DNA from: a virus
Strand: one strand, 5' to 3'
IMG/VR virus record: IMGVR_UViG_3300010883_000102
Coordinates: 1 to 40,304 of that record
Length of the DNA stretch: 40,304 nt
The position numbers and the translations under genes were made by a program. Each line of letters opens with the position of its first letter. The first letter of the stretch is position 1. The notes under the pieces were generated by a model. That model was not told the origin of the DNA, ran no database searches, and saw nothing but the letters and a program-made list of their open reading frames with translations. Below are positions 1-40,304 of the stretch, in pieces.

Positions 1-111
1 AGTAAGCAAGTAAGCAAGTAAGCAAGTAAGCAAGTAAGCAAGTAAGCAAGTAAGCAAGTAAGCAAGTAAGCAAGTAAGCAAGTAAGCAAGTAAGCAAGTA
101 AGCAAGTAAGC
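1..111. repeat. 8-bp tandem repeat array at the left edge
   Basis: The unit AGTAAGCA is repeated without error about 13.9 times. The array begins at the first base of the window, so the true copy number is unknown. The rightward strand has stops in every frame because an 8-bp period rotates the frame; the reverse strand is stop-free. T7 carries arrays of a 7-bp repeat next to its terminal repeats, and this array may be the counterpart here. It may also simply be where the assembly broke. Confidence 0.95.
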
Positions 112-221
112 CGGCAAGAGGTGCTATCATAAAAAGGGAGGGCCGGCGCTACTTTTTTATCAAAGGTGCTGCCTCTGCCTGAAAAGGAGAAAAATCCACA
201 TTAAAACATTGCCATAAGTAT
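112..221. other. Non-coding leader between array and first promoter
   Basis: No convincing gene is seen. The stretch holds two GCCGGC palindromes (111-115 region and about 143-149), two copies of AGGTGCT, and an A/T-rich imperfect inverted repeat (ATAAAAAG near 127-135 against CTTTTTTAT near 152-160) around the second GCCGGC. Such structure beside a tandem array could belong to a genome end or a packaging region, but nothing here proves it. Confidence 0.4.
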
Positions 222-249
222 TTGACATAACAATGTAATATGGTATTAT
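222..249 (+). promoter_or_regulatory. sigma70-like promoter P1 with dyad over the -10
   Basis: A consensus -35 TTGACA (222-227), a 16-bp spacer and TATTAT (244-249) preceded by TGG (extended -10). The -10 lies in a perfect inverted repeat, TAATA-TGG-TATTA. It would drive the small genes from 283 onward. The same 29-base pattern recurs near 1014 and 6867. Confidence 0.85.
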
Positions 250-282
250 AGTACTAGGAGATGAACACAGAAGGAAACGGGC

Positions 283-423
283 ATGAAGAAACACATTTTC
301 ACTGTTGTTGTCGAGTCGAGACCGGATATCCCCAAGTCCATGTTGCTCCAGGATTTGCATCATGTCTTGGATATTGCTGCCGACAATTCCCCGTACATCA
401 GAAACGTAGAGGTGAAAGGATAA
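283..423 (+). CDS. Small hypothetical protein (46 aa)
   Basis: The first plausible gene after promoter P1. ATG at 283 is preceded by AAGGAAAC, a reasonable ribosome binding site. An overlapping frame starting at ATG 261 is also open, but its AGGAG sits directly against the start codon and its product is Cys/His-rich and less protein-like, so 283 is preferred. The product starts MKKHIFTVVVESRP, with no recognised domain, membrane segment or signal. Its place at the left end behind a strong promoter suggests an early protein. Function unknown. Confidence 0.55.
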   Translation: MKKHIFTVVVESRPDIPKSMLLQDLHHVLDIAADNSPYIRNVEVKG

Positions 424-427
424 AACA

Positions 428-502
428 ATGACAGATGGTATGCTGGCTGGAAGTTTCTTCTGGACTATCTTAATCGTGGCCATCGTCACGTGTATTGTGT
501 GA
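428..502 (+). CDS. Putative single-pass membrane micropeptide (24 aa)
   Basis: ATG 428 to TGA 502 encodes a short peptide whose residues 7-24 form one continuous hydrophobic segment (SFFWTILIVAIVTCIV). It follows the previous gene by 4 bases and its stop overlaps the next start (TGATG at 500-504), so it is probably translated as part of a coupled set. Phages often encode such micropeptides as lysis or membrane effectors, but nothing here identifies the role. The small size keeps confidence moderate. Confidence 0.5.
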   Translation: MTDGMLAGSFFWTILIVAIVTCIV

Positions 503-618
503 TGAAATATCAACACAATAGGGGTGTGCTGCATCCCAAGGTGGTATGGGGTATATACTTACTCGTGCTATGCTGTGTGATTATAGTGGCATCCGTCGAG
601 GTGCCTGTCGGGGTGTGA
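502..618 (+). CDS. Putative single-pass membrane micropeptide (38 aa)
   Basis: ATG 502 overlaps the preceding stop (TGATG). The peptide has a basic N-terminus (MKYQHNRG, then HPK) followed by a hydrophobic stretch at about residues 14-34 that would span a membrane with the N-terminus inside. It is the second of two consecutive membrane micropeptides. The pair recalls overlapping small lysis proteins, but no lipobox or spanin motif is visible. Function unknown. Confidence 0.5.
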   Translation: MKYQHNRGVLHPKVVWGIYLLVLCCVIIVASVEVPVGV

Positions 619-620
619 CC

Positions 621-1022
621 ATGACCGGAACGTGCTGTGAAAAATTCCTACAAACCAAGTACCCAGATGCCACAGATAAGTTTTGGCACAGCGACCAAAG
701 CTTTTACGTGATGCGTAAGCCGAAAGGGGTTGCCGGAAACCTTATGGAGTGGTTCGAGAGTGAGTCCCCTCGGGACAGGTACTTTGGAGAATCTCACCTA
801 GAAGCCAGAAGAGTGATGGGTTTACGCCGCACACTGTCGGGGTTTGGGGTGTTTGTGTACTGGAAGTACCTGCAAGATAAAGGTACCAGCTTCAGGGATG
901 CGTCGAGCACTAGTACGAACTTGCATACTTCAGGATTCATGTATGCCAAGTGCTTCACCGTAGTGACTGATTGGGATACTAGATCCCTGTTGGCTGCCAT
1001 TGGGCTCACCGGCTTGACATAG
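621..1022 (+). CDS. Hypothetical protein (133 aa)
   Basis: The open frame extends upstream to 546, but ATG 621, two bases after the previous stop and with GGGG a few bases upstream, fits the packed arrangement better. The product begins MTGTCCEKFLQTKYPDA and contains aromatic and charged stretches (KFWHSDQSFYVMRKP; GFGVFVYWKYLQDKG) with no membrane segment. No family is recognised. Its 3' end overlaps the -35 box of promoter P2. Confidence 0.7.
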   Translation: MTGTCCEKFLQTKYPDATDKFWHSDQSFYVMRKPKGVAGNLMEWFESESPRDRYFGESHLEARRVMGLRRTLSGFGVFVYWKYLQDKGTSFRDASSTSTNLHTSGFMYAKCFTVVTDWDTRSLLAAIGLTGLT

Positions 1023-1041
1023 TATCGTAGTATGGTACTAT
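1014..1041 (+). promoter_or_regulatory. sigma70-like promoter P2 with dyad over the -10
   Basis: TTGACA (1014-1019), a 16-bp spacer and TACTAT (1036-1041) after TGG. The -10 is inside the perfect inverted repeat TAGTA-TGG-TACTA; compared with P1, one base pair of the repeat is exchanged on both sides. Predicted transcription start is near 1048, upstream of the tRNA-like gene at 1083. Confidence 0.85.
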
Positions 1042-1082
1042 ATTAGTAGGAAATGAGGAGCGAGCAACAATATGCTGATTAC

Positions 1083-1158
1083 GTCCCCGTCGTCTAGTGG
1101 TCAGGACGCCTGCCCTCTCGGGAAGGAAACGCTGGTTCAAATCCAGCCGGGGACACCA
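1083..1158 (+). tRNA. tRNA-Glu-like gene (CTC) with abnormal anticodon arm
   Basis: The acceptor stem (GTCCCCG with CGGGGAC), a Glu-type D arm, a perfect T arm (GCTGG / CCAGC around TTCAAAT) and an encoded CCA are all clear. Length is 76 nt. The anticodon arm is not normal. A 7-nt loop CTCTCGG, giving anticodon CTC, leaves two mismatches in the stem. Alternatively a better-paired stem (CCTGC / GAAGG, one G-A mismatch) gives an 8-nt loop. It could be a decaying tRNA, or a functional tRNA with an unusual loop. It lies directly behind promoter P2. Confidence 0.8.
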
Positions 1159-1236
1159 AATTTGTTTGTTACTATAGCAGCGAGTACATCTCCCGCTCCT
1201 GCGCCTTATAAAGTGGAGATACGAAAGAGGACTTAC

Positions 1237-1617
1237 ATGCCTAATCTTAACAACACGTCCCTAGGTGCTGTCCGTTCGTCCACCCCGGCTGGTGGCCGTA
1301 GTGTCCGGCGTTCGACCCTCACCGTGGGTGATCTCTACTCCGTCAAGGGTGGCAGCAACACCTACATGCACACCGGACGGCGCACGGCTCCCCCGTCGGG
1401 GCGTACCGTCGAGATCTCCGTGGGTGGTCGCTCGATGCAGCACGAGGTCTTCAAGAGCCTCGGCGTAGACGACAGCGGCAGCACCGTGATCGGCTTCCAG
1501 TCGATCATCGTCAAGGGCAGCATCACCCCGGGTTCGGATGGTGCTGCTGTGTCGTGGGAGGATAAGGAAGTCACGTTCCTGGGACGTGCCGCCATTGATC
1601 TGGGCGATCTCGCCTAA
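1237..1617 (+). CDS. Hypothetical protein in a GC-rich cassette (126 aa)
   Basis: The open frame runs upstream through the tRNA, so the start is set at ATG 1237, where AAAGAGG lies 6 bases upstream. The product starts MPNLNNTSLGAVRSS, is rich in Ser, Gly and Arg and probably beta-stranded; no family is recognised. Blocks of 60 bases inside the gene count 65-70% G+C, against about 47-50% around it. Flanked by a tRNA-like gene and a strong hairpin, it looks like an independently acquired unit (moron-like). Function unknown. Confidence 0.75.
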   Translation: MPNLNNTSLGAVRSSTPAGGRSVRRSTLTVGDLYSVKGGSNTYMHTGRRTAPPSGRTVEISVGGRSMQHEVFKSLGVDDSGSTVIGFQSIIVKGSITPGSDGAAVSWEDKEVTFLGRAAIDLGDLA

Positions 1618-1634
1618 TCACGGGGGGTACAACG

Positions 1635-1662
1635 GGGGAGGGTGCCTAAACCCTCCCCTTCC
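1635..1662 (+). terminator. Strong hairpin after the GC-rich gene
   Basis: A 9-bp perfect stem, GGGGAGGGT (1635-1643) with ACCCTCCCC (1650-1658), around a 6-base loop, followed by TTCCTTCC. The tail is pyrimidine-rich rather than a pure T run, so it may be a partial terminator or RNA-processing hairpin. A near-identical stem occurs on the other arm at 32187-32209. Confidence 0.6.
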
Positions 1663-1686
1663 TTCCAGCCTTAATGGAGATTAGCG

Positions 1687-3372
1687 ATGCGCTACACTGT
1701 TGCTGCCACCCGCGTCAAGGACGTGTTTCAGAAAGGGCGGTGCGAAGAAATGAACCTAGACTTCGACAAGTCCTTGTGGGAAAAGGATTTGGCCAAGCAT
1801 TGGGATGCCCCCTACGTGCATGGTATGGCTGTGTTTCTCCGTAGCAAGATGACGTACATCAGGCGTATGCACGTCCTGATTGATTCCTGTGGTTTCGATG
1901 CAAGCGTTGTTAAAACCCTCAAGAAGCATGTGTTTCTCCCGACCGATAGCAAGGACCTGTCACTGGTCAAGGTGTACCCTGATGTTCGTCTGCCGGATAA
2001 TATGGGGGATTTCTACACTATAGACCGCCTTACCTTTGGTTTTGTTGGCATCAACATGGGTGGCACCGTGAAGCTACTAAAAGCCAAGGCAATAAACCCT
2101 TATACCAAGTCTCGCTTCGAGGGCATCATCCCATCCCTGCGTGAGATTAGCAAGGGGCGCAAGGTTATGAAGATAGGTAAGTTTCTTACTGATGTTCTGG
2201 GGTTGCGTGATGATCTAGTCAGGGATATTGCATCATCCCTTCAGAGCGAGTACGTTCTCCCCCCTCTGTTCATCTGCGAGACGGCGGAAGACTACCACAC
2301 CATGTACAATACCGGGCCCTCGTCGTGCATGACTGAGAATAGCCCGCATGGCTTCAAGTCTGGTGTGCTGGAGGAGGGGGTCAAGTTTCACCCTGCATCA
2401 ATGTACCACTACATCCCCCTTACTGGTGGGGCCTTCTTTACTAAGAAGGGTGCGGTGGCCGCACGTGCTGTACTTCTTCGCAAAAGCGTGGAAGACAAGC
2501 TGTTTACACACATTGGCAGGGTGTACGCCAACAATGAGGCTGATGGCAACAAACTTAAACGCCTCATCAAAGAGACGTACAACCCCGATATCCGCATGGA
2601 CCCCTGCCATGTTTCACCGGAGGGCCCCTTCGAGGTAGAGGGTAGGCGCAGCCCCAAGGGAGGGGGTTACGCTATTCCGTACCCGTACTTCGACAACGTA
2701 AAAACTAGTAATTTGTACATCATGCCCAAAGAAGGTGTTGAGGGTACGTACATAGTTGGCTCTATTGACAAGCTTGGGGGTTCGTACGGTTCGGCCCACC
2801 ACAATGCTGTACGCTTTCGCCCAACGTCAGGCCGTTGGATGATGTCCAATACCATGGCCCCTAAAATACCGTGCACCCAGTGCGGCCAGTCTTATCAGGC
2901 TTCCACGGCAGTCGGTATTGATCTCCCTGATGGGAGGCAGGTGTGCTCCTCGTCTTGTGCCAGAGATGGCGGGTACATGCCAGTGTACAACGGCCGTGGT
3001 GTAATTCATGCTTGGGTCCCATATACTACAAATTCTTACCCGATCCTGCCACCACCGTATGTATACTACGTGGGGCAGAGGTGGTACACCAATGAGGAGG
3101 CGTTGCGGCGCACGTCGTCAGCGATGCTTCTAAGGATTATTCTTAGGGGATCTACCACGGGCAAAAACATGTCGGACTTCCTGGCTAACCCCTTGATGTA
3201 CCCGTATTTTCACCACTACACTGCACCAATGGAGCAGTACAACGTCCGCTTGGAATTCGACAGCAAGTTCAAGTCAGACATCATATTTGATATATTCCAC
3301 GATGGACGCTGCAGTACCCTAGAGCCGCAAAGATTCCCAGCTGGGGTAGCCCACTTCAGCATAAAGCTATAG
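1687..3372 (+). CDS. Large hypothetical protein with putative zinc-binding cysteines (561 aa)
   Basis: ATG 1687 follows AATGGAG at a suitable distance. I do not recognise the family. Visible features are a motif YHTMYNTGPSSCMTEN near residues 204-219, many conserved-looking aromatic and Gly residues, and a four-cysteine set CxxC (396, 399) and CxxxC (420, 424) that could bind zinc. There are no membrane segments or signal peptide. Its position, between the left-end genes and the peptidase/primase cluster and transcribed rightward, suggests an early or DNA-metabolism role, but that is only inference from context. Confidence 0.9.
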   Translation: MRYTVAATRVKDVFQKGRCEEMNLDFDKSLWEKDLAKHWDAPYVHGMAVFLRSKMTYIRRMHVLIDSCGFDASVVKTLKKHVFLPTDSKDLSLVKVYPDVRLPDNMGDFYTIDRLTFGFVGINMGGTVKLLKAKAINPYTKSRFEGIIPSLREISKGRKVMKIGKFLTDVLGLRDDLVRDIASSLQSEYVLPPLFICETAEDYHTMYNTGPSSCMTENSPHGFKSGVLEEGVKFHPASMYHYIPLTGGAFFTKKGAVAARAVLLRKSVEDKLFTHIGRVYANNEADGNKLKRLIKETYNPDIRMDPCHVSPEGPFEVEGRRSPKGGGYAIPYPYFDNVKTSNLYIMPKEGVEGTYIVGSIDKLGGSYGSAHHNAVRFRPTSGRWMMSNTMAPKIPCTQCGQSYQASTAVGIDLPDGRQVCSSSCARDGGYMPVYNGRGVIHAWVPYTTNSYPILPPPYVYYVGQRWYTNEEALRRTSSAMLLRIILRGSTTGKNMSDFLANPLMYPYFHHYTAPMEQYNVRLEFDSKFKSDIIFDIFHDGRCSTLEPQRFPAGVAHFSIKL

Positions 3373-3389
3373 AGAACGAGGAGATACCA

Positions 3390-4835
3390 ATGTATAGCAG
3401 CTTTATCAAACAACTGGTCAACAAGCCCTTGTTGGACGTGAAAAAGTCTGTGCGCAAGTCGGATGATTTCAAATCGGCAAGGGGAAAATTTGGCCCCCTT
3501 ACTGCCGTCACGAATGAGCTACACAAGTCTCTACTCGGTATGCTGTCTATTGCTACCCCAATGGGTAGCGAGCACCTCATGGAAGAATTTCTTCCGAAGG
3601 GTGCGGATAAGGATCAGCATGGCAACTATATCCTGCATGTAGGAAAGAGCAGGGATCACCACACTGTGTTCTCGTCTCACCTGGATACTGTGCACAAGAC
3701 GGCTGGTAAGATCGTGCCAATTATCAGCGACAGCGGTATCGTGTTTGCCGAGACCCTCGAAGGCAAGCCCTCTGTGCTTGGTGCCGACGATAAGGTGGGT
3801 GTGTGGCTCATGCTCCAGATGATTGAAGCAAAGATCCCTGGCATCTACGCCTTTCACTACGGCGAGGAACGAGGTGGCGTGGGGTCGTCTGCCTTGGTAA
3901 GTGGTAAGCCACAATGGCTGGGCAACATCAAGAAGTGCATTGCCTTTGATCGGGCCAACTACGGTGACGTGATTGACACTCAGTTTGATAAGTGTTGTAG
4001 CAAGGAGTTTGCTGAGGCGTTGTCGTTAGAGCTGAACAAGCACACCCCGCCGCGTATTGAGTTCAAGCCAGCACGTGGTACGTTCACTGACTCGGCAAAC
4101 TATGCTGGGGATGTGCCGGAATGCACCAACATCAGTGTGGGCTACTTCCAGCAGCACAGCACCACTGAGCACTTCGATGCGTACTGGGTGCAGAAGATGC
4201 TGCTACCAGCTATCCTCAAGCTGGATTGGGCCGGCCTTCCTGTGGTACGTGACCCCGCTGGCAGCCGCGCCCCGAAGCACACCAGAAAAATTGTCTACAC
4301 ACCTGCCAAGCCTAGTATAGACATTCCGTATGCGCGGCAGCCCTTTCCTGGGTCGGACTTCCAGAAGGCTGACTGGAAGACGATAGGCACGTCACCCAGT
4401 GACATGCCCGAGATGGATATCATGACGGATACGTTCCCGATTGACTTCTCCATGTCCCTGCTTCAAAAGGAAAGCTCGCTGCACAAAACAGCGCAAATGG
4501 TTGGTCTTCGTGGGCTTATCACTGGCATCATCTCTCTTATCGAGTGGAAGGGCAAGGCCCGGATCACATTCGATAACCTGAATGACCTGTTGGACAGCAG
4601 GGATAAGGCTGTCAAGGCCCTCACTGCACAAAACTCTGACTTTGAGAAGGAGAAGTCGGCACTGGAGAGCATAATCACTGTGCTGGACGATAAGGCCATC
4701 GCAATGGAGAAGCTAATCCTTGAGACGTTCGGTGATGAGGAGGGCCTAGTGCACCTCAAGGCCGTGTACGCTGAAATGGACCTTGACTTTGAGACCATCA
4801 TGCTCGAAGACAAGGTGCCCGACTGTGTCAATTAA
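3390..4835 (+). CDS. M20-type (peptidase T-like) metallopeptidase with coiled C-terminus (481 aa)
   Basis: Residues about 55-280 show the ordered metal and catalytic motifs of zinc peptidases of the M20/M28/M42 type: HLDTVH (H97, D99), GADDKVG (D133), GEERGGVG (catalytic Glu 159/160), FDRANYGD (D187) and a late TTEHFD (H261). GADDK plus the EE pair is closest to peptidase T. Residues about 370-480 are polar and helical with a coiled-coil look (DKAVKALTAQNSDFEKEKSALE), and have no match I know. Start ATG 3390 has GAGGAG upstream. The end overlaps the primase start, so it is likely co-expressed with replication genes. The substrate is unknown: host peptides as an amino-acid source, or a specific host target, are both possible. 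An endolysin role is less likely, as this family cleaves small peptides. Confidence 0.85.
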   Translation: MYSSFIKQLVNKPLLDVKKSVRKSDDFKSARGKFGPLTAVTNELHKSLLGMLSIATPMGSEHLMEEFLPKGADKDQHGNYILHVGKSRDHHTVFSSHLDTVHKTAGKIVPIISDSGIVFAETLEGKPSVLGADDKVGVWLMLQMIEAKIPGIYAFHYGEERGGVGSSALVSGKPQWLGNIKKCIAFDRANYGDVIDTQFDKCCSKEFAEALSLELNKHTPPRIEFKPARGTFTDSANYAGDVPECTNISVGYFQQHSTTEHFDAYWVQKMLLPAILKLDWAGLPVVRDPAGSRAPKHTRKIVYTPAKPSIDIPYARQPFPGSDFQKADWKTIGTSPSDMPEMDIMTDTFPIDFSMSLLQKESSLHKTAQMVGLRGLITGIISLIEWKGKARITFDNLNDLLDSRDKAVKALTAQNSDFEKEKSALESIITVLDDKAIAMEKLILETFGDEEGLVHLKAVYAEMDLDFETIMLEDKVPDCVN

Positions 4836-5646
4836 CTCAGTTGTGAAGGGGCTGTCGGGCTCCCTTCAAACGGGACAGAGCAAGCGGATTGATTGCCCCT
4901 CGTGTGGTGGTAAGGGGTGCATGTCCGTATCCAAGATGGGTGGCAAGGTCGTGTACTACTGCTTTCGTGCCAACTGTGGTGTGAAGGGGTTGGCGCGTGG
5001 CAAGATGTCCGAGGAAGAGCTTCTTAGCATCAAACTATCTAACACGGTAGGGAGCCCATCTCGGGACGTGTTCGTAACGCCTGACCATTTCACCCGTACA
5101 CTACCGCTTGAGGTAACCGACTACCTATGCAGACACAACTGCCTGTCTGCTCTGCTGGACAACCGCATTCGTGTCATGTACGACACACTAAAAAACAGGT
5201 GTGTGTTCCTGTTGTACAGTGAGTTCAATATGCTGGTTGGCGCGGTTGGTAGGTACATGGGCGAGGGGGCAGCTGACGATGGCGGGAAATGGCGTAGGTA
5301 CGACAAATATTCATCTGTTCTGTTCCCATCCATGCAAGATGAGTATATGGGTAGCACATGCATACTTGTTGAAGACACGCTATCAGCCATAGTGTGCGGA
5401 TATTTTATGCCCGCAATCCCGCTGCTCGGTACCAGTCTATCCACATCGGTACTTAGCTACGTCACCACCATGTACGACAGAATAGGTATTGCGCTAGATC
5501 CTGACGCCACAGCTAAGAGTATCAAACTCATGAAACAGCTTGGGGCCTTTAGGGAGACAACCCTGTGCACATTCACTGACGATCCGAAGAACCTCCCTCT
5601 TGACTCTATTGAAGAAGGGTTGCAACTGTGGAAACTAATATCGTAA
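4825..5646 (+). CDS. DNA primase, zinc finger plus TOPRIM (273 aa)
   Basis: Synthesises RNA primers at the replication fork, like the N-terminal half of T7 gp4. Seen: a zinc ribbon CPSC (C24, C27) and CFRANC (C46, C51), then the TOPRIM motifs ILVEDTLSA (E183) and ALDPDA (D225, D227). The open frame reaches back to a TTG at 4783, but GTG 4825 has AAGG about 9 bases upstream and sits in an overlap with the peptidase stop, so it is chosen. The helicase gene begins 19 bases before this stop. In T7 primase and helicase are one polypeptide; here they are two overlapping genes, as in some other phages. Confidence 0.92.
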   Translation: MSINSVVKGLSGSLQTGQSKRIDCPSCGGKGCMSVSKMGGKVVYYCFRANCGVKGLARGKMSEEELLSIKLSNTVGSPSRDVFVTPDHFTRTLPLEVTDYLCRHNCLSALLDNRIRVMYDTLKNRCVFLLYSEFNMLVGAVGRYMGEGAADDGGKWRRYDKYSSVLFPSMQDEYMGSTCILVEDTLSAIVCGYFMPAIPLLGTSLSTSVLSYVTTMYDRIGIALDPDATAKSIKLMKQLGAFRETTLCTFTDDPKNLPLDSIEEGLQLWKLIS

Positions 5647-6842
5647 AGGGACTACTCAATGCAGAACTATATGGAAAATATCACAGCACAATACCATCTG
5701 ATTGTTTTAGCCGCATTGGTGCTACTTACGTTGATGCTATTGTTAAACTTCACGGGCAGACTCCTGGTGGGGACCTCCCTCTGGATACCGTCAGTGTATT
5801 TTGTAAATCATCTCCCGGCCTTACTCCTGCTAACGAGCAGCTGATTGACACATACGCTGAGAATTTAGAGAAGGCTGCCCCTCAAAGTGAGGAGGTATTC
5901 TCACAATTTGCCAGTCGCTTTGTGTACAATGAGCAGGTGCGCGCTCTTGCTGAGGTGGCTGTAGAAGGCTTATCCAGCAAAGAGCTTGATGCCCCTCGTG
6001 CAAGACAGCTGCTAGACAACATTGAGTCCGGTTCAACGCAGGGGTCCCTTAGAGAGACACCAGCGGATCTTTCTAGTTTCCTGGAACTATCCCATCCCGA
6101 TAACTTAATCCCCTTCAATCTCCCTGGCGCAGAGGAAATGCTGCCTGGGTTGGCTGGGGGCCATAACGTGATTATCTTTGCCCGGCCAGAGGTTGGCAAG
6201 AGCTCTCTTACAGCTCAGTTTGTTAGTGGCTGGCTGAGGCAGGGCCATAGGGTCAATTACTATGGCAATGAGGAGCCTGTATGGAAGATCGGCCTGAATG
6301 TCGTTCGCAATGCGTTGAGTATGAGCGATAGAGAGCTTCAGGATAACAAGGCCAGGCACCCCGAGCGATTGGCTGAGTGGGACGTGCTACAGGAAAACCT
6401 GAAACTGGTGGACTGTGTTGGTATGACGCTAGGGGACCTGCGGGCGCATGTTAAGCGCACCAAACCCAAGTTTATTGTGGTGGATCAGGCGGATAAGGTG
6501 GAGACAGGAAGTGCTGACAGGTACACACACGGTGTGCTCAAGGATATCTATGCATCTATCCGTACAATCGCCAAAGAAAGTGACGCCATCACAGTGAACG
6601 TATCGCAAGCAGGTGCTGACGCAGATGGAAGGCGCTGGTTGTCTTACAGTATGCTGGATAACTCGAAGACAGGTAAGGCAGGTGAGGCCGATTTGATTAT
6701 TGGTGTGGGTACTGACCCAGGGGAGGCTAATCGCAACCCCATGAGGTACTTGTGTATCTCCAAGAACAAGATCAATGGTGTGCATGGCCAAATCACGACT
6801 ATATTTGAGCACACACGCAATCAATGGAGTGTTGCAGTATGA
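5628..6842 (+). CDS. Replicative DNA helicase, DnaB/gp4 family (404 aa)
   Basis: Unwinds the template strand at the fork and would partner the primase just upstream. Residues 1-150 form a helical N-terminal domain. The RecA-like domain begins near 160 with a Walker A variant FARPEVGKSS (K191), has Walker B FIVVDQAD (D286), and later VNVSQAG and the ISKNKING motif typical of this helicase class. Start GTG 5628 follows AAGGG at a good distance and overlaps the primase end. The stop overlaps a 14-codon ORF (6839-6883) that I do not annotate as a gene. Confidence 0.93.
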   Translation: METNIVKGLLNAELYGKYHSTIPSDCFSRIGATYVDAIVKLHGQTPGGDLPLDTVSVFCKSSPGLTPANEQLIDTYAENLEKAAPQSEEVFSQFASRFVYNEQVRALAEVAVEGLSSKELDAPRARQLLDNIESGSTQGSLRETPADLSSFLELSHPDNLIPFNLPGAEEMLPGLAGGHNVIIFARPEVGKSSLTAQFVSGWLRQGHRVNYYGNEEPVWKIGLNVVRNALSMSDRELQDNKARHPERLAEWDVLQENLKLVDCVGMTLGDLRAHVKRTKPKFIVVDQADKVETGSADRYTHGVLKDIYASIRTIAKESDAITVNVSQAGADADGRRWLSYSMLDNSKTGKAGEADLIIGVGTDPGEANRNPMRYLCISKNKINGVHGQITTIFEHTRNQWSVAV

Positions 6843-6866
6843 ACACAAGTATTTGGGAATCGCCCC

Positions 6867-6894
6867 TTGACTTAACGCCGTAGTGTGGTATTAT
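6867..6894 (+). promoter_or_regulatory. sigma70-like promoter P3 before the polymerase genes
   Basis: TTGACT (6867-6872), a 16-bp spacer, TGG and TATTAT (6889-6894). It matches P1 and P2 at 20 of 29 aligned positions, but its inverted repeat over the -10 is degraded (TAGTG-TGG-TATTA). Predicted transcription start is about 6901, essentially at the start codon of the next gene. Confidence 0.8.
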
Positions 6895-6899
6895 AAGTG

Positions 6900-7442
6900 A
6901 TGGGAACAGAGCAAATAACATTCACTGACGCTGAGACAACGTTTCAGACCGTCAACAACAAACGAAATCCGCTTCCGTTTTTGCCAGAGAACTACCTTGT
7001 GAGCCTTGGGTTCCTGCGTGAGGATGAGGAAACATACCTCCCCTTCACACATAACGAATTCCCCAGTGAGGTGGCAGCCACTTCCATGGAAATAGCCCAA
7101 GGTGTGCTTGACAAGACTACACTTTTGGTGGCCCACAACATGAAGTTTGATCTGCAATGGATACATGCTGTGGGGCTGAAGTACGACGGGCAGATATACT
7201 GCACACAGATCGCGGAGTTCATCATAGCCAGTGGTGTGTACCGTCCGCTGGACCTTAGCAGCTGTGCTCGTAGGTATGGTGGCAAGGGCAAACTAGACAC
7301 GGTGGCCATTGAGTACTGGGACAAGGGTGTCCAGACAGATATGGTGCCGTGGGAGGTACTGAAGGAGTACGGCATCAGGGATATCCGCGAGATGATGTAT
7401 GTCTACAATTCTCAGCAGGAGGTGGTACGTGCCTACTTTTAA
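6900..7442 (+). CDS. 3'-5' exonuclease subunit of a split family A DNA polymerase (180 aa)
   Basis: Carries the three proofreading motifs of the DnaQ-like exonuclease domain found at the N-terminus of T7 and Pol I type polymerases: Exo I DAE (D10, E12), Exo II AHNMKFD (N80, D84) and Exo III YGIRD (Y157, D161). It ends right after Exo III, so the polymerase domain is on another gene downstream. Start ATG 6900 (or GTG 6897) is forced by the nearby Exo I motif; there is no Shine-Dalgarno sequence, and promoter P3 would make an almost leaderless transcript. It probably works with the polymerase product, in trans or as a complex. Confidence 0.9.
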   Translation: MGTEQITFTDAETTFQTVNNKRNPLPFLPENYLVSLGFLREDEETYLPFTHNEFPSEVAATSMEIAQGVLDKTTLLVAHNMKFDLQWIHAVGLKYDGQIYCTQIAEFIIASGVYRPLDLSSCARRYGGKGKLDTVAIEYWDKGVQTDMVPWEVLKEYGIRDIREMMYVYNSQQEVVRAYF

Positions 7443-7725
7443 GGTGTATAGGGTTGGTATAAGGCTCACAGTGCTAGAAAACTACCGGCCAAGGGACTGG
7501 TATAGGCTAAGGAAGGGTGACGTCTGGCTTATAGAAGGCACGTCTGGTTACGGCGGGTCTACAAGATACCATCTTAGTCGGGATAATGAGCAAGGGGAGT
7601 CATTGTACGGCAATACCATATTTTGGGCAACGGGGGATTATCTTGCAAGGAAATTCAGTACCGCGCCTCTCACCACCACCCAGATACTTGGAAGGATGCC
7701 TGTAGAATCATGCCTGCAACCATAA
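7429..7725 (+). CDS. Hypothetical protein between exonuclease and polymerase genes (98 aa)
   Basis: The open frame begins at ATG 7399, but GTG 7429 has a perfect AGGAGG (7417-7422) six bases upstream, inside the end of the exonuclease gene. The product (VPTFKVYRVGIRLTVLENYRPRDWYRLRKGD in part) is rich in Arg and aromatics and probably beta-rich. No homing-endonuclease motif (HNH, LAGLIDADG, GIY-YIG) is visible. Overlap with both neighbours suggests translation together with them. A polymerase-associated role is possible but unproven. Confidence 0.75.
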   Translation: MPTFKVYRVGIRLTVLENYRPRDWYRLRKGDVWLIEGTSGYGGSTRYHLSRDNEQGESLYGNTIFWATGDYLARKFSTAPLTTTQILGRMPVESCLQP

Positions 7726-9284
7726 GAAACGTCATGGCCGTGTCCTTCGATCTCTGCGTTGTACTAGCAGAGGTTGAGGCAAATGGCATGAAGATAGACG
7801 TTGAAGCTCTGGAGAAGATCGACAAGGATCTTGAGCAGGAGGAGAAGGATCTTCTGGAGGTTATCGACAGGACCATTACCGAGTTCTCTGGTGATGACAA
7901 GATTAACATCAACTCAAATGATGATCTCTCTCGCTTCATATACAGCAGAAGCCCAAAGGACAAGAAGCAATGGGCTAGTGTGTTTGAGATTGGTACTGAC
8001 GACAGGAACTCAGTCAAGAAGGCGAAGAAACCAAAGAGGTATCCGAAGGGTCAGTTCTCCACTCTAGTCAGGGCTCTTACTGATGTCTACCTGAAGCAGA
8101 GAGCATCCCGGTGCAGTAACTGTAATGGGTACGGCAAGATCTCACGCAGGAAGAAGGGTGGTGGGCATACCAAGCCCAACTACATCTGTCCGGAATGTAG
8201 TGGGAAAGGGTTCAATCTGAGGCCCATAGCACGTAATGGTAGTTGGGTTACGGCTGGGCTAGGGCTACCAATTCTGAATGTGCAGAGTGTCGCTGCACAT
8301 GGGTTCCCAACAGATAAAGGCACTCTATCGGAGTTAAAAAGCTATGCCACCACAAAAGAGCAACGGGACTTCCTCACGGCAATGGAGCGCATCGGCTCAG
8401 TTAGAATCTACAGATCGAATTTCGTCAATGGAATACGGAGAAATGTCCAGAAGCATACCGGAATACTTCATCCAAAGTTTAATCAAACAGTTGCGGCAAC
8501 AGGGCGGCTATCAAGCAGCGATCCGAATCTCCACAATCAACCACGAGGAGCAACACTACCTGTTAGAAGGTGCATTGTTAGTAGATGGAGAGGAGGAAAA
8601 ATCCTAGAGGTTGACTTTTCCACCCTTGAGTTCAGGGTGGCTGTAGAACTGTCTGGCGATAAGGTGGGACTGGAGGAATTATCAAGTGGGGATCTCGATG
8701 CACACACCAGGACGGCGCAAATCCTCAAGGATCACGGTCAAAAAACTTCGAGGCAGGATGCAAAGGCAGACACTTTCAAGCCTCTATATGGTGGTTCTTC
8801 GGGAACCCCCGCGCAAAAAGCGTACTATGCATTTTTCGCAGAGCACTATGCCGGAATTGCCTCGTGGCACAACGAGCTTTGTAGAGAGGCCGTCCAATGT
8901 AAGAGGATTAAGATTCCTAGTGGACGAGAGTACTCTTTTCCCGACGCTAGAGAACTTTATGATGGATACGTCCTTGGTTCCACGCAAATTAAGAACTGGC
9001 CTGTTCAGGGATTTGCAACGGGCGATCTTGTTCCAGCAGTTGCAATCGAGGTCTGGAGATACCTTCGAGACAAGCGTTCACTTCTAATCAATGAGGTGCA
9101 TGACAATGTCGTTATTGACCTTCATCCTGAAGATATTGCTGTAGTGCCTCCCGCAGTGGTTGAAATTATGTCTAATGCTCATGTCATTCTTGAGCAGCGA
9201 TACGGGTATGCCTCCACTGTGAGGTACCCAGTAGAGGCTAAGATTGGTGACAACTGGTTGGATATGGAGACCTTACATGACTAG
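7710..9284 (+). CDS. Family A DNA polymerase, polymerase domain (524 aa)
   Basis: Copies the phage genome. Seen in order: an N-terminal helical part (LAEVEANGMKIDVEAL), a pair of CxxCxGxG-type knuckles (C135/C138, C160/C163), the TGRLSSSDPNLHNQP motif, motif A DFSTLEFR (D302), motif B RQDAKADTFKPLYG (R348, K352, Y360) and motif C VHDN (H464, D465, N466). Motif C normally reads HDE. The frame extends upstream to TTG 7623, but ATG 7710, with GAAGGA upstream, fits better; spacing is 13 bases. The exonuclease domain is on a separate gene. From about 8390 the base and codon use seem more A-rich than in the first third. Confidence 0.93.
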   Translation: MPATIRNVMAVSFDLCVVLAEVEANGMKIDVEALEKIDKDLEQEEKDLLEVIDRTITEFSGDDKININSNDDLSRFIYSRSPKDKKQWASVFEIGTDDRNSVKKAKKPKRYPKGQFSTLVRALTDVYLKQRASRCSNCNGYGKISRRKKGGGHTKPNYICPECSGKGFNLRPIARNGSWVTAGLGLPILNVQSVAAHGFPTDKGTLSELKSYATTKEQRDFLTAMERIGSVRIYRSNFVNGIRRNVQKHTGILHPKFNQTVAATGRLSSSDPNLHNQPRGATLPVRRCIVSRWRGGKILEVDFSTLEFRVAVELSGDKVGLEELSSGDLDAHTRTAQILKDHGQKTSRQDAKADTFKPLYGGSSGTPAQKAYYAFFAEHYAGIASWHNELCREAVQCKRIKIPSGREYSFPDARELYDGYVLGSTQIKNWPVQGFATGDLVPAVAIEVWRYLRDKRSLLINEVHDNVVIDLHPEDIAVVPPAVVEIMSNAHVILEQRYGYASTVRYPVEAKIGDNWLDMETLHD

Positions 9285-9699
9285 GCACATCGCTACATTA
9301 CGAGAAGTGTACAGGAGCCAGGGGGTAAAGGCCAGTGATCTGTACCAACTTCGGTACCAGAACTCCAGATGGAACCCAAGGAAAAAGATTGTGGGGGTGT
9401 ATTGGAAGCCTTATGCTGAGGCTACTCTCATGAAAGCCCTGACGGAGTACGTGATCGGTGTATCTTTTGAGATACCCACCAAAGGCATCAGGATTTCCTT
9501 CGATGGGGGATCTTTCTGGTATCTTAACTCATGGAACCAGATATGCCCATTCAGGAGCTACCTGAGGTGCTACCACTCAGGTAAGACAACGCAAAGAGGA
9601 ACTGATTCCACCACAAGAATATGCCTAACTTCCCGCAAGGTTACAACAAAGAGATTGCTGAGTGTTGTACTCCCCGGGCGTAAAGCCCCTATAGCATAA
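9277..9699 (+). CDS. Hypothetical basic protein (140 aa)
   Basis: ATG 9277 overlaps the polymerase stop (TAG 9282-9284) and has GGAG upstream. The first about 95 residues look like a normal soluble basic domain (MTRHIATLREVYRSQGVK; PRKKIVGVYWKPY). The last about 45 residues are unusually rich in Ser, Thr and Arg, and a different frame there also reads plausibly, so the C-terminus may reflect a frameshift or recent change. No recognised family. Confidence 0.6.
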   Translation: MTRHIATLREVYRSQGVKASDLYQLRYQNSRWNPRKKIVGVYWKPYAEATLMKALTEYVIGVSFEIPTKGIRISFDGGSFWYLNSWNQICPFRSYLRCYHSGKTTQRGTDSTTRICLTSRKVTTKRLLSVVLPGRKAPIA

Positions 9700-9728
9700 C
9701 ATGGAAAAGAGGATTTGTCAATAAAAAA

Positions 9729-9926
9729 ATGGCACGGAAACAAAACAAGACCCACCCATGGAAACAACCATGGTCACTAAAAGAGCAGCTAAGGCAGCAG
9801 GAAGACGACCTAGCTGAGTGGGAGACCGAGTTGGATTATCTTCCAGTGGAAAAAGACAAAGACATAGTTAAGCACTTTACAGCCATCAAAGCAATTACAG
9901 ATGTAGAGGATAGGTTTGATGTTTGA
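9729..9926 (+). CDS. Small charged hypothetical protein (65 aa)
   Basis: ATG 9729 after an A-rich stretch; AGAGGA lies about 15 bases upstream, a weak site. The product is highly charged with a helical middle (LKEQLRQQEDDLAEWETELDYL), likely a short coiled coil. It overlaps the start of the nucleotidyltransferase gene by 8 bases. Function unknown. Confidence 0.6.
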   Translation: MARKQNKTHPWKQPWSLKEQLRQQEDDLAEWETELDYLPVEKDKDIVKHFTAIKAITDVEDRFDV

Positions 9927-10545
9927 ATACGACACTGTGGGGCTCAGGGCACTGGAGGCTCGAGTGGAGGGTATTCGTGCCATGCTCCCCGGTGTTGAGC
10001 TATACCTAGCTGGTGGGGCTGTGAGGGACCTGTTCGTCAGAGCAAAAAGCGGAAGGTTCGTAGCACAGGCCATAGGATCAAGGGACCACGACATATGGAC
10101 CAATTCCAATTTAGAATTCATCCGCCGTAGACTAGATAAGAATGTGACAAAGGAGAAGGCCATCACACTTGGCTTGTATGGGTCACACTCACGCGCCATA
10201 GGAGGCGTGATTAAGTACAATGGCTGTGACTTCATACATGTGCAGACAGATAGCAAACCACTCAATCTACACGTTCTGCTTGATGACTTCGACATTGGAA
10301 TGTGCCAGATGGGTTTGAAACTCGACGGCACGCCATACATGACGGCAAAGGCTTGTAGGGATTTGATGATGGGCCAATTCACTTTGTACTGCGAGAACTA
10401 CGATGCCGTAAACACATCACGTTCCTTTCGTCGAATGCACAAGTTTTTTATGCGCCACGGGGACCGCTACAATTATGTAGTCGTATCAGGGAAAAGGAAG
10501 CTGGATTATGTACCGTCGTTCTGTAGAAATGTCGAGGCGCTCTGA
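9919..10545 (+). CDS. Nucleotidyltransferase of the poly(A) polymerase/CCA-adding superfamily (208 aa)
   Basis: The N-terminal half has the Pol-beta-type nucleotidyltransferase signature: LAGGAVRD (G32-D37) followed by RDHDIWT (D56, D58), and a later acidic site in the LLDDFDIGMC segment. These carboxylates bind the two metal ions. The protein is shorter than full CCA-adding enzymes and lacks a clear RNA-binding tail. ATG 9919 has AGAGGATAGG upstream. It lies about 0.6-1 kb before tRNA-Arg and tRNA-Thr. The phage tRNAs already encode CCA, so repair of tRNA ends or modification of another RNA or protein are alternatives. Confidence 0.8.
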   Translation: MFEYDTVGLRALEARVEGIRAMLPGVELYLAGGAVRDLFVRAKSGRFVAQAIGSRDHDIWTNSNLEFIRRRLDKNVTKEKAITLGLYGSHSRAIGGVIKYNGCDFIHVQTDSKPLNLHVLLDDFDIGMCQMGLKLDGTPYMTAKACRDLMMGQFTLYCENYDAVNTSRSFRRMHKFFMRHGDRYNYVVVSGKRKLDYVPSFCRNVEAL

Positions 10546-10720
10546 TGCCAAGTACAATGTTTGGTTGTTCGATGCACACGTCAGCCACCACTACTACGAG
10601 TGGGCCGTAGTGGACGTTCTCGACGCACCCATCCCCAGGGCGTCGCTCAAGGAGTACCTTGGTAGAGAAAGAGCAATCATCAAGAACATCACCAAGCTTG
10701 AGGAAGGATGGGGGGGGTGA
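10508..10720 (+). CDS. Hypothetical protein (70 aa)
   Basis: ATG 10508 has AAGGAAG seven bases upstream and lies inside the nucleotidyltransferase gene end; a second ATG at 10529 is possible. The product (MYRRSVEMSRRSDAKYNV) is basic at the N-terminus, with aromatic residues in the middle and a Lys/Glu-rich end. It is probably translated with its neighbours. No family recognised. Confidence 0.6.
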   Translation: MYRRSVEMSRRSDAKYNVWLFDAHVSHHYYEWAVVDVLDAPIPRASLKEYLGRERAIIKNITKLEEGWGG

Positions 10721-10721
10721 G

Positions 10722-11108
10722 ATGGACACCATATTTTTCGGCGTCAACAGATTTGCCAAGGACTCAGATGCTCTGCTCCGTTTGGTAAAACGTAGGGACC
10801 GTGGGGAGAGCCCCCTTGAGGTGAGCATTTTAGCTGAGGCCGAGGGTTGCTACCCACCCCAGATGGGGTACGGAGAACACCTGTCGTACCAAGGTGAGGC
10901 TGGCTTTTACGTTAAGGCGTGGGTGTACAGAAATGGACTGTGCTTCCATGAAAATCCAGGGTGTGGGCACGGCAGCGTTGGCCCAACTGATATGAATTCT
11001 GGCTGGTACGTTAACATAAAAAATGTATTCAACGATGCCAGGATAACCAGACACCAGTTCCGGCAGTTTGCTGCGAATGACAAAGCCTTTATCAATATGC
11101 TCCTGTAG
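10722..11108 (+). CDS. Hypothetical protein whose 3' end lies in tRNA-Arg (128 aa)
   Basis: ATG 10722 follows a run of seven G that serves as ribosome binding site; the frame extends upstream, but the overlap with the preceding gene makes this start best. The product begins MDTIFFGVNRFAKDSDALL and has Gly-, Tyr- and Cys-containing segments (ENPGCGHGSVGPTD). No membrane segment or family is recognised. The last three codons plus stop overlap the first ten bases of the tRNA-Arg gene, so either the RNA or the protein is made from a given transcript end. Confidence 0.65.
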   Translation: MDTIFFGVNRFAKDSDALLRLVKRRDRGESPLEVSILAEAEGCYPPQMGYGEHLSYQGEAGFYVKAWVYRNGLCFHENPGCGHGSVGPTDMNSGWYVNIKNVFNDARITRHQFRQFAANDKAFINMLL

Positions 11109-11175
11109 CTCAACCGGATAGAGCAGCGGACTTCTAATCCGCAGGTTGCAGGTTCGAGTCCTGCCAGGAGCGCCA
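11099..11175 (+). tRNA. tRNA-Arg (anticodon TCT)
   Basis: All four arms pair fully: acceptor GCTCCTG / CAGGAGC, D arm GCTC / GAGC, anticodon stem GCGGA / TCCGC with loop CTTCTAA, T arm GCAGG / CCTGC. CCA is encoded. It reads AGA codons, which phage genes here use more freely than a GC-rich host would be expected to. Confidence 0.95.
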
Positions 11176-11197
11176 ACCGCTATCAGGGGGAGTACGA

Positions 11198-11431
11198 GTG
11201 ACGGGACTACTGTATGCAGCACATGCAATCATCCTTGTATGGGCAGGGCCCAACGGTTCTGCGTTCGAGGAGTACCATACCCGGCATGTGTGGAGTAGCC
11301 GTGAGTCATGCGTCAAGGCTGTACAAAGGGAGGCAGAAAGACGCAAGGGTGCAGCCACAATCGTAGTATGTACCTTACATCAGGAGTCACTTAATATAAA
11401 GAGCAAAAGGGATAATACACTTGACATATAA
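11198..11431 (+). CDS. Small putative exported protein (77 aa)
   Basis: GTG 11198 follows AGGGGG at about 8 bases. The N-terminus (MTGLLYAAHAIILVWAGPNGSAFEE) is hydrophobic and could be an export signal or membrane anchor. The mature part is polar with two cysteines (SRESCVKAVQREAE and VVCTLHQE) that could pair in the periplasm. Small Cys-pair exported proteins of this shape are common in phages and their role is unknown. Its end overlaps the -35 of the promoter for tRNA-Thr. Confidence 0.6.
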   Translation: MTGLLYAAHAIILVWAGPNGSAFEEYHTRHVWSSRESCVKAVQREAERRKGAATIVVCTLHQESLNIKSKRDNTLDI

Positions 11432-11449
11432 TGAAAAGTGTGTTATGCT
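11421..11449 (+). promoter_or_regulatory. sigma70-like promoter before tRNA-Thr
   Basis: TTGACA (11421-11426), 17-bp spacer, TATGCT (11444-11449). It differs from P1-P3: no TGG extension and no dyad. It would transcribe tRNA-Thr and the candidate ssDNA-binding protein downstream. Confidence 0.6.
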
Positions 11450-11486
11450 ATAAGAACGCTGGGGAATAAGAGGAAGATTTCCCTAA

Positions 11487-11563
11487 GCCGAGTTAGCTCA
11501 GTCTGGTAGAGCAGCTGCCTTGTAAGCAGCAGGTCGCGGGTTCAAATCCTGCTCTCGGCACCA
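11487..11563 (+). tRNA. tRNA-Thr (anticodon TGT)
   Basis: Acceptor GCCGAGT / TCTCGGC (the innermost pair is T-T), D arm GCTC / GAGC, anticodon stem GCTGC / GCAGC with loop CTTGTAA, T arm GCGGG / CCTGC with a G-T pair, CCA encoded. It reads ACA. Confidence 0.93.
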
Positions 11564-11607
11564 CTACCCCCGCAGTGCGGGGTATATTTTCAGAAAGGAA
11601 TTTTATA

Positions 11608-12456
11608 TTGCCAGATAATTTACCCGCGATCTCAGCCAACATGTCTAACGAAGACCTCATGCGAGCAACAGGCCAGAAGGTCGAGGATTTCTCCTCGTCT
11701 CTGCCCCGGTTGAAAGTTAACTACCAAGATGAAGATGCAGATGGGCACGAGCTCCCAAGGGGCTACTGGTACCTATCCATCGAAGGGAAGGCCATCTTGG
11801 CCAAGGACGTTATGTTCCGCCCCTTCTACACCACCTTTCAGTACTCCCACTACGACCAGGAAGAGCAGAAGCTGGTCTCCGTGTCGGCCCACTTCAGTGA
11901 TTTCCGCAGTGAAATCATCGACAGTGCTGGGGGGTTCAAGTGTGGTAAGCTATCCCCGAAGGAACGCGAGCAGCTATCGCCCAAGGAGCAGGAGCAGCAG
12001 AAGAGCATCAAGTGCTCCAAGGTAATCTATGGGCTGGCCACAATCTCGGGCAAGACCCCCTCTGGTGAGGATGCGGAAGCGGCCAACGTTCCGTGTGTGT
12101 TCTTTGCCCGTGGTTCTAACTTCATGCCCATGTCTGGGTTCTTCACGAGTTTGACGAAGAGAAATATGTTGATGCAAACTGTCAACGCCAAACTCGTCCC
12201 GATCAAGAAGAAGAATGGTGGCGTCACCTACTGGGAGATCGCCCCCGAAGTGGTTGACACAGTGGTCCTCACACCTGAGGACTTCGAGTTGCTGACTGTG
12301 TTCAACGATACCATCCATGCTGAAAATGAGCATATCAAAGAGCAGTGGTATAAGAATAGAAGCCAAAAGAAGGCCGGTGTGCCGGAGGCTGCCGCTAAGA
12401 TTCTGGGTGGCTCCATTAAGCACGACTTTGACGACGAACTTCCCATACTAGCCTAG
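11608..12456 (+). CDS. Candidate ssDNA-binding protein (282 aa)
   Basis: The frame begins upstream at GTG 11575, but TTG 11608 has AGAAAGGAA eight bases before it and is preferred; ATG 11641 is an alternative without a good site. The protein is mainly soluble and beta-rich, with two Cys pairs (GGFKCGKL, SIKCSKVI). A glutamine/glutamate/lysine-rich loop around residues 115-130 holds two SPKE repeats. It ends in an acidic tail with a hydrophobic tip (DFDDELPILA), as in SSBs such as T7 gp2.5. That tail, its place beside the nucleases, and the lack of another SSB candidate support the call; no OB-fold motif can be proven by eye. Confidence 0.55.
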   Translation: MPDNLPAISANMSNEDLMRATGQKVEDFSSSLPRLKVNYQDEDADGHELPRGYWYLSIEGKAILAKDVMFRPFYTTFQYSHYDQEEQKLVSVSAHFSDFRSEIIDSAGGFKCGKLSPKEREQLSPKEQEQQKSIKCSKVIYGLATISGKTPSGEDAEAANVPCVFFARGSNFMPMSGFFTSLTKRNMLMQTVNAKLVPIKKKNGGVTYWEIAPEVVDTVVLTPEDFELLTVFNDTIHAENEHIKEQWYKNRSQKKAGVPEAAAKILGGSIKHDFDDELPILA

Positions 12457-12477
12457 CATACGGCATAACATAACAGG

Positions 12478-12508
12478 GGGCGGGGGGCACATCCCCGCCC
12501 TCATTTTT
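12478..12508 (+). terminator. Rho-independent terminator
   Basis: GGGCGGGG (12478-12485) pairs perfectly with CCCCGCCC (12493-12500) around a 7-base loop, followed by TCATTTTT. It closes the transcription unit of the candidate ssDNA-binding protein, perhaps partially, since genes continue downstream. Confidence 0.8.
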
Positions 12509-12519
12509 GGGAGATACAA

Positions 12520-12732
12520 ATGGTTTCGCTTGCTGCACTAGATACATCAGGTACTATCGCGGACTACGCCAGAGGTTCCATCGAACGTGAGCTTGCGGAG
12601 TTCCGCTTGTCATGGTATGGCTTCGATATCTTCGACATTCAACAGATGCTGGACGAGATTGATGAATTGTACCCTGACAAGGAGCCGAACGAGATTGATG
12701 AAGAGGAGGAGGAAGGAGGAGTATTTGCCTAA
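12520..12732 (+). CDS. Small acidic protein (70 aa)
   Basis: ATG 12520 with GGGAG six bases upstream. The C-terminal half is strongly acidic (DEIDELYPDKEPNEIDEEEEEGG). The stop overlaps the nuclease start (TAATG). Small acidic phage proteins often bind host proteins or imitate DNA, but no family is recognised and the role is unknown. The coupling suggests a link to the nuclease. Confidence 0.75.
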   Translation: MVSLAALDTSGTIADYARGSIERELAEFRLSWYGFDIFDIQQMLDEIDELYPDKEPNEIDEEEEEGGVFA

Positions 12733-13613
12733 TGCCAGACACTATAATTCCAAGGGTCAAGATGTTCTTGTCCCAGGTGAACGAGGGAAGGGGCGAGATT
12801 TCCGACCAGTTGGTTGAGGAATTTGGCGAAGCTTGCAAGAATCTGATGCGTTCTCGCCTTCAAGAGAAGCCAAGGAAATACACGATCCGTATGTCCGGTA
12901 TCGGTAGGCCCATGTGCCAGCAGCAGATGGAGAAGGCTGGTGCTGAGCGTGTGAACGACAGCCCTTGGCACCCCATGAAGATGCTGCTTGGTGGCATGGT
13001 AGAAGAGGCGGTCACGACGATTATGAAAGCCGCGGGCGTTAACGTGGAGAGCGAGCAGGAAGCTGTCTCGCTACAGGTTACACCGGAAGTACGGGTCAAC
13101 GGCACACTGGACGTGACCATCGATGGTAAGGTCTACGACGTCAAGAGTGCAAGCCCGTATGCATTCACCAATAAGTTCGGTCCCATGGGAGGGTTCAGCT
13201 CTATTGTGAATGATGATCCCTTTGGTTACGTGCAACAAGGGTACCTCTACTCGGAGGCCAAGGACATGCCATTTGGAGGGTGGATTGTAGTCAATAAGGT
13301 GGACGGTGAGTGGGCTGTTTGTGAGCCACCTATGGTTGACAACAGTTATCGCAAGAAGGCGCTCAGCGACGCTGCTACGAACGTTAACACCATAACTAGT
13401 GATGCACCATTCCGACGCTGCTTCGGGCTTATCGAAGAGACGTTCTACAAGAAGCCCACAGGCAACCAATACCTGGATATTACATGCTCCTATTGCCCGT
13501 ACAAGAACACCTGTTGGGGTAACGTTACTAACGCACCAGTAGTGAAGAGCAAAGCCAAGACTCCGGCGTATCGCTGGTACGTGGGGGAAGTGAAGGGGTT
13601 GGATGAACACTAA
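12732..13613 (+). CDS. PD-(D/E)XK exonuclease with an iron-sulfur cluster, Cas4/RecB type (293 aa)
   Basis: Nuclease motifs: GTLDV (D127), YDVKSA (D136, K138) and the QxxxY helix VQQGYLY (Q169, Y173). Four cysteines, C62 (RPMCQQQ) and C252-C255-C261 (CSYCPYKNTC), match the pattern of Cas4, AddB and related nucleases, in which one upstream Cys and a C-terminal CxxCx5C hold a 4Fe-4S cluster. Probably degrades host DNA or resects phage ends for recombination, taking the place of T7 gp6. ATG 12732 overlaps the preceding stop. The gene overlaps the next nuclease gene by 11 bases. Confidence 0.85.
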   Translation: MPDTIIPRVKMFLSQVNEGRGEISDQLVEEFGEACKNLMRSRLQEKPRKYTIRMSGIGRPMCQQQMEKAGAERVNDSPWHPMKMLLGGMVEEAVTTIMKAAGVNVESEQEAVSLQVTPEVRVNGTLDVTIDGKVYDVKSASPYAFTNKFGPMGGFSSIVNDDPFGYVQQGYLYSEAKDMPFGGWIVVNKVDGEWAVCEPPMVDNSYRKKALSDAATNVNTITSDAPFRRCFGLIEETFYKKPTGNQYLDITCSYCPYKNTCWGNVTNAPVVKSKAKTPAYRWYVGEVKGLDEH

Positions 13614-13941
13614 GAGTGCAAAGGCTAAGGGACGTCGCCTACAAGATTGGGTGGCTGCCAAGATACTGCATCATTTCCCAAATCTTACCAAGGATGATGT
13701 GCGACCTGCGATCATGGGGGAGACAGGGGCTGACATTAAGTTGAGTGCCAGAGCCCTTGGCCCTTTCCCATATCAGGTCGAATGCAAGAACCAAGAAGGC
13801 TTCAAAAAAGTCTACGATGCGTACGAGCAGGCCAAGACACACGGTGGCAGCGAGCCGTTGCTCATAATCAAAAGCAACAGAAAGCAGGCTCTTGCAATCG
13901 TTGATGCCGCACACTTCTTTTCTGAAGCTGCGGTCAGGTAG
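13603..13941 (+). CDS. Holliday-junction-resolvase-like endonuclease (112 aa)
   Basis: Small basic protein with the PD-(D/E)XK arrangement of Hjc-like and phage resolvase-like nucleases: an N-terminal KAKGRRLQDWVA helix, GETGADIKLS (E40, D44) and VECKNQE (E60, K62). Probably cuts branched DNA before packaging, the job of gp3 in T7. ATG 13603 lies in the end of the upstream nuclease, with GAAGGGG before it. The pairing with the exonuclease suggests a recombination/repair unit. Confidence 0.8.
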   Translation: MNTKSAKAKGRRLQDWVAAKILHHFPNLTKDDVRPAIMGETGADIKLSARALGPFPYQVECKNQEGFKKVYDAYEQAKTHGGSEPLLIIKSNRKQALAIVDAAHFFSEAAVR

Positions 13942-13953
13942 AAAGGAAGTATA

Positions 13954-14262
13954 ATGGATCTACAGAATAATCAGGTGGCTGTTGTAGTCACAGAAACTGA
14001 TCCCGAGAACGACGGCTATACAGCCGAGATCTTTGACCCCCAGAAAGGGGAAGACGGCGCCCCATCAGATATGGGACGCATCTGCCAAGCATTGCTTTAT
14101 GTCCTTTTCAACAAGCCTGCCGTTCTCCACGAAGCATATGAAGAGATGCTTGCGGCCTACACTGCTCGGGTGCAGAAAATGGAGAAGGAGAAGAGCGGTG
14201 CCATTGACGTGGAAACCAAGAGCAAGCTCTCGGTAGTCAATGGTGGTAAGGCCGATGGGTAA
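13954..14262 (+). CDS. Hypothetical protein (102 aa)
   Basis: ATG 13954 with GAAAGGAAG upstream. The N-terminal half is acidic and probably beta-stranded (MDLQNNQVAVVVTETDPEND), and the middle is helical (ICQALLYVLFNKPAVLHEAYEEM). No known motif. It overlaps the phosphoesterase start by 8 bases, so the two are likely coupled. Confidence 0.75.
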   Translation: MDLQNNQVAVVVTETDPENDGYTAEIFDPQKGEDGAPSDMGRICQALLYVLFNKPAVLHEAYEEMLAAYTARVQKMEKEKSGAIDVETKSKLSVVNGGKADG

Positions 14263-15037
14263 CACGCATCTTGTAATCGGAGACAGCCATGCTCATCCAG
14301 ATCAGCCCAACGACAGATACGACTGGCTCGGTCAGCTGGTTATGGATGTTAGGCCGGACGTAATCATCGACATTGGGGATTGGGCAGACATGCCCTCTCT
14401 CTCGTCGTATGACCGGGGCACGAAGAACTTCGAGGGTAGACGGTACAAGAAGGACGTTAAGGCAGCCCTGGACGCCCGTAAGCGCTTTGCGGCACCAATG
14501 AATGAGTACAATGCCCAGAGAGCTCGTAACAAGAAGGCACAGTACACACCTCGCATGGTTTTCATTGAAGGGAACCATGAAGATCGCATCCGAAGAGCGA
14601 TCAACCTACAGCCTGAACTGGAAGGCGCTATCGACATTCAGGACCTGGGGTACAAGAAGTATGGGTGGGAGTACCATCCCTTCAAGGAGATGGTAACTAT
14701 TGATGGAATCACTTATTGCCATTATTTTACTAGCGGTATTATGGGCCGGCCTATTTCTAGCGATCACCCGGCCGCTGCACTGGTGCTTAAAAAGCATATT
14801 AGTGCTACTGCTGGGCATTCCCACGTACTGGACTACAGTGTCCGTACTAGGGGTGATGGAACGAAACTTCATGGGCTAGTGGCAGGCTGCTACTTTGACT
14901 ACCACATGGACTGGGCTGGTGACTCTAACGCCATGTACTGGCGTGGTATTTGCGTGTGTAGGAACGTGGAGAATGGGGAGTATGATCTTGAGACTATTAA
15001 CATACGCACAATACAACGTGAATATGGAGAGGTTTGA
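14255..15037 (+). CDS. Calcineurin-like metallophosphoesterase (260 aa)
   Basis: Has the ordered motifs of the family: GDSHAHPD (D10, H12), DIGDWAD, GNHEDRI and GHSH near residue 189, which together bind two metal ions. It hydrolyses phosphoester bonds; the substrate could be nucleic acid, nucleotides or protein. The frame reaches back to 14240, but ATG 14255, with GGTAAGG upstream, fits the conserved first motif. Placed after the nuclease genes and before MazG and the reductase, it may trim nucleotides or DNA ends. Confidence 0.88.
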   Translation: MGNTHLVIGDSHAHPDQPNDRYDWLGQLVMDVRPDVIIDIGDWADMPSLSSYDRGTKNFEGRRYKKDVKAALDARKRFAAPMNEYNAQRARNKKAQYTPRMVFIEGNHEDRIRRAINLQPELEGAIDIQDLGYKKYGWEYHPFKEMVTIDGITYCHYFTSGIMGRPISSDHPAAALVLKKHISATAGHSHVLDYSVRTRGDGTKLHGLVAGCYFDYHMDWAGDSNAMYWRGICVCRNVENGEYDLETINIRTIQREYGEV

Positions 15038-15098
15038 CCTGTATATCACGCTTGCGTTTATCTGTTACATGGGCGTCACTTACATCATTACGCACTGA
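15024..15098 (+). CDS. Putative membrane micropeptide (24 aa)
   Basis: ATG 15024, inside the end of the phosphoesterase gene, encodes MERFDLYITLAFICYMGVTYIITH, almost one membrane span. Its stop is one base before the next gene's GTG. No strong ribosome binding site is seen, so re-initiation after the overlapping gene would be needed. Function unknown. Confidence 0.45.
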   Translation: MERFDLYITLAFICYMGVTYIITH

Positions 15099-15099
15099 C

Positions 15100-15282
15100 G
15101 TGACAACTATCGAAGAAGACATCGCCAATCGCAGGACGCTAGGGATGGAGCGCTACGGGGTGCCTTTAGAAGAGGCACCCTACTCCTACCCCGAGCTTCT
15201 TGTCGAGGCTTACGAGGAGGCCCTCGATCAAGTAATTTACATAAAAGAGTTGATTAGGAGATATAATGACTCAAACATTTAA
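15100..15282 (+). CDS. Small MazG-associated protein (60 aa)
   Basis: GTG 15100 directly follows the preceding stop. The region RRTLGMERYGVPLEEAP followed by LVEAYEEALDQVIYIKELI resembles the small helical domain seen beside or fused to MazG-type nucleotide pyrophosphohydrolases in phages (RxxxGxxKYGxxL then DAYEEALD). It overlaps the next, MazG-like gene by 17 bases, which supports a joint role in nucleotide metabolism. Confidence 0.65.
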   Translation: MTTIEEDIANRRTLGMERYGVPLEEAPYSYPELLVEAYEEALDQVIYIKELIRRYNDSNI

Positions 15283-15709
15283 CGACATGGTAAAGGAATT
15301 TCACACCACGTTTGGGATGACTGTGAATGGCCCAGTTACATACGATGAGATTGCGTTTCGCATGCGGCTGATGGCCGAGGAGTTCCGGGAGGTTTCAGAG
15401 GCTGCCGAGAACTTGGCTGTTGCCGCCGACGCTATCAAGGTGTGGGACGATGACGAGCATATTACCTCCCAATTCATTGAGTACATGCAGGCTCTGGCCA
15501 AGGAGCTTGTGGACTTGCAGTACGTTGCCGAAGGCACAGGTGTGTCCCTTGGGTTCAACATGGATGCTGGTAGGGCACTTGTGCATGAGGCCAACATGAG
15601 TAAGCTTGGGGCTGACGGCAAGCCTGTGTTACGAGAAGATGGCAAGATCATGAAGTCCAACATGTACAAACAGGCTGACATGTTCTCCGTCCTTCCGAGG
15701 GCTAGTTGA
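15266..15709 (+). CDS. MazG-like nucleotide pyrophosphohydrolase (147 aa)
   Basis: An all-helical protein with the acidic metal-binding set of the family: MAEEFREVSEA (ExxE) and KELVDLQYV (ExxD). It then has the phage-type tail NMSKLGADGKPVLREDGK, usual in phage MazG-like proteins. Members hydrolyse (d)NTPs to monophosphates, clearing unwanted nucleotides or affecting (p)ppGpp. ATG 15266 has TAGGAG upstream. Its stop overlaps the reductase start (TGATG), tying it to nucleotide supply. Confidence 0.82.
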   Translation: MTQTFNDMVKEFHTTFGMTVNGPVTYDEIAFRMRLMAEEFREVSEAAENLAVAADAIKVWDDDEHITSQFIEYMQALAKELVDLQYVAEGTGVSLGFNMDAGRALVHEANMSKLGADGKPVLREDGKIMKSNMYKQADMFSVLPRAS

Positions 15710-17391
15710 TGGTACCATTTAAGTCACAGACTAACCCAGCCTTCCGGTCCAAGTTTGCCGAGGATATCTTCAACAACAAGTACAGGCATGAGGGGGCGCA
15801 TACGTGGCACGAGCTTTCCAACGCCCTGGTTGATAACGTGTGTGAAGACTACCTTGGCAAAGACACTAAAGACGCACTGAAGGAGGCCATCAGGGAAATG
15901 AAGTTCATCCCTGGTGGTCGCTACCTGTACTACGCCAACCGCAAACGCCGCTTCTTCAACAACTGCTTTCTGCTGAAGGCTGAGGAAGATACAAGAGAAG
16001 ATTGGGCCAACCTGTCATGGAAAACAGAGTTGTGCCTAGCCAGTGGTGGTGGTATTGGCGTCGATTACAGCGTGTACCGACCCCAGGGCTCTCTAATTCA
16101 TGCCACAGGTGGTACAGCGTCGGGACCTGTGCCCAAGATGGAGATGATTAACTCTATAGGGGCAGGCGTTGTTCAAGGGGGTTCAAGGCGCAGTGCCATG
16201 TACGCCTCTCTCAACCACAAGCACGACGATATTGACACGTTCCTGACTGTCAAAGACTGGCACAACATGAAGATCCCGGGGACTGACAAAACATTCTGGG
16301 ATGCGAAGTCCGCTGACTTTGACTTCAGATGCCCGATGGACATGACTAACATCTCAGTCAACTACGATACGGAGTGGCTGACTAACTACTGGAACACAGG
16401 GGATACTGGTGCGGTATTTAAGAAGAATGTACTACAAGCATGTAAAACAGGAGAGCCTGGATTCTCCTTTAACTTCTTTTCAAAAGAGCACGAAACGCTT
16501 AGGAACGCTTGCACAGAAGTCACATCTGAAGATGACTCAGATGTATGTAATCTGGGGTCCATCAACCTATCCAGAATTTCTAGCCTGGATGATCTTCGCA
16601 ATGTTGTTGATCTCGCTGTAGCATTCCTATTGTGTGGCACACTGACAGCTGAACTTCCGTATGAAAAGATCCGCACTGTTAGGGCGAAGAACAGACGCTT
16701 GGGCCTTGGTCTTATGGGCATTCACGAGTGGCTGTTGGCGAGAGGATATGAGTACGAAGTCAACAACGAACTGCGAAAATGGCTCGTCGTCTACAAAGAA
16801 GAGTCCGAAGTCGCATCTAGAAAGTACTGTGATGATCTCAGTATCTCAAGACCCGTTGCCCTCAGAGCTATCGCTCCTACCGGCACCATTGGCATTCTTG
16901 GGGGGACTACTACTGGGATTGAGCCTCTCTTTAGCGTGGCTTACAAACGCCGTTACCTGAAGGGTAAACGCTGGCACTACCAATACGTGGTGGACAGCGC
17001 AGCCCAGGAGATCATCGACAGGTACGGTGTGGACCCGGACAGCATTGACACGGCACTAAACATGGCAGGGGATTATGAGAAGCGTATCAAGTTCCAGGCT
17101 AGAGTGCAGAAGTACGTTGACCAATCCATCTCAAGCACTATTAACCTACCCTCTTGGGGCACGGAGGCTAACAATGAAGACACAGCTGAGAAATTTGCCG
17201 GACTACTTGCTGATTATTCTCACAGTCTGCGTGGCCTCACTGTATATCCTGATGGTAGTAGAGGGGGGCAACCCATCACCAACGTGCCATACGCCGAGTG
17301 CGTAGACAGACTAGGTGAGGAATTTGAAGAGCATGTGGTAACACACGACGTGTGTGAGATCACAGGGAAAGGGGGCGTCTGTGGGGTGTAA
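15709..17391 (+). CDS. nrdJ: Class II (adenosylcobalamin-type) ribonucleotide reductase (560 aa)
   Basis: Makes deoxyribonucleotides for phage DNA. Seen: redox cysteines in NNCFLL (C86) and VCNLGSINL (C280), the radical site NACTE (N266, C268, E270), the phosphate-binding segment APTGTIGILGGTTTGIEPLFS typical of B12-dependent enzymes, and a C-terminal cysteine pair (C549, C558) that reloads the active site. No separate small subunit or activase gene is nearby, consistent with class II, which needs cobalamin from the host. No ATP-cone is visible. ATG 15709 overlaps the MazG stop and has GAGG upstream. Class assignment is by motif only. Confidence 0.88.
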   Translation: MVPFKSQTNPAFRSKFAEDIFNNKYRHEGAHTWHELSNALVDNVCEDYLGKDTKDALKEAIREMKFIPGGRYLYYANRKRRFFNNCFLLKAEEDTREDWANLSWKTELCLASGGGIGVDYSVYRPQGSLIHATGGTASGPVPKMEMINSIGAGVVQGGSRRSAMYASLNHKHDDIDTFLTVKDWHNMKIPGTDKTFWDAKSADFDFRCPMDMTNISVNYDTEWLTNYWNTGDTGAVFKKNVLQACKTGEPGFSFNFFSKEHETLRNACTEVTSEDDSDVCNLGSINLSRISSLDDLRNVVDLAVAFLLCGTLTAELPYEKIRTVRAKNRRLGLGLMGIHEWLLARGYEYEVNNELRKWLVVYKEESEVASRKYCDDLSISRPVALRAIAPTGTIGILGGTTTGIEPLFSVAYKRRYLKGKRWHYQYVVDSAAQEIIDRYGVDPDSIDTALNMAGDYEKRIKFQARVQKYVDQSISSTINLPSWGTEANNEDTAEKFAGLLADYSHSLRGLTVYPDGSRGGQPITNVPYAECVDRLGEEFEEHVVTHDVCEITGKGGVCGV

Positions 17392-17950
17392 GAAAGTTCT
17401 TGTGGCCTGCGAGTTCTCTGGTGTTGTCAGAGATGCATTTGTGGCAGCTGGCCATGATGCCATGTCGTGCGATCTTGAACCTGCAACGTCACCAGGATGG
17501 CACACACAGGGTGACGTGCGGGACTTTTTGAATGATGGGTGGGATTTAATGATTGCCCACCCACCGTGCGATCATCTAGCCATATCTGGAAACAGATGGT
17601 ACTACGACAAACCGGAACTGAGACAGGCAGCAATGGAGTTCGTTGTCGGCTTGTATGAATCTCCGGTACCAATGGTAGCCGTGGAGAATCCTGTTGGTAG
17701 ATTGTCAACGATGTGGAGAAAGCCAGACCAGTATGTGCAGCCCTGGATGTTTGGCCATGGTGAGACAAAGAAGACAGGGTTGTGGTTGAAGAACTTGCCG
17801 AAGCTGGAACCAACAGACGTTGTTTGCGGCAGAAAGGGTGCTACAGTGAAGATGCCAGATTCAAAGGGTAGGAAGCAGAAACGCTCCATAACCTACGCAG
17901 GTATAGCCAAAGCAATGGCAGAACAGTGGGGGTGCCTTGCTAATGTCTAA
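17381..17950 (+). CDS. DNA cytosine-C5 methyltransferase-like protein (189 aa)
   Basis: Seen: an SAM-binding start (KVLVACEFSGVVRDAFVAAGH), the motif IV loop HPPCDHLA with the catalytic Cys (P61-P62-C63) and motif VI VENPVG (E102-N103-P104). It is much shorter than restriction-linked C5 methyltransferases and lacks an obvious target-recognition domain, as is common in phages. It may modify phage DNA against host restriction. GTG 17381, with AAAGGGGG just upstream, overlaps the reductase stop; GTG 17354 is the longer alternative. Confidence 0.8.
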   Translation: MGCKKVLVACEFSGVVRDAFVAAGHDAMSCDLEPATSPGWHTQGDVRDFLNDGWDLMIAHPPCDHLAISGNRWYYDKPELRQAAMEFVVGLYESPVPMVAVENPVGRLSTMWRKPDQYVQPWMFGHGETKKTGLWLKNLPKLEPTDVVCGRKGATVKMPDSKGRKQKRSITYAGIAKAMAEQWGCLANV

Positions 17951-18185
17951 AAATGAAGTAGTGCTGGACAGGTTCACTCTCATCCTGACCACCAAGGGCA
18001 AGATCCTGTTCGAGAGAGAAGGCATACCCCTAGAGTGCCACAGCGAGTTTCTAGAGATTTTGAATGCAAAGGACAGAACATTACAGTACCTTATGGAGAT
18101 GGTTGACACAGCGTTGACTGGGCTCACGAGGAAGCTGGAAATTCTGCATGGTGACAATCGTGAGACTGTACCTGTACAAGAATAA
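17943..18185 (+). CDS. Hypothetical protein (80 aa)
   Basis: ATG 17943 overlaps the methyltransferase stop by 8 bases. The product is helical and charged (LNAKDRTLQYLMEMVDTALTG), with no known motif. It overlaps the next gene by 38 bases. Function unknown. Confidence 0.65.
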   Translation: MSKNEVVLDRFTLILTTKGKILFEREGIPLECHSEFLEILNAKDRTLQYLMEMVDTALTGLTRKLEILHGDNRETVPVQE

Positions 18186-18501
18186 CTTCTGCGATCCACA
18201 GAGGAATATCGGTACCGCCAAGATGTTTGAGGCTGCTGCTGACCTGGATGCCTACCTGAAGTTTTTTGTAGCGTCCATGGCAGTCAGTGGTCTTAACAAC
18301 TGGCGAGCTTTCGTTACAAACGACAACATTGATTTTGAAGCTGTTGACCACTTCGTACTAATGGACGAGGAATATGGCCTAGGCATCAACAAGGACAAGG
18401 TATCTGAGATCAATCTGAAAGATATCAAGAAGGATATCGACAAGGTGTACTCGGAAGCCAACGCAAAAAGAGAGGCAGCCAAGAAAGCCGCCCAAACCTA
18501 A
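18148..18501 (+). CDS. Hypothetical protein, last rightward gene (117 aa)
   Basis: ATG 18148, inside the previous gene, with GAGGAAGC upstream. The N-terminal half mixes short strands and helices (MVTIVRLYLYKNNFCDPQ); the C-terminus is a lysine/glutamate-rich helix (DIKKDIDKVYSEANAKREAAKK). It ends just before the bidirectional terminator. No family recognised. Confidence 0.7.
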   Translation: MVTIVRLYLYKNNFCDPQRNIGTAKMFEAAADLDAYLKFFVASMAVSGLNNWRAFVTNDNIDFEAVDHFVLMDEEYGLGINKDKVSEINLKDIKKDIDKVYSEANAKREAAKKAAQT

Positions 18502-18512
18502 CACCACATACT

Positions 18513-18550
18513 AAAAGCCCCAGTTCTTAATTGAGCTGGGGCTTTTTTTT
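18513..18550. terminator. Bidirectional terminator between the two arms
   Basis: AAAAGCCCCAG (18513-18523) pairs with CTGGGGCTTTT (18536-18546), 11 bp, with a 12-base loop. It is followed by T on the rightward strand and, because of the A run at the left, by TTTT on the leftward strand. It sits between the converging arms and would stop transcription from both sides. Confidence 0.93.
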
Positions 18551-18557
18551 AACTTTT

Positions 18558-18740
18558 TTAACTTTTTTTGGCTTTTTTTATCCTTAGATATAGTAGGTAC
18601 AGGCCACCCAAGGCTAGTACTATGTTAAGCAGTATCGCGGTGATATCCGCGACTTCATGTAGCATAGCCATACCTACCCCCGTTGAACCTGCAACAGCGG
18701 CTACGAACCCAACTGCGAGGTCTGATTTTCCATTAAGCAC
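18558..18740 (-). CDS. Holin-like small membrane protein (60 aa)
   Basis: The frame starts at TTG 18755, but GTG 18740, which overlaps the tail fibre stop (TAGTG) and has GGGGGGA six bases upstream, is preferred. Two hydrophobic segments (about residues 8-23 and 27-47) are followed by a basic tail RIKKAKKS. This layout fits a small two-span holin, which would form membrane lesions at the end of infection. It is the last gene of the late unit. No endolysin is found beside it, so the role is inferred from topology and position only. Confidence 0.6.
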   Translation of the reverse strand: MLNGKSDLAVGFVAAVAGSTGVGMAMLHEVADITAILLNIVLALGGLYLLYLRIKKAKKS

Positions 18741-19741
18741 TAAATGTCCCCCCAAATTACGATGGTGATGGCATCAGGGTCTACCGCTGTTTCGGCACCA
18801 CCTGTGCATTGTACTGTTGTTGTTGTTGTTGTCTGGGACTTGCCCATGGCCCTGGCCTGTGAAGAATGCAGGGCCGTTACAAGCACACCATATGTGGTCG
18901 TGGACATAGCGATGCTCCATGTAACTACGTAAACCCCTGTGCTAGTTCTGGAAATAGAGGTACAGTTGTAGCTTTCACTTATGGTTGGTGTCGAGCTGGA
19001 GGTATCTGTGAATCTAATCCAGGCTTTGGGCATTAGGGGGTGGAAGTACATATTGCCAACACTGGATAGCACGGCTGCGCTGGTACCTGTCTCCATCTCA
19101 GCCTGCGTAGCTAACTCCACTGCGCCGATGGCAGTTGTTGAAGCGGCGGGTAGGTGCGCTGCGGCCAGTGTCGCCCAAGCAACATCCGTGCCGTTTGTGG
19201 CTACAACCTGATTGGCCGTGCCAACAGCCAGCCTAGCCGCAGCAGGGGAGGCATTGGTGTAGACAATATCGCCACGGGTGGTAACAACGTTTTCCTGCGC
19301 GGACAAGTTGCTACGGGCTGTGGCGGCTGTGGTAACATCCGACAAATTGTTGGTGGCGACCAGGAACGAGCCAGAGCCTGAGGCGAAGGTCTCCCACTTG
19401 GCAGCTGCCAAGTCTGGGGAGAACGTACCTGAAGTGTGGGCCACCACACAGATGTATGTGGTATTTGTGACGAATACCAGATCGTTAACAACATATGCTG
19501 TGGACGTGGCCCATGCGCCCTTCCAATCCACACCCACGACAGTACCTGAGAATGTGGCATTACGAAGGGTTTTGCCCCCCAGGTCGATGTCTCCTGTAGC
19601 GGTGTTGTTGGACCCGCCTGTCCCACTCAACCCTATAACCGTGTCAAATGCATCCCTAAGCGCCTGGAAATTGCCATTAAGGGTATCTGGATCGTACTTA
19701 GCCCCAGCCGCGACTGTTGTAATAGTTGGTCTATCTGCCAT
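18740..19741 (-). CDS. Tail fibre protein (333 aa)
   Basis: Virion protein probably used for host attachment. The N-terminal region (MADRPTITTVAAGAKYDPDTLNGNFQALRDAF) is a short helical domain of the kind seen at the start of phage fibres. Next is a module with WKGAW and TAYVVNDLVFVTNTTYICVVAHTSG, resembling small carbohydrate-binding repeats. The rest is rich in Ser, Thr, Ala and Gly with TAAIGAVELATQAE, a typical fibre segment. ATG 19741 has AGGAG upstream. In T7 the fibre gene likewise follows the last internal virion gene. Confidence 0.85.
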   Translation of the reverse strand: MADRPTITTVAAGAKYDPDTLNGNFQALRDAFDTVIGLSGTGGSNNTATGDIDLGGKTLRNATFSGTVVGVDWKGAWATSTAYVVNDLVFVTNTTYICVVAHTSGTFSPDLAAAKWETFASGSGSFLVATNNLSDVTTAATARSNLSAQENVVTTRGDIVYTNASPAAARLAVGTANQVVATNGTDVAWATLAAAHLPAASTTAIGAVELATQAEMETGTSAAVLSSVGNMYFHPLMPKAWIRFTDTSSSTPTISESYNCTSISRTSTGVYVVTWSIAMSTTTYGVLVTALHSSQARAMGKSQTTTTTTVQCTGGAETAVDPDAITIVIWGDI

Positions 19742-19782
19742 TATTTGTTTGCTCCTATCCTTTTTTCCAGGTTAATCGTAAG

Positions 19783-22700
19783 TTACTGCACAACCCCGCT
19801 GTGTTCCAGCAGTGCATTGTAAAATAGGTCCCATGTGTCACTAACAATACTGCCAGTCAGCAAACCCTTTTCACCTAAGCCATATGAGTTGATAACATTT
19901 CGTGTGCTAAGTAGTTCCTCTACAGTATCGGCAACAATGATGTTCTGGGCGAGGGTGTCTCCGTCAGCCGCAAGGTAGCGCCGGACCTGGTCCTGCCTGT
20001 ACGAGCTGATGGCGTCCTTAAACTTTTTGATATCGGAGTACTCCTCGTACTCATCCCCAAGCTTACCGGGCATGATGCCAAGATAAGCCTGCCACAGCCT
20101 TGACGGTGTGGCTTCAAGGTGGGTCTCACGCCCAGTGCTGGAACGGAATGTGTCATATTGTGAGGGGTTCATTACACCAAACTCAGGCTCTAAAATTGAG
20201 TTGTCCTGCGACGTGATTCCACGCACAACCGCCCCGACCATCGCGTTAGCCTTGCCGACGTTACGGGCGATCTTAAACAATTCCATCACTGCCCTGTCCC
20301 CGGCTTCTTCTCCTGTGGCTCCGAACATCTCTTGTGCTGTAGCCTCGTAAACTTCTGGGCCTTCACTATGGGCCATCATGAGGGTGCACCATGAGGCGAT
20401 GTTGAGGTAATTCATGTCCCCAATTCTGGCCCCAGCCCGGACCAAATCAGCCAAAACACTCACAGCAACAATCACATCTTCAGCGTTTTCCATCATGCTG
20501 GCCGACTCAGATACAAAGTTACCAAGGGCTACACGGTTCGTGAGCTGTATCTCGTCGTTAGTAAGTCTGGAAATACCGCCCTTAGTAAGAAGCTTCCTTA
20601 ATAGCTCTGGCTTCATACCGTACTTGGAAGCTGTTTCTGGGGCCATGCTCAAAACCATGGTGGCGGCATCATCCACCAGCTCCTTGGAAATATTTGTGTA
20701 GAAGTCAACCTTAGAGGGGCTGCTGTCGAACAGAGAGTAGATTCTGTCCCCGGCCCACACAAGATCATTAATCAGCGGTATGCCAGCTGTACCCCACAGC
20801 GCAACAAGAGCTGTAGCAGCACCGAACTTCTCTTTGAAGCTAAGCTCCGCAGTCTCAAAGACATGCATACCCTTAGGCAGAACCTGCTTGAACTGCAAGA
20901 ACACAGAGCCTACACCACTCATTCCTTCCAGCTGGCCAGCCCTACCCATGTTCAGGGCTGTGATCTTGGCTTTGTCCGTAACGAGACGGAGGAACACCTC
21001 ATCGTCTATCTTGCCCTTGAACGGCGTCTTGCCATCCAGGCCCATGAGCTTCCCTTCCGAGAAAAGCTTCATGGCGTTTCTCCGCCATGTGTAGAAAGCG
21101 ATAAGCCTATTTGTGGCCTCACCCAATCTAAACGGTGCACTGTGCGAGCCCTTGGCAATTTGCTTGCTCTTACCCCAGAAACCAAACCCAGGCTTGTGAA
21201 TTGTTTTCAGGGAGTTATACATATCAGTTGTACGCACATCCTCCAGATAGCCACTGCGCTTGACAGCAAGCTCAAGATCCAAAGCCCACTTGGGCATTTT
21301 GATGTCTGACTTGATGGATCTAGCCGCAGCAATACCCGACATAGCAACCAAGTCTCTCATAGCCCCGATGCCATGTATGGGATGCGCGCCTATCGTCATA
21401 GCTAGCTGGGACCCCTGTACAACGTACTGCGCTGTGCTAAAGGCCAGGAGCTTGTTGAAAGCAACTGTTCCTCTGAGAAAACCAATAGCTCCTGTTATCG
21501 TCGGAACTGCACCGCCGTCAAGAACACGGGCCACTGCCCTCTGCGCCAGATTGCCATTAGTAGCCAAATGGAGCATCTTGCCCTCAAGGTAGTTGTCAAT
21601 CCAGCGCTCATGACGCGTCTTCTGCGTGATGGATCTCTGCAACCACTTGTGGTATTTCGCAGCCTCAGCGCGTAATCTCAATGTATCGTCCAGGGGAATG
21701 GCCTTCCTATCTTTGCCAGAACCAGTGAAACGCGATGGCTGAGACTCCACAGAATGGATGTAGTCCCTATCCATCCAGTGTTTGTTTTGGTCCACAACCT
21801 CACCATATCTACCACCCGTCTTCATCATCGACAGGGCGTAATCACGCCAGTCACCCGAACCAGACTTTCTGGCCACGCCAGCGAAGTATTCGGAGATAGC
21901 AGAAGATGTATCAAACACCGGGGCAGGCTTGTTACCAGCACCCAGTAGGGCATTATCGGCCCTCTGTCCTGTGAATGCACGGCGAAGGTTAGAGCCATCA
22001 AACATGTCCAACACAACTTTCAGCTGGCCCGCGTCAAGACCAGAACCGTTTAGGGCCTTCTTGATGTTTGCCATAGTGGTGTCGTCAGCAATGTCTATAA
22101 GCTTCTTGGTATTACCAAGAACACCAAACTGACCCATGTTTGTGGAACTATCCCACTTGTTGTAGATAGCCACCTGATTGGCCTCCAAGGCCCCGTCTGT
22201 CTCTTTAGCATGCTCGAGAGCTTCGCGTCTGGTTCCAAATGCATGTGTTCTGGTTATGGTGCCGGCAGTGGCGTCGATAACAGTGACATGGTATCTGGCG
22301 TTCTTATAGATACGCGGGATGTAGCCAGAGATGGCACCAAGCACAGACTTCAATTCCTTTAGCTCCGACTTATGTACGATGCGGTCAACCTGCTTGTTAG
22401 ATGAGTTTGTGGCAACCTCTCGGATGCGTACCATGCCCTTTTCCACCATTTCGGCTGTCAGGATCTTGTCTCCTTTGCCCACCTCAGCCAGTCTGGTTAC
22501 ATTGACGGGTATGTTGCCCCACTGCTTAATACCCTTCTCTGTCATCTCTCTGGTGGTGGCCCTATCCAAAACGAAGTGCCCAATATCCATGGCTTTCCTG
22601 ATAGCGTAGTAAGCATCTGTGACCCTTGGTGTTCCATCCTTACCAAGCATCCTCAAGATGTCTTTCTCAAAGTACACTGTGCCATCCTCCGCACCCTTTT

Positions 22701-25161
22701 CCAGAAGGGTGAGAACAGCGTTGCGCTCTCTGCTCTTCAGACCACGCAGAGCGTTCTCCGACATTTTGTTGAACATGGCAGCCAGCTTGTTCGACCTGTT
22801 GACAGAATCAAAGCTATCCTTGGCAGCTGCGCCAACTAAATCTTCACCCTCCTGCCAGCGCAAGACACGCTTTAGCCTTTTGCTAAGCTCAAAGGGATTG
22901 ATAAATTTTAACATTGTGCCGCCTTCTTGCGGCAACTCACCCCACATCGACATGGCTTTATCATCGAAGTACGTGAAGAACGTGTTTAGAACTTTGCCCT
23001 GTCTGCTGGCCATTTCCCCGATAAGGCGGAAGCCAAAGGCTTTTCCAGAAAGGACAAGATCACCCAGCTCACTGCCGGATGTGTAATACCGGAACCCCTG
23101 GATCTCTTTCTCAAGAGCAACCTTATTAGCCTGGAGCGTCTGCATCTGGTCGTCTCTTCTTTTCTGGCTAGTAGCAGTTTTAACGGGGCGCTTCTTCCAC
23201 ACAACACGGAGCCTGTCTATGAGATCATTGATCGCGTTGAGCGCCTCAATCTTAGGGCGGGCTTCTGGCCTTAGCATAGCCTTCATGTCAATATGGAAGA
23301 TGCCGTCAGCGACGGCCAGAAAGGCTTCGGCGTCTTCGAACTTCATGCCTGTCAGCTGCTCTATGTTCTTGACAATCTCGGCGGCAGCTTCATCATCTTT
23401 GAATGCATCGCCCAGTTTATTTTGCATCTCACGCAGAGCCTTGATCTCACCTTGTACGGAAGCCTTCACAACGATTGCCGACATCGGTGATCTGTATCGT
23501 CCGGGCAGAAGTCTGTCTCTCCACGTATTCACATTAGCAACGCGCAAGCCATTGCGTTCAGCATATTTCTCCGTGCTTTCCACAAGTGTGCGCCACGTGC
23601 CATGGAGACCCCTAAAGCCCATGCCGAGCATCTTAAATAGAAGCTCACCACCCAGCTCAGCCGTAAAGCGTATAGAAGCTTCCCGTGCGAAGTTGGCGTC
23701 TTCATCAATCATGCTATGTAGCTGGACTTCAACCCCGGCACCACCAATGCCAACAGCTGCGGCGCGCATGAAAACCTTCTTGATACGAGGTAGTAGTTTA
23801 TCGCCAGTCTGTTTGAAGAATCTCTTACGAGTAAGTGGGTTGGCGGCGAGTAGTGCTAGAATACCAGCGTCAACACCGATCTCCTTAACACCGTAGGCAG
23901 TTAAGCGCTTCCACCAATCATCACCGTACTTGCTCTCCATGGACTCGATAAACTGAGGGCTGATGGTTTGATTGTCCCACATCTCGGAGATGAACAACCC
24001 GTAGTCTGTGTCCATGCTATCTTCGTACGAAACAGGGAGTATCCATTCGATGAAGTTCCGGACAGTTTTCGTGGTGGTGTCAACTAGGGCATCCTCCGTT
24101 TTGCTACCACCAGGGAATATACCGACGAAAGCACCAATCTCTATGGTTTGTTGTAGTACCATCTGTTTAATCCGGATATGGCTAGGTGATCGCACGGTGG
24201 CGTCAACTAGGGCACCATCTTCAAAGTCAGCCATAGCCATGATATCTACTACAGCCGCAGGCAGCTGTGTGTCGTAGGGGTCGCCAGTGAGAGTGGTGGA
24301 AGGCCCCTTAGGCTTAGGCCCTATACCTTTGAAGTTGGCCACGTCGCTTGCAAGGTCGCTTACAAATTCCGAGGCATCATCAGCAACACCAGAAAAGAAT
24401 TCCATCATGGTGTGATGCTCGATAGCTTTGTTGGCTGTATCAATATGAGCAGTGTCCAGCTCTTCAGATAAGGCTTCCCTGTCCGCCAAGTTCAAGTTAG
24501 GGAACATGTTGTTGAAGTAAATTTCCCCAAGCGTGGGGGTTTTAGTCACCAGCTCCTTGGCCAGAGTCCTTGCATCAGGCGGCACTTTGTTGTTGTCATC
24601 CGAGTAGGATTTGAGTGACTCCATTAAGATCTTATTCGCTTCATACGCTCCCAAGGAAGCTACATCGGTAGCACCGACTGCTGCTAGAATTTCATCCTCA
24701 ACGGGGTTCGTTATCTCTGGTATAGTGGTGTCGTTAGACTGCGGAGGCTCTATATCCATGTCTGCCTGAGTTAAACGACTCGGGCGTCCCACGTCGTTGG
24801 GATCATCGTCCAGGGACACAACCTGACTAGGCGGGCGCTTCGCTCGCTGCCCTTGATTCGGCGGCACGGCCCGCTCGACCTGTCGAACAGGAATGCCAAG
24901 CGCCCTGGCGAAGTCCTGAACGCTGCCGTAGCTGGCCATCACCTCATCCTGGGCGGCCTTGTATGCCGCGCGCTGGCGCGCGTTCGGGGTCTCCTGATAG
25001 GCCCGGCGAAGCTTGCGCAGGCGCTCAAGGTCAGCGGCGGCCGCCTCGCCCTGGATAACACCGCCGACCGGCGGCATAGAGGGGCTGCCGCCGTCTCGTC
25101 TTTTGATGTGTGTAGCGAGTGCCATGTCTTCTTCAAGGGTACTTGTGGGGGTGATTTCCAT
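19783..25161 (-). CDS. Giant internal virion protein, gp16-like (1792 aa)
   Basis: The largest gene, directly after two other internal virion proteins and before the tail fibre, as in T7. It would be ejected into the cell and form part of the DNA conduit. The protein is mostly helical, with Lys/Glu-rich and amphipathic segments. I see no transglycosylase motif like that in T7 gp16, though I cannot exclude one. ATG 25161 follows the upstream stop (TAAATG) but has a weak ribosome site; ATG 25125 (MALATHIKRR) is an alternative. The first about 130 codons are sharply GC-rich compared with the rest. Confidence 0.85.
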   Translation of the reverse strand: MEITPTSTLEEDMALATHIKRRDGGSPSMPPVGGVIQGEAAAADLERLRKLRRAYQETPNARQRAAYKAAQDEVMASYGSVQDFARALGIPVRQVERAVPPNQGQRAKRPPSQVVSLDDDPNDVGRPSRLTQADMDIEPPQSNDTTIPEITNPVEDEILAAVGATDVASLGAYEANKILMESLKSYSDDNNKVPPDARTLAKELVTKTPTLGEIYFNNMFPNLNLADREALSEELDTAHIDTANKAIEHHTMMEFFSGVADDASEFVSDLASDVANFKGIGPKPKGPSTTLTGDPYDTQLPAAVVDIMAMADFEDGALVDATVRSPSHIRIKQMVLQQTIEIGAFVGIFPGGSKTEDALVDTTTKTVRNFIEWILPVSYEDSMDTDYGLFISEMWDNQTISPQFIESMESKYGDDWWKRLTAYGVKEIGVDAGILALLAANPLTRKRFFKQTGDKLLPRIKKVFMRAAAVGIGGAGVEVQLHSMIDEDANFAREASIRFTAELGGELLFKMLGMGFRGLHGTWRTLVESTEKYAERNGLRVANVNTWRDRLLPGRYRSPMSAIVVKASVQGEIKALREMQNKLGDAFKDDEAAAEIVKNIEQLTGMKFEDAEAFLAVADGIFHIDMKAMLRPEARPKIEALNAINDLIDRLRVVWKKRPVKTATSQKRRDDQMQTLQANKVALEKEIQGFRYYTSGSELGDLVLSGKAFGFRLIGEMASRQGKVLNTFFTYFDDKAMSMWGELPQEGGTMLKFINPFELSKRLKRVLRWQEGEDLVGAAAKDSFDSVNRSNKLAAMFNKMSENALRGLKSRERNAVLTLLEKGAEDGTVYFEKDILRMLGKDGTPRVTDAYYAIRKAMDIGHFVLDRATTREMTEKGIKQWGNIPVNVTRLAEVGKGDKILTAEMVEKGMVRIREVATNSSNKQVDRIVHKSELKELKSVLGAISGYIPRIYKNARYHVTVIDATAGTITRTHAFGTRREALEHAKETDGALEANQVAIYNKWDSSTNMGQFGVLGNTKKLIDIADDTTMANIKKALNGSGLDAGQLKVVLDMFDGSNLRRAFTGQRADNALLGAGNKPAPVFDTSSAISEYFAGVARKSGSGDWRDYALSMMKTGGRYGEVVDQNKHWMDRDYIHSVESQPSRFTGSGKDRKAIPLDDTLRLRAEAAKYHKWLQRSITQKTRHERWIDNYLEGKMLHLATNGNLAQRAVARVLDGGAVPTITGAIGFLRGTVAFNKLLAFSTAQYVVQGSQLAMTIGAHPIHGIGAMRDLVAMSGIAAARSIKSDIKMPKWALDLELAVKRSGYLEDVRTTDMYNSLKTIHKPGFGFWGKSKQIAKGSHSAPFRLGEATNRLIAFYTWRRNAMKLFSEGKLMGLDGKTPFKGKIDDEVFLRLVTDKAKITALNMGRAGQLEGMSGVGSVFLQFKQVLPKGMHVFETAELSFKEKFGAATALVALWGTAGIPLINDLVWAGDRIYSLFDSSPSKVDFYTNISKELVDDAATMVLSMAPETASKYGMKPELLRKLLTKGGISRLTNDEIQLTNRVALGNFVSESASMMENAEDVIVAVSVLADLVRAGARIGDMNYLNIASWCTLMMAHSEGPEVYEATAQEMFGATGEEAGDRAVMELFKIARNVGKANAMVGAVVRGITSQDNSILEPEFGVMNPSQYDTFRSSTGRETHLEATPSRLWQAYLGIMPGKLGDEYEEYSDIKKFKDAISSYRQDQVRRYLAADGDTLAQNIIVADTVEELLSTRNVINSYGLGEKGLLTGSIVSDTWDLFYNALLEHSGVVQ

Positions 25162-26967
25162 TTAGGGCCGTCGCCGCGGAGGGATGCCCGAGCCGAAGAT
25201 GTTATTGAGGTCATTAAGGATACCACTCGCATCATCTAGGCTTGGGGGATTCTTCAGCGGAGGATCCACCATCATCTCTGGGCTTGGGGTATTCTCCCCT
25301 GGGCTTGGGGTATTCTCCCCGAGCACAGCCGCATTGAGACGATTCTCTTGCCCTTCCGTCTGGGCGGCCTTTGCGACCCAGGCCGCGTGGCCTCTGTCTT
25401 CGATATCGCGCGCCTGCTCGTCTATATTGGCGACCTCCTCTTCGAGCACCCTTGGGGTAGAATCGCCATGAAGGACGTCCCGAAGAAATTTTACGGTGTC
25501 AGCACTTCTTTCGAGAGTCGTGTTATTCTCCTGCGCTCGGAGTTGCCAATCGACCACCATTGTTTGCACCTGCTCAAAGACAACACTCATGTTGAGACCG
25601 CCCCGCTTTGCTGCGTTTTCCATATCCTTCCTGTTTTCCGTTAGCCAGGTGTTTAGCTTCTGGAGTTCGTGGGGATTGCCACTCTTTCTGATAGCTTTGG
25701 CAATTTTTACAACCGTGTCGACAGCCTTACTACTCGTCGGGTCCAGGGTTGGCAGAATCTCCGTATGGTCAATGCCAAGCAGGCCCATCCCAAGAAGCAT
25801 TGCATCTTGCATTGACCTACTAACCTTCCCAAACGTAGACACCCACGCCCCCGATGAGGCTATGACCCGTGATAGTTCGTCTAGCGTAGAAGCCGTACGG
25901 AATACCTTGTACGCCTCAGGGTCTGTTTTAGCCATATTGACCCAGAAGGCATCGGTGTCCATTTGCCGTTGCAGATGGAGTCTAACCGACTCTTGCAAGA
26001 CCCGGGCATCACTTCCTTCCAGAACGGCGTCGTAAATCTCACCGATAGCATCGACTTCCTCGTTTATATTCTTGCGGAATTTGGTTCTGTCTACGTTCAT
26101 TTTTTCAAAGTACCCCTGCTCATCAAGGTAAGCCATCGTATCAACACCGAACTGTCTAGCCATAGATGTTAGAACAACAGGGTTTAGGGAGTTGTTATTT
26201 AACATGCGGTCGGTCAATTCACTAGAACGGAAGTGATCGAACATGCCCCAAACTTTGTTATTGATGTCCCTTGAGTATTTGCCCCTCACAGCATCGATGG
26301 ATTTTATGTTGCTAACCCTTTCCATTGCGCGGCTGGCGGCGTCCATAGAAGCGTCGATGATGCTGTACAGATCTTTTGCGTCTGTCAAAACCTCGTCTAC
26401 ATACTGCCTAGGTATGGGGTCTCCATCCTTTACGAGCGTCTCCGCGATAAGACCCACCGTTTTCATCCAATTCTGAGCCACGGTTTCCAGGTAAGCGACA
26501 TTTGCGAACGTATGCCTCTCCTCTTCGCCCTCAGGGGTTTGGTTAAGCGGTACCTTATTAAGTATGTTATCATTACTGTCCGTTGTAATTTCGTACAGCT
26601 CGCCATTGATTGTTCTTACTCCGGTTTTATGCCCCAGAGTAGTGATACCTTCCTTAAGCTCAGTCTGGGCAGCAGCACCGAACAGGTCAAGGCCCTGAGT
26701 ATTAAACCTATTAACCAGGATACTTCTTTGGGCAAGGTTGGGCTCGCGGGCGATAGCTCTTTTACTATCAGCGATGAAAGCACCAACCTCCATGCTGAAT
26801 TTTTTCTTCTTATCATCAGCAGCAATCTTAGACAGACTATCTGTAAGAGAACTAAAGGCATTAGCAGTACTGGGCCCTTTTTGGGGATACGCCGTTGGGA
26901 AATTTACCTGACCGCCCCGGGGGGCAGTCACTGACATGTCTTGTTCTTCGCCTAGTGTTTTAGCCAT
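25162..26967 (-). CDS. Internal virion protein, gp15-like (601 aa)
   Basis: A long helical protein between the gp14-like and giant internal virion genes, so by order it equals T7 gp15. ATG 26967, overlapping the previous stop (TAATG) and preceded by GGAGG, is chosen over GTG 26976. The C-terminal about 60 residues are proline-rich and contain the tandem GENTPSP repeat, with basic IPPRRRP at the end. Sequence similarity to gp15 is not visible by eye; the call rests on order and size. Confidence 0.8.
   Translation of the reverse strand: MAKTLGEEQDMSVTAPRGGQVNFPTAYPQKGPSTANAFSSLTDSLSKIAADDKKKKFSMEVGAFIADSKRAIAREPNLAQRSILVNRFNTQGLDLFGAAAQTELKEGITTLGHKTGVRTINGELYEITTDSNDNILNKVPLNQTPEGEEERHTFANVAYLETVAQNWMKTVGLIAETLVKDGDPIPRQYVDEVLTDAKDLYSIIDASMDAASRAMERVSNIKSIDAVRGKYSRDINNKVWGMFDHFRSSELTDRMLNNNSLNPVVLTSMARQFGVDTMAYLDEQGYFEKMNVDRTKFRKNINEEVDAIGEIYDAVLEGSDARVLQESVRLHLQRQMDTDAFWVNMAKTDPEAYKVFRTASTLDELSRVIASSGAWVSTFGKVSRSMQDAMLLGMGLLGIDHTEILPTLDPTSSKAVDTVVKIAKAIRKSGNPHELQKLNTWLTENRKDMENAAKRGGLNMSVVFEQVQTMVVDWQLRAQENNTTLERSADTVKFLRDVLHGDSTPRVLEEEVANIDEQARDIEDRGHAAWVAKAAQTEGQENRLNAAVLGENTPSPGENTPSPEMMVDPPLKNPPSLDDASGILNDLNNIFGSGIPPRRRP
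25279..25320. repeat. Perfect 21-bp tandem duplication in a coding region
   Basis: Two exact adjacent copies of 21 bases, each encoding GENTPSP in the internal virion gene read leftward. A diverged third copy, encoding NPPSL, is about 30-40 bases away at roughly 25240. Being a multiple of three, it leaves the frame intact. Confidence 0.95.
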
Positions 26968-27533
26968 TAAATCCACCCTCCGGTTCTTGCTCTGTGATCA
27001 CCCATAGAAGTCGCAGGAGCTGACGATATGTTGGTGGATGGGGCAGTATCGGTACCCCAATCTATTTTCATCCCAGCTTCGGCGAGGCTTCCGATACCCG
27101 TAAGTAGCGCGGCATTCCTAGCGTTGTTTGCATTGTCGATTGTGATGTCTGTGGACAGCTCAATGCCCCGTCTTGTGATATTATCTTTCACGCTTTCCAA
27201 AGCATCAACTTGGTTGAGGTAATCATGCTCTCTACCCTGTGTGCTACCCAAGCCAGTGGCAGCACCCCACGTGGTGGACGTGGTCAATGTGCCCTCCTGC
27301 CCTGCCCTGTTATACATGGAGGCTCGGCGCTGCCTAACCTCTCTGTTAAGCCTGGCATCCTCTCTAGCCATTTCTAGGGCTCTCCTGGACGTCTCCGCAG
27401 CCATCTTCTCTTTGGCCAGTTTCTCGCGCCGTTTGGCTGCATCCTTCTGATCTTCAGCGGCCATACTAGCCTGGGCCATGCCGCCCACAGCCGCCGCCAT
27501 ACTTATGACTAGCAAAATTGTAGAAGTGGCCAT
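26967..27533 (-). CDS. Internal virion protein, gp14-like (188 aa)
   Basis: ATG 27533 overlaps the upstream stop and has GAGGGAG before it; the longer frame to 27656 lacks support. A hydrophobic start (MATSTILLVISMAAAVGGMAQA) is followed by a long charged helix rich in Lys, Glu and Arg (KDAAKRREKLAKEKMAAE). The same plan occurs in T7 gp14-type proteins, which insert into the outer membrane on ejection. The C-terminal part is Gly/Ala-rich. Confidence 0.8.
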   Translation of the reverse strand: MATSTILLVISMAAAVGGMAQASMAAEDQKDAAKRREKLAKEKMAAETSRRALEMAREDARLNREVRQRRASMYNRAGQEGTLTTSTTWGAATGLGSTQGREHDYLNQVDALESVKDNITRRGIELSTDITIDNANNARNAALLTGIGSLAEAGMKIDWGTDTAPSTNISSAPATSMGDHRARTGGWI

Positions 27534-27868
27534 TACATGTTCTCCCTCTTTAGGCTGTATATACGGTGGCCAACTTCGGTACTGTGGTACTCTTGTTTGT
27601 TTTTGGCCAACATTCGTATCAGTCTGTCGTGTTTTTGCTCGGTGGCGAGAAACCACAGCTCATTGTAAAAGTACTCATCGCAAAGGGCATGCATCACCTC
27701 GGCCAAAGCTTCTCTGTACTCCCCTAAGCCACCTTTCGTAACACGCGTCACATGCGGGTGGATCATCAGAAAATCATCGTGTAGGTCCACAACTAAGTGC
27801 CCTGCTGGAAAAGCATACGTCTTGCGCACCCCCACACTTGTCGAAGACACGCTTACAGGTTCATGCAT
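27533..27868 (-). CDS. gp13-like small virion-associated protein (111 aa)
   Basis: ATG 27868 overlaps the tail tubular B stop (TAATG). The position between gp12-like and gp14-like genes matches T7 gene 13. The C-terminal part (ALAEVMHALCDEYFYNELWFLATEQKHDRLIRMLAKN) could be the remainder of an acetyltransferase-type fold, as suggested for gp13, but the acetyl-CoA loop is not clear. It probably assists in assembly of the internal core. Confidence 0.6.
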   Translation of the reverse strand: MHEPVSVSSTSVGVRKTYAFPAGHLVVDLHDDFLMIHPHVTRVTKGGLGEYREALAEVMHALCDEYFYNELWFLATEQKHDRLIRMLAKNKQEYHSTEVGHRIYSLKRENM

Positions 27869-30069
27869 TAGTCGTCCTTCCTATAAAACTGTTGTGACCA
27901 CCCAACGATGTGAAAGTCCTTAGCACCTTCACCTTCGAGGGTCACTTGCATAATATTGCCACGCCCGCGCACACGGTGCTTTGCCCACGTATGTGAGAAC
28001 CCGTCAAGGCCAGCACCAGCAACGGCGTAGTTGTATCTGTCAGGCTTGTAGATCTGTGTTTGCCCGCTGTACTTGCTTGACGTTGTATTAGTGGCAAACT
28101 GGAACGCCGTTCGCACAAAGCAGCTTCCTGCGTTGGTGTCCACATCGTTGGTGTCAAGCACCCCAGTTTCAACTTTCTTGAACACGAAGAAGATGTACGT
28201 CGGCATCTTCTTGTGAAATAGATCACCTCCGGTTGTGGTGCCAGTGATGATCTTTGATTCGTAGTTCTTCGCGTATGTCACGTCAGACGCCCAGTCTTTT
28301 AGGGTGTCACTGTTGAGGGTGATGAAGCTCTTCTTAATTGTCACCACCGAACCCGATGTAGTACGTTGCATAGCAACGGCATGCACAGCGTCTCCCGACG
28401 ACTGCGCCTCAGTGGTCACGACAAGATTGCCCGAGTCATCCACAACAGTGTTCGTGCCAACAACGACCTGGGAGTTGGCCGCGGGGATCTCCTCTGTGAC
28501 AAAGGGATACGCGATGTACGGCTCGCCATCTTTGCCTCCATCAGCGTATGTGTACTGCGTGAACGCACCCTTGACCGATCTCTTCGGTGCGTTGGGGTCA
28601 ACGTTGACAGCGGCCTCCGTGAATCGTGTGTCCAGGCTTAGGACGTCTGTGAAGTAGGACGGCTGCCCCTTGGCACCGTAGGAGTTCGTGAATGCTGTTT
28701 CACCGCTGTTGAAGAAGTACCAAACCTTGTGCTCACTCTGGCTGTAGATGGCTCTAGCTGACGCCTTATCCGATCTAGGGATGGCATCGTATATCGTCTC
28801 AATCTTGTCGGTGTCCAGCTTAAAGAAGTCTGTTCCACCAGCACCAATGTCCGTGATATTACTGTTAATCTCGGTTAGCCAAACACTTGCGGAACCAAAC
28901 ACGATAGCTTCTTGGTCCACGGCAACAGCTGACCCAACACCAAGTACAGCATCATTTAGAACCTTGGAGACTTGGTACTCCGTAGCCTTAAAGATGTCCG
29001 AGGCACCTCGCACTTCCCAAATGCCGTTGGTTGTGCACACAAGCAGGACTGTGCCAATTGTTAGCAGTTTAGTGATTACACCAGCGCCCTGAATTTGGAT
29101 AACACCACCATCGCTGTCCACAACGTTGGGGTCATTTGAATCAAACGGATCAGCGAATTGGTAGAACTTTTCGATGTCTCTTGTGCCCACGATTGTCTTG
29201 CTGAAGTACACTGAGTTGGGGGTCTTGGGATCGCCAGCAAGCCATAGACGCGACGCGAAGAACGCAGTTGTCGAGGGGTAGGTATCAGTGGCACCGGGTG
29301 TCGTATTTTTATCGTACTGCTTGATGATGGTGGAAGTGTAGACCGTAGTACCAGACCAAGCTGCTGTACTAGTAGGGATGGGGCCATCAAGCTGCACCCA
29401 GTACACTTTCCAGTTAGCGCCGACACCGGGCTCATCAGCTGCGGTAGCGGTATGCGCATCGATGCACTCATACCATTTACTGTTGTTGGACACGCGTTTA
29501 TTGGCGGCAGTTGCATCTGTGTCCCTAATCAGCACGTCGATGTATGTAGCAGCCAAGGTGACGTTGTCCGCGTCCACATACAAGTACCCAGGTTTAGTGT
29601 GTCTACCAGCGAAGTACAAACGCTTACCGGAGTAGGCGTAGTCCATGTCAAAGAATTTCTGATTGCTGTGGGAGTCAGTGGTTCTGGCTAGTGTGCCATA
29701 CGGGACGTCGCAGTTCTTGAGACCTGAACTTGTAGCCTCAAAGATCTCGAAGCTATTGTTGATGTCGACCACAACGCGCTTGACGATATTGCCGTTAGGG
29801 GCTGCTAACTTAACAGAGGTAACGGCCGGCGACTCTATGTAAGTCTCCGCTGACGCATTACCAGAGCGAACCGTATGCATGTAGTTGCCTGTGCTGGACA
29901 GCCCAATAAAGTCAACGCCCCTGCGCCTGCGCGCGGAGCCATTGGAGAGCAGCTCAACATTGATCGTGCCATTCATAAACTCAGATGGCATAACGTTGAG
30001 GATGGATGCTTCTGTGTTAAGGCCGTCTGTAAAACCAGCGACGGGTAGTACTAGCTTCGAGGTGGACAT
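27868..30069 (-). CDS. Tail tubular protein B, gp12-like nozzle (733 aa)
   Basis: Forms the lower tail tube. The start MSTSKLVLPVAGFTDGLNTEASILNVMPSEFMNGTINVELLSNGSARRRRGVD-like pattern is typical of gp12: an opening 'GLN-E---L-------' segment followed by an 'RRRRG' turn. The rest is beta-rich, as in nozzle proteins, and the length is close to that of T7 gp12 (about 794 aa). ATG 30069 has AGAAAGG upstream. Confidence 0.88.
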   Translation of the reverse strand: MSTSKLVLPVAGFTDGLNTEASILNVMPSEFMNGTINVELLSNGSARRRRGVDFIGLSSTGNYMHTVRSGNASAETYIESPAVTSVKLAAPNGNIVKRVVVDINNSFEIFEATSSGLKNCDVPYGTLARTTDSHSNQKFFDMDYAYSGKRLYFAGRHTKPGYLYVDADNVTLAATYIDVLIRDTDATAANKRVSNNSKWYECIDAHTATAADEPGVGANWKVYWVQLDGPIPTSTAAWSGTTVYTSTIIKQYDKNTTPGATDTYPSTTAFFASRLWLAGDPKTPNSVYFSKTIVGTRDIEKFYQFADPFDSNDPNVVDSDGGVIQIQGAGVITKLLTIGTVLLVCTTNGIWEVRGASDIFKATEYQVSKVLNDAVLGVGSAVAVDQEAIVFGSASVWLTEINSNITDIGAGGTDFFKLDTDKIETIYDAIPRSDKASARAIYSQSEHKVWYFFNSGETAFTNSYGAKGQPSYFTDVLSLDTRFTEAAVNVDPNAPKRSVKGAFTQYTYADGGKDGEPYIAYPFVTEEIPAANSQVVVGTNTVVDDSGNLVVTTEAQSSGDAVHAVAMQRTTSGSVVTIKKSFITLNSDTLKDWASDVTYAKNYESKIITGTTTGGDLFHKKMPTYIFFVFKKVETGVLDTNDVDTNAGSCFVRTAFQFATNTTSSKYSGQTQIYKPDRYNYAVAGAGLDGFSHTWAKHRVRGRGNIMQVTLEGEGAKDFHIVGWSQQFYRKDD

Positions 30070-30287
30070 TAGCTACCTTTCTGGTTGCCTTTTCTTCCAG
30101 GCGACTTGATGCTCTCTACTTTCGTCAGGTACTTGTACAACTCCACTTCCGCGTAAGACCGCATAGTGAATGTGGTGGGAAGGGAGTTACCTTTTTCGTT
30201 CACAATCTTGTAGAGCTGGCCGTGGAGGTCATGGATGATATGCCAGTTGGATGAGTTTGTAAATTGTTCTAGGTCGAATGTCTGCAT
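30069..30287 (-). CDS. Small hypothetical protein in the tail operon (72 aa)
   Basis: ATG 30287 has AAGGAG six bases upstream. Compact and basic at the C-terminus (KSPGRKGNQKGS). It lies between the two tail tubular genes, and its stop overlaps the gp12-like start. No family is recognised; a small tail assembly or virion role is possible. Confidence 0.65.
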   Translation of the reverse strand: MQTFDLEQFTNSSNWHIIHDLHGQLYKIVNEKGNSLPTTFTMRSYAEVELYKYLTKVESIKSPGRKGNQKGS

Positions 30288-30296
30288 TTCTTCTCC

Positions 30297-31064
30297 TTAA
30301 AGTATGAAGCCGTAGCCTGTGTTACGCGGTGAACTGTACTGGAACACGGAACCACGACGAGGTACAATCCAGCCCCTGAGGTCATTTCTCTTGTCGATTA
30401 CTCGGCTGGTTCTGGCGAGGTTTGCCATCAAAGCTTTGTACTGACGTAGGAGGCCGACCGCTGCTTGTGTGTCACCCTTCAGCTCTGCTGTGGCTTTGGC
30501 GACACAGTACATGTCAAGAGCCGGGAAGACCTGGGAAGGGAGGTCGAAGACCTGGGCATCTGTTGTCAGCCTACTTGTGGGAGCGATATACATCAACCCA
30601 AGGCTGAGTGCGGAGTTCAGACCGCTGACATTGTTAGGGATAGCATCAAAGGTTAGGGTCTCATCATCGAAGCTGGTGAAGTACTGTGGTACCCTGTCGT
30701 TGTACACCTTGATGCTGTTGATGCTTTCGATAGTTGACTCCGTAGTGTCTCTCTTGATTGTCAGCGAAAGAAACTCTTCGGGGCTAAGGTGAGGAATACA
30801 CGAACCGTTGTAGTAGATGTTGTAGGGATCAACGGCTAGAGTACCAGAGGGCAACGCAAGATCGTTAAGATAAGTGGAGGCACTGAGAGCACTATGTGTT
30901 CGCAGATGCCTCCACCTCTTATGCACAGCAATCATTTCTTCAAAGGACCTGTTGGCGATGTTGACACACATGGTGGCTTCCTCTGTGTCGGACACAGAAG
31001 AAACGTTCTCGGCGTCAACAGCAGACAACATATCCTGAACAAGCTCTAGAAGAGTGAGTTGCAT
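30297..31064 (-). CDS. Tail tubular protein A, gp11-like adaptor (255 aa)
   Basis: ATG 31064, with AAGGAAG upstream, is chosen over the longer frame to 31133. Helical N-terminus (MQLTLLELVQDMLSAVDAENV), then segments characteristic of the adaptor ring between portal and nozzle: FEEMIAVHKRWRHLRTHS, a YNIYYNGSCIPHL stretch and RSVFQYSSPRNT near the C-terminus. Length is somewhat greater than T7 gp11 (196 aa). Confidence 0.85.
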   Translation of the reverse strand: MQLTLLELVQDMLSAVDAENVSSVSDTEEATMCVNIANRSFEEMIAVHKRWRHLRTHSALSASTYLNDLALPSGTLAVDPYNIYYNGSCIPHLSPEEFLSLTIKRDTTESTIESINSIKVYNDRVPQYFTSFDDETLTFDAIPNNVSGLNSALSLGLMYIAPTSRLTTDAQVFDLPSQVFPALDMYCVAKATAELKGDTQAAVGLLRQYKALMANLARTSRVIDKRNDLRGWIVPRRGSVFQYSSPRNTGYGFIL

Positions 31065-31074
31065 ATTTACTTCC

Positions 31075-31542
31075 TTACGTAGGTGTGATTTGAACTGTGA
31101 ACCAAGCTCTACAGGCTGTACCTGAAGCCCCATCGCTTATAATTTCGAGAGGCTGGAACGCAGCTATTGCATTTGCAGCGGTAGGTGTGCAGTAATCCAC
31201 AGTGCCAGCAGCTGAGCCTGAGTACGCAACGGTGATGCCGCCATTGGTAACAGCTACCCCACCGATTTCCAAAGTTATGTTAGCGTTTGCTGATGTTATA
31301 GCATTTTGGAGAACGCAGCTGACATTAAGAATCGTGCCAGCTACTGGGCTAACAACCCATGAGCTGTTTGCGGTGCTTATGTCAAGCATTTGGACAACGA
31401 GAATAAGATGTGTGTTGTCCACTGTCCATACCCCACTGCCGGCACCATCAGACACGTAGACCTTACCAACAGTGGCAGAGGCAGCGCCCTTCGGTTCGTG
31501 GATCGACGGGTCTGTGATAGCGCTGTGTTCTGTATTAGCCAT
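31075..31542 (-). CDS. Small virion protein, probable capsid decoration or fibre (155 aa)
   Basis: ATG 31542 with GGGAGG upstream. Begins MANTEHSAITDPSIHEPKGAASATVGKVYV, a start common to proteins that decorate phage heads or tails, then Ala/Thr/Gly-rich beta-strand repeats (VTNGGITVAYSGSAAGTVD). It has no T7 counterpart between capsid and tail genes. The exact role is not clear from sequence. Confidence 0.65.
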   Translation of the reverse strand: MANTEHSAITDPSIHEPKGAASATVGKVYVSDGAGSGVWTVDNTHLILVVQMLDISTANSSWVVSPVAGTILNVSCVLQNAITSANANITLEIGGVAVTNGGITVAYSGSAAGTVDYCTPTAANAIAAFQPLEIISDGASGTACRAWFTVQITPT

Positions 31543-31556
31543 TGTTTACCTCCCTA

Positions 31557-32168
31557 TTAACTGATAGCCGAGGAGAACGGGGTAGCTTCAGAGCCACCAG
31601 ACTGACAGACGCTGGCGTCGATATGCCAGATGTTCGCAGCAACGTCAGTGAACTCAAACCAGTCACCGACAACGCCACCAGTAGCCACGCCATTCAGCGT
31701 GATGGTGTCGAAAGTATCCCCAACAAGGGCGGGGTAGTTGATGGTGGCATCATTATCCGTGTCAACGACACGGAGGACACCCTGGAACATGGCGGCGGAC
31801 GAAGGGGCCACCCTGATCGTGCCACCAGTGAAAGCAACACCGATATAGATTCGGTACTTATCGCCAGTGCCGGAAGCGGCAGGGAGGACGATATTACCAT
31901 CAGCATCGTTGAAGCTGACGATACGGCCAGCGTGTAGGGCCGAGGTTAGAGTTAGAGTTCCCGCACCAGTCGAGGTGACAACGCGGCCTGTAGCATCCGA
32001 TGTAGCATTGATCTCAGCTGCCGTGGCTGTAATAGCAGTACCACCAATCGACAGAGAGGTGACATCGGGGTTCTTAAACTGAGCAACGATGTTGTCAGAG
32101 TTGAGCATATCACCAGTACCACCTTCGGTACCAGCATTGAGCTCTGTAGCAAGTGCATTATATGCCAT
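31557..32168 (-). CDS. Small virion protein, probable head decoration (203 aa)
   Basis: ATG 32168 with AAAGGAGG upstream. Low-complexity, beta-rich sequence with the TAAEINATSDATGRVVTSTG pattern typical of phage head or fibre proteins. The second half is GTGDKYRIYIGVAFTGGTI and similar short strands. It is the second of three such genes in a row. No known fold is recognised by eye. Confidence 0.65.
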   Translation of the reverse strand: MAYNALATELNAGTEGGTGDMLNSDNIVAQFKNPDVTSLSIGGTAITATAAEINATSDATGRVVTSTGAGTLTLTSALHAGRIVSFNDADGNIVLPAASGTGDKYRIYIGVAFTGGTIRVAPSSAAMFQGVLRVVDTDNDATINYPALVGDTFDTITLNGVATGGVVGDWFEFTDVAANIWHIDASVCQSGGSEATPFSSAIS

Positions 32169-32186
32169 TTATTCCTCCTTTAAGAT

Positions 32187-32209
32187 GGGGGAGGGACTGG
32201 CCCTCCCCC
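32187..32209. other. Hairpin between two virion genes
   Basis: GGGGGAGGG (32187-32195) pairs with CCCTCCCCC (32201-32209) around a 5-base loop. On the leftward strand it is followed by ATCTTAAA, not a T run, so a partial terminator or RNA-processing site between capsid-associated genes is likelier than a full stop. The stem nearly repeats that at 1635-1658. Confidence 0.7.
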
Positions 32210-32217
32210 TTTGTCAA

Positions 32218-32781
32218 CTAGGCAGCGTAGCCTTCACTCTCGTACGAGACGAGAAGAATGAAGGTGCCGACACCTGAAGTACCGTCACGGTCAGCAGTGC
32301 AGCTAATCACATCGCCCTTATTGAAGCGAGCGGTGGTAGCAGTAATGCTGTTCGACACTGTGACAACGGTGTCAGCAGCAACTGCCACATCGTTATCAGT
32401 GCCCTTGGCAGCTTCCGTACCAGAGCCGAAGCCAAAGTACGCACAGCTCGCATTGGAGCGACTGGCGTTGACAAACGCCAGTTCCCAACCAACAGAGCCA
32501 CTCATAGCCACTGAGCCATTAGCGTAAGTGATGCCAACGATACGGCCATTATCGGGGGCCGTAAATTTGTACACCCAGTCGGCAGACGTGGCCTGCACAG
32601 TACCAGAGAAGAGAGTACCGTCCGTAATCTCCATCTGCACCAGACCATCGGCCAGGGTGTTAACCGATCCCGGCACCTCATCCCAGGTAAGAGCCGTGGG
32701 AAGCTGCGTCGAGTCGGCAAGGTACTCAGAACCAGTACCTGTTCCTGCTCCTGTACCAGCAGGAGTTCTTGCTTGTGTCAT
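32218..32781 (-). CDS. Small virion protein next to the capsid gene (187 aa)
   Basis: ATG 32781 with AAGGAGG upstream; the frame continues to 32895, but that would overlap the capsid gene. Begins MTQARTPAGTGAGTGTGSEYLADST, a flexible Thr/Gly-rich start, followed by beta-rich sequence (WVYKFTAPDNGRIVGITYANG). Position after the capsid gene suggests a decoration or head-fibre protein. Confidence 0.65.
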   Translation of the reverse strand: MTQARTPAGTGAGTGTGSEYLADSTQLPTALTWDEVPGSVNTLADGLVQMEITDGTLFSGTVQATSADWVYKFTAPDNGRIVGITYANGSVAMSGSVGWELAFVNASRSNASCAYFGFGSGTEAAKGTDNDVAVAADTVVTVSNSITATTARFNKGDVISCTADRDGTSGVGTFILLVSYESEGYAA

Positions 32782-32797
32782 GTGTTTATTCCTCCTT

Positions 32798-33730
32798 CTA
32801 GTCCGACAGTACCACAACAAGCGATTCCGGGCGGAACAGCTTGATGCCGTATCTGCATGTGACATGGTAGACATCGGAACGAGTGTTGTTGTCATACCAC
32901 TGCTTCATATCAGGCATGGCTCGCATAGCGCCGATAAACGCCTCGAAACCAACGGCCATGTTAGCCCACGCCGCGACGGACGTGAGGGCACCAGAGCCAA
33001 CTCCTGTAGCTGTAATCGTCTGAGCAATCGCGCTGTCAAGCATAAGCGACTCATAGAGATCAAAACCAGCGAAGCGACCAACGAAACGATTACCGTTCAT
33101 GCCCTCTTTAAGATGAGCATTGGCACCGTAAACGTCCTGTTGGATAACGTTACTGATCTGCTGCAACTGATACGTTCCAGTGGGATCAATGAACATGCGC
33201 CGACCACCGGACGGCACCTTAGCCTTATCCAGAGCAAGCTTGGCCTTCTGAATGTCAGCAAGCGTGAACGCGTTGCTGGTGCCAGTGGCCACGTAGCGAT
33301 GGTCAACATTGTTAATGGTGTTGGGGTTGCTAGCGGTCTGGCCGGACTGAAGGTTAGCAATGTCCGATTCTTTCTGCTCCATCAAAGCACGAGTAAGCTT
33401 ACCAACGAAGTTACTCTCAGCCTGCGAAACGTAGAACGAATCGTGTCGGAACTTCTCAGGAATCTTGAAGCCCGTCTGGTAATACTTATCAATCGTGAGA
33501 GTGAAGTTACCAGTCGTCGGATCATCAAGAGTGATCTGAGCGCCTTCCGAATAGTTACGAACAGTCATCTCAGACAGTGTCGGGATGTTCAGTGTGTCCC
33601 CATCGGGAAACTCTGTAATCCAGCGCACGTGGCTGTCCAACTGCAACTCTTCCTGTAGCACATCCTTAATCTCGTTCGCCCAAATATTTGTACGGATCAA
33701 GGAGGTATTGTTAGATGTATCAAGAGCCAT
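32798..33730 (-). CDS. Major capsid protein (310 aa)
   Basis: ATG 33730 has a strong AGGAGG eight bases upstream. The position just after the scaffold and the sequence fit an HK97-fold capsid protein of T7 gp10 type. It has an N-terminal region with WANEIKDVLQEELQLDSHVRW, an extended FPDGDTLNIPTLSEM segment (E-loop-like) and the P-domain helix DIQKAKLALDKAKVPSGGRRMFIDP. It ends VTCRYGIKLFRPESLVVV, typical of this class. Confidence 0.92.
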   Translation of the reverse strand: MALDTSNNTSLIRTNIWANEIKDVLQEELQLDSHVRWITEFPDGDTLNIPTLSEMTVRNYSEGAQITLDDPTTGNFTLTIDKYYQTGFKIPEKFRHDSFYVSQAESNFVGKLTRALMEQKESDIANLQSGQTASNPNTINNVDHRYVATGTSNAFTLADIQKAKLALDKAKVPSGGRRMFIDPTGTYQLQQISNVIQQDVYGANAHLKEGMNGNRFVGRFAGFDLYESLMLDSAIAQTITATGVGSGALTSVAAWANMAVGFEAFIGAMRAMPDMKQWYDNNTRSDVYHVTCRYGIKLFRPESLVVVLSD

Positions 33731-33745
33731 TCTTTTTTCCTCCTA

Positions 33746-34483
33746 TTAAGTGTTAAAGAATTTGTCCCCGCGCTCGTTTACAGCCCGCTCCATACTCAAC
33801 CGGAATTCGGCTGAGTTGTAGAGCTGTGGATCTTCCTTACGTACCTTGCGGCAGTAAGTCCAAGAAAGCTGCTGCATAGAGGGAATCTGTGCATGAGCAG
33901 GGGATGTATTCACGCCTGGGGTGTTTGCCCTAGGCGCTTCAGTGGGCGGCACTTGAGAAGTAACAAAGTTCACCAGAACGTCTGGGCTGGTCTGCCCCAT
34001 CGTGTTAATAACCTCTTTTACTTCTGGGTTATTCTGGATAATCTGGTTAACGGCTGCAAGTGCCTTGTCACGAGAACCATATCTCTGGTCGAGAGCTGTC
34101 AAAGCACTGTCCTGCTTCTGCTGTCGTTCCGTATTTGAGGTATGCTCAGCAACAGTTTGAGCTGCAATCCTCTTAATATCCTCAACGGATACAGAGTTTC
34201 CTGCTGTGCCGGACGCCGTATCAGTGACGGGGGCCGGGGGTTCAGCTGTGATTGTTCGCATCTGTGTTCTTAGATCGTTGACAACGTTGTGGATGTCGCC
34301 CATGTCGTCAAGTTTTTCCCTTAGTTCGTGGATATGAATATCCGCGTTGTGGTAGGCTTTGGCGAGGTCTCCCATTGTCCGGTACTTCTTGCCATCGCCC
34401 ACTAAATTATCTAGATAATTTTCAGTTTCCTGTGTGGTTGTTTCTTCAGTTGTCTCATTTAGCTGTGTCAGCAGATCGGACAT
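33746..34483 (-). CDS. Scaffolding protein (245 aa)
   Basis: ATG 34483 with AGGAAGG upstream. Strongly charged, Glu/Thr/Gln-rich start (NETTEETTTQETENYL) and long coiled helices with little Trp or Cys, as in phage scaffolds, which guide capsid assembly and then leave. The basic, helical C-terminus (WTYCRKVRKEDPQ) would touch the capsid protein. Lies between portal and capsid genes, as in T7. Confidence 0.88.
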   Translation of the reverse strand: MSDLLTQLNETTEETTTQETENYLDNLVGDGKKYRTMGDLAKAYHNADIHIHELREKLDDMGDIHNVVNDLRTQMRTITAEPPAPVTDTASGTAGNSVSVEDIKRIAAQTVAEHTSNTERQQKQDSALTALDQRYGSRDKALAAVNQIIQNNPEVKEVINTMGQTSPDVLVNFVTSQVPPTEAPRANTPGVNTSPAHAQIPSMQQLSWTYCRKVRKEDPQLYNSAEFRLSMERAVNERGDKFFNT

Positions 34484-34709
34484 TTTTAATCCTTCCTAGT
34501 ACTTCGTAGAATAAAGCCGCTTGTCGGGCTCTCCCATCATGGTAGGCTCTTGTCTCGCCCCACCCTTCAGAGAATGTGTTGTCGTCGTATGCGTTTTCGC
34601 AATACCACTGCAAGAACGTAACTAGGTTCTCAGCAGATTTAGCTTCCCGGAGGACCGCCTGCTGGACCGCCGGGTCCTGGTGGAATCGCTTGAGCAAGGC
34701 CAGCTGCAT
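34455..34709 (-). CDS. Small protein overlapping portal and scaffold genes (84 aa)
   Basis: ATG 34709, with AGGGGGA about nine bases upstream, is chosen over the longer frame to 34793. The gene overlaps the portal end by 71 bases and the scaffold start by 29. The sequence MQLALLKRFHQDPAVQQAVL is helical, with a later acidic-aromatic stretch. Such overlapping genes between portal and scaffold occur in podoviruses, but the function is unknown. Confidence 0.6.
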   Translation of the reverse strand: MQLALLKRFHQDPAVQQAVLREAKSAENLVTFLQWYCENAYDDNTFSEGWGETRAYHDGRARQAALFYEVLGRIKNVRSADTAK

Positions 34710-36495
34710 TGGGATCGTCCCCCTGTGGGGCTGCGCCAGATTCTTGTTCGAGGGATTGGAGCTCCGATTGAGCGACGGCTTGAGCTTGTGCATCTTCTTT
34801 CACTCCTGCAAATGGCTGGAAGATGTTTTGATCTTGTAGATCTAACTTTCCAGTAAAGAATTTAGTGAGGTTCTCACCACTAATGTGTCGACGGACGCCT
34901 GGGTCCTTCATAGGTCCGCCCATAAAATTGCTGAGCTCGAGGGTTTCTCTGTTACGCCTTGACCACAACCTAGCACCCTGGGCCGTAAACCGGCCACGGG
35001 CTTTCACGTCTTCAAACGACAGCTGCTTGATGTCATCCTTGCCAGTGATGTCATTTGTCACCGAGACATAGTCCATGTCATCGAAGTTAATCATCATGAG
35101 CTCGAAAGCTTCCTTCAGCACAGTCTCAAGCATGAGCTCGAAATTCCGTGCCTTGTCAACGAACAGTACTGTCGCATTGGCGTCGAGCTTTTCTACCTCG
35201 AACGCCGTCTTCTCACCGGGTGTCCTGACCCCTCTTGTCTCGGGGGGAGCACCGGCGAACTCTTCCATCATACGATGGTAGATCTGAATCTGTGTGTCTG
35301 CGTTTAGGGCGGTGGTGTCGGGCTTGAGGATCTCGACGTCTCCCTCCAGGCCGCAGTAGTACACTGCTCCGGGGGCGTAGCCTTCCTCTGGCTCGATTAC
35401 ATCGTCGCCTTTGATTTTGATAATGGGCTGCGCGATCTGATCGAACACGTCGGCCTTTAGGTTCTCAAGATGGTCAATGCGGTACTGCATACCGACGATG
35501 TTATCCATCGGACCCTGGGCCCAGAGGTTATCAGGGCGCACACGCCAACCAGCGTAGTGGATGCCGTCATACCCAGAAGGGGACAGGCTAGCCTCATCGC
35601 GGATGACAAACATACGGTCGATGACATACATTACCCGGTTCTTGCTGGCCTTGCCAGTAGCCGGGTCAAACACATTGCCGCGATAGATTAGGACTTCAAC
35701 AAGATCCTGCTTGTAGTAATCCTCCCAACCACCGAAGCCGTCCATGTTAATCATGCGGTCTTTGATGCTCTCAATCCAATCATTGACGTATGAGTCCGAG
35801 CGAAGCTCTATAGCCTTTTCGATCACACCCTTTTTGAAGCCCGCATCGGGGAACTTATCAGGCAGGTCAATGACATCGGCAACGTGCATCAAGGTTCTCT
35901 GAATCTTGGGGCTTTTGGCAAAGTTCTTAGCATGGGGGTCGAACACGATGTCGAGGGGGCTGATGCGCGAGATCTCTGGTCCCTGGTAAATGACATTGTC
36001 ACCAGCGTCTTTCTCCACGATGTAATCAATGCTACAGATGGCACTGCCGAAGACGACGTAGTCAGCAATAAGCTCACGGCCTGTGGTCTGGCGGAACTTG
36101 CGCGACTCAAGCTTGGTACGAAGCCACGCCTCTACCTTACGAGCCCTGGACGTGTCATCAGATGTGTATCCGTCAAACGAAAAGAAGCGCTGCATGGAGA
36201 GCGACGCCTCAAAGTACTGTGTCTGAAGATTGTCTGAGATCTGGGTGAGCTTAGGTTGATGAGTCCTGTTCTTGTGGGGTAGACCACTAGCGTTCGTACT
36301 GTCGATGTCCGTACCAAAGATATACTGGCGCACTTCCTCGTTGAGTGCCAGCGCTACCCTGCGGGAGTTGTTGTATGTTGTCCACATCTCACCAACGCGA
36401 ACGGCAACCTCGTGTATCTCTGGCCCAAGGAAGGTACCACTTTCGTCGTAGTTCGCTACGTTAAGAGCGGTACCACTTGTGTTAGAACGTTCCAT
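34639..36495 (-). CDS. Portal protein (618 aa)
   Basis: Head-tail connector, the 12-fold ring through which DNA passes. Length and order (after TerL, before the scaffold) fit T7 gp8-type portals. Seen: an N-terminal helical part with QYFEASLSMQRFFSFDGYT, central YNDWIESIKDRM and the MDNIVGMQYRIDHLENLKADVFDQ helix, and a Gly/Pro-rich C-terminus (AIPPGPGGPAGGPPGS). ATG 36495 overlaps the TerL stop (TAATG). Confidence 0.9.
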   Translation of the reverse strand: MERSNTSGTALNVANYDESGTFLGPEIHEVAVRVGEMWTTYNNSRRVALALNEEVRQYIFGTDIDSTNASGLPHKNRTHQPKLTQISDNLQTQYFEASLSMQRFFSFDGYTSDDTSRARKVEAWLRTKLESRKFRQTTGRELIADYVVFGSAICSIDYIVEKDAGDNVIYQGPEISRISPLDIVFDPHAKNFAKSPKIQRTLMHVADVIDLPDKFPDAGFKKGVIEKAIELRSDSYVNDWIESIKDRMINMDGFGGWEDYYKQDLVEVLIYRGNVFDPATGKASKNRVMYVIDRMFVIRDEASLSPSGYDGIHYAGWRVRPDNLWAQGPMDNIVGMQYRIDHLENLKADVFDQIAQPIIKIKGDDVIEPEEGYAPGAVYYCGLEGDVEILKPDTTALNADTQIQIYHRMMEEFAGAPPETRGVRTPGEKTAFEVEKLDANATVLFVDKARNFELMLETVLKEAFELMMINFDDMDYVSVTNDITGKDDIKQLSFEDVKARGRFTAQGARLWSRRNRETLELSNFMGGPMKDPGVRRHISGENLTKFFTGKLDLQDQNIFQPFAGVKEDAQAQAVAQSELQSLEQESGAAPQGDDPNAAGLAQAIPPGPGGPAGGPPGS

Positions 36496-38081
36496 TATGC
36501 TGCAACTCCGCCGAATCTGGGATGAAAGGTGAGAACGTTAGACCGCTTCTTGTGGAGTCTCTCGATTGGGGGCTTCATGAGATCAATGCACATAGACCAT
36601 GCATCTTTTAGATCATCATGAGCCGGGTTGAGAGCCACAAGCTCTTCTTCAAGGATCTGGGCGTTCCCGCCTCTGTAGTGGTAGATCAATCGTGTCTGGT
36701 AAAGAGGTTCGAGAATACCGTTAACACGAACAGCCTTAGCCTCTGTGTTAGGCGGAATGTAGATATCAATAGGTATCCTGATGCCTCTATCGTGCAACCT
36801 ATCTGCGAGGTCTTGAGCAACAAGCCTAAAGCCAGCAACAGCTTCGATACGAAGCCCCTTGAATCTGTATTTTTCATATACGCTCTGTATGCTCTCAAAT
36901 ATTACAGATGTCTTATCTGTGCGAAAGCGCTTTGCTTCAAGCAGGTATCTGTTTTTATGCCTATCTACCCCGCCAACAATGACGACGGTGTAATCGGCAG
37001 ACTCCTTCTTGCTTGCAGCCAAATCAACGGCGCAGTACACATGAAGGGGCTCCCCCTCAATTTCCCAGGAGCCATAGGTGTATGTCAGCTTGTCCCTGTC
37101 GTAGTACTGAAACAGGTTACGGTTAATGGGGGAGGTGGACTTGTCGTTGGGATCATTGTAGTACTGAGCAAAGAACTGTGTAATTTCACCAGAAGCTTCA
37201 TACACTGCGCGCTTCCTAGCAAGGATCTGCCAGTTGAACCCAAACCATTTTCCATCTTTTCTTTGCTGTCTCGGGAATAGAAAGTCGCCATCTTCCTCCA
37301 CATTGGCCACGTTCACCTCGAACAGAGCCTCTTCCACAACCTTACCAAGACCGGCCTCCATGTCGTCGCCAGAGGAGATATCCTTGGCCACCATGTCAAT
37401 CATGATGCTGTAAGCGTCCTTGGGATTGTAGCGCGTCCCAACAGCGAAGATGACCGAGTCAGCGGAGGTGATCGACGCTGCCTGTGCAGCCCAGGAGTTG
37501 ACATCTCTTCGGCCCTGCTCCGTGTTATTCTCGGGGACAACAATGTCGTCCAGGATGAGAAACTCACAGTGCTTGCCGGTGATGGTCTTCTCAAGGCCGC
37601 AGGTCATAACGGTGGAGTCTACAACCCCCTCGTTCTTGCGGTGAGGGTGGTCAACGATGATGTACGTTTTGTTCCAGGCTTCCCTGCGGCCCTCTTCTTC
37701 ATGGAACAGACCAGGGAAGTATTTGGTTGTGGTGTGACTCGTCAGGATAGTCTTGACAAAGCGGAGCTGCTCTTCGGCCTTTTCAGCCGTGGCTGAAGCG
37801 TAGATAATCGTAACGGCAGGATTTCTTATAATCTGCCACGCCGAAAAGAACGCAGACATTCTGGACTTGCCATGATCTCGCGGCCACAGAATCAGCTTGT
37901 TGACCTTAGCGTTGTCCTGTACCCACCGACACAGCTGGATATGGGAGTGAGCTAGAAGCTGGTAGGGTGCCGTAAGCCTGATGAACGCTTCAAAGTTATT
38001 GATCGCGGTGAACTGGGCTTCTTTCTGAGCCTTGTTCAGATGCTTGTTTTCGTAGAACTTTTCTGGATCAATTAATTTCAT
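36495..38081 (-). CDS. terL: Terminase large subunit (528 aa)
   Basis: Packaging ATPase and nuclease. Walker A-like WPRDHGKSR (66-74), Walker B FLILDD (174-179), then a C-terminal RNase H-type nuclease with CAVDLAASKKESADYTV (first Asp) and a late HDDLKDAW acidic site. ATG 38081 overlaps the TerS stop (ATGA). The nuclease pattern fits T7 gp19-type terminases. Packaging by terminal repeats, as in T7, is possible but cannot be shown here. Confidence 0.95.
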   Translation of the reverse strand: MKLIDPEKFYENKHLNKAQKEAQFTAINNFEAFIRLTAPYQLLAHSHIQLCRWVQDNAKVNKLILWPRDHGKSRMSAFFSAWQIIRNPAVTIIYASATAEKAEEQLRFVKTILTSHTTTKYFPGLFHEEEGRREAWNKTYIIVDHPHRKNEGVVDSTVMTCGLEKTITGKHCEFLILDDIVVPENNTEQGRRDVNSWAAQAASITSADSVIFAVGTRYNPKDAYSIMIDMVAKDISSGDDMEAGLGKVVEEALFEVNVANVEEDGDFLFPRQQRKDGKWFGFNWQILARKRAVYEASGEITQFFAQYYNDPNDKSTSPINRNLFQYYDRDKLTYTYGSWEIEGEPLHVYCAVDLAASKKESADYTVVIVGGVDRHKNRYLLEAKRFRTDKTSVIFESIQSVYEKYRFKGLRIEAVAGFRLVAQDLADRLHDRGIRIPIDIYIPPNTEAKAVRVNGILEPLYQTRLIYHYRGGNAQILEEELVALNPAHDDLKDAWSMCIDLMKPPIERLHKKRSNVLTFHPRFGGVAA

Positions 38082-38557
38082 TTAATAGTGGCAATCTGGT
38101 TGATCGTCTCTTGCACTCTGGCAATGTCGTCGTCAACCTCTTCCATTGTCCTGGCTGCGATACGCGCCTGCCTAGTAACTTCCTCTTTGGATGGGCGTCC
38201 TGGTGTCTTCGGAGCATACTTGCCCTCAAGGATAAACTTGGCGGCAGCGACTCTGCCATTGTGGTTCTCGTTCTTAGCAACGTCGATGACAGCCCGCATG
38301 GCTTCAGATCGCATACGAACTTCAATCTCTTCCTTCCACTCCGTGAGAATCTTCTCACGAAAGAAGGGCCATTCACGCTTCATACGCTCCCACTCAGCCC
38401 AGGAGCCAGCAAGCTCAATAGCAGGGATATACTCGGACAGGTCCATGGCAGCGACGAACGTGTCTCTCCAGCTAGCAAGGTCCTCAGCACCTTCGGGGTC
38501 GTACTGCTTGAACAGCTTACGTGTTGGGGTTCTTGATGGGGCGCGTTCCTTTAGCAT
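38078..38557 (-). CDS. terS: Terminase small subunit (159 aa)
   Basis: Helical, basic protein immediately before TerL. N-terminal MLKERAPSRTPTRKLFKQYDP, a charged WAEWERMKREWPFFREKIL helix, and a C-terminal coiled part (TMEEVDDDIARVQETINQ). Recognises the packaging site and feeds DNA to TerL. ATG 38557 overlaps the preceding stop (TAATG). Identified by position and general features. Confidence 0.82.
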   Translation of the reverse strand: MLKERAPSRTPTRKLFKQYDPEGAEDLASWRDTFVAAMDLSEYIPAIELAGSWAEWERMKREWPFFREKILTEWKEEIEVRMRSEAMRAVIDVAKNENHNGRVAAAKFILEGKYAPKTPGRPSKEEVTRQARIAARTMEEVDDDIARVQETINQIATIK

Positions 38558-39141
38558 TACAGTATAAGCACACTAGCAGATGCCCCAATAACAGCACCAT
38601 AGAGAGCCTCTCCCAAAGGGGGTCCCTGCTCAAAGTTCTTCACTGTAGATGGAATATTCCACGCTGCAAGGTAGCAAAGTGGCATAGATGCCGAAGCTGC
38701 CATGAAGGCAAGATATGTGAAATCCGTAGACAGGGCGATAAGAGGTACCGCTGTCAATACTCCAAGAGCCACACCCTTGATTAGCAGCCCGCAGAAGTTA
38801 TGGTAAAGGCGCTGTCTAGGGTTCCACAGCGGCTTCTCGTTACCCACCAGATAGTAGATAGGGCGCTCCGGTTCATCGAGGTGCCCTTCGGGATTGCGAC
38901 CCAGGTCCATATAGGTGCCGTGGCCCAGGATGGTGATCCAGTAAACGGCTATCAGGGTCACAACGAACATCGCGCAGAGGGTCAGCCACCCCATCGAGAA
39001 CAGCGGCAGGACCAGAACAACGGACAGCGGCACCGCGAAGATCAGCCGCCCCCACGGGTGGCCCAGGTCGAACAACCCGCCACGAATGCGATAGGCCAGC
39101 GCCCCGAGCAGGAAGCCTGCGGCTAGGGTCAGCCAGATCAT
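38557..39141 (-). CDS. Multi-pass membrane protein of unknown function (194 aa)
   Basis: ATG 39141 overlaps the end of the next gene (ATGA) and has GGGA upstream; GTG 39162 is longer. Hydrophobic spans near residues 2-18, 35-53, 54-74, 120-140 and 142-165, separated by an RIRGGLFDLGHPWGR loop after the first span. This loop and the multi-span form recur in phage membrane proteins of unknown role. Its base composition changes inside the gene: the N-terminal half (from about 38,850 upward) is much more GC-rich. Confidence 0.75.
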   Translation of the reverse strand: MIWLTLAAGFLLGALAYRIRGGLFDLGHPWGRLIFAVPLSVVLVLPLFSMGWLTLCAMFVVTLIAVYWITILGHGTYMDLGRNPEGHLDEPERPIYYLVGNEKPLWNPRQRLYHNFCGLLIKGVALGVLTAVPLIALSTDFTYLAFMAASASMPLCYLAAWNIPSTVKNFEQGPPLGEALYGAVIGASASVLIL

Positions 39142-40304
39142 GTCAGTTCCCAAAATTGGCACTGCGAGTTGTAAATACGGTCGTTCGCGGTGTGGGAGAT
39201 CAAAACCCGATGGTAACGGTACGCGGTGCTAGTAGTAATGTCCGCCTGTGGGACGGCGAACGCCGTACTGTAGGCGTTGTTGCTGACCGTGTCGGATGAG
39301 AGTTCGACTACGCTGGACGAGAAATTATCGGTGGACCCTTGCAGTTTCAGGGTCACGGTAGTCGTGGGAGCGGTGCCAGCAAACGTCGCGTCGGTCGGGC
39401 AGTACACGGCGAACTTACTGATCTTCTTAGTGTTGCCGGACCCCCAATCCTTGCCGATATAGCCGTCGCGGGGGTTGGTGGCGTCCGTAGCCCGAGAACA
39501 CGCCGCAGCCGCTTTATACAAGGTGCCGTCGAAGCTGGCCGCGAGGTTACCGACCTCAGACATGTTGCCGATGGCGGTCCCGGCTGTGCGATCAACCGCG
39601 ACTTCGGTCTCGGCACCGCCCAGCGGACCCCATGAAGCCATCGTAGAAACGGGGTTTCGAATAGGCGCACCACTCAACGTCATCGCGATGGCGAGGTCGG
39701 ACTGCACGGTCTCGAAGGCGAGGCTCGCGCCAGTATGGTTGCCGGAAGTCGAGCCATCCTCGATGCCGTTTGCATCAAAGACCTCGGTCAACCCGGACCA
39801 TGTGGCTGTACGGTTGACCGACGCAGCGCCGCTATATGCAATGGCAACACCGTTGGCCGGAATATCCAGCGTCGAGGACAGCGCGCTGGCCCCGGTGACT
39901 CCGCTGAAATCGTACGCCGAGGGGACCGCGTTAACGATCCGCCAGACGCCGATGCCCATGCCGACTTCGGCACCGCCCCATGTCCACACGACATCGCCAG
40001 TGGTCCCACTCGGAACAGCGGCTTGCCAAAGAGCGCACTGCTCGCCTCCGCTGTCGGTCGCAGACGCAACATGGACTGCTGACACGCCGCCAATCGTGAC
40101 CGACGAGACAGTCTGAACAGCGTTAGTCGAGAAGCCTCCGACGACGATAATGCGGTCGTCCGCCGCGGCTCCCAACGCCTGGGATGAGAACGTATAGGCA
40201 GTTGCCGAACCGCTGTCGACCGCGTTCGCCGTGAGCGAAACCTCTACGGGGACGGCTCCAGCTAATTCAAGCGTGTTTATTTTCTCTATATTAGCATCCG
40301 TTAA
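39138..40304 (-). CDS. Fibre-like or virion protein, 5' end missing (at least 388 codons)
   Basis: The reading frame stays open to the last base of the window, so the start lies beyond it; starts such as TTG 40175 would cut off open sequence that continues in frame. The protein is Ala/Gly/Ser/Thr-rich and beta-stranded (TIGGVSAVHVASATDSGGEQ; VVWTWGGAEVGMGIGVWR). Its C-terminal third, with YNSQCQFWELT at the end, resembles a discoidin-like sugar-binding domain. A receptor-binding or tail-appendage role is likely. The region is GC-rich. Confidence 0.7.
   Translation of the reverse strand, partial: LTDANIEKINTLELAGAVPVEVSLTANAVDSGSATAYTFSSQALGAAADDRIIVVGGFSTNAVQTVSSVTIGGVSAVHVASATDSGGEQCALWQAAVPSGTTGDVVWTWGGAEVGMGIGVWRIVNAVPSAYDFSGVTGASALSSTLDIPANGVAIAYSGAASVNRTATWSGLTEVFDANGIEDGSTSGNHTGASLAFETVQSDLAIAMTLSGAPIRNPVSTMASWGPLGGAETEVAVDRTAGTAIGNMSEVGNLAASFDGTLYKAAAACSRATDATNPRDGYIGKDWGSGNTKKISKFAVYCPTDATFAGTAPTTTVTLKLQGSTDNFSSSVVELSSDTVSNNAYSTAFAVPQADITTSTAYRYHRVLISHTANDRIYNSQCQFWELT

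Follow-up and report, generated by a model that had tools for sequence, protein, structure and literature searches.

In the CB5 study, a putative function was proposed for one alone of six conserved early genes, and this function was a peptidase (IPR007484) (PMC6115819). Peptidase is also the annotation of KP34 gp11, PhiM1_10, VPy02_35, Buco gp10, and Ep4_008, whose genes all lie in the same spot before the primase and helicase genes. Rac (LUZ19 gp28) of the phiKMV-like phages is a GNAT; when it is expressed, an as yet unidentified protease cleaves host RNA polymerase alpha (PMC7552054).

The present study analyzed 40,304 nucleotides of viral DNA (positions 1 to 40,304 of the IMG/VR record IMGVR_UViG_3300010883_000102), hereafter called the window, which encodes a relative of these peptidases. 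At E<=0.01, relatives were detected in 389 of 50,697 phage records (best E=1e-46), mostly from phages of Klebsiella (230), Pectobacterium (51), and Vibrio (42), and many of the 389 records carry the annotation peptidase. A preliminary description of the window regarded the place of this gene before the primase as unexpected. However, this place is standard in KP34, PhiM1, VPy02, Buco, and Ep4, and the peptidase gene alone is already known as an ordinary annotated phage gene. The new finding is another gene, not described before, that usually accompanies the peptidase. No account of this peptidase-partner pair was found in the open-access literature.

The peptidase gene and its active site

The peptidase ORF (3390..4835, plus strand) starts with ATG and encodes 481 amino acids, as previously described. 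A probable ribosome-binding site, AGGAG (3379..3383, plus strand), lies 6 nt before the ATG, and the GC content by codon position (0.55/0.38/0.66) is coding-like. The gene lies upstream of a DNA primase gene (4783..5646, plus strand; PHROG 47), which may alternatively start at GTG 4843, and of a DnaB-type helicase gene (5628-6842), both of which were assigned by PHROG searches. The protein matched PHROG 4191 (peptidase) with E=4.4e-64 over residues 47-292, the catalytic core. Based on its sequence, the ORF very probably encodes an active metallopeptidase.

The predicted active site is intact. H97-x-D99 (codons 3678..3686) provides the first metal ligand and the orienting Asp, D133 (3786..3788) the bridging metal ligand, E159-E160 (3864..3869) the catalytic base and a metal ligand, and D187 (3948..3950) and H256 (4155..4157) the remaining metal ligands; all of these codons are on the plus strand. 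This arrangement follows the clan MH order of ligands (H-x-D, bridging D, E-E, D/E, H). The seven residues did not vary in alignments of 14 and 36 sequences. The metal ligands and catalytic Glu that had been claimed for this protein are thus all present, and a search for the loss of zinc ligands in relatives found them retained in 36/36.

In M20 enzymes, an inserted lid/dimerization domain of approximately 100 residues separates the fourth ligand region from the fifth, while in M42 enzymes the inserted lid domain follows the first H-x-D and precedes the bridging Asp. D187 and H256 are separated by 68 residues, which form core secondary structure only in the alignment and AlphaFold model; therefore, the M20 lid is absent. 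The M42 lid is also absent because only 33 residues separate D99 from D133. The AlphaFold model of the core (residues 44-290; pLDDT 85-98) is a plain catalytic domain.

Pfam Peptidase_M28 (PF04389) passed its cut-off (23.5 bits against 21.3) through a partial match to profile positions 5-99 of 193, and among the 36 relatives, M28 was matched by 16, M42 by 5, and M20 by 1. In Foldseek searches, the best match was the PepT-like structure 3gb0 (E=5e-9), followed by M42/TET enzymes and then M28 enzymes; LysK was also matched. Profile searches against solved structures similarly placed peptidase T-like proteins nearest (E=4e-16), together with TET/M42 aminopeptidases. Its closest relatives of solved structure comprise di-, tri-, and aminopeptidases. 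NCBIfam revealed a weak similarity to N-acetyl-lysine deacetylases (E of about 0.1), and the PepT-like model TIGR01883 scored 22.4 bits, which is far below its curated cut-off of 274. Membership in M20 or peptidase T was rejected based on the missing lid and this score. Of the original designation as M20/peptidase T-like, the clan-level similarity to peptidase T holds, whereas membership in the M20 family does not because the lid is absent and Pfam prefers M28. Aminopeptidase activity is typical of clan-MH enzymes that lack the M20 lid. We assign the protein to PHROG 4191 as a lidless clan-MH enzyme that appears closest to M28 in its build and is predicted to be of the aminopeptidase type.

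The catalytic core is followed by a C-terminal tail (residues 295-481; 4272..4832, plus strand) that AlphaFold modeled as a low-confidence linker and then helices of a coiled-coil-like appearance. Residues 295-412 were mostly below pLDDT 50, and the helix at 416-462 reached about 58-73. A tblastn search of residues 271-481 against the phage collection returned zero matches even at E=10. This agrees with the unmatched coiled C-terminal region noted in the preliminary description, with the helices modeled at low confidence. As a known-family domain for the tail, a weak match to RTEL1 ARCH (E=0.015) was below the cut-off and was taken as chance.

Other features of the window were also noted. DNA polymerase A appears to be split into a 3'-5' exonuclease ORF (6897-7442) and a polymerase ORF (7623-9284), which share one reading frame interrupted by a stop, and the polymerase ORF contains a zinc finger of the DnaJ-like CXXCXGXG type (residues of about 160-197). 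Positions 9916-10545 encode a PcnB-like nucleotidyltransferase (PHROG 1614); the nucleotidyltransferase gp22 of fHe-Kpn01 was one of three proteins toxic to Escherichia coli (PMC7291057). The replication half (1-18500, plus strand) and the structural half (18740-40175, minus strand) point toward each other, and no phage RNA polymerase was matched among the subset of window ORFs scanned. Therefore, the genome may not belong to Autographiviridae, despite the shared early cluster.

The partner gene and its association with the peptidase

The partner gene (1687..3372, plus strand) ends 17 nt upstream of the peptidase start and encodes a protein of 561 amino acids, which profiles and gene neighborhood placed in what we call the SCM family. 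It comprises a helical N-terminal domain with the motif KIGKF (residues of about 138-189; 2098..2253), identified from the model, hhalign, and hmm searches, and a GNAT-like core (residues of about 195-334; 2269..2688), identified using AlphaFold and Foldseek against PDB and BFVD. The family signature S213-C214-M215 (2323..2331) was recognized in family alignments. All three are on the plus strand. Pfam and NCBIfam gave no convincing family and no name for the partner, a match to PHROG 6980 was weak, and a tblastn search of the whole protein against phages yielded no match. Relatives were only found through the motif, gene neighborhood, profiles, and structure. The scan for related loci used an alignment of huge-phage partners, and iterated profile searches recovered the family from many loci.

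The signature of the family, SCM...Y...R...R-x-Y...PY-x-D, was initially read in the neighbors of distant peptidases. The podovirus and large-phage subsets of the family align by profile with E=1e-10. Among 80 aligned partners, Y146 and R166 (fragment numbering) were invariant, and Y113, R184, Y186, P239, Y240, and D242 were nearly so; the invariance of S-C-M in these 80 is partly by construction because the fragments were selected on SC[MQK]. The partner gene of VPy02 (L009:1591-3729, an ORF of 713 aa) is absent from the annotation of its record, and Buco gp9 (L010:3199-4923), also a partner, is annotated as a putative GIY-YIG endonuclease, a label without support in this analysis. Some partner paralogues of huge phages (L034:10113-11687, L059:8041-9552, L069:8715-10133, and L072:10913-12310) end in DnaJ-like CXXCXGXG zinc-finger repeats.

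The AlphaFold model of partner residues 95-412, built with 80 sequences, had a pTM of 0.68 and a core pLDDT of mostly about 80-94. When PDB was searched with this core using Foldseek, GNAT proteins made up nearly all of the top 50, with probabilities of up to 1.0, a best E of 4e-3, and a TM-score of about 0.4-0.5 on the target, and the order of elements in the model fits beta1-alpha1-alpha2-beta2-beta3-beta4-alpha3-beta5 of GNAT. Among viral models (BFVD), the partners of KpV48, Buco, YMC11, and Nobby came first (E 1e-8 to 6e-6), followed by viral acetyltransferases. Based on these models, the partner is likely to have a GNAT-like fold. The S-C-M motif would lie in a loop that follows the first core helix and that we place on the substrate-binding side of GNAT. 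The acetyl-CoA loop R/Q-x-x-G-x-G/A was found in 0/80 aligned partners, and sequence profiles detected no Pfam GNAT match among the 80 partners and no GNAT of PDB. Since this loop is absent in 80/80 and the match to GNAT is structural only, the partner may not be an enzyme.

To quantify the association, we used loci retrieved through the peptidase only, each with 1.5 kb or more of flanking sequence on either side, after the removal of redundant entries. A partner was present within 300 bp of 37 of the 58 peptidases without an N-terminal extension and of 0/18 with an extension, a contrast that does not represent a set of independent events because the paired and N-extended peptidases belong to different clades. 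L024 was counted as non-extended in these numbers (raw 36/57 against 1/19, uncorrected Fisher p=8e-6) because its motif is CHMDVV near residue 87. The chance level is roughly estimated at a few percent from 28 full-length partner matches in about 3.66 Mb (~1/130 kb), in contigs chosen for having no partner beside the peptidase.

The partner family adjoins the peptidase in KP34, PhiM1, Buco, Ep4, Pasto, BDU-MI-1, VPy02, phi38:1, Thermus TSP4, and huge phages. The genomes with the pair range over 44 kb podoviruses, the 121 kb BDU-MI-1, Thermus TSP4, Cellulophaga phi38:1, phages of 600-700 kb, and bacterial contigs. In a scan of bacterial and archaeal genomes, 8 of 15 peptidase loci had an adjacent partner, including one with two pairs and one with the reversed order. 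A contig of Mesorhizobium sp. STM 4661 (L181) contains two partner-peptidase pairs within 10.7 kb. Among all loci, a set biased by the inclusion of loci fetched by the partner, the two genes were on the same strand in 65/67 pairs, and the distance matrices of peptidase and partner correlated with r=0.85, which was reached in 0/2000 permutations; this mirror-tree correlation is partly explained by shared phage descent. Same-strand cluster representatives had the partner upstream in 29 cases and downstream in 19.

No adjacent partner was detected for 21/57 non-extended peptidases (raw count), including those of Jenst, FADO, EF5, and P23-45, and a partner profile search in EF5, FADO, Jenst, P23-45, and LR756502 gave no significant match. 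However, JENST_170 shows the pattern TSCQ...PYID, and a 466-aa protein of the Brevibacillus phage SecTim467 was matched by structure (E=6e-4); Jenst therefore probably has a partner, 1.7 kb away and on the other strand. JENST_170 (L013:1899-3296) has the same zinc-finger-ended build as the huge-phage paralogues. The product of fado_82, downstream of the FADO peptidase, is missing the signature and was left out of the partner count. The partner family occurred without the peptidase in 25/36 searched contigs, many of which are fragments.

A further link was identified in huge phages. Their N-extended peptidases and the N-terminal domain of the partner have the motif MKIGKFIR...F...EI..F...YN in common (hhalign E=5e-6, probability 86%), and a whole-contig run of the partner profile independently matched the N-extended peptidase ORFs with E up to 5.8e-8 in a single record. 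The huge-phage peptidases bearing the KIGKF domain on their own chain are those without an adjacent partner (0/18). Huge-phage contigs hold up to 4 peptidases and up to 5 partner paralogues. The partnership of the two genes is well supported, and we consider it probable that the peptidase and its upstream partner form a real functional pair.

Possible roles of the two proteins

We tentatively propose that the two genes form an early module for host takeover, which consists of a GNAT-like protein and a lidless enzyme of the aminopeptidase type. The peptidase, with its two-metal, lidless, M28-type build, may be one half of this conserved module, and the other half would be the upstream partner with its helical N-terminal domain and a GNAT-like core without the usual acetyl-CoA loop. 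We infer that the two proteins may form a physical complex and that, during takeover, they may act jointly on the N-terminal amino groups of peptides or proteins of the host. In the chemistry and sequence of events that we envisage, the GNAT-like partner would recognize or modify the target, and the peptidase would then trim or process it. GNAT-fold proteins typically act on amino groups. The lidless clan-MH build and the GNAT-like fold would therefore both point to the alpha-amino groups of peptides or proteins. The preliminary description, which did not mention the partner, also suggested that the peptidase might attack a specific host defense or signal peptide. The conserved GNAT-like partner is compatible with a specific host target of the peptidase, and a host N-terminus is a possible, albeit doubtful, candidate for this target. 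PADLOC defense models gave no convincing match to the peptidase and partners, with E>=0.03 only. We also speculate, with little confidence in the whole of the scheme, that the two-protein system edits selected host N-termini: the GNAT-fold protein, using a non-CoA donor or serving in recognition, would mark or hold the N-terminus for processing by the lidless aminopeptidase, and huge phages would have multiplied both halves into differing specificities, in some cases fusing the recognition domain to the peptidase.

Several other explanations need to be considered. The preliminary description initially suggested a stand-alone exopeptidase that recycles the peptides of degraded host proteins into amino acids. 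An intact active site, the di-, tri-, and aminopeptidases among its nearest solved relatives, and the presence of the gene in hundreds of phages are consistent with recycling. However, recycling appears unlikely because it leaves unexplained the conserved placement of the gene beside that of an unrelated protein across distant phages, the KIGKF domain common to the partner and huge-phage peptidases, and the multiple peptidases and partner paralogues in single huge-phage contigs. It is even less probable that the two proteins are a writer and an eraser, with the GNAT-like protein acylating an amine and the peptidase-fold enzyme deacylating it, as in ArgA/ArgE or the deacetylases of lysine biosynthesis. 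The modeled fold of the partner, the weak NCBIfam similarity to N-acetyl-lysine deacetylases, and LysK among the fold matches may be cited for this pairing. However, substrate binding by M20 deacylases depends on the lid domain, which the peptidase lacks, and the acetyl-CoA loop is missing from the partner.

Data from fHe-Kpn01 bear on another alternative, in which the two proteins would not be early intracellular enzymes but would belong to the virion, be injected, or process virion proteins. The partner (gp12) and peptidase (gp13) of this phage are noted, together with gp14, as found by LC-MS/MS of phage particles, whereas the record has no comparable entry for its primase, helicase, or DNA polymerase. 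However, carry-over is likely because the same list also includes the scaffolding protein, maturases, RNA polymerase, exonuclease, and endolysin; therefore, LC-MS/MS indicates expression more safely than packaging. Moreover, in Autographiviridae as in the window, both genes are grouped with early and replication genes and not with the structural ones, and we regard a virion role as improbable. The toxicity screen of fHe-Kpn01 proteins left out those associated with virions (PMC7291057), and the pair was apparently among these. The two genes may also be neighbors through the shared descent of an early gene block, without any functional link. Phage phylogeny alone would produce the mirror-tree correlation, and about a third of non-extended peptidases had no adjacent partner. 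Nevertheless, the pair is found repeatedly in unrelated genomes and with either gene upstream, which one fixed block would not predict, and the domain common to both proteins provides an extra link; shared descent without function is an explanation to which we assign a low probability. We prefer the two-gene takeover module.

Comparison with known systems

The pairing joins two orphan families, present in hundreds of phages, many of Klebsiella and some among the largest known, into one testable unit, for which a fold has been predicted, the active site is intact, and model phages are available. The window peptidase resembles the other members of PHROG 4191, such as KP34 gp11 and PhiM1_10, in its catalytic core, ligands, place before the primase and helicase, and the kind of partner upstream. 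In contrast to these proteins, it has a core preceded by about 45 residues and followed by a C-terminal tail of 190 residues that was matched nowhere else, and its identity to the peptidases of the named phages is about 40% or less over residues 44-290.

Among cellular enzymes, the M28 aminopeptidases (the Aeromonas aminopeptidase, LapA, and LapB) share the ligands H, D, E, D, and H, the catalytic E, and the absence of a lid with the window peptidase, which also passed Pfam M28. However, identity in the fold matches is 13-15%, and the M28 enzymes of solved structure that were matched are secreted, whereas a phage protein made early would be expected in the cytosol. The M20B peptidase T and tripeptidases (3gb0 and 3rza) are the best profile and fold matches among solved structures; however, the window peptidase has no lid/dimerization domain, and its PepT-like score is below the cut-off.

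For the partner, the FemABX-type and other aminoacyl-tRNA-dependent transferases offer a precedent for a GNAT-like fold with a donor other than acyl-CoA, and Sba18 (9wqy) was among the fold matches; however, these transferases matched the partner more weakly than ordinary GNATs. The closest functional precedent, likened by description, is Rac, in which a phage GNAT protein is also tied to the proteolysis of a host protein. Unlike the window partner, which lacks the acetyl-CoA loop, Rac possesses an acetyl-CoA pocket, and it has not been reported to be linked with a phage peptidase. If host N-termini are indeed edited, the module would represent a new route of takeover or counter-defense beside ADP-ribosylation and Rac-type acetylation.
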